NCBI GenBank assembly: GCA_004299555.1
Contig: SCQU01000002.1
Span: 1-64,000 of the forward strand
DNA from: Rhodanobacteraceae bacterium
GTDB lineage: Bacteria; Pseudomonadota; Gammaproteobacteria; Xanthomonadales; Rhodanobacteraceae
Direction of reading: 5' to 3'
Length of the DNA: 64,000 bases
In this document: in pieces, positions 1-64,000 of the stretch
How the letters are laid out: every line of letters starts with the position of its first letter
Position numbering within the stretch: the first letter of the stretch is position 1
The notes under the pieces: model-generated
The model's database searches: none
The model's input: only the letters and a program-made list of their open reading frames with translations
Told to the model about the DNA's origin: nothing
Made by a program: the position numbers and the translations under genes

Positions 1-1
1 G

Positions 2-73
2 CTCACCGACGTGCTGACGCGGCTGCCGACCACCCAAGCTCGCGACATCGACACCCTGCTGCCCATCGCGTAG
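2..73 (+). CDS. IS66-family transposase, C-terminal end (partial, runs off left edge)
   Basis: The first 23 complete codons end in LPTTQARDIDTLLPIA and a TAG stop. This matches the usual C-terminal tail of IS66-type (TnpC) transposases, in which an LPTT...IDxLLP ending is common. Only the tail lies in the window, so catalytic residues cannot be checked. It sits immediately before an IS66-like terminal sequence and a truncated tnsD-type gene, which suggests the IS inserted into that gene. The family call rests on a short motif recalled from memory. Confidence 0.7.
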   Translation, partial: LTDVLTRLPTTQARDIDTLLPIA

Positions 74-99
74 CGCACCAGGCCAACGCGTCGCAAGAT

Positions 100-118
100 G
101 CCATCGGCTGACGCTTAC
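100..118 (+). repeat. Probable terminal inverted repeat of the IS66-like element
   Basis: The 19 bases ending in ...GACGCTTAC read on the other strand as GTAAGCGTCAGCC..., the GTAA-type end typical of IS66-family elements. They lie 26 bp after the transposase stop. The partner repeat and the 8-bp target duplication on the other side are outside the window. The reading frame of the interrupted tnsD-type gene resumes directly after it. Confidence 0.6.
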
Positions 119-425
119 GCAGCAAGTAGTGCGGCTGCTCAAGAAAGGGCTACCGACGCGTTGCGTGGCGGAAACTTGCGGTCTGTCGGTGGTATCCGTC
201 AACCGGACTGTTGCCGCTGATAGCGACCTGAAACAGGTGTGGCAGACCGCGGCATTGCTGACTCGACGTCGGAACGCGCGAAAGGCTTTTCTGTCAGCTG
301 CCAGACGGTGCCACGGGGCAACGATCAAGGAGCTGCGGCGTATCCCGGGGAGCAACTATACGTGGTTGTACCGGCACGATCGGGCGTGGCTGCGCGACGC
401 CATACCATCTTTGTGGCACAAATGA
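119..425 (+). pseudogene. TnsD-type target selector, C-terminal remnant cut by an IS
   Basis: The open frame continues without a stop from the IS end through position 425. It contains a helix-turn-helix-like stretch near its start, a basic segment RRRNARKAFL, and the signature NYTWLYRHDRAWLR. Tn7 TnsD, the protein that binds the 3' end of glmS, has the very similar YAWLYRHDRDWL. Neither the N-terminal TniQ zinc-finger part nor the region that follows this motif in Tn7 TnsD is present, so the gene looks truncated at both ends. The nominal GTG at 129 is probably an internal codon. With an intact TniQ at 9458-10744, this suggests the parent element once had two target selectors. Confidence 0.75.
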
Positions 426-553
426 CGAACTTATCCAAGCGCCGGTCCATTGGGTCGCTTGGATAGTCTCCTCGCGCGCCCTCCTCGCGCGCCAGTCTTG
501 TACCCGCTGTCGAGAGCGGAGAGAAATCTATCTCATTTTTTAAGGCCAGCACG

Positions 554-1075
554 TCACGCCGTCGCGCAAATCGGTTCGGCGAGCTTGCCGCGCGACGAGT
601 GGCCTCGCGCCGCGATCTGATGTGCCCGCAGTTGCTGGCGGATCTCCATCAGTAAGGTGCCGAGCATGTTGCGGCCGACGCCATTGACCTCGCCCCAGAG
701 TCGGTTCACTTCATTGTCGATTGTTGCGGACTCCACTAGGCGGGTGTTTCCGGTGCTCAGCAGCAGCTGCTTCAAGTCCTCTTGCTGCGAGAACTTCGCT
801 AGGAGCACCCGGCGCATGCGATCGAACTTGTTCGTGGACCAGCCGGGCGTGATGTCCCAGTAGTACAGACCGTGGGCCGCCATGGCCAGCAGGGCGGGTG
901 ACGGGGCGGACATGAGCCAGTCCCGGACGGCTGGTTTGCGAGCCTTGCCCGCTTGGTAGGCGTGTTCGGCCGTCGGATAGGCCACACCGTCCAGCTCGAC
1001 CGAACGTCGATAGAGATTGCTGAACGCCCCGTAGGGTCGCTCGTTAGCCCGGTAGAACCGAATCTCAGCGGCCAT
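554..1075 (-). CDS. NADAR (YbiA-like) family protein
   Basis: This 173-residue protein has the features of the NADAR/YbiA family: an N-terminal FYRANERPYGAFSNLYRR segment, YPTAEHAYQAGKA, and a C-terminal GRNMLGTLLMEIRQQL. Family members act on N-glycosidic bonds of ADP-ribose-linked or riboflavin-pathway metabolites, and some reverse ADP-ribosylation of DNA bases as antitoxins. The length is normal. It is divergent from a small HTH protein across a 61-bp AT-rich gap. Its position beside a cassette of sugar- and nucleotide-handling enzymes is suggestive, but nothing here shows its substrate. No DarT-like toxin gene was seen next to it. Confidence 0.88.
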   Translation of the reverse strand: MAAEIRFYRANERPYGAFSNLYRRSVELDGVAYPTAEHAYQAGKARKPAVRDWLMSAPSPALLAMAAHGLYYWDITPGWSTNKFDRMRRVLLAKFSQQEDLKQLLLSTGNTRLVESATIDNEVNRLWGEVNGVGRNMLGTLLMEIRQQLRAHQIAARGHSSRGKLAEPICATA

Positions 1076-1136
1076 GGTTGCCCTCCTTCAATTCACAATA
1101 TACACTAATTACAAATTGCTTTCAAGATATTTTTAA

Positions 1137-1496
1137 TTGAAAAAGCCCGGCCGCCCACCCGCCCCTTGCGACGACGAAGCCGCACGCATGCAAGCTCGCG
1201 CGACTGCGGCATTGCGGGAGTCGAAGCTGAAAAAGAAGGCCTTGGCGGAGCACATCGGCCGTTCACCGGGCGCCGTTGGTGCTGCTCTCTCGGCCCAGCC
1301 AGCCCGCAATTCGGACACGCTTCGAGACATTTTTAATTATTTCTTCCCACCGCCCGAGGCCGTGCTCACGAAGCATGCGCGTGATCTTGCGCTGAGGGCA
1401 CCGGAAACCGCGGTGCTGCTTTCAGCGGTGTTCCGGGACATGGCGGATTTGCTCTCCGGTCAGGAAGTGCTCAAGCCGGGCACACGAGGCAAGTGA
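1137..1496 (+). CDS. Small helix-turn-helix protein
   Basis: A 119-residue protein with a TTG start. The stretch KKKALAEHIGRSPGAVGAAL around residues 38-57 looks like a helix-turn-helix, preceded by a basic N-terminus. The C-terminal half is predicted helical and resembles no family I recognise. It is divergent from the NADAR gene, and the shared AT-rich 61-bp spacer is a natural place for an operator. Its last 26 bases overlap the 3' end of the convergent PfkB gene. It could be a regulator of the NADAR gene or a minor island gene. The start codon is uncertain. Confidence 0.55.
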   Translation: MKKPGRPPAPCDDEAARMQARATAALRESKLKKKALAEHIGRSPGAVGAALSAQPARNSDTLRDIFNYFFPPPEAVLTKHARDLALRAPETAVLLSAVFRDMADLLSGQEVLKPGTRGK

Positions 1497-2475
1497 TCGC
1501 GGCCGTCGATCCCCCGAACGGGTCTGGCTCGACTTGGCCGACGCCCCGATGCATGATGGCCCTCGCCACGGTGGGTCCCGATTCGTAGAGCGCCCCTCGT
1601 GCCCCGGCATAGCCGGTGCTCCAAGCCGCCAATCGCTGCGCACTGCGCAGGACCTCGTCCAGCATTGAGGGCGATGCTTGGTCTCGCGAGCACTCCAGTT
1701 GCTCGAGCAGTCCAACCAATATCCCTGCAGTCAGCCAGTCCCCGGCGCCGCACGTGTCCACCACACGCGACGCGTGGATTGATTCCATCGACCGCCACCT
1801 GCCCACTGCCCTGCCGGGCCAGCGCCACTGCAGGCCCTGTGCGCCAGATGTCCGAACTTCCAAGTAGTCGCCAGCCTTCAGCCAAGGCAACGCGGACGCG
1901 CGCTCGTCGGAATACTTCACCATGCCGGCCAAAGCGAACATCGCGCCTGCCCAAGGCTCATCTGCCGGATCAGAAGGTTCATACACGACAAAAGCGCCTT
2001 GGCTCCTTGCTGCGCTGGCCAGCGCCAGAATCTCATCCGATAAGCGATCGGCAAAAAACACATCTACTGGGACTGGGTAAGCGCCTGTCTGCCTGCCGAC
2101 ACGCGTCGCGAACTTGTTCCTGCGGTAGCTCGGAAGTTCACGCCCGCACACAGGGCAATCGAACAGGAACCGATGTTGCGCGCCCACGTCGAGTTCCTCA
2201 ACAATGACGGGAACACAGGCACCATCCAGTGCGTGATACTCGACGCCGCAGCGCTGCAGGTCCTCAAGCATCAATGAGGAGGCCATCGATTCATCGGCCG
2301 GCCCCGCGGCCTGTGCCGGCCAACCAAGGGAACTCAGGATGGCGGCTACATTCCCGGCCGTGCCGCCTGCACGAAAAGTGGCGCGTTCCGGCTGATCAGC
2401 AACGCGCAAAATATCCAAGGCGATCAACCCCATTGAAAAGATGCGTGGCGTATCACGAGGGCGAAGGTGCGCCAT
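1471..2475 (-). CDS. PfkB/ribokinase-family sugar or nucleoside kinase
   Basis: This 334-residue protein shows both PfkB landmarks: an N-terminal FSMGLIALDIL with a glycine-rich AGGTAGN loop (about 36-42) and the C-terminal VVDTCGAGDW anion-hole/base motif (about 238-247). The family phosphorylates sugars or nucleosides using ATP. An unusual CPVCG pair at 107-111 is not part of the common fold. It is the last gene of a five-gene operon, starting 2 bp after the stop of the upstream gene. In this setting it may act on a ribosyl product made or released by the PRTase, SIS or HAD partners; that is inference. Confidence 0.85.
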   Translation of the reverse strand: MAHLRPRDTPRIFSMGLIALDILRVADQPERATFRAGGTAGNVAAILSSLGWPAQAAGPADESMASSLMLEDLQRCGVEYHALDGACVPVIVEELDVGAQHRFLFDCPVCGRELPSYRRNKFATRVGRQTGAYPVPVDVFFADRLSDEILALASAARSQGAFVVYEPSDPADEPWAGAMFALAGMVKYSDERASALPWLKAGDYLEVRTSGAQGLQWRWPGRAVGRWRSMESIHASRVVDTCGAGDWLTAGILVGLLEQLECSRDQASPSMLDEVLRSAQRLAAWSTGYAGARGALYESGPTVARAIMHRGVGQVEPDPFGGSTAAITCLVCPA

Positions 2476-2477
2476 GA

Positions 2478-3587
2478 CTAAGGAGAACCGGAGTTCGGAT
2501 GAGGATATACTTCCCCGAGTACCCAGACGTGAACGAAGCGATCTGGATCGACGTTTTCGTTGAATCCGGCCGGTGGCACTTCAAACCGCCTGGCCTCGAC
2601 GTACGCCACGGGCAACGCGTGCTCCATTGCTGCCAGAAGCGCGCCGATGGCCAGTGCTTTCGACCCAATAGGCGACAGGACCGTTTCCGACGGTTGCCCA
2701 AGGAGGTCGTAGACGTCCTTGCGCGAGACATGAATTCGAGTCAGCGTGCGATACAGGTCGAGGGGATCGTCTTCGGCTGCGTACAGCATCTGGCGCGGAT
2801 CCACGCCCCACGACCTGGATAACTCATCCCCGAACTGTTCAAGCAGCAGTTCCACGCTTCTGGGCTCCCGAGCCGGGAACGGGAAAACCGGACACGTCTC
2901 TGCTGGATCCAGTTCTTCGAAGAGAATACCGAACGCACCCTTTTTTGGATTGGCCAGTTGCGGAATCCAAAGCCGTACTGGCGTGTCGCCTGGAGAGCGG
3001 GCGCCCTTGAACCCCCATGGATTTTGATAGTTCTCCGCGTGCTCGGCGACGATCGCTGTTTCGACTTCTGGCCCGCCGGCTGCTGCCACGACGTGCAAGT
3101 TCGGGCCATCGGTGCAAGTGCGCAATAACTCGAATAAAAGGCCTACGATCGGAAAGCTGATGCCGATGGACATGGCACTCATGTCCACGATGACGTCGGT
3201 GATGCCCTCTAGGCCGTTTTCATCGCGGAGGCGGCGGCGTAGCTCGGTAACGACCCGGTGTCCGCCAACGACCGCATAGTCTTTATCGAAAATTTCGATC
3301 GGGATGACTTCGCTGTCGGGAAAAGCCTTGCGCAAGCTGTCTTCATTGGCCTGGGCGCGATCAAGAAGTTCCTGCTCGGGTTCCGGACGGTTCTCACGCA
3401 GGAAGATGCCTTTTCGCCTGGCGGGCGTCTTGCTGACGATGAGCGCAAGATGCGACGCTCTGGGGTCGAATCCTGCACCAGCAATGTACAGCACAAAACG
3501 CTCGGGTCGGCCGAGCAAACTGCGGATAAAAGGCTCGACCTCCGGACCACGGTGGCTGACGCCGTCCAACCAAAGCATGTGTCTCAC
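2478..3587 (-). CDS. Conserved-looking protein of unknown function, fourth gene of the cassette
   Basis: The 369-residue product matches no family I recognise. The GTG start overlaps the stop of the ATPase gene by 4 bp. The sequence alternates hydrophobic strands and helices in a Rossmann-like way: FVLYIAGAGFDPR at about 31-43, DVIVDMSAMSIG in the middle, and LHVVAAAGG soon after. No signal peptide or membrane segment is evident. The glycine-rich AGAGFDPR strand-turn near the N-terminus could be a nucleotide- or phosphate-binding loop. Its tight placement between the AAA+ ATPase and the PfkB kinase says it belongs to the same system, perhaps as sensor or enzyme. Confidence 0.6.
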   Translation of the reverse strand: MRHMLWLDGVSHRGPEVEPFIRSLLGRPERFVLYIAGAGFDPRASHLALIVSKTPARRKGIFLRENRPEPEQELLDRAQANEDSLRKAFPDSEVIPIEIFDKDYAVVGGHRVVTELRRRLRDENGLEGITDVIVDMSAMSIGISFPIVGLLFELLRTCTDGPNLHVVAAAGGPEVETAIVAEHAENYQNPWGFKGARSPGDTPVRLWIPQLANPKKGAFGILFEELDPAETCPVFPFPAREPRSVELLLEQFGDELSRSWGVDPRQMLYAAEDDPLDLYRTLTRIHVSRKDVYDLLGQPSETVLSPIGSKALAIGALLAAMEHALPVAYVEARRFEVPPAGFNENVDPDRFVHVWVLGEVYPHPNSGSP

Positions 3588-5512
3588 GTTGCTTCCCCGT
3601 CCAGCAAATCCACGAGGTCTGCGAAGGTTATTGGAACGAAACCACCCCTGCGTGGCGTCAATCCATTGAAAGCAATGACGGGACCGCTCAGTTCCAGGAT
3701 GGTCCAGATCTTGCCCTTCGTCTTTCGGCCATGGATCAGCGTGAAGGCGTTATAGCCGACACCAAAGCGCAGAGTCTCGACCAGCTTGGGATGATCCATG
3801 ATTTTCGCAAAGTCGCCCCGTTCGATGCCGATCGCGTTAGCGCCCCCTCCCAGCGGGGCCGTGGGTTGCAAACTCCGAGCGAGGCACATCGCGACAATAC
3901 CTGTGACCAGTTTGCGCACCGAAATGGCGTGCGGAAAACTCCACTCGCGAACGATCTTCTCGCTGGCCTTACGGATCGCGTCGTGCTGTTGCTTCACGTC
4001 GAGGCTGGTGGATTGGTCGCCGCGTGTAATCTCCTGCGTCTGAAGCAAGCGGACTAATTCCCATGCAAGCTCTAGGAAGGTCTCGGCGTTCTCCGTGCCG
4101 AGGTCCGCAAGGGTATCGAGACCGCCCAAGTACGGGACCCTCAACTTGTGCCAGAGGTGCACCTGCGCACCAGCGGCAACGTCGATATCCGCGTCCACCA
4201 CAACATCTTCCGCCAAGGACGCATCACTCCCTGCATCGAACAAGGGCTGTTGAGGTGTGCGGTTGAACTGACGGTGCAATAAGATGGCTACCATTGCCGG
4301 AGCGATGGTTTCCGCATCTAGGTCGGCTTGATGGCCCACATAGGCATAGACTCGCTGCCGGATCTGCTCCACCTGTACGCGCGGAATTTTCAGTTCGTCA
4401 GCCGCACTCTCTGATAGCTTCCGAATCTGCTCCTTTTGGCGCTCAGTTGCGATCGCTTTGACGGCCAAACCAGAGAGGGTGGTGATCCCGTTTCTTGACA
4501 GGTCCGGAAGTTGCGCCATATATCGAGAAGCAATCTCTGCCGCGGCGCGCCGGAACGCCTTGCGGACCGCTCCGCGCTTTTCTTCCGGCGCTTGGGTCAT
4601 CCGGACATCGACCACGGTGCGCTGTCTTTGGATGTTGTCAGTGGCTGGCACCGCTCCAGCTTCGCCCCAAATCAACGCGTCTCTCGCATCCAAAGCTTCC
4701 ATGCGCTGCAGCACCCACCTAGCCATGGTGACTTCCCGTAAGGTCAGGTGCTCCATCAGTGCCTTGTGCTGCGCGCGATCCGCCCAGTGAGCATCATCGA
4801 TCATCAACAACGGCTTCAATGGTTCTGCATAGCCGGGCACCTGGAATCCATCGAACGCGAGAAGTGGGTAGAACGGACCGCCTAGCCTTTGAAGCAGCTC
4901 TTCCTCCGGGGGGGGCACGAAGCTTGCCGTAAGACCGTAGATAATGGATTCCACTTGCGCGGCGCGCTCGGCGATCTTGCCGAAGTGGGTGCCGCCAAGG
5001 TGCTCGAGGCGTGCTCCTCCCAGCGGCGTCGGCACGACTTCCACTGCTTCAGGCGCAATGCCAGCATCCTCGAAGGCCTGCCGCCAGGACAGCACGGCAC
5101 GCGCCCCGACCAAGCTCAGCATCAGCTCATGCGCTCGGTGCGGTTTATAGCCGATGAGCGCAAGTTCCCGGTAGTCGCGCTCGAAGGAAATCCGGGCCCC
5201 GAACACCACTGGGCGACCGTCTTGGATGAAGCCCCGCTCGGTCGCGAACTCCATCAGCTCGTCATAAACACGATCCGACGTCCGCTGCACTTGTTCGGCG
5301 AGGCGCCTGAGGGTGGTGAACTGGAAAAAGCGGGCGAGTGTAGTCTTGCCGCTGCCTGGAGGCGCAGAAAACACCGTCGTCTTGTTGAGCAGCTCATGCG
5401 GATCGTCGTAGTGATCCAGCGTCATCCTGAAAAGAGAGGGGGCAAGCGTTGCCAGGAATTCCGCTTCGTTGCGCCGGTACTCGCTCGCACGCTGTTGGAA
5501 GGGATTTGGCAT
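3584..5512 (-). CDS. ORC/CDC6-like AAA+ ATPase of the cassette
   Basis: A 642-residue P-loop ATPase. The Walker A motif FSAPPGSGKTTLAR is at about 48-61 and the Walker B LLMIDDAHWAD at about 235-245. The layout, with a short N-terminus, P-loop and a long helical C-terminal half, resembles the ORC/CDC6-like ATPases found in predicted bacterial conflict systems. It has no helicase motifs. It starts 6 bp after the PRTase-like gene and overlaps the next gene by 4 bp. It is the likely regulatory or sensory hub of the operon, coupling an invasion signal to the enzymes. No experimental link is implied by the sequence. Confidence 0.75.
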   Translation of the reverse strand: MPNPFQQRASEYRRNEAEFLATLAPSLFRMTLDHYDDPHELLNKTTVFSAPPGSGKTTLARFFQFTTLRRLAEQVQRTSDRVYDELMEFATERGFIQDGRPVVFGARISFERDYRELALIGYKPHRAHELMLSLVGARAVLSWRQAFEDAGIAPEAVEVVPTPLGGARLEHLGGTHFGKIAERAAQVESIIYGLTASFVPPPEEELLQRLGGPFYPLLAFDGFQVPGYAEPLKPLLMIDDAHWADRAQHKALMEHLTLREVTMARWVLQRMEALDARDALIWGEAGAVPATDNIQRQRTVVDVRMTQAPEEKRGAVRKAFRRAAAEIASRYMAQLPDLSRNGITTLSGLAVKAIATERQKEQIRKLSESAADELKIPRVQVEQIRQRVYAYVGHQADLDAETIAPAMVAILLHRQFNRTPQQPLFDAGSDASLAEDVVVDADIDVAAGAQVHLWHKLRVPYLGGLDTLADLGTENAETFLELAWELVRLLQTQEITRGDQSTSLDVKQQHDAIRKASEKIVREWSFPHAISVRKLVTGIVAMCLARSLQPTAPLGGGANAIGIERGDFAKIMDHPKLVETLRFGVGYNAFTLIHGRKTKGKIWTILELSGPVIAFNGLTPRRGGFVPITFADLVDLLDGEAT

Positions 5513-5518
5513 TGGCCG

Positions 5519-6655
5519 TTACTTGCTGTGACGATTGCGACGATAAAACAGCGGGCGCATTGCATGCGCTTGCTCGCCCTTTCCTTCGGATCGGGCCCAC
5601 AATAATGCGACGGAATTATTCGGCGTGTTGTGATCTAGTACCAGCGGCAATGCGCACCCCGCATAACCCATGCCCAAATGCTTTACGCCGCCCTTGTCGG
5701 TCGATCTCGTCTGGATGTTGGCGTCGTAGTATTTTTTTGTCAGCGCATAAAAGTCCGGATCACCGGCAGGAGTGAGTGCGAACCCGTTGGTCAGTTGATA
5801 GCTATAGGTTACTTCCACGTTCTTAAACCAGGGTAGATCGTTGGGCGATTCATCCTTGGCTTTACGCACCGCATCGTTCAGGTGATCGATTGCCTTGTCG
5901 GTAATGATCAAGTGATGGATCACCAGGGTCCAGTGCTCGGAATGGACGTTTTTCGCGTTCTTCAAAGATCGAAGGAAGCGCATAAGCTTGCCCTTCCACA
6001 TGCGCTTGCCGTGCTCATCGACCTCCGGCCGAATGAATGACGTTCCGGAACCCGCGAAGTCGTCTACCAGGTAGATCGTGTCGAAGGTGGGATCTTGCTG
6101 TGCCTTGAGTTCGCCGAGATCCTTCGCCAATTCCTTTCTAAGGTCCTCCCACTTTTCAGTGTCGAGCTGAATACCGACCACTACTTGTTCGTTCGAGATC
6201 CTGCCAACATTGACGTGCCGAAACGAGTCCAAGCGGGCGCCATCGCTCAACCCGAGAAACAAGGTGCGTCGGCGCGCCACGTCCAACTGGTGGCGGGCGG
6301 AACCGTCGGTATAGACCTGCCAGGAACTGATGCCACGGTCATCAGCAACACTCTTGAGCAGCCGCGGGAGAACGGTTTGCGGATACATGATCTCGACCAG
6401 CCGCTCCCGTTCCACCGCGCTAATGAAAGCCAGACGGTGACGCACGAAGGCGTAGGCCGCGGGCCGGTCTTGAGGATCGAATTGCAGGAGCCATCCAAGC
6501 AGACTTTCTAAAAAGCGCATGCCCGCTAGGAAGTCTCGGTAGCTGTCGTATTTAACAGCAGAGATCAGCCGGAGCCACTGGAACTCTTCCTGAGCCTTCT
6601 CCAGTTCCCACTGCATGACCTTGCCGAGCATTCGTAGCGCAATGGTTTCATTCAT
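5519..6655 (-). CDS. Phosphoribosyltransferase-like protein (PRTase-type fold)
   Basis: A 378-residue protein carrying the type I PRTase signature TIYLVDDFAGSGTSF at about 193-207, the loop that binds PRPP in phosphoribosyltransferases. Upstream are a long helical N-terminal region and the strand VVVGIQLD; downstream is a domain without known motifs. I recall a conflict-system family called PRTase-CE that pairs with ORC/CDC6-like ATPases, and this protein may belong to it, but I cannot verify that here. It overlaps the SIS-HAD gene by 8 bp and is followed 6 bp later by the ATPase gene. Plausible roles are phosphoribosyl transfer to, or phosphorolysis of, a nucleotide. Confidence 0.75.
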   Translation of the reverse strand: MNETIALRMLGKVMQWELEKAQEEFQWLRLISAVKYDSYRDFLAGMRFLESLLGWLLQFDPQDRPAAYAFVRHRLAFISAVERERLVEIMYPQTVLPRLLKSVADDRGISSWQVYTDGSARHQLDVARRRTLFLGLSDGARLDSFRHVNVGRISNEQVVVGIQLDTEKWEDLRKELAKDLGELKAQQDPTFDTIYLVDDFAGSGTSFIRPEVDEHGKRMWKGKLMRFLRSLKNAKNVHSEHWTLVIHHLIITDKAIDHLNDAVRKAKDESPNDLPWFKNVEVTYSYQLTNGFALTPAGDPDFYALTKKYYDANIQTRSTDKGGVKHLGMGYAGCALPLVLDHNTPNNSVALLWARSEGKGEQAHAMRPLFYRRNRHSK

Positions 6656-8555
6656 CTGTCTGCCCCTTAAATCGCATCAGTCCCTTGGACGCTTCGAATA
6701 GCTTCAGCTGGTAGCAGGTTGCCGCGACCTGCCGACGAGAGGTGCCCGCGAGATTCCAGCAACGGTCCTCGGCACTCGAACACTGGTCCGCTGACAGGCT
6801 CAATGGCATCTGCAAAAGCTCGAAGTCGTTCCCGGGCCATCGTCCCCGATCACCAATGCACAGCACATCCTCTGGAAGGCAATTTGCTTGCGCTGCTATG
6901 GCGCTGATGACATTCCGCTTGGAAACCCCAGCCGACACGATATCAATGGAATGCGAGGACTGCCAAACCGTAAGCTGACCGGCGTCTACCAGATCGTGCA
7001 GAGCCGCGGCGACTTCGCACCAAGCCTCGCTCAGGCTGCGTCCGTCGAGAAGAGAGACTGAGCATTGTTTGGCATACACCCGGCACCGCCCCCTACCTGG
7101 CCTGAGCACGTAGCGCCCGATGCGCCGCTTGGCTTCCTGGATCACGGCATCTTGCTCGGCTGCAGTCGGTTTCGATTCGCTCAATGGCCGAATGACGGCG
7201 CCGTTGTAATAGCCAATCGAAACGCGCTTCCAGAGATCCCGAGACAGCTGCCTACGAAGTTCTTCACCACATGAGCCACCGCGCCCGGTAGCGATGCCGA
7301 CACGCACCTCAGCGGCCAACAATCGGCGCAGCTCATCGACGATTGACAGGTCTAGCCGCTCGTACCGGCGGGACGATTCGATCAAGGTTCCGTCGAAGTC
7401 GAAGACCACGGCAGGAATCTCCGCAGCGTGGAGTTTTGCCCGGTAAGCCCGCAGCCTGTCCAGCCATAAGGCGAGTTCCGCTTCGCTCAGGGAGAGTGCG
7501 TGCCGGCCGAGCTTGGCCATGACGATTTGCTCATCATCAGATGTAGCGGCGTGCTGTGGTTTGGTAGGAACGGCTAGCTTGTAGATCTGTTCGCCAAAGG
7601 CCGGAACGCCTGGGCGCCCCGGGTCGCGGTGAATCCGTTCGCCCATCCGCTGGGCAACGAACATGGAGGCGGCGATGGAAGCGAGCCGGGCTTTGGACCC
7701 TGCAAAGGGCACCTCAATGCGCCAAGCTGGCGAAGCCTGGCTGATAAGCGCGACGGTTTGGTCGGCTAGTGGCAGATACGGCGGTGTGGCGAAGCACAGC
7801 GCTGCCGTCGCCATTCCCCGTTCGGCGAACCAGTAATGCCGCCCGTGACCGAGATTGCGCAGGTCCGAAACCCAGACGTTTGCCAATGCTGCTTCGGTTG
7901 CCCGCATCTCCAAATCAGCGAGTCCCAACATCGTCTCCGGGTCCCCGATGCCCACAACATCGCCACCCCACTCCGGAAGTCCTTCGATGGTGGCTTTGGC
8001 CCAGTCCAGCAGGTGGACCACCTCTTCCATCGACACCTCAGGCCGATCGTTGAACCCTGCTTGGTAAGCGCGCTCCAGAAGCAGACAGGAGGCCCAGAGA
8101 CTATTGGTTGCCAAAAAACCGTCGCCACCTGCGGAGAGCGTAAATGCCACCGTCCGGCTGGCGCCGTAGCCGGCCAGCATCCGCTGTAGGGGCGTGTCTT
8201 CGGCTGCGATCAGCGCTGTGACGGATTGCGAACCGGCCGAAATTGCATGCTCACAAGCCTGGAGGATGTCGAGATTGCGCCCCCCGGCGCTGAGTAGCCA
8301 CACGCAGCCACGCGCGTAAGACGCACTGCTCTGGAAGATTAGAGGGGTAACGACTCGGCAGGGATGGCCGAGTGCTTCCTGATGGAGTTCTGCCAAGTAT
8401 TGAGCGGGGGTCTGGGATCCACCCGAGGCGACAATGACCAGGCCATGCCCTACGCTGTCCTCAACGGCGCGCTTGAGCCGTTCAATTGGAAATGCGTACG
8501 ACTCCTGGGTCGTGCGGCCCAGCTTTTGGAGTTCCTCGCGGTATGGCTTCCCCAT
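6648..8555 (-). CDS. SIS domain-HAD phosphatase fusion, first gene of the cassette
   Basis: A 635-residue two-module enzyme. The N-terminal half looks like a pair of sugar-isomerase (SIS) subdomains, with IVASGGSQTPAQ at about 41-52 and LGHGRHYWFAERG at about 235-247. The C-terminal half is a HAD hydrolase: VVFDFDGTLIES at about 383-394 (nucleophile and acid aspartates), VGIATGRGG (motif II), and VLCIGDRGRWPGNDFELL (motif IV). The predicted chemistry is recognition of a phosphosugar followed by dephosphorylation. It leads the operon from an ATG at 8555 and overlaps the PRTase-like gene by 8 bp. The promoter should lie in the 420-bp gene-free stretch upstream. Confidence 0.85.
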   Translation of the reverse strand: MGKPYREELQKLGRTTQESYAFPIERLKRAVEDSVGHGLVIVASGGSQTPAQYLAELHQEALGHPCRVVTPLIFQSSASYARGCVWLLSAGGRNLDILQACEHAISAGSQSVTALIAAEDTPLQRMLAGYGASRTVAFTLSAGGDGFLATNSLWASCLLLERAYQAGFNDRPEVSMEEVVHLLDWAKATIEGLPEWGGDVVGIGDPETMLGLADLEMRATEAALANVWVSDLRNLGHGRHYWFAERGMATAALCFATPPYLPLADQTVALISQASPAWRIEVPFAGSKARLASIAASMFVAQRMGERIHRDPGRPGVPAFGEQIYKLAVPTKPQHAATSDDEQIVMAKLGRHALSLSEAELALWLDRLRAYRAKLHAAEIPAVVFDFDGTLIESSRRYERLDLSIVDELRRLLAAEVRVGIATGRGGSCGEELRRQLSRDLWKRVSIGYYNGAVIRPLSESKPTAAEQDAVIQEAKRRIGRYVLRPGRGRCRVYAKQCSVSLLDGRSLSEAWCEVAAALHDLVDAGQLTVWQSSHSIDIVSAGVSKRNVISAIAAQANCLPEDVLCIGDRGRWPGNDFELLQMPLSLSADQCSSAEDRCWNLAGTSRRQVAATCYQLKLFEASKGLMRFKGQTDE

Positions 8556-8975
8556 TGCGCTTCTCAGTTCAGCCCGGCCCAGCCCAGAGAGTCAGACAAG
8601 GCTATCTCATTCGCTGCCACCCGAGTTCGGGCAGCCAAGGGGTACGACGAGTTAGCCGCAGCCGACATAGCGGCGAAATGCAGAAGGTCAAGGTGGATGG
8701 CCGCAGTCTCACAAACTGCGACGCTCCACCTGGATGTGCTGTTCCCAGTCAAGCATCCCCTCGCGAGCTGCTGCCTGTCGCCGGGCTACCGCATCGCCAT
8801 CGTTGGTCAAACTCAGTCCGGTGGTCAGCAATTTCCAGACTGAAATACTCAGCCAATGAGCGCAGGTGCGATGCGAGTCCGGTCAGGCTGCATTGCGACC
8901 ACTCGTAGCTCCTCGGATGTACGAACCGCTGGCCCGCGCGGTAAGCTTTCAGTCCCAGCGGTTGTGTGAGGTCGG
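8556..8975. other. Gene-free spacer between the cassette and the tniQ copies
   Basis: No gene is supported on either strand. It should contain the promoter of the minus-strand five-gene operon. The last 40 bases resemble the sequence just before the intact tniQ (both have GGTAAGCT about 40 bases before the start), so they belong to the duplicated segment. Short open frames here lack recognisable products. Confidence 0.5.
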
Positions 8976-8978
8976 GTG

Positions 8979-9351
8979 GTGGTGAGTTCCGTTGCTACGG
9001 TGCGATTGGGCTTTATGCCGTTACTCAGAACGGGTGATTTTCTATTCAATGCCTTCGTGTTGCGCCATCGCATGATCGGTGGAGGTACGGTGGTTGACAT
9101 GGTCAAGGAGATGCGCGGCACGGATGGCATGTATCAAGATGTGTTCGGTGGCGATGCTGCAACCGCTACCCGTCGCGTCCTTGGGTACGATGGAATCAGT
9201 AAAGGATACTCTCGAACGACATACGGTGCTCGGTGCTTATCTTGGCGCCTTGTTTCGCGCCGCTGAACATGCCTGCATTCGATCACAGATCCGGGGACAG
9301 CGAAGTGATGTGGTGCATCGCTTGGTGCTTGGTAGCGGACGCTTACCATAG
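8979..9351 (+). pseudogene. Frameshifted N-terminal duplicate of tniQ
   Basis: The first frame gives RLGFMPLLRTGDFLFNAFVL, closely matching VGFMPLLGHGDLLYNAFVL of the intact tniQ that follows. Near position 9200 the similarity moves to the next frame, which reads LERHTVLGAYLGALFRA and then ACIRSQIRGQRSDVVHRL; the intact copy has MHHTLLGAYCRAMSQV and ACINSKARRRSTDVTRHL. It stops at 9351 before the zinc-finger region. The upstream sequence is also duplicated, at an offset of 479 bp. The copies differ at many positions, so the duplication is old. It is unlikely to make a working protein. Confidence 0.8.
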
Positions 9352-9457
9352 TCCTCGTCGCAAATTTGACTGTACTTCATGACCGGCTTCGTGTCTTCAA
9401 CCCAAGGTTCGCGTGAGGTAAGCTCCGGCGCTTGGCGTTGTGTTACGAGGTCTGGTT

Positions 9458-10744
9458 ATGGTTGATTCCACACTTTCGACTTTGGTCGGCTTCATGCCGC
9501 TCCTCGGTCACGGCGATCTTTTGTACAACGCCTTTGTTTTGCGCAATCACATGTTCGAGGGCACGACCCCCGACGAAACCGTGATGGACGTGCGTGGCAC
9601 GCATGGCAAGGCGCTGCATGCCTTCGGAGATGGCGCGGAATGCATCGTGCCTCGCGTATTTGGACCGAACGCCAGCACGCGAAATGCGCTGATGCATCAC
9701 ACGTTGCTTGGTGCGTATTGTCGGGCCATGTCTCAGGTTTCCGAGTCCGCATGCATCAACTCCAAGGCGAGAAGACGCAGTACGGACGTCACACGTCACC
9801 TCGGGTTGCGCCAAGGAGCACGCGCGCTGACGACTTCGAGCCTGCGGTACTGTAGACGCTGCGTTGAGTCGGATACGGACCAGCGAGGGTTCGCGACATG
9901 GCGCGTGTTACATCAGATTCGCTCCGTGGGACGATGCCCGACCCATGGAGACTTGTTGGTGGACGAAGGTGAATCATTGCGCTCGACAAGCGATGGAACG
10001 AAACCTGCGCATTTTCGTCTGCCCGGAGAATCGGGTTGCGAAGCACCCAACAACCCGTTGCCAATGTCCGAGGGTTACGCAGCCTACTTGGAACTTTGGC
10101 GACTGGTATTCGATGGTGAGCTTCCCGTGATGCGACCGGAGCCGTGGCGTGAGTTGATGGGGAACGTTGTGGTGCGGCTCGGCGGCACACAACAAGCGCT
10201 GTACGCCATCGAACAAGTAATCGAGTCCACCTGGGAACTGCCCGTCGCCACCCTCGACGAACGCCTATCGCTGGATGGGGGCGCTTCGTTCGTCGAAGCC
10301 GAGCTGGCGCTTGTGAGCCGACCGAAGGACTTGGCACGCCGGCTGATCGTTTATGCCGCGGCGCGTCACGCCGGTGTCATCACTGAAGAACACGAGCAGT
10401 TTGCGTTAGTCCGCTCGCGGGTGGTGGTAACGAACCCTCATCCTGGAGCCGCGGCACCACAGCAGGATCTTTACCGAGAGTTGTGGGAAATCGTAGCCTC
10501 AAAAGGTTACCCGATAGCCTTGGTCGAGGCGCTACTCGAGAACGTGCGCGAAGCGGATGCGGCGAGGATGTGCGGGCTGACTCCGGGGATGATCTCGTTA
10601 CTTGTGAGGCGTGTTCCTGAGACGACGCTATTGAAGCTTGCGACCAAGGCCGGCGATGTGCCCAGGACCTCGTGGATCGGTCGGGAATTGACTCGTCGCC
10701 ATCTCAGCGTTTCGACGATTTCGAGTCCGGGTCATCCAGACTGA
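9458..10744 (+). CDS. tniQ: TniQ-family transposition target-selection protein
   Basis: About 428 residues from the ATG at 9458, which has ACGAGGT at RBS distance and aligns with the start of the duplicate; a GTG at 9440 is also open. The N-terminus VGFMPLLGHGDLLYNAF is typical of TniQ/TnsD proteins. A zinc-finger pattern follows: RYCRRC, then HQIRSVGRCPTHG, the Cys/His arrangement of the family. The C-terminal part is helical and lacks the WLYRHDRDWL signature of TnsD. TniQ recruits TnsC to targets, including in CRISPR-guided Tn7-like elements. Its last 41 bases overlap tnsC tail to tail, an unusual opposite orientation. Confidence 0.88.
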   Translation: MVDSTLSTLVGFMPLLGHGDLLYNAFVLRNHMFEGTTPDETVMDVRGTHGKALHAFGDGAECIVPRVFGPNASTRNALMHHTLLGAYCRAMSQVSESACINSKARRRSTDVTRHLGLRQGARALTTSSLRYCRRCVESDTDQRGFATWRVLHQIRSVGRCPTHGDLLVDEGESLRSTSDGTKPAHFRLPGESGCEAPNNPLPMSEGYAAYLELWRLVFDGELPVMRPEPWRELMGNVVVRLGGTQQALYAIEQVIESTWELPVATLDERLSLDGGASFVEAELALVSRPKDLARRLIVYAAARHAGVITEEHEQFALVRSRVVVTNPHPGAAAPQQDLYRELWEIVASKGYPIALVEALLENVREADAARMCGLTPGMISLLVRRVPETTLLKLATKAGDVPRTSWIGRELTRRHLSVSTISSPGHPD

Positions 10745-12188
10745 GGTCCGGCTGGTGCTTGTCAAGTCCGGCTAGGATATCGAGGGATCGCGCGGCGACG
10801 CGTAGGTCGTCCGGTCGCAACGTTTTGAGCAGTTCCCGGTTTCGCGCCTCACGTGCTGCGCTGACTCGGCGATCCCGTTTTTCAGCGCGGCGAAGTTTTT
10901 CGACGGTGGATGCTGCACTGGTCGGATCTGCAATCGGCGAACGCGGGGCTGGTGTGACGTGCTCCGTGTGCTCAGCCGCGGGCGAATCGCGCGACAAATC
11001 CGAATACCCAGCTTCGGGTGACGCAGTGCCAACCAGCCAACGAGCCATCTTGACCAACTGGACTGTCCGAGGTGACTCGCACGCGCGCCGAAAATCATCC
11101 GCAGTGAGTGTCGCTGCGGTGCCACCTCTTCGCAGTGCGATGCGTTGTGCCTCCATATACAACTTCACGAAGATTCCGGGCACGCCTGCGCTCCTTGGAT
11201 GCGCTGCATCGAGGATTTCCTCCTGATCAAGGATCTCGTCGCACAGATTGAACCGCATGATTCCGGGAACCAGCACACGCTTCCACCAGGATTCCTCGCC
11301 AGTCTTGGCACGCGACAGAGAGAAGTACCCAATGTCGGAAAAACGCCTCATCACCTGTGCTTCCTGGCTCAAACCCTCGAATGCACGAGGGTGTCCAGAG
11401 AGGATCACTGGAATGCCGACATTCAGCAGCGACAAAAAAAGCCGCACAAATTCCCAACTCAGAGGGCTCCTGCCGAAGTTGTCCCACTGCAATTCGTCCA
11501 GAAATAACATGCCAACCCGGTGCATGGTCAGCACCTTTGTGACCAGGAACAGTGATGCGTCGATGTTTCGCAACCGTAGGCGCTTGCCCGCGTAGTCTGT
11601 GCCGATAAGCGAGTCGACCCCGCCGAGGATGCGTTCAATCAGGGCGCCACGCGTGCCGTTGGTTGGAAAGTCGACTCGCAAATAAAGGATTTGAGTCAGT
11701 GTTGACCAGCCGCACGCTTCCGATCTCCCGTGTATCACGAATTGCTGGGGCGCAATCACCTCGAGCGCCCGCCGCACGATCGTCGTTTTTCCGAGACCCG
11801 TTTCGGCAGCGATGATTCCACCACTGGCAGGGTTACTCAAGGCGGGCAGAGATTGGCTTTGATGGACCGCACTTGCCAACGCGAGTTGATTGATGCGCTT
11901 CTGTTCCGCCGGAGCTAGCGGGTTGCGCCGATCGAAGCTCGCGCGAATCGCATTCTGAATGCTGGAGGCAATCTCTACGGCGTAACCCGTCGGAAAGAAA
12001 TGCTGGTCCTGCAAGCTCAAGAGGGGTTCACGCATCTCAGGGGCAGATGACTTCCAGTCGACGTTGCTCAGGGGTTCGTGATGCAGCGCCTGCGGCATCG
12101 CCGACAAGGGGATGTATGGCACAAGTGCTTCGGTCAGAGGATTACTGTTGGTTGCGGACGGGATCTCGCTAGACGTCGGCCGCTCCAT
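10704..12188 (-). CDS. tnsC: TnsC AAA+ transposition regulator
   Basis: A 494-residue AAA+ ATPase. Walker A AAETGLGKTTIV is at about 127-138 and Walker B VGMLFLDELQWDN at about 225-237; SGHPRAF around 263 looks like sensor 1. Tn7-like TnsC forms ATP-dependent filaments on DNA that link the target selector (TniQ or TnsD) to the TnsA/TnsB transposase. The basic, charged C-terminal tail of about 100 residues is where TnsC proteins usually contact TnsA/B. Its ATG overlaps the tnsB stop by one base, indicating translational coupling. The length is close to Tn7 TnsC. Confident family call. Confidence 0.9.
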   Translation of the reverse strand: MERPTSSEIPSATNSNPLTEALVPYIPLSAMPQALHHEPLSNVDWKSSAPEMREPLLSLQDQHFFPTGYAVEIASSIQNAIRASFDRRNPLAPAEQKRINQLALASAVHQSQSLPALSNPASGGIIAAETGLGKTTIVRRALEVIAPQQFVIHGRSEACGWSTLTQILYLRVDFPTNGTRGALIERILGGVDSLIGTDYAGKRLRLRNIDASLFLVTKVLTMHRVGMLFLDELQWDNFGRSPLSWEFVRLFLSLLNVGIPVILSGHPRAFEGLSQEAQVMRRFSDIGYFSLSRAKTGEESWWKRVLVPGIMRFNLCDEILDQEEILDAAHPRSAGVPGIFVKLYMEAQRIALRRGGTAATLTADDFRRACESPRTVQLVKMARWLVGTASPEAGYSDLSRDSPAAEHTEHVTPAPRSPIADPTSAASTVEKLRRAEKRDRRVSAAREARNRELLKTLRPDDLRVAARSLDILAGLDKHQPDLSLDDPDSKSSKR

Positions 12189-14407
12189 CAGAGTCCACCC
12201 AAAAACGCGTCAACGGCGTTCTCTGCCGCACTGTCACCTGTGGGGGAGGAGCTTTGAATCGGCGATGTCGAACTTGTACTTCGTGATGGTCCGGGATGGT
12301 GAATCTTTTCGACGAGCTCCTGCTCACGAATGGCGTTCCGACGCAAATTTTTGCGCTGCGAGGTTTTTGAAGGCTTCTTTTTGGCGGCTTGTATCTCCGC
12401 CTGCAGCTCGCGTGCGGCCTGGATTGTGATGGCATCTCGCCGCAGCGCGGTGTCGACCTCGTTCTGCTCTTGCTCGATTGCACGTTGGCGCCGCACTGGC
12501 GCATCCAAAACATAACGGTGTTCCATGTCGGCCACGGTATCCAAGCGCATCGCTTCACGGTCGGAGACCACGTTGGCGACACGAAGTAATCCGCGCGACG
12601 AAGGTAGCCAGAGTTCGGCGATGTTTTCAGGTTCAAAGCGGACGGAGGCGGGCAAAACCTTCCTTTCAGTGCTCGCACGAACGAAACGCGGATCTCCACG
12701 CAGTTCCTCACAGAAGAAGCGGAGATCGCCAAGATTCCGGTTGCCGTCGGGGCTCTTGACCACGATACCGTTGTATTGGATGACAGCTCGCCACTCCGGC
12801 AGTGTCAGTGCGCGTAGTTGGTCAAGGTCGCACGGGATGTCGGCGCGCTGACCGTGGTCGCGGAGCCACTTGAACACATTGATGCGAGTCGGTCGAACGC
12901 CGGCGTTGAGCATGGCCGTAGGCGCGAGGTGCTTCACCTCCTGTTGGTTGTACTCAAGGATCCAAAGAAGCAACTCACGCATGTATTCCCAGTAATTCAG
13001 CAACGCGTCGTCTGCCGGGTGCGGCATGCCCCGTTCCCGTCGCTTTCCGTGGGTGGTGCCGGCTAGTTGGTGATCGACCTTCTTGTGATCCGTACGGTGC
13101 TGTGTCTCCACGGTCCCCTTGCTGGAGCCGTGATACGTGCGCGCAAACTCCATGCCGAAGCCGACTTGTTGTTCGGCTTCAGTCACGCTCGCGGCCTTCA
13201 ATTCGCCATTATCGACGAGGTACACCCTGAAAAGCATTCCAGGCCAGTCGTCTTCGCCAATGGTGATGTCGAAGCGCTTGCACAGTTCGACTTTGTTGGT
13301 AGCAGCGCAGTAGATGGTGCGCAAACCGGTTCGGGGGCTCGGATGATCCCACCCGCAATACACTCCCATATACGCGGTGGAGCGAACGTCCATCACCAGA
13401 GAGCGTGTCATCGGCGGGAGCTTTTCCAGGCGCGAACGCATGGATGTCAGGTACACATCAGCACTCGTCGCGTCGAACATCGCGACCTGTCCCACCGCTG
13501 CAGCCAGATCACGCGCGCTGCCACCGCGATGGGTTGCCGCGGCACGGCGGCCTAACCCAAGCCGCACCGCTCTTGCGGAACTTCCGGTCGTCTTGGCGCC
13601 CCAATATCGAAAATGCCTCGGCGTCGGTCGCTGATCGGGGGGGAGAAGTTTCACATGCTTTCCGCCGAGCTCGTCGATGGTCATTGACGACCAGAACGCT
13701 ATGCAGGTCTCTGTGTAGGCCTTCTGCGGTGTCCGTTTCGGAGAGATCAGCGTGTAGCCCAGGGCCAAGCGGTCCTTGTCACGCTGCGACAGGAAGAACG
13801 GCGCCTTCGTTGTTGCGCTGTTTTGATGTGGCAGTCGGCTCTGCCTTCGCTGGTATTGCCTTCGCTGCTGGCCCTTCGCGCCGCATCGGTGCGATTCTGG
13901 AAAAAGTCCGTTGAGTGTCGAGCCGTTCGCCCAGTAAACATGAAGCGTGCGGTACACGGTTGGCGCAGATACGTGCTGGACACCTGCTTGCTCGAGTACG
14001 AGTTTGCGTATAAGAGAGTGCCTGAAGCAGCCGCCTTCCAGCTGTTCGATGATGGGCTTGATCATCGCCCAGCGTCGATCTCGTTTTTTTAGGCGGTCAC
14101 GCCGACGGAGCCTTTCGCTTTCATCCGTGATTTCGTCGACGTAGTCTTCGTCGCTCATCAGCCAATGGCCCGGAGGGGTGAATCGCGCAACTCGAAGTTC
14201 GTCCTGCGACAGAGCGGACTCGAGTGCATCCAACGCAAAGGCACGGGGGCCCAGCACGTAGCCTTTTCTGCGCCCGTTCTTTTGTGACTGTGGCAATGGA
14301 ATGCACCACGCAATTGAACGCGCCTTGTCTACGGCGAGAACGCGGTGAGGACCGGACAAGCGGGTTGACTGCAACGTCGGGGTAAGGATCTGGTTAACGA
14401 TCAGCAT
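12188..14407 (-). CDS. tnsB: TnsB DDE transposase
   Basis: A 739-residue Mu/retroviral-integrase-type transposase. Candidate catalytic residues are D312 in VAMFDATSAD, D399 in VYLVDNGEL and E434 in GTVETQHR, a full DDE set with the spacing expected for TnsB. The N-terminal 200 residues hold the DNA-binding region (HTH-like LIRKLVLEQAGVQHVSAPTV), followed by a basic stretch rich in Arg and Gln. TnsB binds the end repeats and cuts and joins the 3' ends. It overlaps tnsA by 7 bases and tnsC by one. No damage is visible, so it appears functional. Confidence 0.92.
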   Translation of the reverse strand: MLIVNQILTPTLQSTRLSGPHRVLAVDKARSIAWCIPLPQSQKNGRRKGYVLGPRAFALDALESALSQDELRVARFTPPGHWLMSDEDYVDEITDESERLRRRDRLKKRDRRWAMIKPIIEQLEGGCFRHSLIRKLVLEQAGVQHVSAPTVYRTLHVYWANGSTLNGLFPESHRCGAKGQQRRQYQRRQSRLPHQNSATTKAPFFLSQRDKDRLALGYTLISPKRTPQKAYTETCIAFWSSMTIDELGGKHVKLLPPDQRPTPRHFRYWGAKTTGSSARAVRLGLGRRAAATHRGGSARDLAAAVGQVAMFDATSADVYLTSMRSRLEKLPPMTRSLVMDVRSTAYMGVYCGWDHPSPRTGLRTIYCAATNKVELCKRFDITIGEDDWPGMLFRVYLVDNGELKAASVTEAEQQVGFGMEFARTYHGSSKGTVETQHRTDHKKVDHQLAGTTHGKRRERGMPHPADDALLNYWEYMRELLLWILEYNQQEVKHLAPTAMLNAGVRPTRINVFKWLRDHGQRADIPCDLDQLRALTLPEWRAVIQYNGIVVKSPDGNRNLGDLRFFCEELRGDPRFVRASTERKVLPASVRFEPENIAELWLPSSRGLLRVANVVSDREAMRLDTVADMEHRYVLDAPVRRQRAIEQEQNEVDTALRRDAITIQAARELQAEIQAAKKKPSKTSQRKNLRRNAIREQELVEKIHHPGPSRSTSSTSPIQSSSPTGDSAAENAVDAFLGGL

Positions 14408-15318
14408 GACGTCCTCCCGAACAACCGGTTTCGAAGTTCTTCACGGCATGCGTGGCCTCCAGGCAACAATGGCGACGCCATGGACAAGGGCTGCTGGAGA
14501 TCGACGTCGATGTCCAGCCTCCACATCGCGAGCTGGGCGGCAAACTGGGTCTGCACTGGGGACCAATCGAGGCCGCGGCTCGCGTCATCGATCGCCTCGC
14601 TTGCCGCTACGGTGAATGCCGTTTTGCGCACACGGTCCAGGAAAACTTGATATGCGTATGAGGCGACGATTTGGTCGATCGCTGCGCGTGGGCGGAGGGG
14701 CGCCAGCCACTCGAGCTGTCGTACCAGCGCAGCAGGCACTTGTTCCGGGTAAACCAGACGATGCTCGATGCCGGCGACGTCGCAATACCGTCGATCCAGC
14801 TCAAGGCGCTCCATGATTCGATCGGACGGCTGCGCGCTCAGTACGAGATCAAGTGGTTTGCAGCTGATGCCGAGGAGTTGAGTTGGCGCGTCGGCTTCCC
14901 TTTGGAACGTCACCATCAAATCGATCGTAAGAATGCGGTCGACCGACAACCCTGGGTAGCAATAGACCGGGATGCCTGCTGCATGCGCAACGTCCGTCAT
15001 CCCTGGGTGTCGCGGCCACTCCCTTGCACTGTCGACCTCAGCAAGTGGGCTGGGATGCGGCCATGGCCACAGAGGAAATTGTTCTCTCACGTCTTGGGCG
15101 CCCGCCCACCACACGAGGTGACTGACGGCGCGCTCACCACGCGACAAAAAGTAGCAGTGCCTCTGCACCATCGGCATTCGTACGTAGCTGATGTTGCTGC
15201 AGGTCGACGAGGCGGATTTGTGCGGCATCAACCAGGGTCGGTAACGGTCCCCCGTTCCGCTCCCCCGCCCGCTGGCAATAAGACGATCGATGAACTCACG
15301 CGTGACTTTCGGTCGCAT
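14401..15318 (-). CDS. tnsA: TnsA endonuclease
   Basis: I place the start at the ATG at 15318: GGAGG lies ten bases upstream, and MRPKVTREFIDRLIASGRG matches the usual TnsA N-terminus. This gives 305 residues; an upstream GTG at 15427-15429 is in frame. Candidate catalytic residues are E62 (LSRGERA), D133 (TIDLMV) and K154 (ISCKPLD), the E-D-K set of the restriction-enzyme-like TnsA fold, which cuts the 5' ends so that the element moves by cut-and-paste. The C-terminal domain is longer than a minimal TnsA and probably binds TnsC and DNA. First gene of tnsA-tnsB-tnsC. Confidence 0.9.
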   Translation of the reverse strand: MRPKVTREFIDRLIASGRGSGTGDRYRPWLMPHKSASSTCSNISYVRMPMVQRHCYFLSRGERAVSHLVWWAGAQDVREQFPLWPWPHPSPLAEVDSAREWPRHPGMTDVAHAAGIPVYCYPGLSVDRILTIDLMVTFQREADAPTQLLGISCKPLDLVLSAQPSDRIMERLELDRRYCDVAGIEHRLVYPEQVPAALVRQLEWLAPLRPRAAIDQIVASYAYQVFLDRVRKTAFTVAASEAIDDASRGLDWSPVQTQFAAQLAMWRLDIDVDLQQPLSMASPLLPGGHACREELRNRLFGRTSC

Positions 15319-15434
15319 AACTTGTGCACCTCCGTGCCGACCGCGCCGTGGTGCGGCTGCGGTTTGTTCAGGCAACACGACATCGTCCAGACGCTGTCTG
15401 GGCTTGATCGCGGATAGGGAAAGGTGCACAATGC

Positions 15435-15455
15435 GATTGCGTCGCTAACGCAATC
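15435..15455. repeat. Perfect 8-bp inverted repeat upstream of tnsA
   Basis: GATTGCGT and ACGCAATC are separated by five bases (CGCTA). It lies in the spacer between the small gp16-like gene and tnsA, immediately before a terminator-like hairpin. It could be an operator for the small DNA-binding protein or an RNA hairpin in the tnsA leader. Confidence 0.6.
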
Positions 15456-15462
15456 CAACTCG

Positions 15463-15494
15463 AGACCTCGGTGCCAGCCGAGGTCTTTTGTTTT
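15463..15494 (+). terminator. Rho-independent terminator-like hairpin, plus-strand direction
   Basis: AGACCTCGG (15463-15471) pairs perfectly with CCGAGGTCT (15478-15486) around a six-base loop, and is followed by TTTGTTTTT on the plus strand. It points away from tnsA towards the 3' end of the minus-strand gp16-like gene. No plus-strand gene is upstream, so it may end an unrecognised short plus-strand transcript starting near 15320-15430, or limit antisense transcription into this locus. Confidence 0.7.
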
Positions 15495-15517
15495 TGGCAC
15501 CTGTGACGCGTATAGAG

Positions 15518-15787
15518 CTACGTCATGGCGGGCCTCCGTTGAGCTCTATCTGGCTCCCTATTGCGGGCGGGCAATTCACCGTGAGCGTCGGCGCGCGGAT
15601 CGGCTTTGAGGCCGAGGGCTATTGCGATCCGGTGTGCCTGTCCGCGTCGACCGCGGAGCCTTCCTGTCAGTACGCCATAGACCAAATCCGGGCTGAACCC
15701 GTGTTCCTTGGCCCATTCGGCGGTAACGATCCCTCGCGCTGCGAATAACTCGCGTGTCTGCTGAAGGCTGCGTGTCGTCGGAGTCAC
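15518..15787 (-). CDS. Small DNA-binding protein, BcepMu gp16-like
   Basis: An 89-residue protein. Residues 6-62, including ELFAARGIVTAEWAKEHGFS and LVYGVLTGRLRGRRGQAHRIA, resemble the phage-associated BcepMu gp16 family of small HTH regulators found in Mu-like phages and some Tn7-like elements. The C-terminal 25 residues are basic and proline-rich. It lies directly upstream of tnsA on the same strand, so it is a good candidate regulator of transposase expression. The inverted repeat at 15435-15455 may be its target. Family call from memory of the motif. Confidence 0.75.
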   Translation of the reverse strand: MTPTTRSLQQTRELFAARGIVTAEWAKEHGFSPDLVYGVLTGRLRGRRGQAHRIAIALGLKADPRADAHGELPARNREPDRAQRRPAMT

Positions 15788-16223
15788 GCGACTATCTCCT
15801 GATACCTACAGACCTGATCGACGCTGGTCGAAAACGCTTCGATTCCAACAAGGTTGATCAAATTGCGGCGTGTCAAAACGGTCAAAATGCAAATGCCTCA
15901 AAGGGTCGGAATTGAGCAATACGGGTTACACAAATTTTTGGTATAGCCGTCGTCAATTCGAGCGTAAACGTCATTCAAATTATTGATTCTATTGGCATTT
16001 TATGGGGCAGACAGTATCATTAGCGGGCAAGGATGTCCAGCAAACAGGCCCGCGTGCCAGTTGAGATGGCTCGTGCGATACAGGAAGTAGCGAGCCACCC
16101 GCGATTGAGACGGGCCAACTGTTCGATCAGTACGATCGGATGCCGGGCGGTGCCAAGCGATAAAAACGTCGCGCCCGGCTTGACCAAACCTGGAGTGGGC
16201 TAGGCAGGTTCAGGAGAACGACA
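15788..16223. other. AT-rich gene-free spacer upstream of the tns operon
   Basis: No gene is supported. Positions about 15830-16015 are distinctly AT-rich, with short repeated pieces such as TCAAAACGG/TCAAAATGC and CGTCAATTCG/CGTCATTC. It should contain the promoter of the gp16-like gene. It is also where an internal element end would be expected if tnsA lay next to its own terminus, but I could not find copies of the AAATAG...TTAAC repeats seen at 25989-26072. Confidence 0.5.
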
Positions 16224-16727
16224 ATGAAAGAAAACGTCGCACTGATCGGTTGGATTGCCACTGTCATGACGGGGGTCGTGGCTCCCGCTTTGATCCTGGC
16301 GCTGATTTGGAAGACACCGGACACGTTGCTGCGTACTGGCGAAGCTGGCCAATTCGTCTCGGCCACCGCGAGTGTGGGCGGCTTCTTTTCGTCAGACATC
16401 ACCACTGTGCAAAGCACAACCGGCAGCATCGCTGTCTACAACACGTTCTCTGCACCGCGAAACCAACTACTGGTCGTCCGGGAAACGCTGAAGAACGGTC
16501 TGCAGCTCTGTGCAGAGAACAAACCCGATACATGTGTAGGGTTGGCTGGCAGTTGGGCCGGTGACATGAAGCCGGTTCCGCACGCTCGCCATCGGTTCGC
16601 TGGCCTCGTGACCGGGATCGGCAATTCGGGGGCATCGCTTTGGCTGCTGATCGGCATCCTGGTATCGGTCGGTGCGACCGGAATACTCGCGCAGCATGTC
16701 GACCGCGAAGGGAGAAGGCGCTCGTAA
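16224..16727 (+). CDS. Small membrane protein of unknown function
   Basis: A 167-residue protein with an ATG preceded by AGGAG at good spacing. There are two likely membrane segments, VALIGWIATVMTGVVAPALI (about 5-24) and LWLLIGILVSVGATGILA (about 139-156), flanking a region of about 110 residues that contains two cysteines (LCAENKPDTC). The C-terminus HVDREGRRRS is basic and probably cytoplasmic. I recognise no family. It is the only plus-strand gene between the tns operon and the RT/restriction operon, with gene-free DNA on both sides. It could be a small effector or simply an orphan cargo gene. Confidence 0.6.
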   Translation: MKENVALIGWIATVMTGVVAPALILALIWKTPDTLLRTGEAGQFVSATASVGGFFSSDITTVQSTTGSIAVYNTFSAPRNQLLVVRETLKNGLQLCAENKPDTCVGLAGSWAGDMKPVPHARHRFAGLVTGIGNSGASLWLLIGILVSVGATGILAQHVDREGRRRS

Positions 16728-17269
16728 ATATGATGCACGCGTTTCGCAGTTTGGCTATGCCAGCTTGTCTAGTCACGATCGCAGCACGGCGCCGACCCTG
16801 CAGGACCACAATCAGGTCGCCAACGTGACGATCTTGCTTTCGTACTCGGGTAAGAAGCGCCGGTGGGCCGCTTTGCCCAGGGAGCTGCCGTTGACGCGGG
16901 ACAGGTGGCGCGGGTGCTGTGTCGAGAGGCCAGGCGATGAAAGAGAAACAGCGGAGCGTGGGTTTGACTATCGCTGTCGCGCGCAAAGCGATTTGGGTTT
17001 TTTAGGGGTTCGGTGGGGACTTTAGAAAGTGGGCGCTTGGCACGTGCGCCTCCGGGACTGGTAGATCCAGGTCAACCGCGAGCGTCGCGCCCAAGGCCTC
17101 GGCGGCAAGCCCGCCAATCCCGCGCGCAGCCCGCTGAGAACTTGGCGACAACTTCAATATCGCCATCGCTACCCACGCCGCCCGCAAGCAAACACGCCCA
17201 CGTCCAGCCGCTGCCCATTCGTTTGTCGAGTCTTTGTCCAACCGCATGTGCCGGCATGCAAACCTTCCC
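16728..17269. other. Gene-free stretch downstream of the AlbA_2 gene
   Basis: No gene is supported. Short open frames on both strands lack RBS-like sites and recognisable products. It lies immediately 3' of the hsdRMS-RT-AlbA_2 operon, so it could hold that operon's terminator or a non-coding RNA partner for the reverse transcriptase, but I see no clear hairpin that would prove either. Confidence 0.45.
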
Positions 17270-18445
17270 TCAACGTGACTTCCAGCTACCGGTCTGGTCG
17301 TAGTTCAACGATCGCTCGTAGCCGAACGCGTTCCAGACCGAGTCGAAAGCTGGGCGCATCACCGTCGCAACATCCGGTGGCCACTCGTCGACCGAGATCT
17401 CAGGAATGATGAGCGTGTCACGATCGGCATATCGAGGACCGTCGATCGCGTACCGCCAGGTGTTTACTCCGAGGCTGTACCCAGCCACGCCTACGCAAGA
17501 AAGAAAAATGTACAGTGGCGGAGCAAAACCAAGATCCCGCATGGCTTGCAGGTAATTGGAGAGAGCCTGCAAGGTATCTTGCTCAAACGAGATGCTCGGG
17601 ATGATCGTATCGGGCTCATGGCCATGCGCCCGATAAGCCGCCACGGATTCAATGACACCGTTGCGGAATAGCTGTGCGTAGGATTCCGATTTGCCGTCAG
17701 ATACTTCCGCGTAAGTCAAGCGTCCGTCGAGGTTGTAGCGCTGACTCCAACCTCGTGCGCCAGGCGGTGCAATTCTCAGCAGACTCTGCGATTGACCGGT
17801 AATCTCTATGTGACGGTCACTGGTCATGCTTTCCAAAGGGATGACGTGGAGCACGATGCGTGCGCCTCTGTCCAACGGTACAGGCGTGTTTCCGCCCCCG
17901 ATCATCATCAAGCGATCGGCTCGAAAACCACGGATACGTTCGGCGACAGTCTGCGAAAGCGTGAATGCCTGCCGCAGTTCGCCAACATCGAGCCGGTAGG
18001 AGCCGGACGCGTTGCGCCCGTAGAAATGGGCATGGCCTCCGGTAGTCACGCGGTGCGGGGCGTTCCAACTTTTGGCTACGCGTACAAGAAGAGCCTCACC
18101 GCCGGCTGCAAGCGGGACGAACTGGTATTGGACGATACCGGTGAGTCGCGGTTCGACGCCATCGGCACAGAGACTTTCGAATCGCTGCCGTACCAGATCC
18201 TGCGACGGCATTTGTAGTGCGTGTAACGCATCTGCGCACCCGCCGTCTTCGGCAATCCCATAAATTAGATCGCCGCCCTGCGTGTTGGCGAACGCGGTGA
18301 CTTCACGCAGGAACTTTACGTTCCCGCCATTGCCCGAATCGGGTAGCTGTTGTTTGTATTCCAGCTGCCGACTTTCAGGGGTGCGTGATGCGATCAACGC
18401 CTGCAGGTCTGCTTCAGTGATGGATTCAACAGGCTTGGCGATCAC
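17270..18445 (-). CDS. Schlafen/AlbA_2-domain putative DNA-binding protein
   Basis: A 391-residue protein with a GTG start and AAGGA about nine bases upstream. The N-terminal 160 residues form an AlbA_2 (Schlafen-type) domain: RQLEYKQQLP at about 26-35, FLREVTAFANTQGGDLIYGI at about 45-64, and HRVTTGGHAHFYGRNASGS at about 130-148. The C-terminal half does not match a family I know and has no membrane segments. AlbA_2 domains bind nucleic acid or nucleotides and occur in several anti-phage systems. It follows the reverse transcriptase by 66 bp on the same strand, as the last gene of the hsdR-M-S-RT operon, so a shared function is likely. Confidence 0.8.
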   Translation of the reverse strand: MIAKPVESITEADLQALIASRTPESRQLEYKQQLPDSGNGGNVKFLREVTAFANTQGGDLIYGIAEDGGCADALHALQMPSQDLVRQRFESLCADGVEPRLTGIVQYQFVPLAAGGEALLVRVAKSWNAPHRVTTGGHAHFYGRNASGSYRLDVGELRQAFTLSQTVAERIRGFRADRLMMIGGGNTPVPLDRGARIVLHVIPLESMTSDRHIEITGQSQSLLRIAPPGARGWSQRYNLDGRLTYAEVSDGKSESYAQLFRNGVIESVAAYRAHGHEPDTIIPSISFEQDTLQALSNYLQAMRDLGFAPPLYIFLSCVGVAGYSLGVNTWRYAIDGPRYADRDTLIIPEISVDEWPPDVATVMRPAFDSVWNAFGYERSLNYDQTGSWKSR

Positions 18446-18511
18446 GACGACACGTCCTTCCTATCGGAATCGGTGCCTCAAGTGCGATTGGCCTACGACC
18501 GGAAACTGCGC

Positions 18512-20575
18512 TCATGGTGCGATGTCACTCCTTGCCAGCTCGCTGACTGCCGCCACCAGCAATCGCCTTGATCGAGCTAGGAACCGAAAAGGAATTTTAC
18601 CGGTTGGTCGTCCGGAGTTTCGAACAACTGGATGCGAGCCCATGCTTTCGAAACGCCGTTGATGGACTTCACTGGCAAGCTTGTACGTCATCGGGTACTT
18701 GGTGGCGAACTTGGACGATGCGGAACCAAGAGCGCTTCCGATATGGCCTAAGTTGTATTTCCCGATTCCACCGTCTGCATGAAATAATGCGTCGAGCAAG
18801 CGGTCATTGAACACGTCGAGCAGGTTGACGAAGCTCGTGATGTTGACCTTCGAAGCCGCGACAGCTTCCACAATCTGCAGCTCGGCGTACTTGTAGTCGC
18901 GCCCGAACAGGCATCGCCAGTTCAATATCGCGATAGTCCTGTCTAGCTTGGAGAGCGAGTGCTGGATGCCGCAGAATTTTGCTGTTGACCGGCGAATCAG
19001 GCCAACCTCGCGCAACATGAGCGCGGCCCTTTTGTTCCAGTCGCGCCGTCGTCCGGAGGGTACATGGTCAATCTGGAATCCGATCCAAGCAGCCGCAAGC
19101 GCCGGCACGCCACGGACGTCATGCACCCCCGTATCGACGACGCTCTGCGATGTAGCAAGGCTGACGGTTTTGCCGTTCGTCGCCTCAATCAATTTCGCGC
19201 GCACCCACCATGATGGCGCCACCTTGCAGGCGTAGCGGATCTGCCCGTCAGTAAGTGCCCCCGCGCGTATCAGGAACAGCCCTGCCGCGACCATCAGATC
19301 AGCTTGCATGGACTTCGGCGCCCATAGCCCCTTGAGGTATTTGGTCAAAGCCCTGTCTTGCGTTTGCGGAAGCCGACCGTCGGCCGCCGAAATGAATTCC
19401 GCGCACACCGACTGGTAAAGATCGCTGTTCTTTATCGTCACCACGACGTGTTCGGCAGCCACGCGCGGCAGCTTCCCATAGCGACTCAGGTACCTGCAGA
19501 TGTTGCGATAAACCTCGGGGTGCCTCTCAAGCACCTTCCACAGGCGTTCCGTCAGCTTCGCGGATGGTTGCGCATTTGCCAGCAGGTACTTGAATCGAGT
19601 GGGGTTCGCGATACGGTGCCGCGGCGTCAGTTCGCGAAGCCTGGCAAGCAGGCGCTTCTGATCGACGAGCCGAAAGCTGATGGATGGTTCCGGCGGGTTC
19701 GATACGGTCTTGAGCTCCTCATCGATACTTGTAACGCGGTGGATATCGATTTTGCTGCCCTGCGGAAACAGGCCGATGTCCTTGCTCTTGCGGTCCAGCG
19801 CGACCAGCAGCCTTCGCAGCGTGTGCTCGTCGCGGGCGAACAGGCGGATGTCATCGACGTAACGTAGATATCGGAACTCCGAGTGTTTCACGTTGAGGTC
19901 ATCGAAGTACGATAAAACGACTTCCGACAGCAGCCCCGACGAAAGCGGCCCTTGCGGAATGCCGTGGCTATGGAAGATGCCTTTGTCGGTCGCGGCCCAC
20001 GTACCCAGCCAGTCCGTAAGTTTTCGACAGAAATCGGGCTCGAATCCCAGCCTGGCGAGGAAGTGGCGCAGCACGCTGTGATCGAGGCTGTCGTAACAAG
20101 CCGTCAAATCGAAACTCGCCCCGTAGATGAACCTGTCGTCGACGGCCTTGCGCGTTGTGTCGTTGTATGCCTTGTATCCAGCACTCCACTTGCGGTAGAA
20201 CCATGCCGACGACTTGCCGGCGTACAGATGCCCGAAGACTGACTTCAAGTATCGTTGCCGAACCTTGGGGAACAGGCGCTCCGCCACGAGATTGACAGCG
20301 GCCTGATAGACGATCTGATCCTCCACGCTGAGCAATGAATAGGGGCGAAGCACGCCCGACGGCTTCGGAAACAGGATCTTTGTGGCCGGGTCCGGGTCGT
20401 ATATCCCTCGCTTCAGGCGGTCGGCGACATCATTGAGCAGCGCGTCCTCTGCCGCAGCGAAATGCTGGTACAGGGATCGAAAGTACGATTTGTAGCTCGC
20501 ATCGGCGTTCGACTGAATCCAGCGCCACGCCCGCCGGAGATTGTCCAACTTCCGCAGTTGGGTAAGCGCGGTCAT
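18512..20575 (-). CDS. Reverse transcriptase with a large C-terminal extension, restriction-operon associated
   Basis: I use the ATG at 20575, nine bases after the hsdS stop; an in-frame TTG at 20581 is also open. In 689-residue numbering the RT core shows SFDLTACYDSLDHSV (motif A, about 156-170), GIPQGPLSSGLLSE (motif B, about 207-220) and YLRYVDDIRLFA (motif C, 238-249; catalytic DD at 243-244). About 350 residues follow the RT core with no motif I recognise. No maturase (X) or HNH domain is apparent, so it is not a typical group II intron protein. It resembles the unknown-group/defence-associated RTs. Placement straight after hsdS implies co-expression with the type I restriction system. 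Confidence 0.85.
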   Translation of the reverse strand: MTALTQLRKLDNLRRAWRWIQSNADASYKSYFRSLYQHFAAAEDALLNDVADRLKRGIYDPDPATKILFPKPSGVLRPYSLLSVEDQIVYQAAVNLVAERLFPKVRQRYLKSVFGHLYAGKSSAWFYRKWSAGYKAYNDTTRKAVDDRFIYGASFDLTACYDSLDHSVLRHFLARLGFEPDFCRKLTDWLGTWAATDKGIFHSHGIPQGPLSSGLLSEVVLSYFDDLNVKHSEFRYLRYVDDIRLFARDEHTLRRLLVALDRKSKDIGLFPQGSKIDIHRVTSIDEELKTVSNPPEPSISFRLVDQKRLLARLRELTPRHRIANPTRFKYLLANAQPSAKLTERLWKVLERHPEVYRNICRYLSRYGKLPRVAAEHVVVTIKNSDLYQSVCAEFISAADGRLPQTQDRALTKYLKGLWAPKSMQADLMVAAGLFLIRAGALTDGQIRYACKVAPSWWVRAKLIEATNGKTVSLATSQSVVDTGVHDVRGVPALAAAWIGFQIDHVPSGRRRDWNKRAALMLREVGLIRRSTAKFCGIQHSLSKLDRTIAILNWRCLFGRDYKYAELQIVEAVAASKVNITSFVNLLDVFNDRLLDALFHADGGIGKYNLGHIGSALGSASSKFATKYPMTYKLASEVHQRRFESMGSHPVVRNSGRPTGKIPFRFLARSRRLLVAAVSELARSDIAP

Positions 20576-20584
20576 CAGCAACCG

Positions 20585-21742
20585 TCACGCAGGCCGACGC
20601 GCAAACAGGCGTTCGAGGGTGGCGGGGATCAATACGGCGCTGGCTTCCCTCAAGGCGGCGTGGCGTGCCTTGAGTGCGGCAATGGTGGATTGGAGGGTGA
20701 CGAAGGCCTGTTGAGCGACGAGCGGAGGGATGGGGATCTCGGTGGCGGCCAGTTTCTCAACGCCTAGCGTCCGGTTGCGGCCTGCTCCTCCCGGTGACGC
20801 CGCACGAATCTTTTCAAGCCCCTCTGGACTCAACAGGTAGTAATGGACAAACTCAGTGTGTGCGAAACCCGGATTCACTACGCAAGTCATGAACCGGTGC
20901 GAACCAAAACGGCCGTGGTCATCGGCGCTTGCAATCGCGATAGCGCCCTCCCAAGCGAACACGTTGGAGAAAAGCAGGTCACCTGCTTCGATGCGAAACA
21001 GACGTTTGGTGCCGACCTCCAGGCCGGAGATTGCTGGTTTGTGGAAGGTCCCCTTCCCGAATGAGCGAATACCGAGCTCCGGGTAGCTCGCCTCGGGATC
21101 AATAGGTACTACACGGCGGACCAGCGGCGCAACTTCCGCCATAGGACGATACGTTGCCCCAGCGATTGTCTGCTGGAATTGCTGGGCCAGCAAGCGATCG
21201 GCATCGGCCTCGATGGCTCCGAGGTGCGCGGTCAGTTGGCGGGTCTTGTCGGCCAGCGCATCGAGGTAGGCGGTGATTGCGTGTTGCTCATTCAGCGACG
21301 GCAGCGGGATTTCAAGCCTAAGGAAGAACCTTTCCTTGAAACGGTTACGTGTCGTTGGTGTACTACCTGTGCAATCTTCTTCCACACGCTGCCACGTGGC
21401 GGGGAGCTGAAACCAACGATTGAGGAAGGCCGTATCAAGCCGCGTGTTATCAACATGAAATAGCGGGAACTCATTGGATACATAGCATCCATGCAAGTCT
21501 GAACCAATCAGGCCGAACGCACCACGCCACGCGAAAAGTCGACTGTAAATGAAGTCGCCCGCTTCAACGCGGTGCAGCCGCGAGGCCGAAGTTTCCGTAC
21601 CAGCAACGGTCTCGCGATGGAAGGCACCGTTACCTTCAAGGCGCACACCAAGCAACCGATACTCACCATCTGGCACCACAGCTTCGCCACGATCGACCTG
21701 CGTCACCAACTCACCGAGCGGAACGCATGGCCACTCACTCAT
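20585..21742 (-). CDS. hsdS: Type I restriction-modification specificity subunit HsdS
   Basis: A 385-residue protein with two target-recognition domains. Each is followed by a helical spacer: FRLEIPLPSLNEQHAITAYL near 150-170 and TEIPIPPLVAQQAFVTLQ near 335-355, the conserved PLP..EQ..I signature ending each TRD. HsdS directs the methylase and nuclease to a split DNA target. The ATG overlaps the hsdM stop by 4 bases. Both TRDs look complete. The reverse transcriptase gene begins 9 bp after its stop codon. Confidence 0.9.
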   Translation of the reverse strand: MSEWPCVPLGELVTQVDRGEAVVPDGEYRLLGVRLEGNGAFHRETVAGTETSASRLHRVEAGDFIYSRLFAWRGAFGLIGSDLHGCYVSNEFPLFHVDNTRLDTAFLNRWFQLPATWQRVEEDCTGSTPTTRNRFKERFFLRLEIPLPSLNEQHAITAYLDALADKTRQLTAHLGAIEADADRLLAQQFQQTIAGATYRPMAEVAPLVRRVVPIDPEASYPELGIRSFGKGTFHKPAISGLEVGTKRLFRIEAGDLLFSNVFAWEGAIAIASADDHGRFGSHRFMTCVVNPGFAHTEFVHYYLLSPEGLEKIRAASPGGAGRNRTLGVEKLAATEIPIPPLVAQQAFVTLQSTIAALKARHAALREASAVLIPATLERLFARRPA

Positions 21743-23298
21743 GCCTTCACCTCGACCATCAGCTTCTCGATCTCGCCAAGGAGCTTCTGCGCCTCGACCT
21801 CATGCCCGCGCATTTGCGCGACAAGCTCTGCGGGGTCGATGTGCTCCAGTTCTTGTCTGGCGATCGGATTCTTGAGGTCGAGGTTCCAGCCGCGCGCCTC
21901 GACCTCGACGGCAGTGGTCCTCCATGCGTGCGGGCCTTCCTTACGATTCTGCCACCAGGCTAGGCAGTCGGCGAACTCCTCGTACTGCAACGGCGCGGTC
22001 TTGGTGTATTTCCTGCGTCCTTCGGGCTGCGGCAATTCGTAGAACCAGATGTCTTGGGTATGGCCGTTTCGATCGAAGAAGAGCAGGTTGGCCGGGATAT
22101 CCGTGTAAGGCGCGAAAACCCCTTCAGGCAACCGCACGACCGTGTGCAGGTTGAACTCGGTGAGCAAGTGCTGCTTGATCAAAGCCGGAACAGCATTGAC
22201 ATCAAACAATGTGCCATTGGGTACTACCACTGCGGCGCGGCCGCCCTTGTCGGGACCGAAGCCCGCTACACGCAACTTGCGCATGATGTATTGCAGGAAC
22301 AGCAGTGCGGTTTCACTGGTTTGCAGATTGGGCGGAAAGTTGGCCTTGATACCGGCTTCTTCTTCGCCGCCGAACGGTGGATTGGTGAGGATCACATCCA
22401 CGCGTTCGGCGTGGCCGATCTCGTTGAGGCGCTGTTGCAGGGTGTTGCCGTAGCTGATTTGCGGAGATTCAACGCCGTGCAGCAGCAGGTTCATCTGGGC
22501 CAGCATGTACGGCAACGGCTTGGCTTCCTGCCCGTACAGAGTTTCGTGTTGCAACTGACGGCGCTGGGCCGGGGTCTTCACCTGTGGCTTCAGGTATTCG
22601 TAGGCGCCAACCAGAAACCCGCCGGTACCGCAAGCTGGGTCAAGTAGCATTTCGCCGAGCTGGGGTGCCGTGACTTCCACCATGAATCGCACGATCGGGC
22701 GCGGGGTGTAAAACTCTCCCGAGTCGCCGGCCGCGTCGCGCATCTCGCGCAACATGGATTCGTACAGGTGCGAGAGCGTGTGGACTTCGTCACTGCTGGC
22801 AAAGTGGATCCCGTTCACCTTGTTGAGGATGTCGCGCAACAAGTAGCCGGAGACCATACGGTTCTGCACACCGCGGAACACGTTGGCGATCACGGCGCGC
22901 TGCCCGTTGTGGTTTCCACGTTCGCCCTGGGCCCGCAGGTACGCAAACAGACCGGGGCCACGACTGCCATCGGGTCGCGTGGCCTCGTCATGGTTGATGA
23001 AGGCGAGTAATTCGTCGCCGTTGATGCCATCGGGTTTGGCGGCCCAGTCACGCCAGCGGTAAGGGCTTTCGATCAGCGGCACATAGGGTTTTCCGTCGAG
23101 CTCGGCTTCTTCCTCGTGGCGCTGCTCGAGATCATCAAGGAACTTCAGGAACATCACCCAAGTGAGCAACGGCAACCGGTCAGCGTCACCGTTGAGCCCC
23201 TTGTCCTTCCGCAGAATCTGTCGTGCGGACTTGATCAGGGCGGAAAGCTGTTGTGCGGTAGTGAGTTTGGCCTTGGTAGTTTTCTTTGTGCGTGGCAT
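21739..23298 (-). CDS. hsdM: Type I restriction-modification DNA methyltransferase HsdM
   Basis: A 519-residue N6-adenine methyltransferase. Motif I is LLDPACGTGGFLVGA (about 218-232) and the catalytic motif IV is VILTNPPFGGEEE (about 304-316). The N-terminal helical domain typical of HsdM precedes them. It methylates adenine in the HsdS-specified target and, with HsdS, forms the modification complex. It starts 15 bp after hsdR and overlaps hsdS by 4 bases. The full length and intact motifs suggest activity. Confidence 0.93.
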   Translation of the reverse strand: MPRTKKTTKAKLTTAQQLSALIKSARQILRKDKGLNGDADRLPLLTWVMFLKFLDDLEQRHEEEAELDGKPYVPLIESPYRWRDWAAKPDGINGDELLAFINHDEATRPDGSRGPGLFAYLRAQGERGNHNGQRAVIANVFRGVQNRMVSGYLLRDILNKVNGIHFASSDEVHTLSHLYESMLREMRDAAGDSGEFYTPRPIVRFMVEVTAPQLGEMLLDPACGTGGFLVGAYEYLKPQVKTPAQRRQLQHETLYGQEAKPLPYMLAQMNLLLHGVESPQISYGNTLQQRLNEIGHAERVDVILTNPPFGGEEEAGIKANFPPNLQTSETALLFLQYIMRKLRVAGFGPDKGGRAAVVVPNGTLFDVNAVPALIKQHLLTEFNLHTVVRLPEGVFAPYTDIPANLLFFDRNGHTQDIWFYELPQPEGRRKYTKTAPLQYEEFADCLAWWQNRKEGPHAWRTTAVEVEARGWNLDLKNPIARQELEHIDPAELVAQMRGHEVEAQKLLGEIEKLMVEVKA

Positions 23299-23313
23299 GG
23301 AATCGGGTTCTTT

Positions 23314-25701
23314 TTACGGATACAGCACCGCCTGAAGGCGAGTGACAGCGTCCCGCATTGCGGGCACGCCGCCGAAGTGGCGATTGGCGATTTCGGAAGG
23401 GCTGCCGAAGCGGTCGAAGGGTTGCACCTTCAACAGGTCCGACAGGTGGCTGAACTGAATGATGCCGCGTTCGACGTAGCGATCCAGCAATAGGTCGAGG
23501 ATTTCGCGCGCGGTGTCGCCGTATTGCGCAAAGATGTCCGGCACCTGCTTGCGCGCCTGCTCCGCGCGTTGCCGACGCGTAAGCAGAGGCGCGTTCCACG
23601 CCAGGTGGCACAGCAGGTCAAATGGATCCGCATCGGGCTGGCCGCTCGCGGAGGCAAGTTCGTCAAAATTGATCTGGCGATCGGTCAGTTCCCGCAGCAC
23701 CTCGGCACGGGTGTCGGGTTTGGCCCACGCGGCGTGAAGATCGTCGCGATTGGGATACATCGAACGAACCGTGCGTGCGGAGTAGTCGGTATAGCGCACC
23801 ACCTGCAACTTCTTGCCATCGGCATCGAGGTCGTAAACCAGGTGGCCGATCACTTCGACTTCGCCGCCGTCGACGTAGAACTTGTGAGGCTCGTCGGATG
23901 CCTCGCTGGCGATTTCGGCATCGAGTGTGCCAGGTTCGGCCGTGATGTCGTGTTCGGGCGGCGCTTCCTGCTCGGCTACGGTCTCCTCGGCTTCAACTTC
24001 ACCCTTGTCATTGATGGTGACCTGCTCGATGCGCGCCGGCTCGCCGTCGAAATCAGGGTCAGCGAAATGCTGGGTGGCGGTGCCAGTGAAGTCGATGATG
24101 TTGAAGAACTCTTTGCCGTAATCTACGCGTAGACGGGTACCGCGGCCGATGATCTGCTTGAATTCGACCGGGGAACCTACCACCCGGGCCAGCGCTATGT
24201 TCTTGACCGTTTCGGCATCCACACCGGTACTGAGCAATTGCGAGGTAGTGAGAATGGTGGGCGTGGGTTTGTCCACATCCTGAAAGTCACTGAGGTGTCC
24301 AAGGCCGATACCGCCTTCCGCGGCAGTAACACGACAGACGTAATCGGGATACCTCTGCACCAAGTCGCTGTTCAAGTTGATCAGCGCCTGTCGCATTTCC
24401 GCGGCGTGTTCCTGGTCCACGCAGAACACGATGGTCTTCGCGAAGCGGTCGGTGGACTTCAGAAACTCGGTCAGGTGCTTCGCCATCGCCTGCGTGCGGG
24501 AGCGCATGGCAATGACCCTCTCGAAGTCCTTGGTCTGGTACTCATCGTCGGGGATCGGGCGCCCGTAACGGTCGCGTTCGTCCCTGTTGGGCCGCCAACC
24601 CGCCGCATCGATGCTGGTAATGACGCGATGCACGCGGTACGGCGCCAGAAAGCCGTCGTCGATGCCTTGGCGCAAGCTGTAGGTGTAGACCGGGTTGCCG
24701 AAATATTCATAACTGTCGCGCGATTCCTCGCGCAGTGGCGTTGCGGTCATGCCGAATTGGATGGCCGGCGAAAAGTATTCCAGCACCTTGCGCCAACTGC
24801 TGTCGTCGCGAGCAGAGCCGCGGTGGCACTCGTCCACGACGATCAAGTCGAAAAAGTCGGGACGGTACAGTCGGAACAGGTCGTCCTCGCCACCGTTGGT
24901 CAATGACTGGTAGATGCCGAAATACATGTCGCGCGCCAAGCTGGGATCGGCGCTGGTTATCTTGTGTCGGGCATCACCGAAGTGGATGAAGTCCTTGTCC
25001 TTCGGATCGTCCACGAGGATGTTGCGGTCGGCCAGGAACAGGATTTTCGGGCGACGATGTTCGCCCGCTCGGTTCCAGCGGCTATTCCACAGTTTCCAGC
25101 ACACTTGGAAGGCCACGCTGGTCTTGCCGGTGCCCGTGGCCAGCGTCACCAGTACGCGTTTTTGCCCCTTGAGGATGGCCTCGATCACGCGCCGTATGGC
25201 GATGTCCTGGTAGTAGCGAGGAATCTTGCCCGAGGTGAGGTTGTAGGGCTCCAGCCATTGATTCGCCGCCGGTTCGGGTAGCTGGACCTCGCCGTTCAGG
25301 CGCCGCCAAAGTTCATCGGGGCTCGGGTAATGATCGACCTCGCGCTCGGCGCCGGCGGTGTAATCGATTTCGATGATGCGCCGACCGTTGGTGGCGTAGG
25401 CAAAGCGCAGGCCAAGCATCTCGGCATACTCGCGTGCCTGTTGCACACCGTTCTCGGCGGGCAAGCCAATTTCTTTGGCCTCGACGACGGCAATCGGGAA
25501 ATCACGCTGCAGATACAGGATGTAGTCGGCGCGCCGTAGCTTGGCGCGACGCGCCTTGCCACCGGCCAGCAGGATGCGACCGGCTGTGATGGCGTGCTGC
25601 TCACCAATGGCATGGGGTGCCTGCCCCCAGCCCGCGCGCTGCAGCGCAGGTGTGACGAACTCGCGGCAGGTGTCTGCCTCGGTGAGCACCGAGTCGTTCA
25701 C
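23314..25701 (-). CDS. hsdR: Type I restriction endonuclease subunit HsdR
   Basis: I prefer the GTG at 25701, giving NDSVLTEADTCREFVTPAL at the N-terminus, as in EcoEI-type HsdR proteins; a longer frame opens at 25812 but adds an atypical 37 residues. The product is about 795 residues. A PD-(D/E)XK nuclease motif (RADYILYL...VVEAKE) is near residues 55-75, Walker A is LATGTGKTSVA, the DECH box is LIVVDECHRG, and GMTATP is motif III. HsdR translocates and cleaves unmodified DNA. An acidic linker (GEVEAEETVAEQEAPPEHD) precedes the C-terminal domain. It is the first gene of the hsdR-M-S-RT-AlbA_2 operon and is nearest the element end. Confidence 0.92.
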   Translation of the reverse strand: MNDSVLTEADTCREFVTPALQRAGWGQAPHAIGEQHAITAGRILLAGGKARRAKLRRADYILYLQRDFPIAVVEAKEIGLPAENGVQQAREYAEMLGLRFAYATNGRRIIEIDYTAGAEREVDHYPSPDELWRRLNGEVQLPEPAANQWLEPYNLTSGKIPRYYQDIAIRRVIEAILKGQKRVLVTLATGTGKTSVAFQVCWKLWNSRWNRAGEHRRPKILFLADRNILVDDPKDKDFIHFGDARHKITSADPSLARDMYFGIYQSLTNGGEDDLFRLYRPDFFDLIVVDECHRGSARDDSSWRKVLEYFSPAIQFGMTATPLREESRDSYEYFGNPVYTYSLRQGIDDGFLAPYRVHRVITSIDAAGWRPNRDERDRYGRPIPDDEYQTKDFERVIAMRSRTQAMAKHLTEFLKSTDRFAKTIVFCVDQEHAAEMRQALINLNSDLVQRYPDYVCRVTAAEGGIGLGHLSDFQDVDKPTPTILTTSQLLSTGVDAETVKNIALARVVGSPVEFKQIIGRGTRLRVDYGKEFFNIIDFTGTATQHFADPDFDGEPARIEQVTINDKGEVEAEETVAEQEAPPEHDITAEPGTLDAEIASEASDEPHKFYVDGGEVEVIGHLVYDLDADGKKLQVVRYTDYSARTVRSMYPNRDDLHAAWAKPDTRAEVLRELTDRQINFDELASASGQPDADPFDLLCHLAWNAPLLTRRQRAEQARKQVPDIFAQYGDTAREILDLLLDRYVERGIIQFSHLSDLLKVQPFDRFGSPSEIANRHFGGVPAMRDAVTRLQAVLYP

Positions 25702-25988
25702 TGGAACGACCGCATTAGTTCTGGGCCTTCCGGCTGAAGTGGCACCGTACCTGTCGATCCACGAACTACCCCATTCCCCGCGTAGCTTCGTGAATCCTAA
25801 CCGGAAACGCACCGCACGGTTGCTTCGGCGATCTAACGCGCGAGCGCGTTTGCAACCCCGTCGTCAGACTTGCGCGCCATCTGGGCTGGATATCAGCGTC
25901 CTGTCCGCTCGACGCCGTACCCAAGCTATCTCCAGTCGCCTAGTCAAAACTGGTGGGCGCGCGCAGATGCCCGGATGGCGGTGGCGTT

Positions 25989-26080
25989 GTTAAGATCTAT
26001 TTCGTTACGAGATCGCCGCGATTCGGACGATTGTTAAATACTATTTTGTCACGTTAAAAACTATTTGCGCTCTTACCACA
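25989..26080 (-). repeat. Tn7-like element terminus with three TnsB-site-like repeats, beside glmS
   Basis: Read from glmS inward (minus strand), the end is TGTGGTAA (26080-26073). It is followed directly by two abutting 20-bp units, GAGCGCAAATAGTTTTTAAC (26072-26053) and GTGACAAAATAGTATTTAAC (26052-26033), a 24-bp spacer, and a third unit GTAACGAAATAGATCTTAAC (26008-25989). Tn7 ends begin TGTGG and contain GACAAAATAG...AACT-type TnsB sites, as recalled from the Tn7 sequence. The flanking GGTCC at 26081-26085 is the expected 5-bp target duplication; its partner is outside the window. The end lies 22 bp from the glmS stop, as expected for a TnsD-directed insertion. Confidence 0.88.
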
Positions 26081-26102
26081 GGTCCACACCGCGCAGGTCG
26101 CG

Positions 26103-27935
26103 TTATTCGACCGTCACGGATTTCGCGAGGTTGCGCGGCTGGTCGACGTCGGTGCCGCGCAGCACGGCGACGTGATAGGCAAGGAGTTGCAGCGGCAGCG
26201 TGAGCACCGCGGGCGCGACCAGGATTCCATCCGAGCGCACCTTCAGCAGTTGGCCGCGGTTGCCGTTCAAGGACAGGTCGGCGTCGGCGTCGGCGAACAC
26301 GAACAGCTGGCCGCCACGCGCGCGGACCTCTTCAAGGTTGGATTTCAGCTTTTGCAGCAACTGGTTGTTGGGCGCCACGGCGATCACCGGCATGTCTTCG
26401 TCGACCAGCGCCAGCGGGCCATGTTTCAGCTCGCCCGCGGGATAGGCTTCGGCGTGGATGTAGGAAATTTCCTTCAGCTTCAGCGCGCCCTCCATCGCGA
26501 CCGGGTACTGCGCGCCGCGGCCAAGGAAGAGCGCGTGGTGCTTGTCGACGAATGCCTCGGCGAGTTTGGCGATGGCGGGCTCGAGCGTCAGCGCATCCCC
26601 CAGCGCGTGCGGCAGCGCCGTCAGCTCGCCGACCAGTGCCGCCAGCCGCGCGGGAGCGGCGCCGCGCAGGCGCGCGAGTTCCAGCGTCAGCAGTGCCAGC
26701 GCGGTCAGCTGCGTGGTGAAGGCCTTGGTGGACGCAACACCAATCTCCGGGCCGGCACGGGTCATCAGCACAAGATCCGCTTCGCGCACCAGGCTCGATT
26801 CGGGCACGTTGCAGATGGCGCCGGCGCCAAGGTATCCGTGGTTGCGCGCATCGCGCAGCGCCGCCAGCGTGTCGGCGGTCTCGCCCGATTGCGAGATCGC
26901 GAGGAACAGCGTGTTGGGCGGCACGACCACGTGCCGGTAGCGGTATTCGCTGGCGACCTCGACCTGGCAGGGGATGCCGGCGATGTCTTCCAGCCAGTAG
27001 CGGGCCACGAGGCCGGCGTGGTAGCTGGTGCCGCAGGCGACGATGTGGACCTGGGCGACGCGTTTGAGCAGCGCGTCGGCATCGACGCCGAAAATGTTGG
27101 GCAGCACGCGGCCGTCATGGATGCGGCCCTCCAGGGTGCTGGCGACGGCCTCCGGCTGTTCGCAGATTTCCTTCAGCATGTAGTGCCGGAACTGCCCGCG
27201 CTCGACCGCGTCGGCCGACAGGTCGCTTTCGCGCAGGCTGCGGCTGGCGGCGCGGCCGTCGGCGGCGATGATCGTCAACGAATCGGGGGTGATCTCGGCG
27301 ACGTCGCCGTCGTCCAGGTACACGATCTTGTTGGTGACCTGGATGAGCGCCTGCACGTCCGACCCGAGGAAGTGCTCGCCGATGCCGACCCCGACGCAGA
27401 GCGGGCTGCCGCGCCGCGCGCCGATGACGTGACCGGGGCGGTCGCGGTGCAGCACCGCAATGGCGTAGGCGCCGCGCAGGCGCTGGGTGGCGGCGATGAC
27501 CGCGGCGCGCAAACCCATGCCGCCCGCCATCAACTGGTGGATCAGGTGTGCGATGACTTCGGTGTCGGTTTCCGAGGTGAACACGTACCCCGCGGCTTCG
27601 AGTTGGGTGCGGAGTTCCGCGTGGTTTTCGATGATGCCGTTGTGGACGACCGCCACCGCGTCGCGCGAGACCTGGGGGTGCGCGTTGGCTTCGTTTGGCG
27701 CGCCGTGGGTGGCCCAGCGGGTGTGGGCGATGCCGGTGAGGCCGTGCAGCGGCGAAGCCTTGAGCAGTTCGTCCAGGCGCGCGACCTTGCCGGGCGTGCG
27801 CGCGCGCAGCAACTGGCCGTGTGCCAGCACCGCGAGTCCGGCCGAGTCGTAGCCGCGGTATTCGAGTGCGTGCAAGCCGGCCATGAGGAGCGGGACGACA
27901 TCGCGCTGGGTGCAGGCGGCAACGATTCCACACAT
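26103..27935 (-). CDS. glmS: Glutamine--fructose-6-phosphate aminotransferase GlmS
   Basis: A 610-residue protein of standard length. The N-terminus MCGIVAACTQ exposes the catalytic Cys2 of the class II glutaminase domain. Two SIS domains follow (CGTSYHAGLVA and AISQSGETADT near 300-350; LGRGAQYPVAMEGALKLKEIS near 465-485), and the C-terminus DQPRNLAKSVTVE is the conserved isomerase tail. It makes glucosamine-6-phosphate from fructose-6-phosphate and glutamine, the first step to UDP-GlcNAc. Its 3' end is the recognition site for Tn7 TnsD, and the Tn7-like island begins 22 bp downstream without disturbing the coding sequence. Confidence 0.97.
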   Translation of the reverse strand: MCGIVAACTQRDVVPLLMAGLHALEYRGYDSAGLAVLAHGQLLRARTPGKVARLDELLKASPLHGLTGIAHTRWATHGAPNEANAHPQVSRDAVAVVHNGIIENHAELRTQLEAAGYVFTSETDTEVIAHLIHQLMAGGMGLRAAVIAATQRLRGAYAIAVLHRDRPGHVIGARRGSPLCVGVGIGEHFLGSDVQALIQVTNKIVYLDDGDVAEITPDSLTIIAADGRAASRSLRESDLSADAVERGQFRHYMLKEICEQPEAVASTLEGRIHDGRVLPNIFGVDADALLKRVAQVHIVACGTSYHAGLVARYWLEDIAGIPCQVEVASEYRYRHVVVPPNTLFLAISQSGETADTLAALRDARNHGYLGAGAICNVPESSLVREADLVLMTRAGPEIGVASTKAFTTQLTALALLTLELARLRGAAPARLAALVGELTALPHALGDALTLEPAIAKLAEAFVDKHHALFLGRGAQYPVAMEGALKLKEISYIHAEAYPAGELKHGPLALVDEDMPVIAVAPNNQLLQKLKSNLEEVRARGGQLFVFADADADLSLNGNRGQLLKVRSDGILVAPAVLTLPLQLLAYHVAVLRGTDVDQPRNLAKSVTVE

Positions 27936-28043
27936 GGAGCGCAGACCTCGGTCAGGTGATGGTGAAAGGGGAACGATACAGGGTGCGCGGTCGAACCCGT
28001 GCAGCGGCTATGACCCGCGGCGGGCGCAAAAGTTTGGCGGGGC

Positions 28044-30458
28044 TCAGAACGGCAGCGTCAGCGTCGAATCGCAGGCGAGGAGCTGGGCACGGAATTGATC
28101 CTCGATCCGCTTGAGCGCATCCGGGCCGTCGGCGTCGAAGCGCAGCACCAGCACCGGCGTGGTGTTGGATGCGCGCACCAGGCCCCAGCCGTCGGGCCAG
28201 TCCGCGCGCAGGCCGTCGATGGTGGTGATGCGCGCGCCCGCAAAGTCGGCGCGTTCGCGGAAGCGGGCGACGAAGGGGTGGTTCTGGCCCTCGGCCATCT
28301 GGACGTGCAGTTCGGGCGTCGATACGCCCTTGGGCAGGGTCGCGAAAATTTCTTCGGGCGTGCGGCCGGCCGGATCGTCGGCCAGGATTTCCAGCAGCCG
28401 TGCGGCGGCGTACACGCCGTCATCAAAGCCATACCAGCGTTCGCGGAAGAAGAAGTGGCCGCTCATCTCGCCGGCGAGCTGCGCGCCGGTTTCCTTCATC
28501 TTGGCCTTGATCAGCGAGTGTCCGGTCTTCCACATGAGCGGACTGCCGCCGGCCTTGAGGATCAGAGGCTGCAGGTGGCCGGTGCATTTGACGTCATAGA
28601 GGATCGTGGCGCCGGGGTTGCGGGTCAGCACGTCCTCGGCAAACAGCATCAGCACGCGATCGGGGTAGATGATCTCGCCGTCCCTGGTGACCACGCCCAG
28701 GCGGTCGCCGTCGCCATCGAAGGCGACGCCCAGATCGGCACCGGTTTGCTTGACGGTCAGGATCAGGTCCGCCAGGTTTTTCGGCTCGGACGGATCCGGG
28801 TGGTGGTTGGGGAAGGTGCCGTCGACCTCGCAGTAGAGCGGAATCGGGTCGCAACCGATCGCGGTCACGACGCCGGGCCCGGTGTTGGCGGCGATGCCGT
28901 TGCCGCAATCGACCACGACCTTGAGCGAACGTCCGGTCTGGATGTCCGATGCGATGCGCTCGATGTATTCGCCGACGATGTCGTACTGGCGCACCGCGCC
29001 GTGGCCCTCGGCCAGGCGGCCATCGACGATGCGCTGGTAGAGGTCGGCGATCGCGTCGTCGGCCAGGGTCTCGCCGCCGATCACCACCTTGAAGCCGTTG
29101 TAGTCCGGCGGGTTGTGGCTGCCGGTGACCGACACGCACGAGCCGGTGTTGAGCTGGAAGGCCGCAAAGTAGCTGACCGGCGTCGCCACGGCGCCGATGT
29201 CGATCACGTCGACGCCCGCGGCCTGCAGGCCTTCGACCAACGCCGCGGAAAGCTCCGGACCCGACAGCCGCCCGTCGCGGCCGACCACGATTTCGTGCAG
29301 GTCCTTGTCGCGCACGGCGCTGCCGATGGCGCGCCCGAGCTGGCGCGCGACGCCCGCGCTCAGCGTCTTGCCCACCACGCCGCGGATGTCGTACGCGCGG
29401 AAAATGCTGCGGTCGGGGATGGGGTCGTCGGTGGCTTCCTTGGCGACACTGGCTTCCTTTTTGGTGGCGGTTTTCACTGCGGTCTCGGTGGCGGGGGGAG
29501 GGGGATTGGCGGCCAGGATGTCCGCCAGGGCCGGCTCGTGGGTGGCCGGTTCGCCGCCGAGGCGGGCGCGCAGGTGGGGCCGCTCGCGCAGCACCACGGC
29601 GCCAAGCGCGAGCGCGATCACGGCCATGGCCAGCGCGATGCCGGGGGACTGGGTAAACGGCAGCCAGAACGCCGGCGGGGTCGAAACGACGCGGTACAGG
29701 CTGTGCGCGATCGGGGTGCCGGTGTCCACGTCGCTGCCGAGGCCGCTGCTGCCGACGCTGTCAAGCAGGATGTCGCCCGACTTGTTGCTTTGCATCAGCT
29801 GCAGCCGCCCGGCACTGATCGCTGCCGAGTGCAGCGCGATCCTGAGCGCGGAGTCGTGGAAGTCGATGCTGGCGTAGGCGAGAATTGCGCCGTTTGCGCC
29901 AATGATCGGCCCGGCAAAGCTCATGGTTCTGGCGACGGGTGACTGCGCCGGGCCGAGCTGGTCCGCGCCCAGGGCCGACATCAACTGCGCTGCACGCGCG
30001 TAGCCCAGTTGCTTGAGGTTGCCGTGCAGGACTTCATTCAACTGGGTGCTGTAAAGCGTCACCGCGGCGGCACCGGTGATCTCGTTCTTGAGGCGCGCCG
30101 CGGCTGCCGCGCGTGCGGGCGGAGCGTCGTTGGCCGCAAGTTGCGCGATCAGCGCCGGCTGGGTCAGCGCGCGGGTCAGCTCGGCGCGCTTGTCGGCGAT
30201 GACCAGCGCGATCTTGCTGGCGACCGATTGCCGCGCGGTTACCAGCATCCGGCTGGCGCTGGCCTGGTGCCACGCCAGCCACGTCTGCCAGCCCATGAAC
30301 AAACCAAACAGCAGCAGCAGCGTGCCGAGCGCGAGCGCGAGGTCGGATGCCACGGCGGCGATGCCGCGGCGCAGGCTCAACCGGGCGCGCACGGCGCGGG
30401 CCGCGGCCTGCACCTGGCGCGCGCTGGTCGACTGTTTGGCGGTCGATTCCTCTGCCAT
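28044..30458 (-). CDS. algC: Phosphomannomutase/phosphoglucomutase with N-terminal membrane domain
   Basis: The start is set at the ATG at 30458 (MAEESTAKQSTSARQ), just after the dut stop, giving 804 residues. The N-terminal part of about 330 residues has a membrane helix (ALGTLLLLFGLFMGW) and a second near ALAMAVIALALGAVV, with a probable periplasmic loop between. The mutase domain follows: FRAYDIRG, phosphoserine loop VTGSHNPPDYNG, metal site FDGDGDRLG, sugar loop GEMSGHFFF and phosphate site RASNTTPVL. It interconverts hexose 1- and 6-phosphates for surface polysaccharides. This long form is, to my knowledge, typical of Xanthomonadales relatives. Operon coaBC-dut-algC. Confidence 0.92.
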   Translation of the reverse strand: MAEESTAKQSTSARQVQAAARAVRARLSLRRGIAAVASDLALALGTLLLLFGLFMGWQTWLAWHQASASRMLVTARQSVASKIALVIADKRAELTRALTQPALIAQLAANDAPPARAAAAARLKNEITGAAAVTLYSTQLNEVLHGNLKQLGYARAAQLMSALGADQLGPAQSPVARTMSFAGPIIGANGAILAYASIDFHDSALRIALHSAAISAGRLQLMQSNKSGDILLDSVGSSGLGSDVDTGTPIAHSLYRVVSTPPAFWLPFTQSPGIALAMAVIALALGAVVLRERPHLRARLGGEPATHEPALADILAANPPPPATETAVKTATKKEASVAKEATDDPIPDRSIFRAYDIRGVVGKTLSAGVARQLGRAIGSAVRDKDLHEIVVGRDGRLSGPELSAALVEGLQAAGVDVIDIGAVATPVSYFAAFQLNTGSCVSVTGSHNPPDYNGFKVVIGGETLADDAIADLYQRIVDGRLAEGHGAVRQYDIVGEYIERIASDIQTGRSLKVVVDCGNGIAANTGPGVVTAIGCDPIPLYCEVDGTFPNHHPDPSEPKNLADLILTVKQTGADLGVAFDGDGDRLGVVTRDGEIIYPDRVLMLFAEDVLTRNPGATILYDVKCTGHLQPLILKAGGSPLMWKTGHSLIKAKMKETGAQLAGEMSGHFFFRERWYGFDDGVYAAARLLEILADDPAGRTPEEIFATLPKGVSTPELHVQMAEGQNHPFVARFRERADFAGARITTIDGLRADWPDGWGLVRASNTTPVLVLRFDADGPDALKRIEDQFRAQLLACDSTLTLPF

Positions 30459-30462
30459 ATCG

Positions 30463-30939
30463 TCACGCCACTCCGGTCGAACCAAAGCCCCCTGACCCGC
30501 GTTCGCTCGGTGTGAACGCGTCGACCACCTGCCATGCCACCCGCGCCACCGGCGTGACCAGCAGCTGCGCGACGCGGTCACCCGGATGGATGGTAAAGGG
30601 CGTCTGCCCGCGGTTCCAGCAGGAGATCATGAGCGGTCCCTGGTAGTCGGCATCGATCAGGCCGGTGAGGTTGCCGAGCACCAGCCCGTGTTTGTGGCCG
30701 AGGCCCGAGCGCGGCACGATCAGCGCGCACCAGCCGGGGTCGCCGATGTGGATCGCAAGCCCGGTCGGGATCAGGGCGCTGGCTCCGGGCGCGAGCGTCA
30801 CCGGCGCTGCGGGCGCCGCGCGCAGGTCCATCGCGGCACTGCCGCCGGTCGCGTAGGCTGGCAGCGGTATCGACGTACCCAGGCGCGGGTCCAGCCGCTG
30901 CAGCTGCACCGTGAGCGCGGCCGAACGTGCCGGCGTCAT
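30463..30939 (-). CDS. dut: dUTP pyrophosphatase
   Basis: A 158-residue trimeric dUTPase with all five motifs visible: AAMDLRAA (I), [11 protein letters not shown] (II), [13 protein letters not shown] (III), [10 protein letters not shown] (IV) and the P-loop-like [10 protein letters not shown] (V). It hydrolyses dUTP to dUMP, keeping uracil out of DNA and feeding thymidylate synthesis. Its start overlaps the coaB-half stop by 4 bases, and algC begins 4 bp after its stop. Normal length and composition. Confidence 0.96.
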
Positions 30940-31610
30940 GCCGGTGTCCGCGCGTGATAGTGTGCGGCGATGCGCGCGACCAGCGCGCGTGCCAGCTCGC
31001 GCTTGGGCGCGCGCGGCAAGGTTTCGCTGCCGCCCGGCCAGATCAGTTCAAGTTCGTTGTCGTCGGCGCCAATGCCGACGCGCTCGTCGACGTGGTTGGC
31101 GGCCAGCATGTCGAGTTTCTTGCGTACGAGCTTGGCCTGCGCGTGTTCGTGGACATGGTCGGTTTCGGCGGCGAAACCCACCACGAACGGACGCGGGTCG
31201 CGGGCGGCGACTTCGGCCAGGATGTCCGGATTTTCGATGAGTTCGAGCACCGGTGCGCCGCCTGGCCCCTTCTTGATCTTGCGGGGCGAGTATCCGGCCA
31301 CCCGCCAGTCGGCCACCGCGGCGGTGGCGATGAAGATGTCGGCGGCGTCGACCGCCTCAAGCACCGCGGCGCGCATCTGCAGCGCACTCCTGACGTCCAC
31401 GCGGCGCGCGATACCCGTGGGCGTCGCGAGCGCGACGGGCCCCGCGATCAAGGTGACCGCGGCGCCCGCTGCGGCCGCCGCTTCGGCGATCGCGAAACCC
31501 ATCTTGCCGGAGCTGCGGTTGCCAAGGAAGCGCACCGGGTCGATGTCTTCGTAGGTCGGGCCGGCATCGATCACGACCTTGACGCCGGCCAGGGGGGCGT
31601 CAGGCGACAT
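30936..31610 (-). CDS. coaB: CoaB half of a split CoaBC (phosphopantothenate--cysteine ligase)
   Basis: About 224 residues from the ATG at 31610, which overlaps the end of the upstream CoaC frame by 11 bases; another ATG at 31619 is in frame. The CoaB landmarks are intact: [33 protein letters not shown], and [13 protein letters not shown] with the active-site lysine region. It joins cysteine to 4'-phosphopantothenate using CTP in coenzyme A synthesis. In nearly all Proteobacteria this is the C-terminal half of one CoaBC protein. Here it is in a different frame, so it is either translated by coupling, reached by frameshifting, or separated by an indel. Confidence 0.88.
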
Positions 31611-32160
31611 GGGGAGCATCCGGCGCCAGCAGCGCCTGCACCAGCTGCGCGGGCTCGAGCATCCGCCCCGGCCCGGATTCGCCTTCCGCCAGCGGACCGT
31701 TGGCGGGGCCCAGGACGGCAATGCCGCGCGCGCGCAGGGTGGCGATGTTGGCCTGGGTGGCCGGGTTCAACCACATCCGGTGGTTCATGGCGGGGGCCAC
31801 CGCCAGCGGCGCGGTCGTCGCCAGGCACAGGGTCGACAGCAGATCGTCGGCGAATCCGTGTGCGAGCTTGGCCAGCGCATCGGCCGATGCAGGCGCGATC
31901 AGGACGGCGTCGGCCCAGCGCGCCAGTTCGAGGTGCGCCATGCCAAGTTCCGCCGCGGCATCCCATAGTCCCTGGCGCACGGGCTGGCCCGACAGGGCCT
32001 GGAACGTCAGCGGCGTGACGAAGCGGGCCGCGTTGCCGGTCAGCACCACGCGTACCTCGGCACCGGCCACGCGCAGGCGGCGGACAACTTCGCACGCCTT
32101 GTACGCGGCGATACCGCCGGCGACGCCAAGCACGACGTGACGCTGTCCACCCGCACCCAT
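31600..32160 (-). CDS. coaC: CoaC half of a split CoaBC (phosphopantothenoylcysteine decarboxylase)
   Basis: About 186 residues from the ATG at 32160; a GTG at 32190 is also open. The flavoprotein decarboxylase motifs GVAGGIAAYK, MAHLELARWADAVLIAPASA and VAPAMNHRMW are present. In E. coli Dfp the catalytic Cys158 sits in ...SQACGDIGPGRM; here the aligned stretch reads GPLAEGESGPGRM, with Glu (codon GAA) at that place. The frame then ends in TGA after APDAPHVA instead of continuing into CoaB. Removing one C from the CCCC run just before the ATG of the CoaB half would fuse the two halves. Confidence 0.85.
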   Translation of the reverse strand: MGAGGQRHVVLGVAGGIAAYKACEVVRRLRVAGAEVRVVLTGNAARFVTPLTFQALSGQPVRQGLWDAAAELGMAHLELARWADAVLIAPASADALAKLAHGFADDLLSTLCLATTAPLAVAPAMNHRMWLNPATQANIATLRARGIAVLGPANGPLAEGESGPGRMLEPAQLVQALLAPDAPHVA

Positions 32161-32279
32161 GTCGGAATCCGCTGACTTGCAAACCGGCACTTAGCTTACT
32201 GGATTCCAGCCTGCGCGCTGCTGCACCGGCCCGCTGCGGCACGCCATCGTAGGGGGCAGTGGGCGCAGACGGAGGGGGC

Positions 32280-32945
32280 ATGAGCATCAAGGAATGGCCG
32301 GCGGGGGAGCGTCCGCGCGAAAAATTGCTGGAACGCGGCGCTGCGGCGCTGACGCCGGCCGAGTTGCTGGCGATCCTGCTCGGCAACGGGGTGCGCGGCC
32401 ACAGTGCGTTGGACCTCGGCCGCAGCCTGCTGGCGCGGGCGGGCGGCCTCAACGCGTTGCTGGCCGGGGAACTCGCGGGCGTGCCGGGCCTCGGGCCGGC
32501 CAAACGCGCGCGCCTGGTTGCCGCGTTGGAACTCGCGCGGCGTTGTCTCGGTGAGCAATTGAGCGCCAGGCCCGCACTCACCAGTCCGCGTGACAGCGCG
32601 GCGTTCCTGAAAGCCCAGCTCGCGCACAAGCCCTACGAGGTATTCGCGTGCCTGTTTCTCGACAACCGGCATCGCGTGTTGGCATTCGAGGAACTGTTTC
32701 GCGGCACGCTGGATGGTGCCTCGGTGCATCCGCGCGAGGTCGTGCGGGCATCGCTGAAGCACAACGCCGCGGCGGTCATCCTGGCCCACAACCATCCCTC
32801 GGGCGTCGCCGAGCCCTCCGTCGCCGACCGCAGCATCACGCTGCAGTTGCGCGATGCGCTGCAGCTGGTGGGCGTGCGCGTGCTCGATCATCTGGTGGTG
32901 GGGGCCGGCGAGCCGACCTCGATGGCGGCCCGCGGGTTGATCTAG
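32280..32945 (+). CDS. radC: RadC/MPN-domain protein
   Basis: The start is the ATG at 32280 with GGAGGGGG directly upstream, giving 221 residues ([16 protein letters not shown]). An N-terminal helix-hairpin-helix region ([16 protein letters not shown]) is followed by the JAMM/MPN motif: E in FEELFRGT, then [14 protein letters not shown]. The family was once linked to DNA repair, but its biochemical role is unsettled. It is divergent from the coaBC operon, a common arrangement in Gammaproteobacteria. Intact. Confidence 0.93.
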
Positions 32946-33251
32946 GCGCCGGGCTGGGTTGGCAGGCCTGCCAACGCGAAGGCGCCGGCGGCCCGGACGG
33001 CGAACCGCAGTAACGCGCCAAATCGACCCGGTGGCTGCGTGCAACGCCGGGCCGCGCCGGGACACGGGATCGCCAATGGCGCTCCGCGGCTCCGCGCCGA
33101 CGGGCAACAGCGAAGCTCCGGCCGATTCCGGGTCGCGGCCGGATGCCCGGTCCGCGGCACCGTCGATCCAGCGGTGGGGGACCACCAGCGCGATCGGCGG
33201 GGCCTGCACCGCCGCCGTTGGACCTTTGCCGCTGGATGACGCCCCTGTCAG

Positions 33252-33260
33252 TTATGCACA
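33252..33260 (+). promoter_or_regulatory. DnaA-box-like site TTATGCACA
   Basis: A perfect match to the DnaA box consensus TTATNCACA, at the start of a nested inverted repeat and next to an AT-rich stretch upstream of argS. A second box lies 164 bp further on in the same orientation. A single 9-mer can occur by chance; two in one spacer is more notable. Confidence 0.5.
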
Positions 33261-33415
33261 ACGCCAAATCACAAGCAGTTGGCGTCGGATTTTGTTGTGC
33301 TTTCTATAAGGCATTCGTAAGTAATTGATGCGTAGCTATTATTTTAACTGTATCGCCCGTGAATTGGCGTCCAGCAAGGTTTTCCGAGCTTTCCCAGGCG
33401 ACACGGTCCACCAAG

Positions 33416-33424
33416 TTATCCACA
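33416..33424 (+). promoter_or_regulatory. DnaA-box-like site TTATCCACA
   Basis: A perfect copy of the strong DnaA box R1-type sequence, 72 bp before the argS start. It may take part in DnaA-dependent control of argS or in local DnaA binding. No origin genes (dnaA, dnaN) are near. Confidence 0.5.
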
Positions 33425-33495
33425 GCCGCGCCGTTTGGTGCGCTGCGGCCGCTGCGCTACGATGGCGGGCCGTAATTGCCGGTGCCCCACCCTTC

Positions 33496-35178
33496 ATGAA
33501 AGACGCCCTCCGCGAGTCGTTGCAACAGGCGCTGGATAGCCTGCGGCGCGACGGCGTGCTGGATGTTCCGCTGCCGGACTTCGTCGTCGAGCGCACGCGC
33601 TCGCACGAGCACGGCGACTTTGCGTGCAACGTCGCACTGCTGCTGGCGAAACAGGCCGGCAAGAAACCGCGCGATGTGGCGGCCGCCATCGTGGCCGCGC
33701 TGCCCGCCAATCCGTTGCTGGCCAGGGTCGAGGTCGCCGGCCCCGGCTTCATCAATTTCTATCTCGCCGATGCCGCGTGGCACGCCGAGGTGCGGCGGGT
33801 ACTGCAGGAAGGCGCCGGGTATGGCCGCAGCCGGACCGGTGGCGGGCGCGTGGTCGGCGTGGAATTCGTGTCGGCCAATCCCACCGGGCCCTTGCACGTG
33901 GGCCACGCGCGCGCGGCCGCGATCGGCGACAGCTTGTCGCGCCTGCTCGCCGCGACCGGCTGGAAGGTGTATCGCGAGTACTACTACAACGACGCCGGCG
34001 CGCAGATCGGCAATCTCGCGTTGTCCGTGCAGGCGCGCATCCGGGGCATCGAGCCGGCCGATCCGCGCTGGCCCGAAAACGGCTATCGCGGCGACTATAT
34101 TTGCGATGTCGCGCGGGACTACCTTGCGGGCGCCACCGTTGCGGCTGGCGGTGAACGCGTCACCGCGGCCAAGTCGCCGGACGATCTGGATGCGATCCGC
34201 CGGTTTGCGGTGACCTGGCTGCGCCGCGAACAGGACGCGGACCTGCGTGCGTTCGGGGTGGTGTTCGACGTGTATTTCCTCGAGTCGTCGCTGTATCGCG
34301 ACGCCAAGGTGCAGCAGGTGGTGGAGCGGATAGCGGCGCAGGGCCATTCCTACGAGGCCGACGGCGCGCTGTGGTTGCGCAGCACCACCTTCGGCGACGA
34401 CAAGGACCGCGTCATGCGCAAGTCCGACGGCAGCTACACCTACTTCGTGCCGGACGTCGCCTACCATCTGTCCAAATGGGAGCGGGGATACCAGCGCGCG
34501 ATCACCGAGCTTGGCGCCGACCACCACGGCTCGCTTACGCGGGTCCGCGCAGGCTTGCAGGCGCTCGGCGTGGGCATTCCCAAGGACTGGCCGGAGTATG
34601 TGCTGCACCAGATGGTGACGGTGATGCGCGGCGGCGAAGAGGTGAAAATCTCCAAGCGGGCGGGTTCCTACGTCACCCTGCGCGACCTGATCGACATGGC
34701 AGGGCTGGACGCGACCCGCTATTTCCTGATCGCGCGCAAGAGCGACTCGCAGCTGGTGTTCGACATCGACCTCGCGCGGGCGCAGACCAACGACAATCCG
34801 GTGTATTACATCCAGTACGCGCACGCCCGGGTGTGCAGCGTCGAGCGTCAGTTGCACGAGCGCGGGATGGTGTTCGAACTGGGCAACGCGCTGCAGCACC
34901 TTGACCGGTTGGACAGCGGGTATGCGCGCAGCGTCATGGTGGCGTTGTCGCGCTACCCTGAAACCGTCGAGGCCGCGGCCGCCACCTGCGAACCGCACGT
35001 TCTGGCACAGTACCTGCGCGATCTGGCCGGTGCGTTCCATGTCTGGTACAACGCCAGGCAGTTCCTGGTGGATGATGGGGATGTGCGCAACGCGCGCGTG
35101 GCGCTGGCGTGGGCCACGCGGCAGGTACTGGCCAATGGGCTCGATTTGCTGGGCGTTTCAGCGCCGCAGTCGATGTGA
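33496..35178 (+). CDS. argS: Arginyl-tRNA synthetase
   Basis: I take the ATG at 33496 ([20 protein letters not shown]) as the start, giving 560 residues; the frame is open 57 codons further upstream but that part is not ArgS-like. The N-terminal tRNA D-loop-binding domain leads to the class I signature [13 protein letters not shown] (HIGH equivalent) and [15 protein letters not shown], the usual ArgS variant of KMSKS. The C-terminal DALR anticodon-binding domain ends the protein. It charges tRNA-Arg. It is followed by a SPOR-domain gene 59 bp downstream. Confidence 0.95.
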
Positions 35179-35237
35179 GCACGGTGGCGTTCTGGAATGC
35201 TTGACGCGGCCCACGCAGGGCCGAAAGAGGACAGCAA

Positions 35238-35861
35238 GTGGCGACACGCAACAATCGGCAAGCGGTACGCAACGGCCGGCCCACGGTTCCCGGTTGGGCG
35301 TTGTTCGTGGCCGGCGTCGTGGTCGGCCTCATCCTGATGGGCATCGTCGCGCATCGCGGCTTGATTCCCAGCTTGCGCCGCAACGACCAGCCCCAGGCCA
35401 ACCCCAACGCCGTGGCCGAGCCGGGCAGCGCGCCCGGCATCGCCAGTGGCGGCAGTGCAGCGGCCAGTTCCTCGCAGTTTGATTTCTACAAGGTGCTGCC
35501 CGAGAAGGAAGTCGTGATTCCCAACGCCGAGCTGTCGGCGATGGCCAAGGCCGAGCAGGACCAGGGGGCGGCGGCGAACAATGCCAGCCCTGCGGCCACC
35601 ACCGGCCCCGCGGCGGGTGCCACGGCCGAAGGCGGCTATGTACTGCAGGTGGGTGCGTTTCCCAAGGCCGGCGACGCCGATGCGATGAAGGCCAGGCTCG
35701 CGCTGCAGGGGTTCGCCGCGCACGTGCAGGCGGTGACGCTCGATGGCCAGGTGTGGAACCGGGTGCGCATCGGGCCGTTCGCGTCGGCGACCGAGCTGCA
35801 GGCGGTGCAAAAACAATTGTCGGCGGCCGGCATCCACGGCGTGCCGTTGAAGGAAAAGTGA
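35238..35861 (+). CDS. SPOR-domain membrane protein (FtsN-like)
   Basis: A 207-residue protein with a GTG start and AGAGG upstream. One transmembrane helix (WALFVAGVVVGLILMGIVA, about 19-37) is followed by a low-complexity periplasmic linker rich in Ala, Gly and Pro. A C-terminal SPOR domain (YVLQVGAFPKAGDADAMKAR ... WNRVRIGPFASATELQ) would bind denuded septal peptidoglycan. The topology resembles FtsN or DedD, and the argS-SPOR order is familiar in Xanthomonadales relatives. Its stop overlaps the ATG of the SDR gene by one base. Confidence 0.85.
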   Translation: MATRNNRQAVRNGRPTVPGWALFVAGVVVGLILMGIVAHRGLIPSLRRNDQPQANPNAVAEPGSAPGIASGGSAAASSSQFDFYKVLPEKEVVIPNAELSAMAKAEQDQGAAANNASPAATTGPAAGATAEGGYVLQVGAFPKAGDADAMKARLALQGFAAHVQAVTLDGQVWNRVRIGPFASATELQAVQKQLSAAGIHGVPLKEK

Positions 35862-36610
35862 TGCAGACCGTGTTGGTGACCGGCGCGTCGGCGGGCTTCG
35901 GCGCGGCGATTGCGGCGCAGTTTGCGGCCCATGGGTGGCGCGTGGTCGCGTGCGCGCGACGCGCCGAGCGGCTGGCCGCGCTGACCGGCCGCTTTGGCCA
36001 GCAGCGTGTGCATGCGTGCGCGTTCGACCTGCGCGACGAGGCGGCACTGCGCGCGGCCCTGGCCGCATTGCCGGATGGTTTCCGTGACCTCGATCTGCTG
36101 GTCAACAATGCCGGCCTCGCGCTCGGTACCGGCAAGGCGCAGGCGTCGGATCTTGCGCAGTGGCGGCAAATGATCGACACCAACGTCACCGCGCTGGTGA
36201 CCCTGACGCGGCTACTGCTACCGCAGCTCATCGAGCGCCGCGGCGCGATCGTCAACATCAGTTCAATCTCGGGCACGCATCCCTACCCCGGCGGCAACGT
36301 GTACGGCGGCACCAAGGCGTTTGTCACCCAGTTTTCGGCCAACCTGCGCTGCGACCTGCACGGTACCGGCGTGCGGGTGTCCAACATCGAACCCGGCATG
36401 GCCGAAACCGAGTTCACCCTGGTGCGCACCGGCGGCGACCAGGCGGCGTCGGACAAGCTCTATGCGGGGGCGCATCCCATCACGGGGCAAGACATTGCCG
36501 AAACGGTGTGGTGGATTGCGAACCTGCCGCCGCACCTCGACGTCACCCGGGTTGAAGTGATGCCGGTCAGCCAGTCGCCGGCGGGGTTGCAGGTCGCGCG
36601 CGACCCATAA
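35861..36610 (+). CDS. Short-chain dehydrogenase/reductase (YdfG-like)
   Basis: The start is the ATG at 35861 that overlaps the SPOR stop (TGATG), giving 249 residues. Classical SDR motifs are present: VLVTGASAGFGAAIA (NADP-binding Gly motif), LVNNAGLALG, and the catalytic set in VNISSISGTHPYPGGNVYGGTKAF (Ser, and Tyr-x-x-x-Lys). It resembles YdfG-type NADP-dependent hydroxy-acid dehydrogenases. The substrate cannot be read from sequence. It ends 20 bp before the convergent speA stop. Confidence 0.88.
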   Translation: MQTVLVTGASAGFGAAIAAQFAAHGWRVVACARRAERLAALTGRFGQQRVHACAFDLRDEAALRAALAALPDGFRDLDLLVNNAGLALGTGKAQASDLAQWRQMIDTNVTALVTLTRLLLPQLIERRGAIVNISSISGTHPYPGGNVYGGTKAFVTQFSANLRCDLHGTGVRVSNIEPGMAETEFTLVRTGGDQAASDKLYAGAHPITGQDIAETVWWIANLPPHLDVTRVEVMPVSQSPAGLQVARDP

Positions 36611-36629
36611 TGGCGGGTTGCGCCGCCGA

Positions 36630-38531
36630 TCACGCCTCGCGCAAATAGGTGTAGCCGGTGAGCCCCGCCTCCAGCGCGGCCTCGATGGCTGGCGCCGATT
36701 CAGCGTCGATGTCCGCAGCGGCGATCCTGGCGCGATACGCCGCACGCAGGTCGTCCGGCCGGTAGCCGACGTAGTCGAGCAGCATGTCGGCCGAATCGCC
36801 GCGGCGCGCGCCGTCCAGCGTGAAACCGTCGCCGTCGATGCGCACGTTGACCGCATCGGTGTCGCCAAACAGGTTGTGGATGTCGCCCAGGGTTTCCTGA
36901 TACGCGCCGACCAGGAAAATGCCGAGCCGGTAGGGTTCGCCGGGGCGCAGCGCGTGCAGTGGCAGGCTGACGTCAAGGTCGCCCGATTGGACATAGGTGT
37001 CGACGCGGCCGTCGGAATCACAGGTGAGGTCGGCCAGCGTGCCGCGCCGCGTGGGCCGCTCGTCCAGCCGCGTCAGCGGCATGATCGGGAAGACCTGGTC
37101 GATCGCCCACACGTCCGGAATCGACTCGAACACCGAGAAGTTGCAGAAGTACTTGTCGACCAGCTTCACGTCGAGCGCGTCGATGATTTCGCGGTGCGAA
37201 CGCTCGCCGGGCTTGAGCCGTGCGCGTACACCGAGCGCGATCGCGTGATACAGCGCGTCGAGCGTGGCGCGGCCGCCAAGGTCCAGCACGCCCTGCGCGT
37301 ACAGCAGCTGCCCCTCGCCGAGGTACTGCTGGGCATCCTGCCAGACCTCGCGGACCGGGCGCGTATCGAGCGCGGCCAGCGTGTCGCGCAGGGCGCGCAG
37401 CACCGGTGCCTCGTCGGGGGTGGCCGGCGGTACCACGCCGTCCGGCGCGGGTTCGACTTCGCTCACGTTCACCACCAGCACCGCGTGGTGCGCCGTCAGC
37501 GCGCGGCCGGATTCACTCATGACGCACGGCGGCTCCAGCCGGGCCTCCGCGCAGGCCGCCGCGAGTGGCGCGATGATGGCGTTGGCGTACTGGTCGAGGT
37601 CGTAGTTGATCGAGCATCCGCCGCGCGAGCGCGTACCCTCGTAGTCGACGCCGAGCCCGCCGCCGACGTCGACGTGGTCGAGCGGCAGTCCCGCCGCGCG
37701 CAGTTCCGAGAAGTGCCGTACCGCTTCGCGCATCCCGGTGGCAATGTCGCGCAGGTTGGAGATCTGCGAACCCATGTGGAAGTGCATCAGGTGCACCGTG
37801 TGGGTGAGGTCAACTTCGCGCAGGCGTGCGATCAGCGCCAGCAGCTGCGCCGGCGTCAGCCCGAACTTGCTCTTGTCGCCGCCGGTGTTTTGCCACTTGC
37901 CCGCGCCGAGTGATGCCAGCCGCACGCGCACCCCGAGCCGGGGCTCCACGCTGAGCGCGCGCGATTCGGTGATGACGTGTTCGAGCTCCGATGGCTTTTC
38001 GATCACGATCACGACGTCGAGGCCGAGCTTGCGGCCGATCAGCGCAAGGCGGATGTATTCAGCGTCCTTGTAGCCGTTGCAGACGACCAGTGATCCAGGC
38101 CTGGCCATGCCCAGCACCGCCAGGAGTTCCGGTTTGGACCCGGCTTCGAGTCCAAAGCCGGTGCCGGCCGCGCGCGGCGACAGCGGGCCCTCGGCCAGCG
38201 TCTGCGCGACGGCGCGTTGCTGGTTAACCTTGATCGGGTACAGCGCGGTGTAACCGCCGGAGTAGTTGTGGGTGCGCATGGCGCCGGCAAACGCGGCGCG
38301 CAGGCGCGCCCGCCGGTCCAGCAGGATGTCCGGGAAACGCAGCAGCAGCGGTACCCGCAGCCCGAGTGCCTGCGCGCGCGCAAGCGCCGCGGTCAGCGCG
38401 ATGGCGGGGCCGTTTGCGCCCCGCGGGCGCATCACCGCGCGACCGGCGGCGTCGATGTCGACGTAGCCGTCGCTCCAGTGTGCGACGGAATAGGTGGTGC
38501 GGGCAGCCGCAACGTTCCAGGCATTCGTCAT
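36630..38531 (-). CDS. speA: Biosynthetic arginine decarboxylase
   Basis: A 633-residue PLP-dependent fold III decarboxylase. The PLP lysine lies in YPIKVNQQ, the glycine-rich phosphate loop is VDVGGGLGVDYEG, and SINYDLDQYANAI follows. It converts arginine to agmatine for putrescine and spermidine synthesis. Length and start (MTNAWNVAAARTTYSVAHWS) match the family. It is divergent from speE across a 164-bp spacer, placing the two polyamine genes back to back, probably with coordinated control. Confidence 0.95.
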   Translation of the reverse strand: MTNAWNVAAARTTYSVAHWSDGYVDIDAAGRAVMRPRGANGPAIALTAALARAQALGLRVPLLLRFPDILLDRRARLRAAFAGAMRTHNYSGGYTALYPIKVNQQRAVAQTLAEGPLSPRAAGTGFGLEAGSKPELLAVLGMARPGSLVVCNGYKDAEYIRLALIGRKLGLDVVIVIEKPSELEHVITESRALSVEPRLGVRVRLASLGAGKWQNTGGDKSKFGLTPAQLLALIARLREVDLTHTVHLMHFHMGSQISNLRDIATGMREAVRHFSELRAAGLPLDHVDVGGGLGVDYEGTRSRGGCSINYDLDQYANAIIAPLAAACAEARLEPPCVMSESGRALTAHHAVLVVNVSEVEPAPDGVVPPATPDEAPVLRALRDTLAALDTRPVREVWQDAQQYLGEGQLLYAQGVLDLGGRATLDALYHAIALGVRARLKPGERSHREIIDALDVKLVDKYFCNFSVFESIPDVWAIDQVFPIMPLTRLDERPTRRGTLADLTCDSDGRVDTYVQSGDLDVSLPLHALRPGEPYRLGIFLVGAYQETLGDIHNLFGDTDAVNVRIDGDGFTLDGARRGDSADMLLDYVGYRPDDLRAAYRARIAAADIDAESAPAIEAALEAGLTGYTYLREA

Positions 38532-38695
38532 CGTCGATCTCCGGACAACGAGGAGTCAGAACGTCGCAGCGGCGGGCCTTGACGCGCACAGGTGCCGACC
38601 GGAAGCCACCGTCGCCGCGGGATCGACCGTACCATTGTAACGCGGTCGCGCCATCCGGCCGCTACAATCCCGCGGTCTCCATTCGGGTTTTGGTC

Positions 38696-39544
38696 ATGGC
38701 GTCCACCTGGTTCACCGAACAGCACACCGCATCCGGCTCGGCCGTCGGCTATCGCGTGCGCGAAAAATTGGCCGACGAGCAGACGCCGTTCCAGCACATC
38801 GAGATCTACGCAACCACCGACTGGGGCAACCTGATGGTGATCGACGGCTGCACCATGCTGACCACGCGCGACAACTTCCTGTATCACGAGATGATGACGC
38901 ACCCGGCGCTCTACACCCACGCCGCGCCGAAGGACGTCGTGATCATCGGCGGCGGCGATTGCGGCACGCTGCGCCAGGTACTCAGGCATCCGGAAGTCGG
39001 CCACGTCGCACAGATCGACATCGATGAGCGGGTGACGCGCCTGGCCGAGCAGTATTTTCCGGAACTGTGCGAGTCCAACGCCGATCCGCGTGCGCAGCTG
39101 TTGTTTGACGACGGCATCAAGTACATGGCCGAAGCCGCGCCGGACTCGCTGGATGTCGTCATCGTCGATTCGACCGATCCGGTGGGTCCGGCCGAGGGTT
39201 TGTTCAACACGAAGTTCTACGCGAGCTGTTGCCGCGCGTTGCGCGCCGGCGGCATCCTTGTGCAGCAGTCGGAATCGCCGCTGGTGCTGCTGGACCTCAT
39301 CCAGTCGATGCAGCGCGAAATGCGCGCCGCGGGTTTTACCACGACCCGAACCCTGCCGTTCCCGCAACCGTGCTATCCGACCGGCTGGTGGAGCACGACG
39401 CTGGCGCGCAAGGGTGGGGACCTCACCCGTTTTCGCGAGCACGATGCCGCTGACAAACCGTTCCAGACACGCTACTACAACGTTGATATCCACCGTGCGG
39501 CGCTGGCGCAACCGGAGTTCATGCGCACGGCGCTGGCCGTCTGA
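38696..39544 (+). CDS. speE: Spermidine synthase
   Basis: The start is set at the ATG at 38696 (MASTWFTEQHTASGS), giving 282 residues; the frame extends upstream over the speA promoter but that is not SpeE-like. It has the aminopropyltransferase motifs VIIGGGDCGTLRQVLRH (decarboxylated SAM binding), the acidic VAQIDIDERV and the catalytic-loop region VIVDSTDPVGPAEGLF. It transfers an aminopropyl group to putrescine. Confidence 0.95.
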   Translation: MASTWFTEQHTASGSAVGYRVREKLADEQTPFQHIEIYATTDWGNLMVIDGCTMLTTRDNFLYHEMMTHPALYTHAAPKDVVIIGGGDCGTLRQVLRHPEVGHVAQIDIDERVTRLAEQYFPELCESNADPRAQLLFDDGIKYMAEAAPDSLDVVIVDSTDPVGPAEGLFNTKFYASCCRALRAGGILVQQSESPLVLLDLIQSMQREMRAAGFTTTRTLPFPQPCYPTGWWSTTLARKGGDLTRFREHDAADKPFQTRYYNVDIHRAALAQPEFMRTALAV

Positions 39545-39614
39545 CACAGCTGGCCGGCGGCCATTCACGTCCATCGGCTAAGGTTCGAACGCGTTTCCAA
39601 CCGGGTCATCGCTC

Positions 39615-40685
39615 ATGCGTATCGCCGTTTCCGCAGTTCTCCTTGCCACCCTGCTGGTCGCCGACGCGGCGCTGGCGGCCCCGCCCGCGCACCGCGCTGC
39701 GCCCGGGGCGCCCGTCGCCGCAGCGTCCGTGGCCAAACTGTCACCCGCCGACCAGAAGCGGGTCGCGGCCATCGAGCAATACCAGCACGACCTTGTAAGC
39801 GTGGTGGCGCTGCGTGCCGATCCGCTGTACCTGCTGGGTGCGGCGATCCTCGCGACGCCGTTCAAGGACGCGGTGCCGGGGCTGGGTTTTGACGCCCTGA
39901 GCACGCGTGCCGCCGCGGCACCCAACGCCAGTCCCGCCGTCGAGTGGGCGCGCCTTGGTGTGTGCAAGGACCAGGCGGATTGCCCGAACGCGAAGGCGTT
40001 TGCATACCTCAAGCAGCACGCGGCCGACAATGCGGCGGTGTGGGTGGTGGCACTGGACGTGGCCGCGCGCGACCACGACACCCAGGCCGAGCAGGCGGCA
40101 TTCGAGCACGCCGCCGCCGCGCAAACCTATGACGATTACTATGGCCGCGCGCTGGCCGGGGTCGCGAAGGCGACGGCGGTATTGCCACCGTTGCCGGATA
40201 CCACGGCGGGCGCGCACGACGGCCAGCCCGACAATCCGGAGGGTGTGCGCGCGCTGGTTGCGATCAACGCGATGGGTGCGTTGCCGCGGCCCAGCCTGCA
40301 ACCGGTGGTCCAGCTTTGCGCCAAGGCTGCCGTGAGCGCCGCGGCGAAGCGGCGGAAAGCCTGCCTGCAACTGGCGCACACGCTGCAGTGGGGCTCAAGC
40401 CCCGTGGCACGCGCCGTGGGCCTACACATCGAAGGCGACCTCGATCCGGACGGTTCGGCGCAGGCACAGCAGGCCAGCCACGATCTGGCGTGGCAGGTGC
40501 AGCAGTATTCCGCACTGCTGCAACACGCACTGACCGATCCGGGCATCGCCGCGCGCTGGCTGACGGCGGCCCGCACTGGCGGCACCGAACTCAGCCTGAT
40601 GCTTGCAACCTTGCGCGGCAACGGCGTACCGACCGCGGCACCGGCGGGCGCCGCGCCGGCCTCCGCCGCTTCCGGCGCCCACTGA
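39615..40685 (+). CDS. Exported protein of unknown function
   Basis: A 356-residue protein with a clear Sec signal peptide (MRIAVSAVLLATLLVADAALA, likely cut before APPAHR). The mature part is Ala-rich and helical, with weakly repetitive helical segments (AFAYLKQHAADNAAVWVVAL, YGRALAGVAKA) that could be TPR- or Sel1-like but do not match clearly. Four cysteines lie in pairs (GVCKDQADCP and VQLCAK...KACLQLA). The C-terminus is low-complexity Ala/Gly/Pro. The sixA remnant follows 13 bp downstream. Periplasmic location is likely; the role is unknown. Confidence 0.75.
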   Translation: MRIAVSAVLLATLLVADAALAAPPAHRAAPGAPVAAASVAKLSPADQKRVAAIEQYQHDLVSVVALRADPLYLLGAAILATPFKDAVPGLGFDALSTRAAAAPNASPAVEWARLGVCKDQADCPNAKAFAYLKQHAADNAAVWVVALDVAARDHDTQAEQAAFEHAAAAQTYDDYYGRALAGVAKATAVLPPLPDTTAGAHDGQPDNPEGVRALVAINAMGALPRPSLQPVVQLCAKAAVSAAAKRRKACLQLAHTLQWGSSPVARAVGLHIEGDLDPDGSAQAQQASHDLAWQVQQYSALLQHALTDPGIAARWLTAARTGGTELSLMLATLRGNGVPTAAPAGAAPASAASGAH

Positions 40686-40698
40686 CTGGAATCTGGAC

Positions 40699-41175
40699 AT
40701 GCGTGAAATCCTGTTGCTGCGCCACGCCGAGGCCATGAATGCCGGCCCTGACGGACGTGATATGGAGCGGCCGCTGAGCGTGCATGGCGAAAGCCAGGCC
40801 CACGCAGCGGGCGACTGGCTGGCGGCCCATGGCGCCGAGCCCGACGCGGTGCTGTGTTCGCCGGCGCGTCGCGCGTAGATGACCGCCGATGCGGTGTGCC
40901 AGATCCTGCATCTGCGTGCGCCCCGCTTCCTGCCGGCGATCTACGAGGCGACGCCCGGCGAGTTGCTGGCGCTCGTCGAGCGGCATGCCGTCGACGCGAA
41001 ACAGGTGTTGCTGGTAGGCCACAATCCCGGCATCGAGCAGCTGCTTGCGCTCTTGACCGAAGGCCGCTCGGCCGACGCGCGCGGAATCTCGCCCGCCACC
41101 GTCGCCTGGATCGAACTAACCGACGACGTGCTTGAACCTGGCCACGGCCGCCTGCGGGCGCTGTGGTCGCCGTGA
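40699..41175 (+). pseudogene. sixA: Phosphohistidine phosphatase SixA, interrupted by an in-frame amber codon
   Basis: The ATG at 40699 begins MREILLLRHAEAMN, with the RHG-type catalytic His of histidine phosphatases. The frame runs to VLCSPARRA, then TAG at 40876-40878, and continues in the same frame with MTADAVCQILHLRAP and VLLVGHNPGIEQLLALL to a stop at 41175. The total of 158 sense-equivalent codons equals a normal SixA. CAG to TAG is a one-base change and Gln fits this place in the family. An ATG directly after the stop might allow reinitiation, but the N-terminal piece would lack the second catalytic histidine (GHNP). Confidence 0.85.
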
Positions 41176-41183
41176 GTTAGCCG

Positions 41184-41762
41184 GTGCGGCTGCTGCTGGC
41201 GATCTGCGTTGCCTTGCTGCCGCCGCGGGCCGCGGCGCAGGTACGGCCGGCCACGCAGTCTTTCGCGATCGATCCCACGCAATCGGAAGTGCAGTTCAGC
41301 GTCCGCAAGTTCTGGTTTGCCCATGTGCGCGGCACGTTTCCCGGGCTGTCCGGAAGCTTGCGCCGGATCGATACCCCTGTGGGCGAGGGTCTTGGCGTGG
41401 TCGCTGCGACCCTCGTGGTCGACCGGCTGGTGATGGACGCTGCCGGCGATCGCGCCCATGCGCTTGGGCCGGACTTTTTCGATGCCGCGGCGTTTCCGGG
41501 TATCACCTTCGATTCCGATCCATTTCCGCTGACGCTGCTGGTCCCTGGCGGCAGGCTCCGCGGGATGCTGGCGCTCCACGGTGAACGCCAGCCCGTGGCG
41601 CTGGACCTGCAGCCGTCAGCCTGTCCGCGCCAGCCGCTGGCGTGCGCGATCCGCGTGCGCGGCACGATCGCGCGCTCACGGTTCGGGATACGGGGCTGGC
41701 GCGGCGTGTTGTCCAGCGAGGTGGAGCTCGATCTCCGGATCCGCCTGCGCGGAGCGCCATGA
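41184..41762 (+). CDS. YceI-family exported protein
   Basis: A 192-residue protein with a GTG start, a short signal peptide (MRLLLAICVALLPPRAAAQ) and a YceI-type lipocalin-like barrel: FAIDPTQSEVQFSVRKFWF, FPGLSGSLRRID, and FDAAAFPGITFDSDPF with the family's D..P.ItF.S pattern. YceI proteins bind isoprenoid or other amphiphilic lipids in the periplasm. It follows sixA by 8 bp and its stop overlaps the start of the phospholipase D gene (ATGA), so the pair is cotranslated. Confidence 0.85.
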   Translation: MRLLLAICVALLPPRAAAQVRPATQSFAIDPTQSEVQFSVRKFWFAHVRGTFPGLSGSLRRIDTPVGEGLGVVAATLVVDRLVMDAAGDRAHALGPDFFDAAAFPGITFDSDPFPLTLLVPGGRLRGMLALHGERQPVALDLQPSACPRQPLACAIRVRGTIARSRFGIRGWRGVLSSEVELDLRIRLRGAP

Positions 41763-43618
41763 GCGCCCCGTATCATGGCCGGATGCCCCGCACGCCCAGC
41801 GCGAAACTGGGTTGGTGTGTTTGCGCCCTGACGCTGGTGCTGGCCGGGTGTGTGCCGCTTCCCGTGCGCAGCATCCAGCGCGCCAACCGGATCGTCGCGA
41901 TGTCGGTCCCGACCGGCACCGACTGTGATCGCGCCGACCGCTGCGCCGAGCCCTCGCCGTTCATGGCGCAGGCGGATGCCGCGATCGCGGCATCCACGCC
42001 GGGCCATCCCCACAACACCGTCACCTTGCTGAACATCGGCCAGAATGCGCTGGCCGCACGCATCAACCTGATCCGCGCAGCGCAAAAGTCGATCGACATC
42101 CAGACCTACATCTGGGTCGACGATGATGCCGGGATGCTGATGCTGGACGCGCTGGTCAAGGCCGCGCGGCGCGGCGTCGAGGTCCGGATCCTCGCCGATC
42201 AGCTGGGTTCGCTCAACAATCCCGCCCTGCTCTCGCGGCTGGCGCGCGCCAGCGACAACCTGCATATCAAGCTGTACAACCCGACCTTTGACCGCGCCCG
42301 CGCGGGCTACGTCGAATACGCCGCCAGCGTCCTGTGCTGCTTTCGCACGTTCAACCAGCGCATGCACAACAAGCTGTTCCTCGTGGATGGCAAGGTCGGC
42401 ATCGTCGGCGGGCGCAACTACCAGAACAGCTATTTCGACTGGGATCCGCAGATGGATTTCATCGATCGCGACGTGATCGTCGCCGGCGTGGCCGGGCGCC
42501 AGATGGCGCGCGGCTTCGAGCTTTTCTGGCACGCCAGGCGTGCGGTGCCAATCACCCATCTGCGCGACGTGAACGCCGACATCCTCGCGCATCCGTTTGC
42601 CGCGCAGCCGTGGACGGAACCCCGCTTTGCCGACCCGCAGCGGGTGGCGCGGCTGCGCGCCCTGGCGGACGATTCCGCGTGGCTGTCGGCGAACCTCACC
42701 GGGCACAGCCTCAAGGTCGGGCTGGTGGATTACTTCTACGACCTGCCATCCAAGGACGAGGCCGTGCATGGGCCCGATTCGCGCGAACTCACGCGCGACC
42801 TCATGCGCATGATCACGGGCGCCCGGCACCAGATCGTCCTGCAGACGCCCTATCTGGTGTTGACGCACCGCGCCGGCCGCATCTTCAAGGCATTGCAAAA
42901 GAAGGATCCACCCGTGCAGGTGATTGTCTCGACCGACTCGCTGGCCTCGACCGATTCGGTGCCGGTGTATGCGCTGTCCTACAAGCACCACAAGAAATTC
43001 CTGGTCGACTACGGCTTTGAGATCCACGAGCTGATGCCGCACCCGGCGGATGCGCCTGAAATGCTCGGTGACTTCAACCGGTTGTCCGGCATCGGGTCCG
43101 AACGGCGTTCGCCGCACCGCGGCGGACGCGCGCCGATCGAGCCCGGCCATCCGGGCCCCCGCATGAGCCTGCACGCGAAGTCGCTGGTGGTCGATGGGCA
43201 GGTGGCGATGGTCGGGTCGCACAACTTCGATCCGCGCTCGGCACGCATCAATACCGAAGACGGCGTCATCATCGACAACGCGGCCTTCGCCAGGCAGGTG
43301 CGCGCGTCGATCCTGCGTGATGCCGCGCCGCGCAATGCGTGGCTGGTCGCGCCCCGGCGCCCCGTTCCCGTCCTCGGCGACGTCAGCCAGGCCATAGGCG
43401 ATGTGTCGCGCGCGCTGCCGATCTTCGACATCTGGCCATGGGGCTACGCGACCGACTACCAGTTGCGGCCGGGCGGCACACCGGTACCGGCGACCAGCCC
43501 GGATTTTCTGGACAACTGGACGCCGGTGGGCGACTTCCCCGAGGTCAACCTGTCGCTCACCACGATCATCACGCGCTTCATCACCGCGTTTGGCGCCGGG
43601 ATCCAGGGGATCTTGTAG
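41759..43618 (+). CDS. Phospholipase D-superfamily (cardiolipin synthase-like) lipoprotein
   Basis: The start is the ATG at 41759 overlapping the yceI stop; the ATG at 41783 is also possible. The N-terminus has a lipobox (LTLVLAGC), so it is probably membrane-anchored. Two HKD motifs are intact: MHNKLFLVDGKVGIVGGRNY and LHAKSLVVDGQVAMVGSHNF. Length is about 619 residues, longer than ClsA, with a C-terminal tail ending AFGAGIQGIL. Such proteins transfer phosphatidyl groups, as in cardiolipin synthesis. Placement beside YceI suggests envelope lipid work. Confidence 0.87.
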   Translation: MSAPYHGRMPRTPSAKLGWCVCALTLVLAGCVPLPVRSIQRANRIVAMSVPTGTDCDRADRCAEPSPFMAQADAAIAASTPGHPHNTVTLLNIGQNALAARINLIRAAQKSIDIQTYIWVDDDAGMLMLDALVKAARRGVEVRILADQLGSLNNPALLSRLARASDNLHIKLYNPTFDRARAGYVEYAASVLCCFRTFNQRMHNKLFLVDGKVGIVGGRNYQNSYFDWDPQMDFIDRDVIVAGVAGRQMARGFELFWHARRAVPITHLRDVNADILAHPFAAQPWTEPRFADPQRVARLRALADDSAWLSANLTGHSLKVGLVDYFYDLPSKDEAVHGPDSRELTRDLMRMITGARHQIVLQTPYLVLTHRAGRIFKALQKKDPPVQVIVSTDSLASTDSVPVYALSYKHHKKFLVDYGFEIHELMPHPADAPEMLGDFNRLSGIGSERRSPHRGGRAPIEPGHPGPRMSLHAKSLVVDGQVAMVGSHNFDPRSARINTEDGVIIDNAAFARQVRASILRDAAPRNAWLVAPRRPVPVLGDVSQAIGDVSRALPIFDIWPWGYATDYQLRPGGTPVPATSPDFLDNWTPVGDFPEVNLSLTTIITRFITAFGAGIQGIL

Positions 43619-43708
43619 GGTGGGCTTTTGCCCGTGCCCGCCGCCGTGCCAGGGTGGCCCGGGGCGGCGGTTGGGGCGGCGGGGATGGCGCCGCGGCCTG
43701 GCCTTCCG

Positions 43709-44995
43709 CTATGGCCGTTCCATGATCGCGACGGTACCCATCCCGCCAGCGGTGCAGATCGAAATCAACCCGCGCCCCGAACCTTTTTGCGCCAGCAGCT
43801 TTGCCAGTGTGGCGACGATGCGCGCACCGGTCGCCGCGAAGGGATGGCCGGTCGCGAGGCTCGATCCGTTGACGTTGATCCGGGCGGGGTCGATCGCGCC
43901 CAGCGGCGCGTCCAGGCCCAGCCGGCGCTTGCAATAGTCCGCCGATTCCCACGCGCGCAGCTGGCACAATACCTGCGCCGCGAAGGCTTCGTGGATTTCG
44001 TAGAAGTCGAAGTCCTGGAATTTCACGCCGGCGCGCGCCAGCATCCGCGGTACCGCGATGGTGGGCGCCATCAGCAAGCCTTCGCCATGCACGAAATCGA
44101 CGCCTGCGACGCCGGCTGCGGTGAGGTAGGCAAGGATCGGCAGGCCGCGGGACTTGGCCCAGTCTTCGCTCGCCAGCAGCACGGCGGCCGCGCCGTCGGA
44201 CAAGGCCGAGGAGTTGCCCGCGGTCAGCGTGCCCTGCCCCGAGGTCTTGTCAAACGCCGGCTTCAAGGCCCCAAGTTTTTCAAGCGTCGTGTCCGGACGC
44301 AGCAGGTTGTCGCGCTTGACGTTGCGAAACGGCACGACGAGATCGTCAAAGAATCCGGCGGCATACGCGGCGGCCAGCTTGCGGTGGCTGCCGAGTGACC
44401 ATTGGTCCTGTTCGGCGCGGCCGATCTTCCATTCGCGCGCCATCTTTTCGCAGTGCTGGCCCATCGACAGGCCCGTGCGCGGTTCCACCACGCCCGGCAC
44501 CTGGGGCTTCAGCTCGCGCAGGTGAAAGCCGCGCGTCGCGGCACGCACTTTCTGGCCGAAGGTCCGCGCACGATTCAAGTCAAGCAGGCGTTGCTGCAGA
44601 CGGTGGGAGTAGGTCAGCGGTACCTGGCTGGTCGTATCCGACCCGCCGCCGATGCCGGCTTCGATCTGCCCCGTCGCAATTTTTTGCGCGACGAGGATCG
44701 CGTTGTCGAGCGAGGTGCCGCAGGCGCGCGCCGTGGTGATGCCGGGTGTGGTCAGCGCGAGGCCCGAGGATTGCGCCGCTTCGCGCGCAAGGTTCCAGTC
44801 GGCCGGGTGTTTCATCACCGCACCGAACGCGACTTCGCCCAGTTCCACGCCCTCAAGGCCGAACTTCTCGACCAGCGCGCCCAGCACCTTGACCGACAGG
44901 CCGAAGTTGCCAAGGTCGGCGTATGCGGTATCGCGCTTGCAGAATGGAATGCGTATGCCGCCAAGGACGGCGACGCGGCGGGTCTGTGGGTTCAT
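43709..44995 (-). CDS. Acetyl-CoA C-acyltransferase (FadI-like thiolase)
   Basis: The start is the ATG at 44995 (MNPQTRRVAVLGGIRIPF), giving 428 residues. Thiolase landmarks are complete: nucleophile Cys in ARACGTSLDNAIL, EIHEAFAAQVL, GSSLATGHPFAATGARI with the catalytic His, and SICTAGGMGT with the second Cys. Length and the internal segment (NRARTFGQKVRAATRGFHL) are closer to FadI than to PhaA. It cleaves 3-ketoacyl-CoA in beta-oxidation. It is divergent from a double-hotdog thioesterase gene. Confidence 0.88.
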   Translation of the reverse strand: MNPQTRRVAVLGGIRIPFCKRDTAYADLGNFGLSVKVLGALVEKFGLEGVELGEVAFGAVMKHPADWNLAREAAQSSGLALTTPGITTARACGTSLDNAILVAQKIATGQIEAGIGGGSDTTSQVPLTYSHRLQQRLLDLNRARTFGQKVRAATRGFHLRELKPQVPGVVEPRTGLSMGQHCEKMAREWKIGRAEQDQWSLGSHRKLAAAYAAGFFDDLVVPFRNVKRDNLLRPDTTLEKLGALKPAFDKTSGQGTLTAGNSSALSDGAAAVLLASEDWAKSRGLPILAYLTAAGVAGVDFVHGEGLLMAPTIAVPRMLARAGVKFQDFDFYEIHEAFAAQVLCQLRAWESADYCKRRLGLDAPLGAIDPARINVNGSSLATGHPFAATGARIVATLAKLLAQKGSGRGLISICTAGGMGTVAIMERP

Positions 44996-45093
44996 GCGCT
45001 TGCGCCTCGTGTAGGACTTCGGCAAGGCTAGCGCACTTGCAGCCACGCCGCCGGTTGCGGCCGGCGCGCCCGCGGCGGCATTAAACTAGCCTG

Positions 45094-45930
45094 ATGCCTG
45101 TCGCAGACAATCTCCACCTCGGTCACGCCGGTGAGGCGTACCCCGATGCCTTTTATGTGCGGCGTGACGCCGCCGGATTTGTTTCCACGTTGCACGCGCA
45201 GGGCGCTTGGCAGCCCGGCGAGCAGCACCTTGCGCCCGCGTCGGGCCTGGTCATGGCCGAGGTCGAGCGCCGCCTGCCAAGCGACAAGCTGGTGTCGCGC
45301 GCGTCCTTCGATGTGCTCGGGGTCATCCAGTCCGGCGAGTTCACCATCGACGTCCACGTGCTGCGGCCCGGGCGCTCCATCGAGTTGATCGAGGCGAGCA
45401 TGCGCCACGGCGACAGGACGAGCATTCGCGCACGCATCTGGCGCCTCGCGGCGAGCGACACGACGCGCATTGCCGGCTGCGAGTGGGAGCCGCTGCCGCC
45501 GCCCGGGGCGATGCCGCCGCTCGTGTTCTCGACGGTCTGGGGTGGCGGTTTCATCACCGCGCTGGAAGCGCGCCAGACCGCCGATACCCGCCCGGGGCGC
45601 GGACGCAGCTGGCTGCGCACGCGTTATCCGTTGGTGGCGGGCGAGCCCGATCCGCCGGTCGCGGGCTTCCTCAAGCTCGTCGACACGGCCAACGGACTGG
45701 CCGTGCGCGAGCGTCCCGGCAGCGTGTTCTTCGCCAATGTGGATCTGACGGTGCATTTCCTGCGCCCGCCCGAAGCCGGCTGGGTGGGCTTTGATACCCG
45801 CGTCAACTTTGGCCCGACGGGACTCGGTGAGACCGCATCGGTCCTGAGCGACATCCACGGGCCCGTGGGTACCGCGGCGCAGAGCCTAACCGTGCGCGTA
45901 GGCGAGGATTGGCCCGGCAAGGCACGTTGA
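45094..45930 (+). CDS. Acyl-CoA thioesterase-like double-hotdog protein
   Basis: A 278-residue protein of the TesB-like/thioesterase-family superfamily: GAWQPGEQHLAPASGLVMA near the N-terminus, FTIDVHVLRPGRSIELIEA in the first hotdog, and LTVHFLRPPEAGWVGFDTR followed by GETASVLSDIHGPVG in the second. It probably hydrolyses acyl-CoA. It is divergent from the FadI-like thiolase, consistent with fatty-acid turnover. Substrate chain length is unknown. The convergent LysR gene lies 49 bp away. Confidence 0.8.
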   Translation: MPVADNLHLGHAGEAYPDAFYVRRDAAGFVSTLHAQGAWQPGEQHLAPASGLVMAEVERRLPSDKLVSRASFDVLGVIQSGEFTIDVHVLRPGRSIELIEASMRHGDRTSIRARIWRLAASDTTRIAGCEWEPLPPPGAMPPLVFSTVWGGGFITALEARQTADTRPGRGRSWLRTRYPLVAGEPDPPVAGFLKLVDTANGLAVRERPGSVFFANVDLTVHFLRPPEAGWVGFDTRVNFGPTGLGETASVLSDIHGPVGTAAQSLTVRVGEDWPGKAR

Positions 45931-45979
45931 CCCAGCCGCGGGGGGCGGGGGCTCAAGGCGCCTGGCGCACGGGGCGGTG

Positions 45980-46939
45980 TCACCGGCCGCGCGTTTGGGC
46001 CGACGCGGTTTTACGCTGGTTTGCGGGTGGCGCCGCGTTCCGCACGGCTTCCTGCAGCAGTTGCACCAGCCGCTGCACCCCCGGCCCCGCGCTGTCGGGG
46101 TTGGCGACGACGAGGTAGAGCTCGGCAAAGCGCTCGCCGCCCTCGCGCAGCGGCAGGCGCTTCAAGGCCCCCGCGGCAAGCTCGGCACGGATGGTGTCTT
46201 CGGGATACCAGGCAAATCCTTGGCCCATGCAGGTAGCGCGGATCGACGTTGCCTTGTGGCTGACCGTCCAGCGCTCCTCGGCGCCGAGCCAGCCGGCGTC
46301 GTGCTTGCGTCCGGGACTGGAATCGCGAATCACCAGCTGGCGGTAATGGAGCAGGTCCTGGTGCGTGAGCGCACGCTTGAGCTGGTGCAGCGGATGGCCG
46401 GGTGCCGCGACGGCGACAAAACGCAGCCGCAGCAGCGGATCACCGAGAAAACCCTGCGGAATGATGGGACCGATCGCGAGCTCCACGCGGTGGTCGGTCA
46501 GCGCCTGTTCGGTGCCGCCAAGCACCGTCTCGAACAGCTCGATCCGGATCGCGGGTTGCTCGGCGGCGAAGCGGCCGAGGCATTCCAGCAGCAGCCAGGT
46601 GGGGAACATCGTGTCCACGGCCAGGCGGATTTCCGATTCCCATCCCTGGGCCAGGCGTCCGGCGGAGCCTTCCAGCGCCGCCGCGGCTTCCAGCAGCGCA
46701 CCCGCGCGCCGGTACAACAGCTGGCCGACCGGCGTCAGGACGGCCTTGCGACCCTTGATCTCGAACGCCTTGATGCTCAGCACCCGTTCGAGCTTCTGCA
46801 CCGCGTAGGTGACCGCTGACTGGCTTTTGTGCAGCGCCTGGGCCGCCTGCGCGTAACCACCGGCGTCCACCACGGCCTGCAGGGCGCGCCATTGGTCAAG
46901 CGCGACGCGCGGGGTTGGTGGCTGATGGGTCGTTGACAT
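45980..46939 (-). CDS. LysR-family transcriptional regulator
   Basis: A 319-residue LysR protein. The N-terminal winged HTH (ALQAVVDAGGYAQAAQALHK, SQSAVTYAVQKLERVLSIKAF) is followed by a typical effector-binding domain. It is divergent from the wrbA-doxX-pirin genes across 106 bp that contain a 10-bp perfect inverted repeat, so it most likely controls them and itself. The inducer is not deducible; related regulators near quinone reductase and pirin genes respond to electrophiles or oxidative stress (inference). Confidence 0.92.
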   Translation of the reverse strand: MSTTHQPPTPRVALDQWRALQAVVDAGGYAQAAQALHKSQSAVTYAVQKLERVLSIKAFEIKGRKAVLTPVGQLLYRRAGALLEAAAALEGSAGRLAQGWESEIRLAVDTMFPTWLLLECLGRFAAEQPAIRIELFETVLGGTEQALTDHRVELAIGPIIPQGFLGDPLLRLRFVAVAAPGHPLHQLKRALTHQDLLHYRQLVIRDSSPGRKHDAGWLGAEERWTVSHKATSIRATCMGQGFAWYPEDTIRAELAAGALKRLPLREGGERFAELYLVVANPDSAGPGVQRLVQLLQEAVRNAAPPANQRKTASAQTRGR

Positions 46940-46950
46940 TGATTTGGTTT

Positions 46951-46999
46951 ATTGATTGATCCAAGCAGAATTGTGGACTTTTATATCGAATCAATCAAT
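46951..46999. promoter_or_regulatory. Inverted-repeat operator between the LysR gene and wrbA
   Basis: ATTGATTGAT (46951-46960) and ATCAATCAAT (46990-46999) are perfect 10-bp inverted arms separated by 29 bases, in the AT-rich divergent promoter region. Each arm also contains a repeated ATTG. This is the likely binding site of the LysR regulator, possibly with two half-sites each contacted by a dimer. Confidence 0.65.
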
Positions 47000-47045
47000 C
47001 ATAGACTGGTGCCTGACGAGTTGACGTTCACTGCAGGAGACGGAC

Positions 47046-47678
47046 ATGGCAAAGGTTTTGGTGCTCTACTACAGCACCTGGGGACACATCGAGCAGTTGG
47101 CCGAAGCCGAAGCCGACGGCGCGCGCGGCGCAGGCGCGAAGGTCGCGATCCGGCGGGTGCCCGAGCTGGTGCCGGCGGCGGTGGCCGAGAAGGCCTACTA
47201 CAAGCTCGACCAGCGCGCGCCGCTCGCGACGGTCACCGAGCTTGTGGACTACGACGCCATCATCTTTGGCACCCCGACGCGCTTCGGCAACGTCGCGGCG
47301 CAGATGCGCAACTTCCTCGACCAGACCGGTGGCCTGTTTGCCGCCAGCAAACTCGCGGGCAAGGTGGGTGCGGTGTTCACCAGTTCCGGCCAGCAGCATT
47401 GGGGACAGGAAAGCACGATCCTGTCCTTCCATCACCTGCTGTTCCATCACGGTTTCGTGGTGGTGGGCGTGCCGCCCGCGACGCCGGGCCTGCACGTGCT
47501 GGACGAAGTGACGGGCGGTTCGCCCTACGGCGCCAGCACCATCGCCGGTGCGGACGGTTCACGCCAGCCGAGCGCGAATGAACTGGATATTGCGCGCGCG
47601 CAGGGCGCCTATGTTGCCCGTGTAGCCGCCAGGCTGGCGGCGCAGCCCGTGCCGGAACTGGCCGACGCGGCGGCCTGA
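47046..47678 (+). CDS. wrbA: NAD(P)H:quinone oxidoreductase WrbA
   Basis: A 210-residue flavodoxin-fold protein, ATG with AGGAG upstream. The FMN loop is [15 protein letters not shown], with the WrbA-specific [22 protein letters not shown] and [19 protein letters not shown]. It reduces quinones by two electrons, avoiding semiquinone radicals. First gene of wrbA-doxX-pirin, divergent from a LysR regulator. A DoxX gene follows 32 bp downstream. Confidence 0.94.
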
Positions 47679-47710
47679 GCCGCCGCCGCGCTTGCCTGCG
47701 GGACACCGGC

Positions 47711-48133
47711 ATGGCCACCGCAAGCCTGCGCGATCCCGTATTCCACGCGGCCGATCTTGTCGGTCGCGTAGGCCTGATCGTGCTCGATTTCACCGCCGGC
47801 GTCGGCAAGGTCGTGGGCTACGCCGGCACCGCGGCGTACATGACGGCCCGTCGGGTGCCGGGAATCTTGCTGCCGCTGGTCATCCTCACGGAGCTGGCGG
47901 GCAGCGTACTGATCGTCCTGGGCTGGCACACGCGGTTGGTCGCGTTCCTGCTGGCCGGCTTTACCTTGTTGACCCTGATCTTCTTCCATTTTCCGTTCCA
48001 CGGAGACAGCGGGCGGATCATCTTCTTTGCCGAACTCGCGGCGGCCGGCGGCTTTCTGGTGTTGGTGGGCCACGGTGCCGGCGGCTGGAGGCTTGACGCG
48101 CGCCGTGTGAATCGGCGGCAAGCCGTGGCCTGA
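47711..48133 (+). CDS. DoxX-family membrane protein
   Basis: A 140-residue protein with four likely transmembrane helices: LVGRVGLIVLDFTAGVGKVV, ILLPLVILTELAGSVLIVLG, LVAFLLAGFTLLTLIFFHF and IIFFAELAAAGGFLVLVGHG. The length and the small-residue-rich helices match DoxX/DoxD-type inner-membrane proteins, often linked to quinone or thiol redox. Its position between wrbA and a pirin gene supports a role in redox stress response. Function otherwise unknown. Confidence 0.85.
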   Translation: MATASLRDPVFHAADLVGRVGLIVLDFTAGVGKVVGYAGTAAYMTARRVPGILLPLVILTELAGSVLIVLGWHTRLVAFLLAGFTLLTLIFFHFPFHGDSGRIIFFAELAAAGGFLVLVGHGAGGWRLDARRVNRRQAVA

Positions 48134-48194
48134 GGGCCTGCGGTGGCGGGTGGCGCCCGCCGGTTCAACCCAGTATTTCGGAGGACTCCTTATT

Positions 48195-48896
48195 ATGTTC
48201 ACGCTTCGGGCAGCGGCCGAGCGCGGCCGCTCGAATCTTGGCTGGCTCGACAGCCGGCATACGTTTTCATTTTCGAACTACCACGATCCCGCGCACATGG
48301 GGTTTGGCACGCTGCGCGTCCTCAATGAGGATCGCGTGGCGCCGGGCCAGGGTTTCGCCACCCATTCGCATCGCGACATGGAAATCCTTTCGTGGGTGCT
48401 GGAGGGCGCACTGGAGCACAAGGACAGCCTGGGTATCGGGGCGGTGATCCGGCCGGGCGAGTTGCAGCGGATGAGCGCCGGCACCGGGGTCACCCATTCC
48501 GAGTTCAATGCCTCGGCCGTAGCGCCGGTGCACTTTTTGCAGATCTGGCTGTTGCCCGACACGCAAGGCCTGGCGCCGGGTTACGCGCAGCGCGTCTTCA
48601 CGGCCGGCGAGTTGCGCGATCAGCTACGGCCGATTGCGTCTGGCGACGGTCGCGAGGGTTCGGTGACCGTCCACCAGGACGTGGTCGTCTACGCCGCACG
48701 GCTTGGGGCCGGGGTCGCCGTGGCGCATGTCCCGGCGGCCGCCCGGCGCGTGTGGTTGCAGGTGGCGCGCGGGGCGGTCGAGGTCGATGGCCGGGTCTTC
48801 AACGCCGGCGACGGGCTGGCGTGGGTGCGGCCGGCGCGCGTCACGCTGCGCGCGCGCGAGGCGGCGGAAGTGCTGCTGTTTGACCTGGCGGCGTAG
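48195..48896 (+). CDS. Pirin-family protein (YhhW-like)
   Basis: The start is the ATG at 48195 with GGAGG ten bases before it; the product is 233 residues. The bicupin shows metal-binding residues in FATHSHRDMEILSWV and GVTHSEFNAS (three His and one Glu), and the family start RSNLGWLDSRHTFSFSNYHD. Pirins of the YhhW type have quercetin 2,3-dioxygenase activity in vitro. It is the third gene of the LysR-controlled cluster and may detoxify or sense redox-active aromatics. Confidence 0.9.
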   Translation: MFTLRAAAERGRSNLGWLDSRHTFSFSNYHDPAHMGFGTLRVLNEDRVAPGQGFATHSHRDMEILSWVLEGALEHKDSLGIGAVIRPGELQRMSAGTGVTHSEFNASAVAPVHFLQIWLLPDTQGLAPGYAQRVFTAGELRDQLRPIASGDGREGSVTVHQDVVVYAARLGAGVAVAHVPAAARRVWLQVARGAVEVDGRVFNAGDGLAWVRPARVTLRAREAAEVLLFDLAA

Positions 48897-48931
48897 GCGC
48901 TGGCACGGCCCTGGACGGGCCGTCGCCTGGC

Positions 48932-49393
48932 TCAGGCTCGCCGCGTGAAAACGCGGTTGAGCATCTGGTAGGGCTCGGCGGTCATGCCAAGCGCGGCGTA
49001 GGTCGCTTGCGCACGCGCGTTGTGCTGCTCGACGTAGAGCCGCAGGCCGACCGCGCCGGCCGCCTGCGCGCGCTGCTCCACCGCTGCGTACAGCGCACGG
49101 AATACGCCGTGGCGGCGCGCGGCGGGCGCCACATACACACTCTGGATCCACCACCAGTCGCCGTCGCGCCAGTCGCTCCATTCGTGGGTGATCAACAGGC
49201 ACCCCGCAAGGGCACCGTCGCGTTCGGCGATGAGGTAGAACCCGCGGTGCGGATCGTCGAATACGGCGCGCGCGCCGCGCAAGAGCACATCGCGGTCGAG
49301 CGTCTTGCGTTCGGTCTCCTGCGCCATCGCCGCGTTGCAGTCGGCGAGGAAGTTGGTGTCGGCAAGGGTCGCGGCGCGAATGGTGATGCACAT
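48932..49393 (-). CDS. GNAT-family N-acetyltransferase
   Basis: A 153-residue protein with GNAT motif order: IRAATLADTNFLADCNAAMA, AGCLLITHEW, QSVYVAPAARRHGVFRAL (acetyl-CoA-binding Q/RxxGxG/A variant) and VGLRLYVEQHNARAQATYAA with the terminal Tyr region. It transfers acetyl groups to an unknown amine. It starts 6 bp after the ntrC stop on the same strand, so it is likely co-transcribed with ntrBC. Confidence 0.88.
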   Translation of the reverse strand: MCITIRAATLADTNFLADCNAAMAQETERKTLDRDVLLRGARAVFDDPHRGFYLIAERDGALAGCLLITHEWSDWRDGDWWWIQSVYVAPAARRHGVFRALYAAVEQRAQAAGAVGLRLYVEQHNARAQATYAALGMTAEPYQMLNRVFTRRA

Positions 49394-49399
49394 GGTGGG

Positions 49400-50808
<1,409 letters not shown>

Positions 50809-50812
<4 letters not shown>

Positions 50813-51831
50813 GGCGTGGCCCCTGCCGGGTGCGGGTGGCGCGGCAGCAGCAGGATGAAGCACGACCCGGTGCTGCGCCGTTGCCAGGTCAGCTCGCCAC
50901 CGTGCTCGCGTGCGATTTCCCGCGCCAGCGCGAGGCCGAGGCCCGAGCCGTCGGCACGGCCGGAAACCAGCGGCTCGAACAGCGTCGCGGCGAGCGCTTC
51001 GGGTACGCCCTCGCCGTCGTCTTCGACCTCGATCCTGAGTGCGGGTATGCGCTGGCCACGCGCATCGCGCCAGCCGGCTTCCGCGCGGCTGCGCAGGGTG
51101 AGGTGCTGCGCGTTGGCTTCAACCGCATTGCGCGTGAGGTTCACCACCGCCTGCAGCAGGCGCTCCGGGTCGCCGTGCCACGCCGGCAGGCTGGGGTCGT
51201 AGTCGCGCGTGATGGCGACGTCGGCGCGCTCGACCTGCAGCAATTCGGCGGCGCGCTCAAGCACCGCGTGCAGGTTCACCGCGCGCGGTGCCATCAGGCT
51301 GCGACTGCCGAGCAGGCGTTCGGCGAGCGTGGCAAGCCGCGCGGCTTCGGTCGTGATCAACCGCGCCAGATCGCGCTGGCGGCCGCCGCCCGCGTCCCGT
51401 GCCAACAATTGCGCGGCCCCGGCGATGGCGGCAAGTGGATTGCGGACTTCGTGGGCAAAGCCGCGCAGGGTTTCCGATGTGCGCGCCGCGTGGGCCGGCG
51501 GTGTGGCCGGATACACTTCGACCAGGACCCCGTCGGCGCACGGCGTGAAGACAAAATCCAGCCGCGCTTCGTGTCCCGGCAACGCGCACACGGCGATGTC
51601 GTTCCACCTGCGGGCGTGTCCCTGCGCAAGGGCGCGCCGGGCCAGTGCGTGCAGCTGCGCGCCGTCCGGCTTCAACGCCGCCAGGGTTTGTCCGTGCAGG
51701 CGGGAACGTCCAAAACCGGTGTGTTCGGCGAACGCGGCGTTGAGGTCGGCGATCCGCAACGACGCGTCGAGCCGCGCCACGCCCGTCGCGAGCAGTGCGA
51801 ACAGGTCGGTATCCGCGTTGGTGCGTGCCAT
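50809..51831 (-). CDS. ntrB: Nitrogen regulation sensor kinase NtrB
   Basis: A 340-residue soluble histidine kinase with no membrane helix. A PAS-like domain is followed by the H-box LRGFAHEVRNPLAAIAGAA, N-box VVNLTRNAVEANAQ, and ATP-lid glycines EDDGEGVP and GSGLGLALA. It phosphorylates or dephosphorylates NtrC under control of PII. It overlaps ntrC by 4 bases. It is separated from glnA by a two-gene alkB-helicase insertion, unlike the usual glnA-ntrB-ntrC order. Confidence 0.93.
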
Positions 51832-51868
51832 TGCACCAATTTAGTGCAGCGCGCGTCCGCCAGCAAGC

Positions 51869-52546
51869 TCAGCGCGCGACCCGGAAGGTCAGATTGAAGC
51901 GACGGTTGCCAGTCAGTGGATGCACGTCATCCTTGATCGGCAGAACGCCGTGATAGCGCATCCGCGACGGACCGCCCCATACCACCACGTCGCCATGCGC
52001 GAGTGGAATGCGGCGCTCGCGATCCGCGCGCGCGAGCCCGCCCCACCGGAACGTCGCCGGCAGGCCCAACGATACCGACACGATCGGTGCGCGGCGATCG
52101 TGTTCGTCGTGATCCCGGTGCAGGGTCAGGCGGGTGCCGACCTCGTAGCGATTGATGAGGCATACGTCGGGCGTGTAGTCGGCAAAACCGCCGGCGGACG
52201 CCGCGCGCCGCGCCAGGTCAGCAAACAGATCGGGAATGGGCGGCCACGCCCTGCCCGTCTCCGGATCGACTTCGGTGTAGCGATAACCGCGGCGATCGCT
52301 GAACCAGCCGACCGCACCGCAGTTGGTCATCGCCACCGACATCGTTTTGCCGCCGGGCGTTACGAGATGGCGAAAGGGCGAAACGGCAGCGATCCGCTCG
52401 ACTTCGGCCAGCAAGTCCGTGGCGACGTCCAGCGCGAACCCCCTAAGCACCCATGCGCCGGAAGACAATTCCTCGCGGGTGCGTGGTGGCGGGGTTGCAT
52501 GAAACAGCGACAACGTGGCGGGGATCGTGGCCAGCATGGAAACCAT
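51869..52546 (-). CDS. alkB: AlkB-family 2-oxoglutarate/Fe(II) dioxygenase
   Basis: The start is the ATG at 52546, 2 bp after the helicase stop; an ATG at 52537 is also possible. About 225 residues. Iron ligands are in LTLHRDHDEHD (HxD) and MRYHGVLP (His); the 2-oxoglutarate arginines are in GNRRFNLTFRVAR. FADYTPDVCLINRYEVG matches the E. coli AlkB substrate loop region (NRYEPG). It repairs 1-methyladenine and 3-methylcytosine by oxidative demethylation. Cotranscription with a Schlafen-type helicase/nuclease suggests they act together on damaged DNA. Confidence 0.93.
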   Translation of the reverse strand: MVSMLATIPATLSLFHATPPPRTREELSSGAWVLRGFALDVATDLLAEVERIAAVSPFRHLVTPGGKTMSVAMTNCGAVGWFSDRRGYRYTEVDPETGRAWPPIPDLFADLARRAASAGGFADYTPDVCLINRYEVGTRLTLHRDHDEHDRRAPIVSVSLGLPATFRWGGLARADRERRIPLAHGDVVVWGGPSRMRYHGVLPIKDDVHPLTGNRRFNLTFRVAR

Positions 52547-52548
52547 CG

Positions 52549-54564
52549 TCAAAGTTCGCGCACGCCGAGATCGCGCAGGTAGTGGTAGGTCGGATCGTAG
52601 AACTCGGCGCGGCGCGTCGGATCGCGCGGGTCGCCGTCTGGAACGACCAGCACCATACCCTGGCGCGCACGCGTCAACAACACGCGGTAGGCGTTTTCGA
52701 GATAGCGCTGGCGCCAGCCCTGTTGGACCTGATTCCAACGCTTGCCGCGAAACTCGTGGTGCGCCCAGGCGCCACTGGCGTAGCGCAGGTCGCCATCCCA
52801 GACGACGCACGTCCAGTCGAGTTCGAGGCCCTGCACGTCGAACTCGGTGGCGACTTCCTCGAGGTAGTACGACGAGCGTACGTCGTCCTTGCCGTCAAGG
52901 AACCATTTCACCGGATTGCTGGCGACGCGCACATCGATCGCGAGTGGCTTCAATCGTTCGGCATGCGCGGAGACGACCATGCCGTAGCGTTCGGACCCGC
53001 GCGCGTGCTCGCGCAGCCACTGCTTCGCGCGATCGAGCTTGCGCGTCAGGCGGATTGGGTAACGCGTGTCAAGTCCAGCCAACGTCGCGCGCGCCGCGTC
53101 AACTTCGCGGTCGAGCAATTCGCGCACGAATCGGCTCAGCGTTTCCGCACGGAACGAGCGCATTGAAGTTGCAAGGTGCAGGACGGCGTTGGCGTACACG
53201 TTGGGCCGGGTCAAGAGCTGCGCGAGCGCCGCGCTGCAGTGATACTCGGACTCCTCAAGCCGCGGCGATACATGTACGTCCCAGTCGGTGAAGCGGCGGG
53301 TCAGCGCGTCGAACCATTCGCCGATGCCGGCTTCGCCCCGATTGATTTCCTGCCCGCCGCCGACCAGGCACACGATCACGGCCCAGTCGGGTTGGCGGTC
53401 CATGCACTCGATCAGGAATTCCGGTTCCGTCTCATCGAAGCCATCGCGCCCGCGCTTGCGGCGCATGAAGTCGTTGGTCTGGGCGCGATCCCACGCCCGT
53501 TGCGCCTCGTCGAACAGCACCACGTGCTCGGGCGTCGCGGTAGGGTCGGCCAGGCAGTCGTCGCGGAAATGGTGCACGTTCTGGATGAAGGCCTCAACGC
53601 CGTTGGGGCCCCTGAGCGCTTCCTTCTTGGTCGTCCTGCGGCCCGCGTTTCGTTCGCGTGCAACCTTGTCGCGCGCCAGCGCTTCCCGCAGCACCGCGAC
53701 CAGCGGACCGTTGCCGGACAGGAACACGCTGTAGGTCTGGCTGGCTCGATCAAGATGGCGGTTGGCAATATCGAGGCCGACCAGCGTTTTCCCCGCCCCC
53801 GGCACGCCGGTCACGAAGCAAATGACTTTGTGTTGCCGGGCCCGTGCGTCTGCGATGATGCGTTCGACGGCGCGTGAGGTGACGGCAAGATTGTGTGCGC
53901 CTGCGTCGCTGCGCGAAATTTCCTCGACGTGGTGACCCGCGTACAAGGCACGCGCTGCTTCGACGATGGTGGGCGTCGGCAGGTAGTGACCGCGCTCCCA
54001 CGCGCCGGCGTCGATGGCCAGGCCGTCGAAGAATCGAAGGCCGCGCGCGATGACGTCAGCAAGTTGAGTGCCGTTGCAGACTACCGGTTGTGCGAGGCGA
54101 TCACCGTGCAGTGTTCCCTGCAGTGCGATTGCATGTGCCGGTGCACGTGTCGCCAGCAAAACCGGAATGAGCGCGAGGTCCCGGCTCGCATCGTGGAAGT
54201 TCTTGAGGTCCAGCGCGTAATCCCAGACCTGATCGACGGCCGCTTGGGTGAACTCGCGCGCGCCGACCTTGAATTCGAGTACGAACAGCGCCTGCGCCAC
54301 GAGCAGGATTACGTCAGCGCGACGGCCAAGGCGCGGAATTTCATACTCGAAGTAGACGCGTGCGTTGGCGGTGTGTGCGTCAGGCAGCGGCAGTGCCTGC
54401 AGCACCTCGATTTCAGCCAGCCACGCATCCCGTTGGGTGTCATCGACTGATCCGTGCGAGCCGCGCACGAGCTCGCCAAGAATCGCGTCGCGAGCGCGTG
54501 TGCGGAAGTCCGCGAACGCGGCGCCGTACATCCAGCGGCGAATGGGTGGTGCTGCGAGATCCAC
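52549..54564 (-). CDS. DUF2075 (Schlafen group III-like) helicase with N-terminal nuclease-like motif
   Basis: A 671-residue protein. The N-terminal 120 residues contain RRADVILLV...LFVLEFKVG, a PD-(D/E)XK-like pattern. A superfamily I-type P-loop CFVTGVPGAGKTLVGLDIA lies near 250-268, Walker B is VVLFDEAQRAWDR, and the late motif NAYRVLLTRARQGMVLVV matches the UvrD-like motif VI. Proteins of this kind (DUF2075) are thought to process nucleic acid and are common in defence or repair settings. It ends 2 bp before alkB. The family is known; the role is not. Confidence 0.85.
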   Translation of the reverse strand: MDLAAPPIRRWMYGAAFADFRTRARDAILGELVRGSHGSVDDTQRDAWLAEIEVLQALPLPDAHTANARVYFEYEIPRLGRRADVILLVAQALFVLEFKVGAREFTQAAVDQVWDYALDLKNFHDASRDLALIPVLLATRAPAHAIALQGTLHGDRLAQPVVCNGTQLADVIARGLRFFDGLAIDAGAWERGHYLPTPTIVEAARALYAGHHVEEISRSDAGAHNLAVTSRAVERIIADARARQHKVICFVTGVPGAGKTLVGLDIANRHLDRASQTYSVFLSGNGPLVAVLREALARDKVARERNAGRRTTKKEALRGPNGVEAFIQNVHHFRDDCLADPTATPEHVVLFDEAQRAWDRAQTNDFMRRKRGRDGFDETEPEFLIECMDRQPDWAVIVCLVGGGQEINRGEAGIGEWFDALTRRFTDWDVHVSPRLEESEYHCSAALAQLLTRPNVYANAVLHLATSMRSFRAETLSRFVRELLDREVDAARATLAGLDTRYPIRLTRKLDRAKQWLREHARGSERYGMVVSAHAERLKPLAIDVRVASNPVKWFLDGKDDVRSSYYLEEVATEFDVQGLELDWTCVVWDGDLRYASGAWAHHEFRGKRWNQVQQGWRQRYLENAYRVLLTRARQGMVLVVPDGDPRDPTRRAEFYDPTYHYLRDLGVREL

Positions 54565-54666
54565 CGCGACACTTCCCTGACAACGTCAAAGGTGAGGCTG
54601 CCAGGGTAGCGAATCGGGGACCGTGCGCAAACCGGGCCGCGGGGTGCGGCCACACCGAGCCAGCGG

Positions 54667-56076
54667 TCAGATGCTGTAATACATCTGGTACTCGAGCGGA
54701 TGGGTGGATGCGCGGTACGCGGTGACCTCCCTCATCTTCACGCCGATGTAGGCGTCGATGAAATCATCGTTCATCACGCCGCCCGCCGTCAGAAAGCCGC
54801 GATCCTTGTCCAGCGCTTCGAGTGCGGCATCGAGCGAGGAACACACCTGCGGGATGTTGCGCTCTTCCTCGGGCGGGAGGTCGTAGAGGTCCTTGTCCAT
54901 CGGCGCGCCGGGGTCGAGCTTGTTGAGGATCCCGTCAAGCCCGGCCAGCATCAACGCGGTGAAGGTCAGGTAGCCCGACTGCATCGGGTCCGGAAAGCGC
55001 ACTTCAATCCGGCGCCCCTTGGGGTTGGACACATATGGGATGCGGCACGATGCCGAGCGGTTGCGCGCGGAATAGGCCAGCATCACCGGTGCTTCAAAGC
55101 CCGGCACCAGGCGCTTGTAGGAATTGGTTGCGGAGTTGGCAAACGCGTTGATCGCGCGCGCGTGCTTGAAGATGCCGCCGATGTAGTGCAGCGCAAGCTG
55201 CGACAGGCCGCCATACAGTTCACCGGCGAACAGGTTCTTGCCGTCCTTGGAAAGTGATTGGTGGCAGTGCATGCCCGAACCGTTGTCGCCGACGACCGGT
55301 TTGGGCATGAAGGTGGCGGTCTTGCCGTGGGCGTGGGCGACGTTGCGGATCACATATTTCATGGTCTGCAGCTCGTCGGCCTTGTTCACCAGGGTGTTGA
55401 AGCGCACGCCGATCTCGCACTGGCCGGCGTTGCCGACTTCGTGGTGGTGCACCTCGACCGATTGGCCCAGGGACTCCAGTACCGCGCACATGTCGGCGCG
55501 AAGGTTCGCCAGGGAATCGACCGGCGGCACCGGGAAATAGCCGCCCTTCACGCCCGGCCGATGTCCGCGGTTGCCTTCCTCGTACTTGTAGCGCGAACTC
55601 CACGCGGCCTCTTCCGAGCCGATTTCATAGAAGACGCGTCCCATGTCGTTTTGCCAGCGCACCGAATCGAAGATGAAAAATTCCGGCTCCGGCCCGAGGT
55701 ACGCGGTATCGGCGACGCCAGTGGACTTCAGGTACGCCTCGGCGCGGCGCGCGATCGACCGCGGGTCGCGGCCGTAGGCCTGCATGGTGGACGGTTCCAG
55801 CACGTCGCACACGATGTTCAGCTGCTTGCGCGTGGCGAACGGATCGATGAAGGCGGTCGCCGGGTCGGGCAGCAGCACCATGTCCGACTCGTTGATGCCC
55901 TTCCAGCCGACGATCGAGGAACCATCGAACATCTTGCCGTCCTCGAAGGTGTCGGCGTCGATCGCGTGCGCCGGGAAGCTGATGTGGTGTTGCACGCCGC
56001 GCATGTCGGTAAAGCGCAGGTCGACGAATTCGACGTTTTCGGTCTTGAGGGTTTCAAGCACGGTTGCGGGGGTCAT
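54667..56076 (-). CDS. glnA: Glutamine synthetase type I
   Basis: A 469-residue GS-I. Markers include [29 protein letters not shown], the catalytic [12 protein letters not shown]-like [18 protein letters not shown], and the adenylylation tyrosine in [11 protein letters not shown] near residue 398. It assimilates ammonium into glutamine. A perfect sigma-54 promoter lies 37 bp upstream with two NtrC-like sites beyond it, so transcription should rise under nitrogen limitation through the nearby ntrBC. Confidence 0.96.
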
Positions 56077-56112
56077 GCGGGCTCGGTGTGGTGGCGGCGA
56101 TGGCTAAAACGT

Positions 56113-56128
56113 TGCAAGTGGCGTGCCA
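56113..56128 (-). promoter_or_regulatory. Sigma-54 (-24/-12) promoter of glnA
   Basis: The minus strand reads TGGCACGCCACTTGCA, a full match to TGGCACG-N4-TTGCA with correct spacing. It is 37 bp before the glnA start, giving a short leader. Confidence 0.88.
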
Positions 56129-56179
56129 GGCATTCCAGCTTGGCGAATCAATGGGTTGGTGCAGTGGCGCTTTGTCGAT

Positions 56180-56196
56180 CGCACCATGATTGTGCA
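56180..56196 (-). promoter_or_regulatory. NtrC binding site, glnA-proximal
   Basis: The minus strand reads TGCACAATCATGGTGCG, matching the 17-bp NtrC consensus TGCACC-N5-GGTGCA in nearly all conserved positions. It lies about 60 bp upstream of the sigma-54 promoter and two helical turns from a second site. Confidence 0.75.
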
Positions 56197-56201
56197 GCGA
56201 T

Positions 56202-56218
56202 GGGTGTATTCTGGTGCA
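56202..56218 (-). promoter_or_regulatory. NtrC binding site, glnA-distal
   Basis: The minus strand reads TGCACCAGAATACACCC: a perfect left half-site and a weaker right half. Centre-to-centre distance to the proximal site is 22 bp, suiting cooperative binding of NtrC dimers on one face of the helix. Confidence 0.65.
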
Positions 56219-56293
56219 ATACAGGGCGTGTGCGCATGCTGGCGGTGCCACCGGTCCCGGCCGTGCAGGTGTCGCTCGCTGATCACCTTCCGA

Positions 56294-56632
56294 TTAGGCC
56301 AGTTTTGCGCCGATGGGTACCGGCCGCTCCGGCACGCACAGGGCGACGTCGCCGTTGGCGTCGTGGAAGCCGGTGACCAGGCACTCTGACCGTACCGGCC
56401 CGATCTGTTTGGGTGGAAAATTGACCACGCCGACGACCAGCTTGCCGACGAGCTCTTCGGGCGTGTAGAGGGCGGTAATCTGCGCGCTGGACTTTTTTAC
56501 GCCGATCTCGGGCCCGAAGTCGACCTGCAGGACGTACGCAGGCTTGCGCGCCTCGGCAAACACCCGCGCGTCGACGATGCGGCCCACCCGCAGTTCGACT
56601 TTGGTGAAATCCTCCCAACCGATCGTTTGCAT
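56294..56632 (-). CDS. CsaA-like tRNA-binding-domain protein
   Basis: A 112-residue stand-alone tRNA-binding (OB-fold) domain: FTKVELRVGRIVDARVFAEA, the conserved KPAYVLQVDFGPEIGVKKSS, and VVGVVNFPPKQIGPVRSECLV. It matches CsaA/YgjH proteins, proposed tRNA-binding or export chaperones. It stands upstream of glnA on the same strand, with the glnA regulatory region between, and is divergent from chaA with only 34 bp between them. Confidence 0.9.
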   Translation of the reverse strand: MQTIGWEDFTKVELRVGRIVDARVFAEARKPAYVLQVDFGPEIGVKKSSAQITALYTPEELVGKLVVGVVNFPPKQIGPVRSECLVTGFHDANGDVALCVPERPVPIGAKLA

Positions 56633-56666
56633 GGGTGGCCTCCGAAGTCATGCATACTAGCCGCCC

Positions 56667-57800
56667 ATGCACGGTGCAAAGGACATGCGGGCGAGGGCGG
56701 GGGCAAGCGGGTGGCGGGGCGAATGGCCGCTGCCGGCCGCCGGCGCCATCCTGGTGGCGGGCTGGGTCCTGAAACCGGCATTTGCCGGCGACGGCGCCGG
56801 CAATTTCGCGGTCGTGGCCGCGTTTGTCGCGTTCTTCGTGGGCGCGCTGCTGGCGGCGCTCCTGGCCACCCGGCACGCCGAACACCTGGCCGAACGTTTC
56901 GGCGAACCCTACGGCACGCTGATGCTGACCCTGTCGGCCATCACGCTCGAGATCGCGACGGTCGTGACGGTCATGCTGCACAACGCCGACAACCCGGCGT
57001 TTGGGCGCGACACCATGTTCTCGGTGGTGATGATCGTCTTGAACGGCATCATCGGCACGGCGCTCCTGGTCGGCGCCCTGCACCACCATGAGCAGACCTA
57101 CAACCTGCGTGGCGCCAAGGCGTTCCTGAGCCTGCTGATACCGCTGGCGACGCTGGCACTGATCTGGCCCGACTTCACGGTGACTTCGGTCGCCGGCACG
57201 CTGTCGCTGGTGCAGAAGGTGTTCCTGCTGGTGATGTCGCTCCTGATGTATGCGGCCTTCCTGCTGATCCAGACCCGCACCCACACCAGCTTTTTCATTG
57301 CCGAGGGCGAGGCGATGGTGCAGGTACCTCCGCATCCGGTGTCCTCGCGCGGATGGCCGCTGCACGCGGTGCTGCTGGCGGTGTACCTGGTGCTGGTGGT
57401 GTTGCTGGCCAAGTTGTTTGCGCTGCCGCTGGATACCGGCGTCGCGCGCCTGCGCCTGCCGCCGGCGTTGGCGGGCTTCGCGGTGGCGGTGCTGGTGCTG
57501 GCGCCCGAAGGCATCGCCGCGATCCGCGCCGCCCGCGCCAACCAGATGCAGCGGGCGATGAACCTTGGCCTTGGCACCGCGTTGTCGACGATTGCGTTGA
57601 CGGTGCCGGCCATCCTGCTGATCGACCTGTTCCTCGGCCGCCAGGCGGTGCTGGGACTGTCGCCTGCCAACATGGTGATGCTGGTGCTCACCTTTGGCGT
57701 ATCGATCCTGACCCTCGGCAGCGGCCGCACCAACGCCATGCAGGGTCTGGTACACCTGCTGCTGTTCCTGGCGTATGTGGTGCTGATTTTTTCGCCGTGA
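56667..57800 (+). CDS. chaA: Calcium/proton (ionic) antiporter ChaA-like
   Basis: A 377-residue membrane protein with about 11 helices. The first cation-exchanger repeat contains GEPYGTLMLTLSAITLEIATV with paired acidic residues; the second contains VLAPEGIAAIRAARANQMQR (Glu) and related motifs. An N-terminal cytoplasmic stretch precedes the first helix. It exchanges Ca2+ or monovalent cations for protons at the inner membrane. The divergent csaA-like gene is 34 bp away; hemJ follows. Confidence 0.87.
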   Translation: MHGAKDMRARAGASGWRGEWPLPAAGAILVAGWVLKPAFAGDGAGNFAVVAAFVAFFVGALLAALLATRHAEHLAERFGEPYGTLMLTLSAITLEIATVVTVMLHNADNPAFGRDTMFSVVMIVLNGIIGTALLVGALHHHEQTYNLRGAKAFLSLLIPLATLALIWPDFTVTSVAGTLSLVQKVFLLVMSLLMYAAFLLIQTRTHTSFFIAEGEAMVQVPPHPVSSRGWPLHAVLLAVYLVLVVLLAKLFALPLDTGVARLRLPPALAGFAVAVLVLAPEGIAAIRAARANQMQRAMNLGLGTALSTIALTVPAILLIDLFLGRQAVLGLSPANMVMLVLTFGVSILTLGSGRTNAMQGLVHLLLFLAYVVLIFSP

Positions 57801-57846
57801 ACCGCGGTGGTATCGCGTTGGCAACCTATTCCGACGGAGTTGCAAG

Positions 57847-58272
57847 ATGCTTGTCCATCAGTGGCTGATGGCTTTCCACATCATCGGTGTCGTGATGTGG
57901 TTTGCCGGGTTGTTCTACCTGCCGCGCCTGTTCGTGTATCACGCGGAAGCCAGCGAGGCGTTGATTCGCGCGCGCCTCAAGGTGATGGAACGGCGGCTCC
58001 TGGTGATGACCCACATCGGCGCCGCGTGGGCTATCGCCTTCGGCATTGCGACGCTCTCGACGGTGCCGGGATTGGTGCATGCGCACTGGCTCCAGGTGAA
58101 ACTGGTGCTGGTGCTGCTGCTCGTGATCTACCACGGCGTCCTGGTACACCTGACGCGTGATTTTGCGCACGACCGCTGCGCCTGGTCATCGCGCCGCTTG
58201 CGCTGGTTCAACGAAATCCCGGGTGTACTGCTGGTTGCGATCGTCATCCTCGCGGTGGTCAAGCCGTTTTGA
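57847..58272 (+). CDS. hemJ: Protoporphyrinogen oxidase HemJ
   Basis: A 141-residue four-helix membrane protein. The N-terminal QWLMAFHIIGVVMWFAGLFYLPRLFVYH contains the conserved His and YLPRL of HemJ, and VKLVLVLLLVIYHGVL holds the second conserved Lys/His region. HemJ oxidises protoporphyrinogen IX in heme synthesis in organisms without HemY or HemG. Written in short pieces: FHIIGVVMWFAG and FNEIPGVLLVAIVILAVVKP. Its 3' end is 79 bp before the next gene. Confidence 0.9.
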   Translation: MLVHQWLMAFHIIGVVMWFAGLFYLPRLFVYHAEASEALIRARLKVMERRLLVMTHIGAAWAIAFGIATLSTVPGLVHAHWLQVKLVLVLLLVIYHGVLVHLTRDFAHDRCAWSSRRLRWFNEIPGVLLVAIVILAVVKPF

Positions 58273-58351
58273 GCCCCGCTGGAGCGCCGCCTCCGGCGCA
58301 CCGGTGACCCACCGGCTTGCTATAGTTCAATCCGGACGGGGAGTTTTGGAC

Positions 58352-60895
58352 ATGACACCTCAGTTGTCACGGCAGGATCCCGATGTGGAGCTGCAGGCTG
58401 CGTTTCGCCGCCACCTGCCGCAGCGGCTGCGCACCCTGCTGCGGCGTGCGCGGGCGCAGTGCCGCGATGGCTGGGATTGCAACGTATTGCACGCGCTGCA
58501 CGACGAGATCGCGCTGTTGGCCGGGGCCTGCGGCCGTTACGGCATGCTCGAAACCGGCGAACGGCTGCTGGCGCTGGAAGCGGCGTTGGCGGTACCGGTG
58601 GCGGCGCACGGCGTACCCGACGCCGCCACCAGTGCCGAGATCGACGGCTTGCTGGATGGTCTGCGGCCGCATCTGCAGCAAGCGGCGCCCGGCCACGCCA
58701 CGGCGGCGTTCGCGCCGGGTGCGGCGGCGTTCGCCGCGCAGGAACCGTTTCCGCGCTGCGAGGTGCCGCCACCGGACTACTGGCTGCGCCTTGGGATCAG
58801 CGCCGTGGATGCCGGCGATGCGGCTGCGGCGCCGGCCACGAACGCCGCGATCCCGGCGCCCGAGTCCGCTCCCGCAGCGGTCGCCGATCCGGCGTCTGGG
58901 CCCCGCGTGTGCATCGTCAACGATGACGGGCCGCTGGTGAACGAATTGCTGTTGCGCTTTGACCAGCTGCACTACGACGTGGTGCTGGTCGATCGCCTGG
59001 CGGATCTGGTCGACCTTCTGGGGCGCACGCCCCCCGAGCTTGCGATTCTGGTGGCCGACGCGCGCACGCCGCTGGAGCCCCTGGCCACCGCCATGCAGCT
59101 CGTCCACCACGATCACGGCCGGCCGGTGCGGTTGCTGATGCTGTTGCGCGGAGCCGACGCCGAACTGCAGCTGCGCGCCCTGCGTGCGGGCGCCGATCGC
59201 TGCATTGTGCTGCCGGCAGCCGCGAGCGAAGTGGTGCCGGCGGCGCTGGAGCTGGCAGGGGCCGATCGCGACAGCGCGTACCGCATCCTCATCGTCGATG
59301 ACGATGCGCCGCAGGCCCTGTTTGCGCAGGCGATCCTGCGCCGTTCGGGCATGGAAACCAAAATCCTCAGCGAGTCGCTGGCCGTGCTGGACGAACTGGA
59401 TCGCTTTCACCCCGACCTGTTGTTGCTGGATCTCAACATGCCCGACTGCGATGGCTTCGAGCTGACCGCACTGATCCGCGAACGCGAGGGCTACGTCAAC
59501 ACGCCGATCGTGTTTCTCTCGGGCGATCAGGACGAAGAACGCCAGTTTGCGGCGCTGGACGCCGGCGGCGACGACTTCCTGGTCAAACCGATCCGCCCGA
59601 CGCACCTGGTGTCGGCGGTGACCAATCGCGTGCGCCGCGCGCGCATGGCCGCGGCGCGCGCGCGCAGCCGCCAGCAGCGGCACGTCGGTGACGGCCTGCA
59701 CGAGCGGGTGCAGGTGCTCGATGCGATGGCCGAGCACCTGGCCGCCAGCGGTGGCAGCGCGCAGGGCGGTCTGCTGGCGGTGGCGGTGCGTGACGCCGCC
59801 GAGTGGCGCCAGCGGTTTGGGGTGTCGGCGCTGGATGCGATGCTGGCCCAGCTTGGTACGTTTGTCGCCAGCCACGCGCGTGCCAGGTGCATGGTCGCCC
59901 GCCACGGCGAGGCCGGTTTCCTGATCTTTTCGCGCACGGACGACGAATTGCAGCTGATGGCGCTGGCGGGCGAACTGATGGAAGCGGCGCAGGATACCCG
60001 CTTCGGTGCGCAGGCGATCGCCGCGCGGCTGGTGTGCGCGGTGTGCGCGTTCGATGCGGCCACGGCAGAACCCGCGCTGGCGTTGGCCGCGGTAGAGCGG
60101 ACGCTGGCCGCCGCGCGGGCGCAACCGGATCTGCTGGCGTTGTACTCGCACCTGGGTTCGGCGTCCGATGGCCTCGATCAGCAGGTGTCGGCCGCCCTCG
60201 CCACGCATGCCTTTGGGCTCGCGTTCCAGCCGGTCATCCCGCTCCGCGGCACCGCCGAGCCGCAGTATCAGGCCCTGCTGCGCCTGCGCACGGGCGGGCG
60301 CGAGTATGTCGCGGCGGAGTTGGTGCCGATCGCCGCGCGGGCGGGCTCCATCGGCGCCATCGACGCCTGGGTGGTGGCGCGCTGCATCGGCATTCTGGCC
60401 GAAAGGATGGAGGAAGGCGACCCGGTGCGGCTGGTCGCCAGCCAGGCGCTGCAGGGCTGGCGTGACCTTGAGCGCCCGACCGCGCTGCAGGGGGCGCTGG
60501 CCGCGGCCGGCGTCCCCGAGGGCTCGCTGGTGCTGGAGTTTCGTGCCGAAGAAGTGCGTCACCACATGCGGGCGTTGGTCGAGCTTGCCCCCGAGTTGCG
60601 GCGCGCCGGCGTGCGCCTGTCGCTGGCCGGGGTCGACGCCGATGGCGTGGCGGCAGGCTGGATCGAGCACCTGCCGCTCGATTACATCAAGCTGGTGCCG
60701 GGGCTGGCCGATGCCGCGCTGGCGGCCGCGGTGCGTGCCGCGCACGCGCGCGGCGTGCGGGTGGCCGCGGGGTGCGTGGAGACCCTCGCGCAGGTACAAC
60801 GCCTGCGCGAGGGCGGCGTAGACCTGCTGCAAGGCAACTATTTTCGCCCGCCCGCGGATAAGCTGGGCGACGCGCCTGCGCCTGCGGAGACCTGA
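58352..60895 (+). CDS. Multidomain phosphorelay protein: Hpt, two receivers, degenerate GGDEF and EAL
   Basis: The start is the ATG at 58352 (MTPQLSRQDPDVELQ), about 847 residues. The N-terminal Hpt-like helix is LHDEIALLAGACGRYGM. A degenerate receiver (CIVNDDGPLVNELL ... LVADART) is followed by an intact receiver (ILIVDDDAPQAL; DLLLLDLNMPDCDG; FLVKPI). The GGDEF site reads RHGEAGFLIFS and the EAL site YQALLRLRTGG, so neither should be catalytic. The C-terminal EAL barrel ends VETLAQVQRLREGGVDLLQG. It is probably a c-di-GMP-binding or scaffold output of the hybrid kinase encoded 2 bp downstream. Confidence 0.82.
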   Translation: MTPQLSRQDPDVELQAAFRRHLPQRLRTLLRRARAQCRDGWDCNVLHALHDEIALLAGACGRYGMLETGERLLALEAALAVPVAAHGVPDAATSAEIDGLLDGLRPHLQQAAPGHATAAFAPGAAAFAAQEPFPRCEVPPPDYWLRLGISAVDAGDAAAAPATNAAIPAPESAPAAVADPASGPRVCIVNDDGPLVNELLLRFDQLHYDVVLVDRLADLVDLLGRTPPELAILVADARTPLEPLATAMQLVHHDHGRPVRLLMLLRGADAELQLRALRAGADRCIVLPAAASEVVPAALELAGADRDSAYRILIVDDDAPQALFAQAILRRSGMETKILSESLAVLDELDRFHPDLLLLDLNMPDCDGFELTALIREREGYVNTPIVFLSGDQDEERQFAALDAGGDDFLVKPIRPTHLVSAVTNRVRRARMAAARARSRQQRHVGDGLHERVQVLDAMAEHLAASGGSAQGGLLAVAVRDAAEWRQRFGVSALDAMLAQLGTFVASHARARCMVARHGEAGFLIFSRTDDELQLMALAGELMEAAQDTRFGAQAIAARLVCAVCAFDAATAEPALALAAVERTLAAARAQPDLLALYSHLGSASDGLDQQVSAALATHAFGLAFQPVIPLRGTAEPQYQALLRLRTGGREYVAAELVPIAARAGSIGAIDAWVVARCIGILAERMEEGDPVRLVASQALQGWRDLERPTALQGALAAAGVPEGSLVLEFRAEEVRHHMRALVELAPELRRAGVRLSLAGVDADGVAAGWIEHLPLDYIKLVPGLADAALAAAVRAAHARGVRVAAGCVETLAQVQRLREGGVDLLQGNYFRPPADKLGDAPAPAET

Positions 60896-60897
60896 CT

Positions 60898-63231
60898 TTG
60901 GTACTACAGCACACCGGTTTCGTGGCTGCGTGGCCGCGCTGGGCAGCCAGCCTTGCGCTGGTTGCGGCCGGCGTGCTGGCGGCGCTGTGGGTGGCGTGGC
61001 CGGCTGTGCTCGCGCTCTGGGTGTTGTTGCTGGCGGCGCTGGTGCTGCTGTGGGCGCAGCGCCCGGTGCAGGCGCCTGCACCGGGGCGGCCGTCGAGCGC
61101 GCCGCAAGTGCCCGATGCGCTGGATGTCGCGATGCGCACCCGCCTTGCGGCGGCGCAGTCCGAGCTGTCCTCGTTGCGCGGGGTACAGCGCGAACTCCTG
61201 GCGGCCAAGACCGCCGCAGAAGCGGCGATGATGGCCAAAAGCGAGTTCCTGGCCAGCATGAGCCATGAAATCCGCACGCCGTTGAATGGCATCCTGCCGC
61301 TCCTGGACATCGTGCTTGGCACCGAGCTTTCGCCCGTGCAGCGCGAGTACCTCGTCACGGCCAACGCGTCGGCCAAGGAATTGCTCAGGATCGTCGATGA
61401 CATCCTCGACTATTCCAAGGCCGAGGCCGGCAAGCTCAATCTCGAATCGGTCAGCATCAACATCCGTGAACTGGCCGAAAGCGTGAAGCGGCTGCTGGAC
61501 AAGCCCGCCGAAGGCAAGGGCCTGGCGATGCGCCTGGTGGTCGATGCGGACGTGCGTCCGGTGGTGCGCGGCGACCCGATGCGGGTGCGCCAGATCCTGA
61601 CCAACCTCATGAGCAACGCGATCAAGTTCACCCAGCGCGGCGGGGTGTCGGTGCGGATCAGCAAACGCGGCGATACGGCGACCCAGCACGAGCTGCTGTT
61701 TGCGGTGCGCGATACCGGCATTGGCCTTGCGGCCGATGCGGCCGCGCGCCTGTTTCAGCCCTTCACCCAGGCCGACGCGTCCGTCACCCGGCGCTATGGC
61801 GGCACGGGTCTTGGGCTTACGATCTGCAAGAAGCTGGTGGATCTCATGGGCGGGCGCATCGGCGTGCGTTCCGAACCCGGGCGCGGGTCGGTGTTCTGGT
61901 TCACGATCCCCTTCGAGAAGGCACCGGGCGACATGGCCGGCCCACAGCGCAACCTTGCCGGTTCGCGCGTGCTGCTGGCTGCGAGCCCGCAGCGTGCGCA
62001 GTTGATTGCGCCGGTGCTGGCGACGCTGGAGATGGACGTCACCCAGGTGACCGAAGCCAGCGCGGTGCTGGCGCGCGCGCGCCAGGCGGCGCCGCTGGGC
62101 GACAGCTTCCGTTTCGATCTGCTGGTGGTCGATGGCCAGAGTGTGGGTGGCGACGTGGACAGCCTGCTGCAAGGCGTGCTGCACGATTCCCAGCTCGACA
62201 AACTGCACATCCTGGCGCTGGGGATCGCTACCGCACCAAGCCCGCGGGTGCAGATTGCCGGTGGGCGCGTCGACGACGCGGCGTTGCGCCAGGGCGTGCG
62301 GCGTGCGTTCGGACTGGCACCGCGGACACGGTCGCAGCCGGTCTTGAGTGCGCCGGTGTTGCCGGCCATGGCCCCCAGCGCGCCGCGGCGGCCCCTGACC
62401 GGCAGGGTTTTACTGGTCGAGGATCATCCGGTCAACCAGAAAGTGGCGCAAAAACTGATGGAACGGCTGGGCCTGACGGTGGACGTGGCCGACAATGGCG
62501 AGACCGCACTGGACATGCTGGGCAAGCGGGCCTACGCCATGGTGTTGATGGATTGCCAGATGCCCATCCTCGATGGGTACAGTGCCACCCGGCGCCTGCG
62601 CGAAATCGAGTCCGAGCACGGCCAGCCGCGGATGCCCGTGATCGCGATGACCGCGCACGCGATGTCGGGCGATCGCGAGCGCTGCCTGCAGGCGGGCATG
62701 GACGACTACCTGTCCAAGCCGCTCGACCGGCACCTGCTGGAAGAAACCTTGAGCCGCTGGATGCAGCAGTCGCCCCACGCGGCGGAGGCCGCGGCGCCGC
62801 CGCCGGTCGCGGCAACGGCCGCTGCGGTGGGCGCGGACGGGCCGCGCCCGGAGCCCGCGCGCCCGGCCGCCGCCGCCGTCGTGCCGCCGCCCGATACGCT
62901 CGACACGGCCACACTGGTTGATCTTGAAGACATCATGGGCGACGAGCTGGTGACGCTCATCGATGCCTACCTGCGCGATGGCGAAACCCGCATGCAGCAT
63001 CTGCGCGAGGCTGCCGCGCGTGGTGACAGCACCGAGGTCGGCAAGCTCGCGCACTCGCTGAAGTCTTCCAGCGCAAACCTCGGGGCGATGCCGCTTTCCA
63101 CGCGGGCGCGGCAGGTCGAAGAGGCCGCGCGCAAGGGGGTACTGGCCAATCCGGTGGACAGCGTGGCCGCGCTCGACAAGCTGTATACGAACGCGGCGGC
63201 CGCGCTCAGGCAGCGCTACAAGCTGGGTTGA
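60898..63231 (+). CDS. Hybrid sensor histidine kinase with receivers and Hpt domain
   Basis: A 777-residue protein with a TTG start, 2 bp after the preceding gene. Two close membrane helices (WAASLALVAAGVLAALW, PAVLALWVLLLAALVLLWA) lie at 14-54 with almost no periplasmic sensor. A coiled-coil linker leads to the H-box FLASMSHEIRTPLNGI (about 118-133), N-box LTNLMSNAIKFT, G1 DTGIGL and G2 GGTGLGL. A degenerate receiver, an intact receiver (RVLLVEDHPVNQKV; MVLMDCQMPILDG; YLSKPLD) and a C-terminal Hpt (LAHSLKSSSANLGA) follow. The layout is like RpfC, but no rpfF or rpfG is near. It likely relays to its upstream partner. Confidence 0.88.
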   Translation: MVLQHTGFVAAWPRWAASLALVAAGVLAALWVAWPAVLALWVLLLAALVLLWAQRPVQAPAPGRPSSAPQVPDALDVAMRTRLAAAQSELSSLRGVQRELLAAKTAAEAAMMAKSEFLASMSHEIRTPLNGILPLLDIVLGTELSPVQREYLVTANASAKELLRIVDDILDYSKAEAGKLNLESVSINIRELAESVKRLLDKPAEGKGLAMRLVVDADVRPVVRGDPMRVRQILTNLMSNAIKFTQRGGVSVRISKRGDTATQHELLFAVRDTGIGLAADAAARLFQPFTQADASVTRRYGGTGLGLTICKKLVDLMGGRIGVRSEPGRGSVFWFTIPFEKAPGDMAGPQRNLAGSRVLLAASPQRAQLIAPVLATLEMDVTQVTEASAVLARARQAAPLGDSFRFDLLVVDGQSVGGDVDSLLQGVLHDSQLDKLHILALGIATAPSPRVQIAGGRVDDAALRQGVRRAFGLAPRTRSQPVLSAPVLPAMAPSAPRRPLTGRVLLVEDHPVNQKVAQKLMERLGLTVDVADNGETALDMLGKRAYAMVLMDCQMPILDGYSATRRLREIESEHGQPRMPVIAMTAHAMSGDRERCLQAGMDDYLSKPLDRHLLEETLSRWMQQSPHAAEAAAPPPVAATAAAVGADGPRPEPARPAAAAVVPPPDTLDTATLVDLEDIMGDELVTLIDAYLRDGETRMQHLREAAARGDSTEVGKLAHSLKSSSANLGAMPLSTRARQVEEAARKGVLANPVDSVAALDKLYTNAAAALRQRYKLG

Positions 63232-63297
63232 GTTTCACGCCCTGGGGCGTCCGGCTCCCGCTTTGGGCGGTTGCGCCGGCGTCGGCCGATGGCCTTC

Positions 63298-63768
63298 CTA
63301 CGCGCGCATGTGCGCCTGGAGGTAGTTTTCGATACCCACCTGGCCGATCAGGCTGAGCTGGGTCTCCAGCCAGTCGATGTGGTCTTCTTCAGAGCCCAGG
63401 ATGTCGGCGAACAGGTCACGGCTGACAAAGTCCCCCAGCTGCTCGCAGTCGACGATTGCGGCCTTGAGATCCGGCAGCGCCTGCCGCTCCAGCTTCAGGT
63501 CACACTCGAGGGCTTCCTGCGGCGTTTGCCCGATCAGCAGCTTGCCGAGCTTTTGCAGGTTGGGCAGCCCTTCGAGGAACAGGATGCGTTCGATCAGCCG
63601 GTCGGCGTGCTTCATCTCGTCGATTGACTCGGCGCGTTCGTGCCCGGCGAGTTCCTGGTAACCCCAATTGGCGTACATCCGGTGGTGCAGGAAATACTGG
63701 TTGATTGCCATCAGCTCGTTGCCCAGCGCCCGGTTGAGGTGCTCGATGACCTTGCTATCGCCTTGCAT
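63298..63768 (-). CDS. bfr: Bacterioferritin
   Basis: A 156-residue bacterioferritin. Ferroxidase residues appear in [17 protein letters not shown] (Glu, Tyr), [17 protein letters not shown] (Glu, heme Met52, His54), [14 protein letters not shown] and [15 protein letters not shown] (Glu, Glu, His). It stores iron in a 24-mer with heme at the dimer interface. It is downstream of bfd on the same strand; a palindrome with Fur-box-like character lies between them. Confidence 0.95.
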
Positions 63769-63835
63769 GTTGGCAGTCCTTCGGTGACAGGCACCCGGGC
63801 ACTATAACGCCTGCCTTCGCGGCCCGGCGGAGTGA

Positions 63836-63845
63836 TAATCGATTA
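63836..63845. promoter_or_regulatory. Palindrome TAATCGATTA upstream of bfr, possible Fur-type site
   Basis: A perfect 10-bp palindrome within TGATAATCGATTACA, resembling GATAAT half-sites of Fur boxes. It lies 68 bp before the bfr start and 15 bp after the bfd stop. Iron regulation of bfr/bfd is common; the match is partial. Confidence 0.4.
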
Positions 63846-63860
63846 CAGGCGTGCCTGGGC

Positions 63861-64000
63861 TCAGGCGGCAGCGGGCAGCGCGGCGGCGCGGCGGTCGGAC
63901 TCGACTGTCGCGGCGACCAGCGCGCGCGCTTCAGCCTCGCAGCAGCCGCAGCAGGTGGTGCAGCGGGTGCGCGCCTGCACGTCCTCGAACGTATGCGCGC
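63861..64000 (-). CDS. bfd: Bacterioferritin-associated ferredoxin, C-terminal part (runs off right edge)
   Basis: The last 45 codons read ...TFEDVQARTRCTTCCGCCEA EARALV and on to a low-complexity Ala-rich tail. The closely spaced Cys pattern (C-x2-C with neighbours) is the second part of the Bfd [2Fe-2S] site. Bfd reduces bacterioferritin to release iron. It is upstream of bfr on the same strand. The N-terminus with the first cysteines lies outside the window, and the tail after the cluster is longer than usual for Bfd. Confidence 0.8.
   Translation of the reverse strand, partial: AHTFEDVQARTRCTTCCGCCEAEARALVAATVESDRRAAALPAAA

Follow-up and report, generated by a model that had tools for sequence, protein, structure and literature searches.

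A Tn7-like element at glmS with an IS66-interrupted tnsD and a second, convergent tniQ

Introduction

The transposon Tn7 inserts about 20 bp past the stop codon of glmS (PMC2918618). Elements of this type with two pathways usually obtain them through two distinct TniQ proteins, each serving one pathway (review, PMC11406308), and 998 dual TniQ-TnsD loci are known (PMC10293859). In Tn6022, TniQ is accompanied by TnsF, and TnsE is encoded on the opposite strand (PMC10293859).

Here we describe a Tn7-like element in a Rhodanobacteraceae genome. The window, the whole stretch of 64,000 nucleotides analysed, is the start of contig C25; the neighbouring contig, C22, has a TniQ/TnsD-family gene at its end. 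We compare the element with a sister element, also Tn7-like and at glmS, in G682, a genome of the same order and another family. Dual TniQ-TnsD elements are already known as a kind; the TniQ of the present element is divergent.

Results

The tnsABC core

TnsA, TnsB and TnsC clearly match, well beyond chance, the Tn7 proteins whose structures are known (Table 1). The three genes are intact and coupled, with overlaps of 7 bp between tnsA and tnsB and 1 bp between tnsB and tnsC. The D-D-E triad of TnsB lines up with that of Tn7 TnsB, and TnsC has Walker A and B motifs. The original prediction of a coupled tnsABC with complete catalytic residues stands, except that TnsA, which keeps the E, D and K, has serine (ISCKP) in place of the Tn7 active-site glutamine, as does the TnsA of G682. 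TnsB and TnsC are accompanied by both TnsA and TniQ-family proteins, either of which marks such a locus as Tn7-like. The gene upstream of tnsA encodes a BcepMu gp16-family HTH protein, which is probably a regulator of the tns operon; it is also found in G682 (57% identity) and is seen in G113 and G071.

Table 1. Features of the element and its insertion site. Coordinates are window positions unless prefixed by a contig.
Feature	Coordinates	Strand	Evidence
tnsD 5' part	C22:151266 to ~152,460		PF15978 match, as in 3' part
IS66-family 3' end within tnsD: TnpC C-terminus, terminal repeat	1-112	+	C25 starts inside IS
tnsD 3' part	113-428	+	129-425 matches PF15978 TnsD, E=1.4e-14
Cargo: NADAR protein, PfkB kinase, CARF6-domain, ORC-CDC6-like ATPase, PRTase-CE and HAD phosphatase proteins	554-8555	-	Pfam, PADLOC
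Decayed partial tniQ copy, N-terminal part only	8967-9366	+	39% identity to TniQ residues 3-108
tniQ, second TniQ-family selector, intact, 434 codons	9440-10744	+	PF06527, E=7.8e-9
tnsC, AAA+ regulator	10704-12188	-	Tn7 TnsC, E=1.7e-21; G682 homologue 41%
tnsB, DDE transposase	12188-14407	-	Tn7 TnsB, E=3.8e-29, D-D-E aligned; G682 homologue 39%
tnsA, endonuclease	14401-15429	-	Tn7 TnsA, E=7.7e-11; G682 homologue 41%
BcepMu gp16-family HTH protein	15518-15787	-	TIGR04111, E=1.9e-21
Cargo, tnsA to right end: SLFN/AlbA_2, UG19-type reverse transcriptase, type I R-M hsdS, hsdM, hsdR	17270-25812	-	Pfam/PADLOC
Right end: three TnsB-type sites (25989, 26033, 26053), terminus ...CTTACCA	25989-26078	-	PWM 22.9-26.8 bits
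Target-site duplication CAGGT, perfect 5 bp	26079-26083	.	Identical to C22:151075-151079, left of left terminus
glmS, attTn7 target gene	26103-27935	-	ORF; 83-84% matches in congeners

Element ends and the glmS site

One 20-bp motif occurs in three copies at each end of the element, near the left end of tnsD on C22 and beside glmS, the two ends being oppositely oriented. The six sites score 22-27 bits, and the runner-up elsewhere in the window reaches 12.8; as the matrix derives from these same six sites, the meaningful test is their separation from the remaining sequence. A genome-wide pattern search for the site gave matches at the two ends only. With the sites aligned, the two termini share the sequence 5'-TGGTAAG at the corresponding offset. 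Because these termini and the CAGGT flanks agree at both ends, we place the element between C22:151080, in the last 1.5 kb of C22, and window position 26078, which makes it about 27.6 kb long without counting the unassembled IS. The GC content of the element is 59-61%, against 68% in the flanking chromosome.

The centre of the duplication lies 22 nt past the glmS stop, and the right end is at the canonical attTn7 position. The element therefore combines several oppositely oriented TnsB-type sites, a 5-bp duplication and a right end about 20 bp past glmS, as expected of a Tn7-like insertion. Other assignments were tried and dropped. A TGTGG terminus gave no duplication. A right end beside tnsA (15.8-16.1 kb) showed no repeats and no site, the true end being 10 kb further, at glmS. 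A left flank shared with congeners via a TonB receptor was also discarded, since the gene on C22 is a paralogue and the orthologue is on C19; the DNA past glmS differs among congeners.

An IS66-family insertion splits tnsD

The C-terminal peptide encoded at the start of the window, LTDVLTRLPTTQARDIDTLLPIA, matches annotated IS66 transposases. This IS66 3' end closes with gctgacgcttac, followed by GCAGCAAG. C22 ends in GCAGCAAG and gtaagcgtcc; an IS66-type terminal repeat and the beginning of an ORF follow GCAGCAAG there, and the matching repeat stands in C25 ahead of its GCAGCAAG. We read GCAGCAAG as the 8-bp duplication flanking an IS66-family insertion, which also broke the assembly between C22 and C25. 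Joining the flanks at this duplication gives a single tnsD frame of 508 codons, whose product is 33-34% identical end to end with TnsD-type proteins of Azonexus and Oryzomicrobium. The join of C22 and C25 through the IS rests on the duplications and the reading frame, without reads across the IS. As it restores one frame, and as both halves match PF15978, tnsD is complete but interrupted. Homing to glmS has therefore probably been lost in this strain, and TniQ is its only intact selector.

The original prediction had spoken of a TnsD remnant. A genuine tnsD does exist, but it is the split gene at the window start and on C22; the decayed stretch at 8967-9366, which has stops in frame and switches frame once, was rejected as a TnsD remnant because it is a partial copy of the neighbouring TniQ, covering the N-terminal part. 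Inspection of the sequence left of the window, which had been suggested as a check, thus supplied the 5' part of tnsD but no cas gene within the element.

A convergent and divergent TniQ

The intact tniQ lies opposite tnsC and overlaps it tail to tail by 41 bp, exactly as predicted. G682 encodes a full-length homologue (30-31% identity, E=5e-47) in which the zinc-finger Cys and His positions are kept. It was the one full-length homologue from a TniQ search of 398 genomes of the same order, and searches with TniQ as query, covering about 760 genomes overall, found a full-length homologue in only that one. Among plasmids, a search for close relatives gave one weak match, and among viral contigs none. 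TniQ is the fastest-evolving of the core proteins. In a 24-protein selector tree, the TniQs of the two elements form their own deep branch (support 100/100), so TniQ did not arise by recent copying of TnsD. Its predicted structure (mean pLDDT 38) was too poor for use.

The broken tnsD, together with a decayed tniQ copy adjoining the intact one, could suggest that TniQ is a relic in a dying element. We consider this improbable: the tniQ reading frame is uninterrupted in this element and in that of G682, and the two proteins, 31% identical, retain the zinc-finger residues, so the gene has evidently long been under selection.

The sister element in G682

The G682 element is 34 kb long and carries different cargo. 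Its tnsD and tniQ, both intact, run in one direction and are followed by tnsC, tnsB, tnsA and the HTH gene in the opposite direction, then cargo and then glmS, so that tnsD and tniQ converge on tnsCBA. Its ends have repeated sites and TGGTG termini; the 5-bp duplication reads AAAAA, and the spacing to the glmS stop is almost that of the present element. Given this shared plan, the convergent tniQ is an old inherited arrangement of the lineage and no accident of one strain. When every ORF was compared, only TnsA, TnsB and TnsC (39-41% identity), TnsD (44%), TniQ and the HTH protein were conserved between the two elements.

The element thus has two selectors, as predicted: in both genomes a TnsD and a separate TniQ coexist beside one TnsABC set at attTn7. 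The finding that would have spoken for TniQ itself as the attTn7 selector, relatives carrying only this TniQ at glmS, was not obtained; the G682 relative has TnsD as well.

The arrangement in G682 also bears on our main rival explanation, in which TniQ and TnsD act jointly in one glmS pathway, with TnsD binding DNA, TniQ bridging to or stabilising TnsC, and no second target. There, tnsD and tniQ are adjacent, co-oriented and 13 bp apart, and for that reason are probably one transcript; moreover, both elements that carry this TniQ sit at glmS. We nevertheless judge joint action unlikely, though it is the alternative to be taken most seriously. Canonical Tn7 needs TnsD alone for glmS (PMC2918618), TnsD contains a TniQ domain of its own, and an element at glmS in G113 combines a TnsD of the same group with a different second TniQ protein.

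In the selector tree, which contained no CAST proteins, the TnsD of the present element groups with those of G682 and G113 (36-47% identity for the G113 protein). The TnsABC of the G113 element is very different. The same type of end sites lies beside glmS in G113 and at the start of its tns-bearing contig, the link between element and glmS resting on these matching sites on two contigs. Since a TnsD of the same group, with very different TnsABC, has end sites at glmS, it appears to be TnsD, not TniQ, that tracks glmS.

Other relatives

The TnsB and TnsC trees, likewise built without CAST proteins, each pair this element with that of G682 (96/99 and 100/99) and set the pair apart both from a betaproteobacterial clade and from the clade with Tn7-type elements. 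The element is rare: no close TnsB homologue turned up in a search of 100 relatives, and only four distant elements, all betaproteobacterial, were recovered when genome contigs were scanned with a TnsB alignment. These form the separate clade and, where complete, encode a pair of TniQ proteins in line behind tnsC. Applied to them, the TnsB-type site matrix gave no clear ends; on an Azonexus plasmid, where glmS is 5 kb from the element, no end was found beside glmS.

Cargo

The first cargo block (554-8555) separates tnsD from tniQ, which adjoin each other in G682; in this strain, 8.5 kb of cargo entered between them. The type I restriction genes of the two elements are weakly similar.

CRISPR and adaptor genes

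Pfam and PADLOC searches found no cas gene in the main ORFs of the element, the interior of the IS66 gap being unassembled, and no CRISPR array was found in the element (no short-range direct repeats of 20 or more nt; no Rfam match). The earlier statement that the window lacks both accordingly extends to the whole delimited element. The G682 element likewise showed neither cas gene nor array, and Cas1 is absent from both host genomes in a search with a control that succeeded in 9 of 14 genomes. Scanned ORFs of the element gave no Pfam match to TnsE; there is no TnsF beside tniQ and no recombinase-like ORF in the element.

These results weigh on the proposal that TniQ serves CRISPR-guided targeting, as an adaptor for a Cascade that has been lost or is supplied by the host. 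Type I-B1 CASTs likewise place a TniQ next to a glmS-type TnsD (PMC11406308), and PADLOC models of CAST TniQ match the protein weakly. Yet the element is delimited end to end without cas gene or array, neither host has Cas1, and the best PDB matches of TnsB and TnsC are Tn7 proteins, far ahead of any CAST protein. We regard this role as very improbable, even more so than that of a relic. As to the suggestion that TniQ uses another adaptor, a comparison of all ORFs found no adaptor gene conserved between this element and that of G682. A partner of TniQ, if one is needed, is therefore probably a host factor; otherwise the C-terminal part of TniQ may do the work.

Discussion

Our analysis describes a Tn7-like element that likely inserted itself at attTn7 and that likely uses, or used, TnsD for glmS and TniQ for a second, non-CRISPR pathway. 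TnsA and TnsB would cut and join, TnsC would connect them to the target, and the two TniQ-family selectors would feed TnsC. Binding of TnsD to the end of glmS would have brought the element to this site; the canonical position, orientation and duplication, together with the homology of TnsD, point to such binding. The second pathway would belong to TniQ. Most likely it moves the element into other DNA, for dispersal, with TniQ working directly or via a host factor and not via CRISPR, TnsE or TnsF. The case for such a pathway is that TniQ is independently conserved and has no co-conserved partner. We found no target for TniQ, which we count against this explanation, as we do its fast evolution, the single full-length homologue recovered, and the basis of the C22-C25 join in duplications and reading frame.

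A further, tentative possibility is that this TniQ lineage is a new kind of selector that guides TnsABC to a target, working alone or through a host protein and needing no Cas, TnsE or TnsF partner, and that by itself keeps elements mobile after loss of TnsD. The strain described here is a natural tnsD knock-out in which TniQ is the sole remaining selector. With two related elements whose ends are precisely mapped, which carry the same selector pair and share only a small regulator besides, the question of the target and partner of TniQ is directly testable, and it bears on how a second TniQ is used outside CRISPR.

Like Tn7, the element has TnsABC homologues, a TnsD-family selector (PF15978), a 5-bp duplication and a right end adjoining glmS with canonical spacing. 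As in Tn7, there are multiple TnsB sites per end, and the two outer right-end sites abut. It departs from Tn7 in that tnsABC lies in the interior, flanked by cargo left and right, and in that tnsD occupies the left end and points the other way from tnsABC; there is also a second TniQ protein and no TnsE. The termini are TGGT, whereas those of Tn7 are TGTG.

In gene content the element resembles the CRISPR-free dual TniQ-TnsD elements of Faure et al. 2023 (PMC10293859), which also have a longer TnsD-like and a shorter TniQ-like protein beside TnsABC and no cas genes. The present element differs in its convergent order and in the deep branch of its TniQ, placed in a tree of 24 proteins as against their 5,072. 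Type I-B1 CASTs (PMC11406308) share the glmS-type TnsD with a separate TniQ, but here there are no Cascade genes, no array and no host Cas1. With Tn6022 the element has in common a selector gene on the strand opposite TnsABC. However, that gene is tniQ here; the site is glmS rather than comM; and no TnsF or TnsE homologue was found among its ORFs, so the pairing of TnsF beside TniQ with comM insertion, by which the Tn6022 group is recognised, is absent from this element.

Cargo and accessory genes

Four of the cargo genes between tnsD and tniQ all point in the same direction and include one for a CARF6-family protein (PADLOC, E=2.5e-81). Together they look like a signalling-type defence cluster, undescribed or little described. 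Near the right end of the transposon, a UG19-type reverse transcriptase is adjoined by a Schlafen/AlbA_2 protein as well as by type I restriction genes, and this region is probably defence cargo. Intact tniQ is directly preceded by a partial, decayed second copy of its N-terminal part; because this copy is only 39% identical to TniQ, the underlying duplication is old.

Near the left end, adjoining a ParDE-like pair, lies a TonB-dependent receptor gene (contig C22) whose product is 69% identical to that of a paralogue on contig C19 of the same genome (G000). The conserved neighbourhood belongs to the C19 copy.

Features of the element and of related loci
Feature	Location	Strand	Remark
CARF6-family, ORC-CDC6-like ATPase, PRTase-CE and HAD phosphatase proteins	window 2478-8555	-	cargo cluster
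TniQ N-terminal part, second copy	window 8967-9366	+	partial, decayed
BcepMu gp16-family HTH	window 15518-15787	-	upstream of tnsA
BcepMu gp16-family HTH	G682 C1:1127124-1127426		sister element
BcepMu gp16-family HTH	G113 C21:5138-5446		element at glmS
BcepMu gp16-family HTH	L026 ~8861-9001		Tn7-like element
UG19-type reverse transcriptase	within window 17270-20581	-	PADLOC RT_UG19, E=3.8e-168
TonB-dependent receptor, first paralogue	G000:C22 147109-149964
TonB-dependent receptor, second paralogue	G000:C19 133660-136503
glmS, Azonexus hydrophilus plasmid	L020 / NZ_CP151407.1 266164-267984
Further attTn7 element	L028 (G434:C7:33001-53000)		glmS-tnsABC-tniQ(419 aa)-tnsD-like(504 aa)

Related elements

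The BcepMu gp16-family HTH gene is the sole non-core gene common to both sister elements. Several Tn7-like elements carry such a gene upstream of tnsA, and the family is known from Mu-like phages. On an Azonexus hydrophilus plasmid, glmS lies ~5 kb from a Tn7-like element that encodes two TniQ proteins; no transposon end was found beside that glmS. In the further attTn7 element (L028), every gene is co-directional and the cargo is type I restriction.

Follow-up and report, generated by a model that had tools for sequence, protein, structure and literature searches.

A question raised by this locus is why a cluster of repeats stands next to the essential gene glmS in the genome of a Rhodanobacteraceae bacterium, and whether it marks the edge of a mobile element. 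The window, a stretch of 64,000 nucleotides from contig SCQU01000002.1 (assembly GCA_004299555.1), was analysed together with the remaining contigs of the genome and with related genomes. A preliminary description, made from the letters alone, had proposed a Tn7-type transposon end at the glmS attachment site. We reach the same reading with a probability of about 95%: these repeats mark where a Tn7-like transposon ends on its right side, 24 bp beyond the stop codon of glmS. The evidence consists of a partner array at the other end of the element, a CAGGT target-site duplication, and related elements that also end there.

The right end contains three perfect AAATAGNNNTTAAC sites, all on the minus strand (Table 1). 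Their layout is as first described: two 20-bp repeats abut one another, and the third repeat starts 44 bp away from the second. Allowing up to two mismatches, 1.6 occurrences of AAATAGNNNTTAAC are expected by chance in the whole window, and three perfect copies inside 78 bp are not due to chance. Only one other AAATAGNNNTTAAC cluster was found in the 29 contigs of the genome. It lies on a contig designated C22, on the plus strand and inverted with respect to the right end, and its sites at 151092, 151160, and 151213 have one, zero, and one mismatches to AAATAGNNNTTAAC, respectively. Apart from the three right-end sites, the site at 151160 is the sole perfect match in the genome. Inverted arrays of ~20-bp transposase sites at both ends are a hallmark of Tn7-like elements (PMC8649781), and such arrays are present at both ends here. 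The inverted partner end that the preliminary description called for thus exists, from C22:151080 onward, with three sites in the opposite orientation.

The sequences at the two ends define the boundaries of the element. On the plus strand, C22 reads CAGGT/TGGTAAGTGACGAAATAATTTTTAAC and the window reads CTTACCA/CAGGT/CCACACC, where slashes mark the junctions. The two termini (TGGTAAG/CTTACCA) are perfect 7-bp inverted repeats, and CAGGT is duplicated outside them. Direct repeats of 5 bp typify Tn7 and related elements (PMC11406308). With the insertion sequence excluded, the element has a length of 27,366, of which 1,414 bases are on C22 and 25,952 in the window, so that it amounts to roughly 27.4 kb plus one IS66-type copy.

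The left and right ends are split between two contigs. C22 stops 1.5 kb past its three-site cluster, and its last 119 bases open with GTAAGCG immediately after GCAGCAAG. The window starts with the opposite end of an element of that type, which closes with CGCTTAC and is followed by GCAGCAAG. From the GTAAGCG ends and the 8-bp duplication, we take this insertion sequence to be a member of the IS66 family. A TniQ/TnsD frame on C22, the 5' part of tnsD (C22:151266-152493), runs on in frame into the window and stops at 425. Since GCAGCAAG lies on both sides of the insertion sequence and tnsD continues in frame across it, C22 and the window appear to be contiguous. It is a strong inference from a draft assembly, deduced rather than read, that the window follows the end of C22 with one IS66-type copy between them. 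Three other copies of the insertion sequence were read, and their 8-bp flanks all differ from GCAGCAAG. The assembly contains five copies of the right end of the insertion sequence, which accounts for the contig break. tnsD is uninterrupted in all four relatives that carry a related element.

Table 1. Features of the transposon and its attachment site in the window.
Feature	Position	Strand	Basis
IS66-type element, right end, inserted in tnsD	1..118	+	GCAGCAAG duplication at 119-126
tnsD 3' part, split by IS66-type element	119..425	+	in-frame join; homologous to unsplit tnsD in four relatives
Cargo: CARF6-type, ORC-CDC6-like (below cut-off), PRTase-CE, and HAD hydrolase proteins	2478..8555	-	
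Second tniQ, convergent with tnsC	9440..10744	+	PF06527, E 7.8e-9; conserved in relatives
tnsC (TniB/AAA ATPase)	10704..12188	-	Pfam; conserved in relatives
tnsB, DDE residues D312, D399, E434	12188..14407	-	Tn7 TnsB 7pik, E 3.8e-29
tnsA	14401..15429	-	Tn7 TnsA 1t0f, E 7.7e-11
Cargo: Schlafen AlbA_2-domain protein	17270..18445	-	PF04326, E 5.7e-12
Cargo: UG19-type defence reverse transcriptase	18512..20581	-	PADLOC RT_UG19, E 3.8e-168
Cargo: type I restriction-modification hsdR, hsdM, hsdS	20585..25812	-	
Right-end TnsB-type site 3, innermost, AAATAGATCTTAAC	25989..26002	-	motif search
Right-end TnsB-type site 2, AAATAGTATTTAAC	26033..26046	-	motif search
Right-end TnsB-type site 1, outermost, AAATAGTTTTTAAC	26053..26066	-	motif search
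Transposon right terminus, TGGTAAG read inward; last transposon base 26078	26072..26078	-	perfect inverted repeat of C22:151080-151086
CAGGT 5-bp target-site duplication	26079..26083	.	matched at C22:151075-151079
glmS, intact, attachment-site gene	26103..27935	-	

The genes between the ends are those of a Tn7-like element. TnsB is a DDE transposase of the Tn7 branch; its three catalytic DDE residues are intact, align with those of Tn7 TnsB, and are invariant in five homologues. It is accompanied by a TnsC ATPase and a TniQ/TnsD target selector, and the C22 half of tnsD matches both the TnsD and TniQ models (PF15978 and PF06527). The insertion lies a short fixed distance past the stop codon of an intact glmS. 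No match to TnsE was found among the island ORFs scanned, several small ones of which have no assignment. At 15538, ahead of tnsA, there is a TnsB-like site with two mismatches; it lacks a good counterpart in the relatives and was discounted as a chance match.

Among the defence systems carried by elements of this kind, restriction-modification is the commonest, and defensive reverse transcriptases have been reported as well (PMC8649781). Both are carried here, along with a Schlafen-type protein. The operon at 2478-8555 is a candidate conflict system. GC content is ~0.57-0.62 in the island, lower than the ~0.64-0.73 in the rest of the window, and it shifts at the glmS boundary.

The same set of tns genes was found in four related elements, in Dyella jiangningensis SBZ 3-12, Rhodanobacter sp. 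MP7CTX1, Frateuria sp. STR12, and Dyella ginsengisoli LA-4. This TnsB is rare: five of the 233 family genomes have it, counting the source genome, and the source genome alone was positive among 369 genomes sampled across the class. A profile search of genome contigs for TnsB gave nine loci, and a single-sequence search of genome contigs gave no match. Compared to the source element, the close relatives have a TnsB that is only 39-42% identical, a site consensus of TAATAGANATTCCAAC instead of AAATAGNNNTTAAC, and different cargo. D. jiangningensis, Rhodanobacter, and Frateuria, the three in which glmS is on the same contig as the right end, share the right-end plan and terminus of the source element at glmS. 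Their right ends start 23, 26, and 21 bp past the glmS stop, respectively, and their sites are spaced by 20 and 44 bp, except that Frateuria has 34 in place of 44, which brings the third site 10 bp (one helical turn) closer. The TGGT terminus is invariant in four right ends. Both ends were located in two relatives: the D. jiangningensis element is 37.8 kb with an exact CGGCA duplication, and the Rhodanobacter element is 55.5 kb with an exact CCAAC duplication. One contig of D. jiangningensis carries two identical copies of a stretch of at least 80 kb that includes glmS and the transposon; either the region is truly duplicated or the second copy is an artefact of assembly. More distant TnsB carriers are Variovorax, Paraburkholderia, and an Acidobacteria bin. 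Where these more distant genomes have a TniQ match linked to tnsB, glmS is found on another contig. This split fits a close TnsD sending the element to glmS, and is suggestive only.

Could the repeats instead belong to glmS, as a conserved terminator or regulatory array? They do lie directly downstream of the gene, but none of 15 relatives without the element has AAATAGNNNTTAAC-type repeats within 300 bp of glmS, and an inverted copy of the array sits at the far end of the island on C22. This reading is refuted. The exact boundary given in the preliminary description, a TGTGG terminus 22 bp past the glmS stop and a GGTCC duplication, did not hold up. TGTGG resembles the terminus of Tn7, but neither it nor GGTCC is found at the left end, and the exact 5-bp repeat flanking both ends is CAGGT instead. 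The true terminus, TGGTAAG, ends two bases further in, and the distance from glmS is corrected to 24 bp. A TGGT terminus also yields exact 5-bp duplications in three independent elements. The TGTGG/GGTCC boundary is therefore refuted, although the claim to have fixed the right boundary to the base was correct in position to within two bases.

Another possibility is that the end beside glmS belongs to a separate, perhaps end-only element, and that the tns genes and the C22 end form a second element in tandem. In Rhodanobacter, a second right end directly abuts the left end (G200:232400-232536), which shows tandem Tn7-like insertions at glmS, so such an arrangement does occur in this family. The ~10 kb of cargo between the right end and tnsA could also be seen as separating two elements. 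However, the relatives likewise have 11-20 kb of cargo in this interval, and no other end-like array lies between the two ends. Both ends share a single motif, their terminal repeats are perfect, and they are flanked by the same exact CAGGT duplication. The shared duplication counts against a tandem arrangement, which is strongly disfavoured and which we consider very improbable.

For a single Tn7-like transposon, homology suggests that TnsB binds the AAATAGNNNTTAAC sites and that TnsA and TnsB, as in Tn7, would cut and join at TGGT...ACCA. TnsD on the 3' end of glmS would have directed the insertion via TnsC, again judging from homology, and glmS would have stayed intact because insertion directed in this way falls behind it. 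Since tnsD is split by the insertion sequence, the element can probably no longer home to glmS unaided. The source copy is thus probably grounded by the loss of TnsD, and any further homing to glmS would require an outside source of TnsD. The second TniQ, together with TnsABC, may still serve another target.

All four relatives have a lone TnsB-type site in a fixed orientation, 77-100 bp before the start of the tnsD alignment (G200:260818, G091:195571, G132:8139, and G106:16041). These sites have 1-5 mismatches to the end-site consensus, share the core AAATCCAA, and are located away from the mapped left ends. In the source element, the innermost left-end site is at a similar distance before tnsD. 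The lone site is a possible operator. A tentative and rather unlikely extension is that TnsB represses tnsD-tniQ and so couples target choice to the level of transposase.

None of the relatives searched showed a strict empty site sharing the left flank of the element. A dehydratase-like gene that is behind glmS in several relatives is located at C22:131050-132015, 19 kb to the left of the transposon, and the segment at C22:132.5-145.8 kb is at another location in relatives. Comparison of gene order indicates that the left flank (C22:131050-151079) is rearranged relative to the genus, so left-flank synteny cannot serve as an empty-site test. Across the genus, the distance from glmS to the dehydratase-like gene ranges from almost none to ~50 kb. 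Given this variability, the region behind glmS looks like a general insertion hotspot.

Like Tn7, the source element is inserted a short fixed distance behind glmS with a 5-bp duplication, has arrays of TnsB-type sites that are spaced differently at its two ends, and encodes homologues of TnsA, TnsB, TnsC, and TnsD. In contrast to Tn7, its TnsA and TnsB are only distantly related, its right end has three sites rather than four overlapping ones, its terminus is TGGT with a different site sequence, it has a second TniQ and no TnsE among the island ORFs scanned, and its cargo occupies the interval from the right end to tnsA. Loci with tniQ and tnsD in tandem have been described as a class, with 1,048 examples (PMC10293859). 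The source element resembles these dual tniQ-tnsD transposons in having two TniQ-domain genes along with tnsABC, but its tniQ and tnsD are separated by cargo and an insertion sequence interrupts its tnsD. In the four relatives, tniQ and tnsD are adjacent, as in the published description. Dual tniQ-tnsD Tn7-like transposons that home to glmS and carry defence genes are an established kind, and the source element is a diverged branch of them.

Both boundaries of a defence-carrying transposon are set here to the base, across a contig gap. Within the Rhodanobacteraceae, a glmS-homing branch of Tn7-like elements uses a site sequence of its own and terminates in TGGT. The locus provides a clean example of defence genes stacking behind glmS, and of a Tn7-like element that was probably grounded when an insertion sequence entered its targeting gene.
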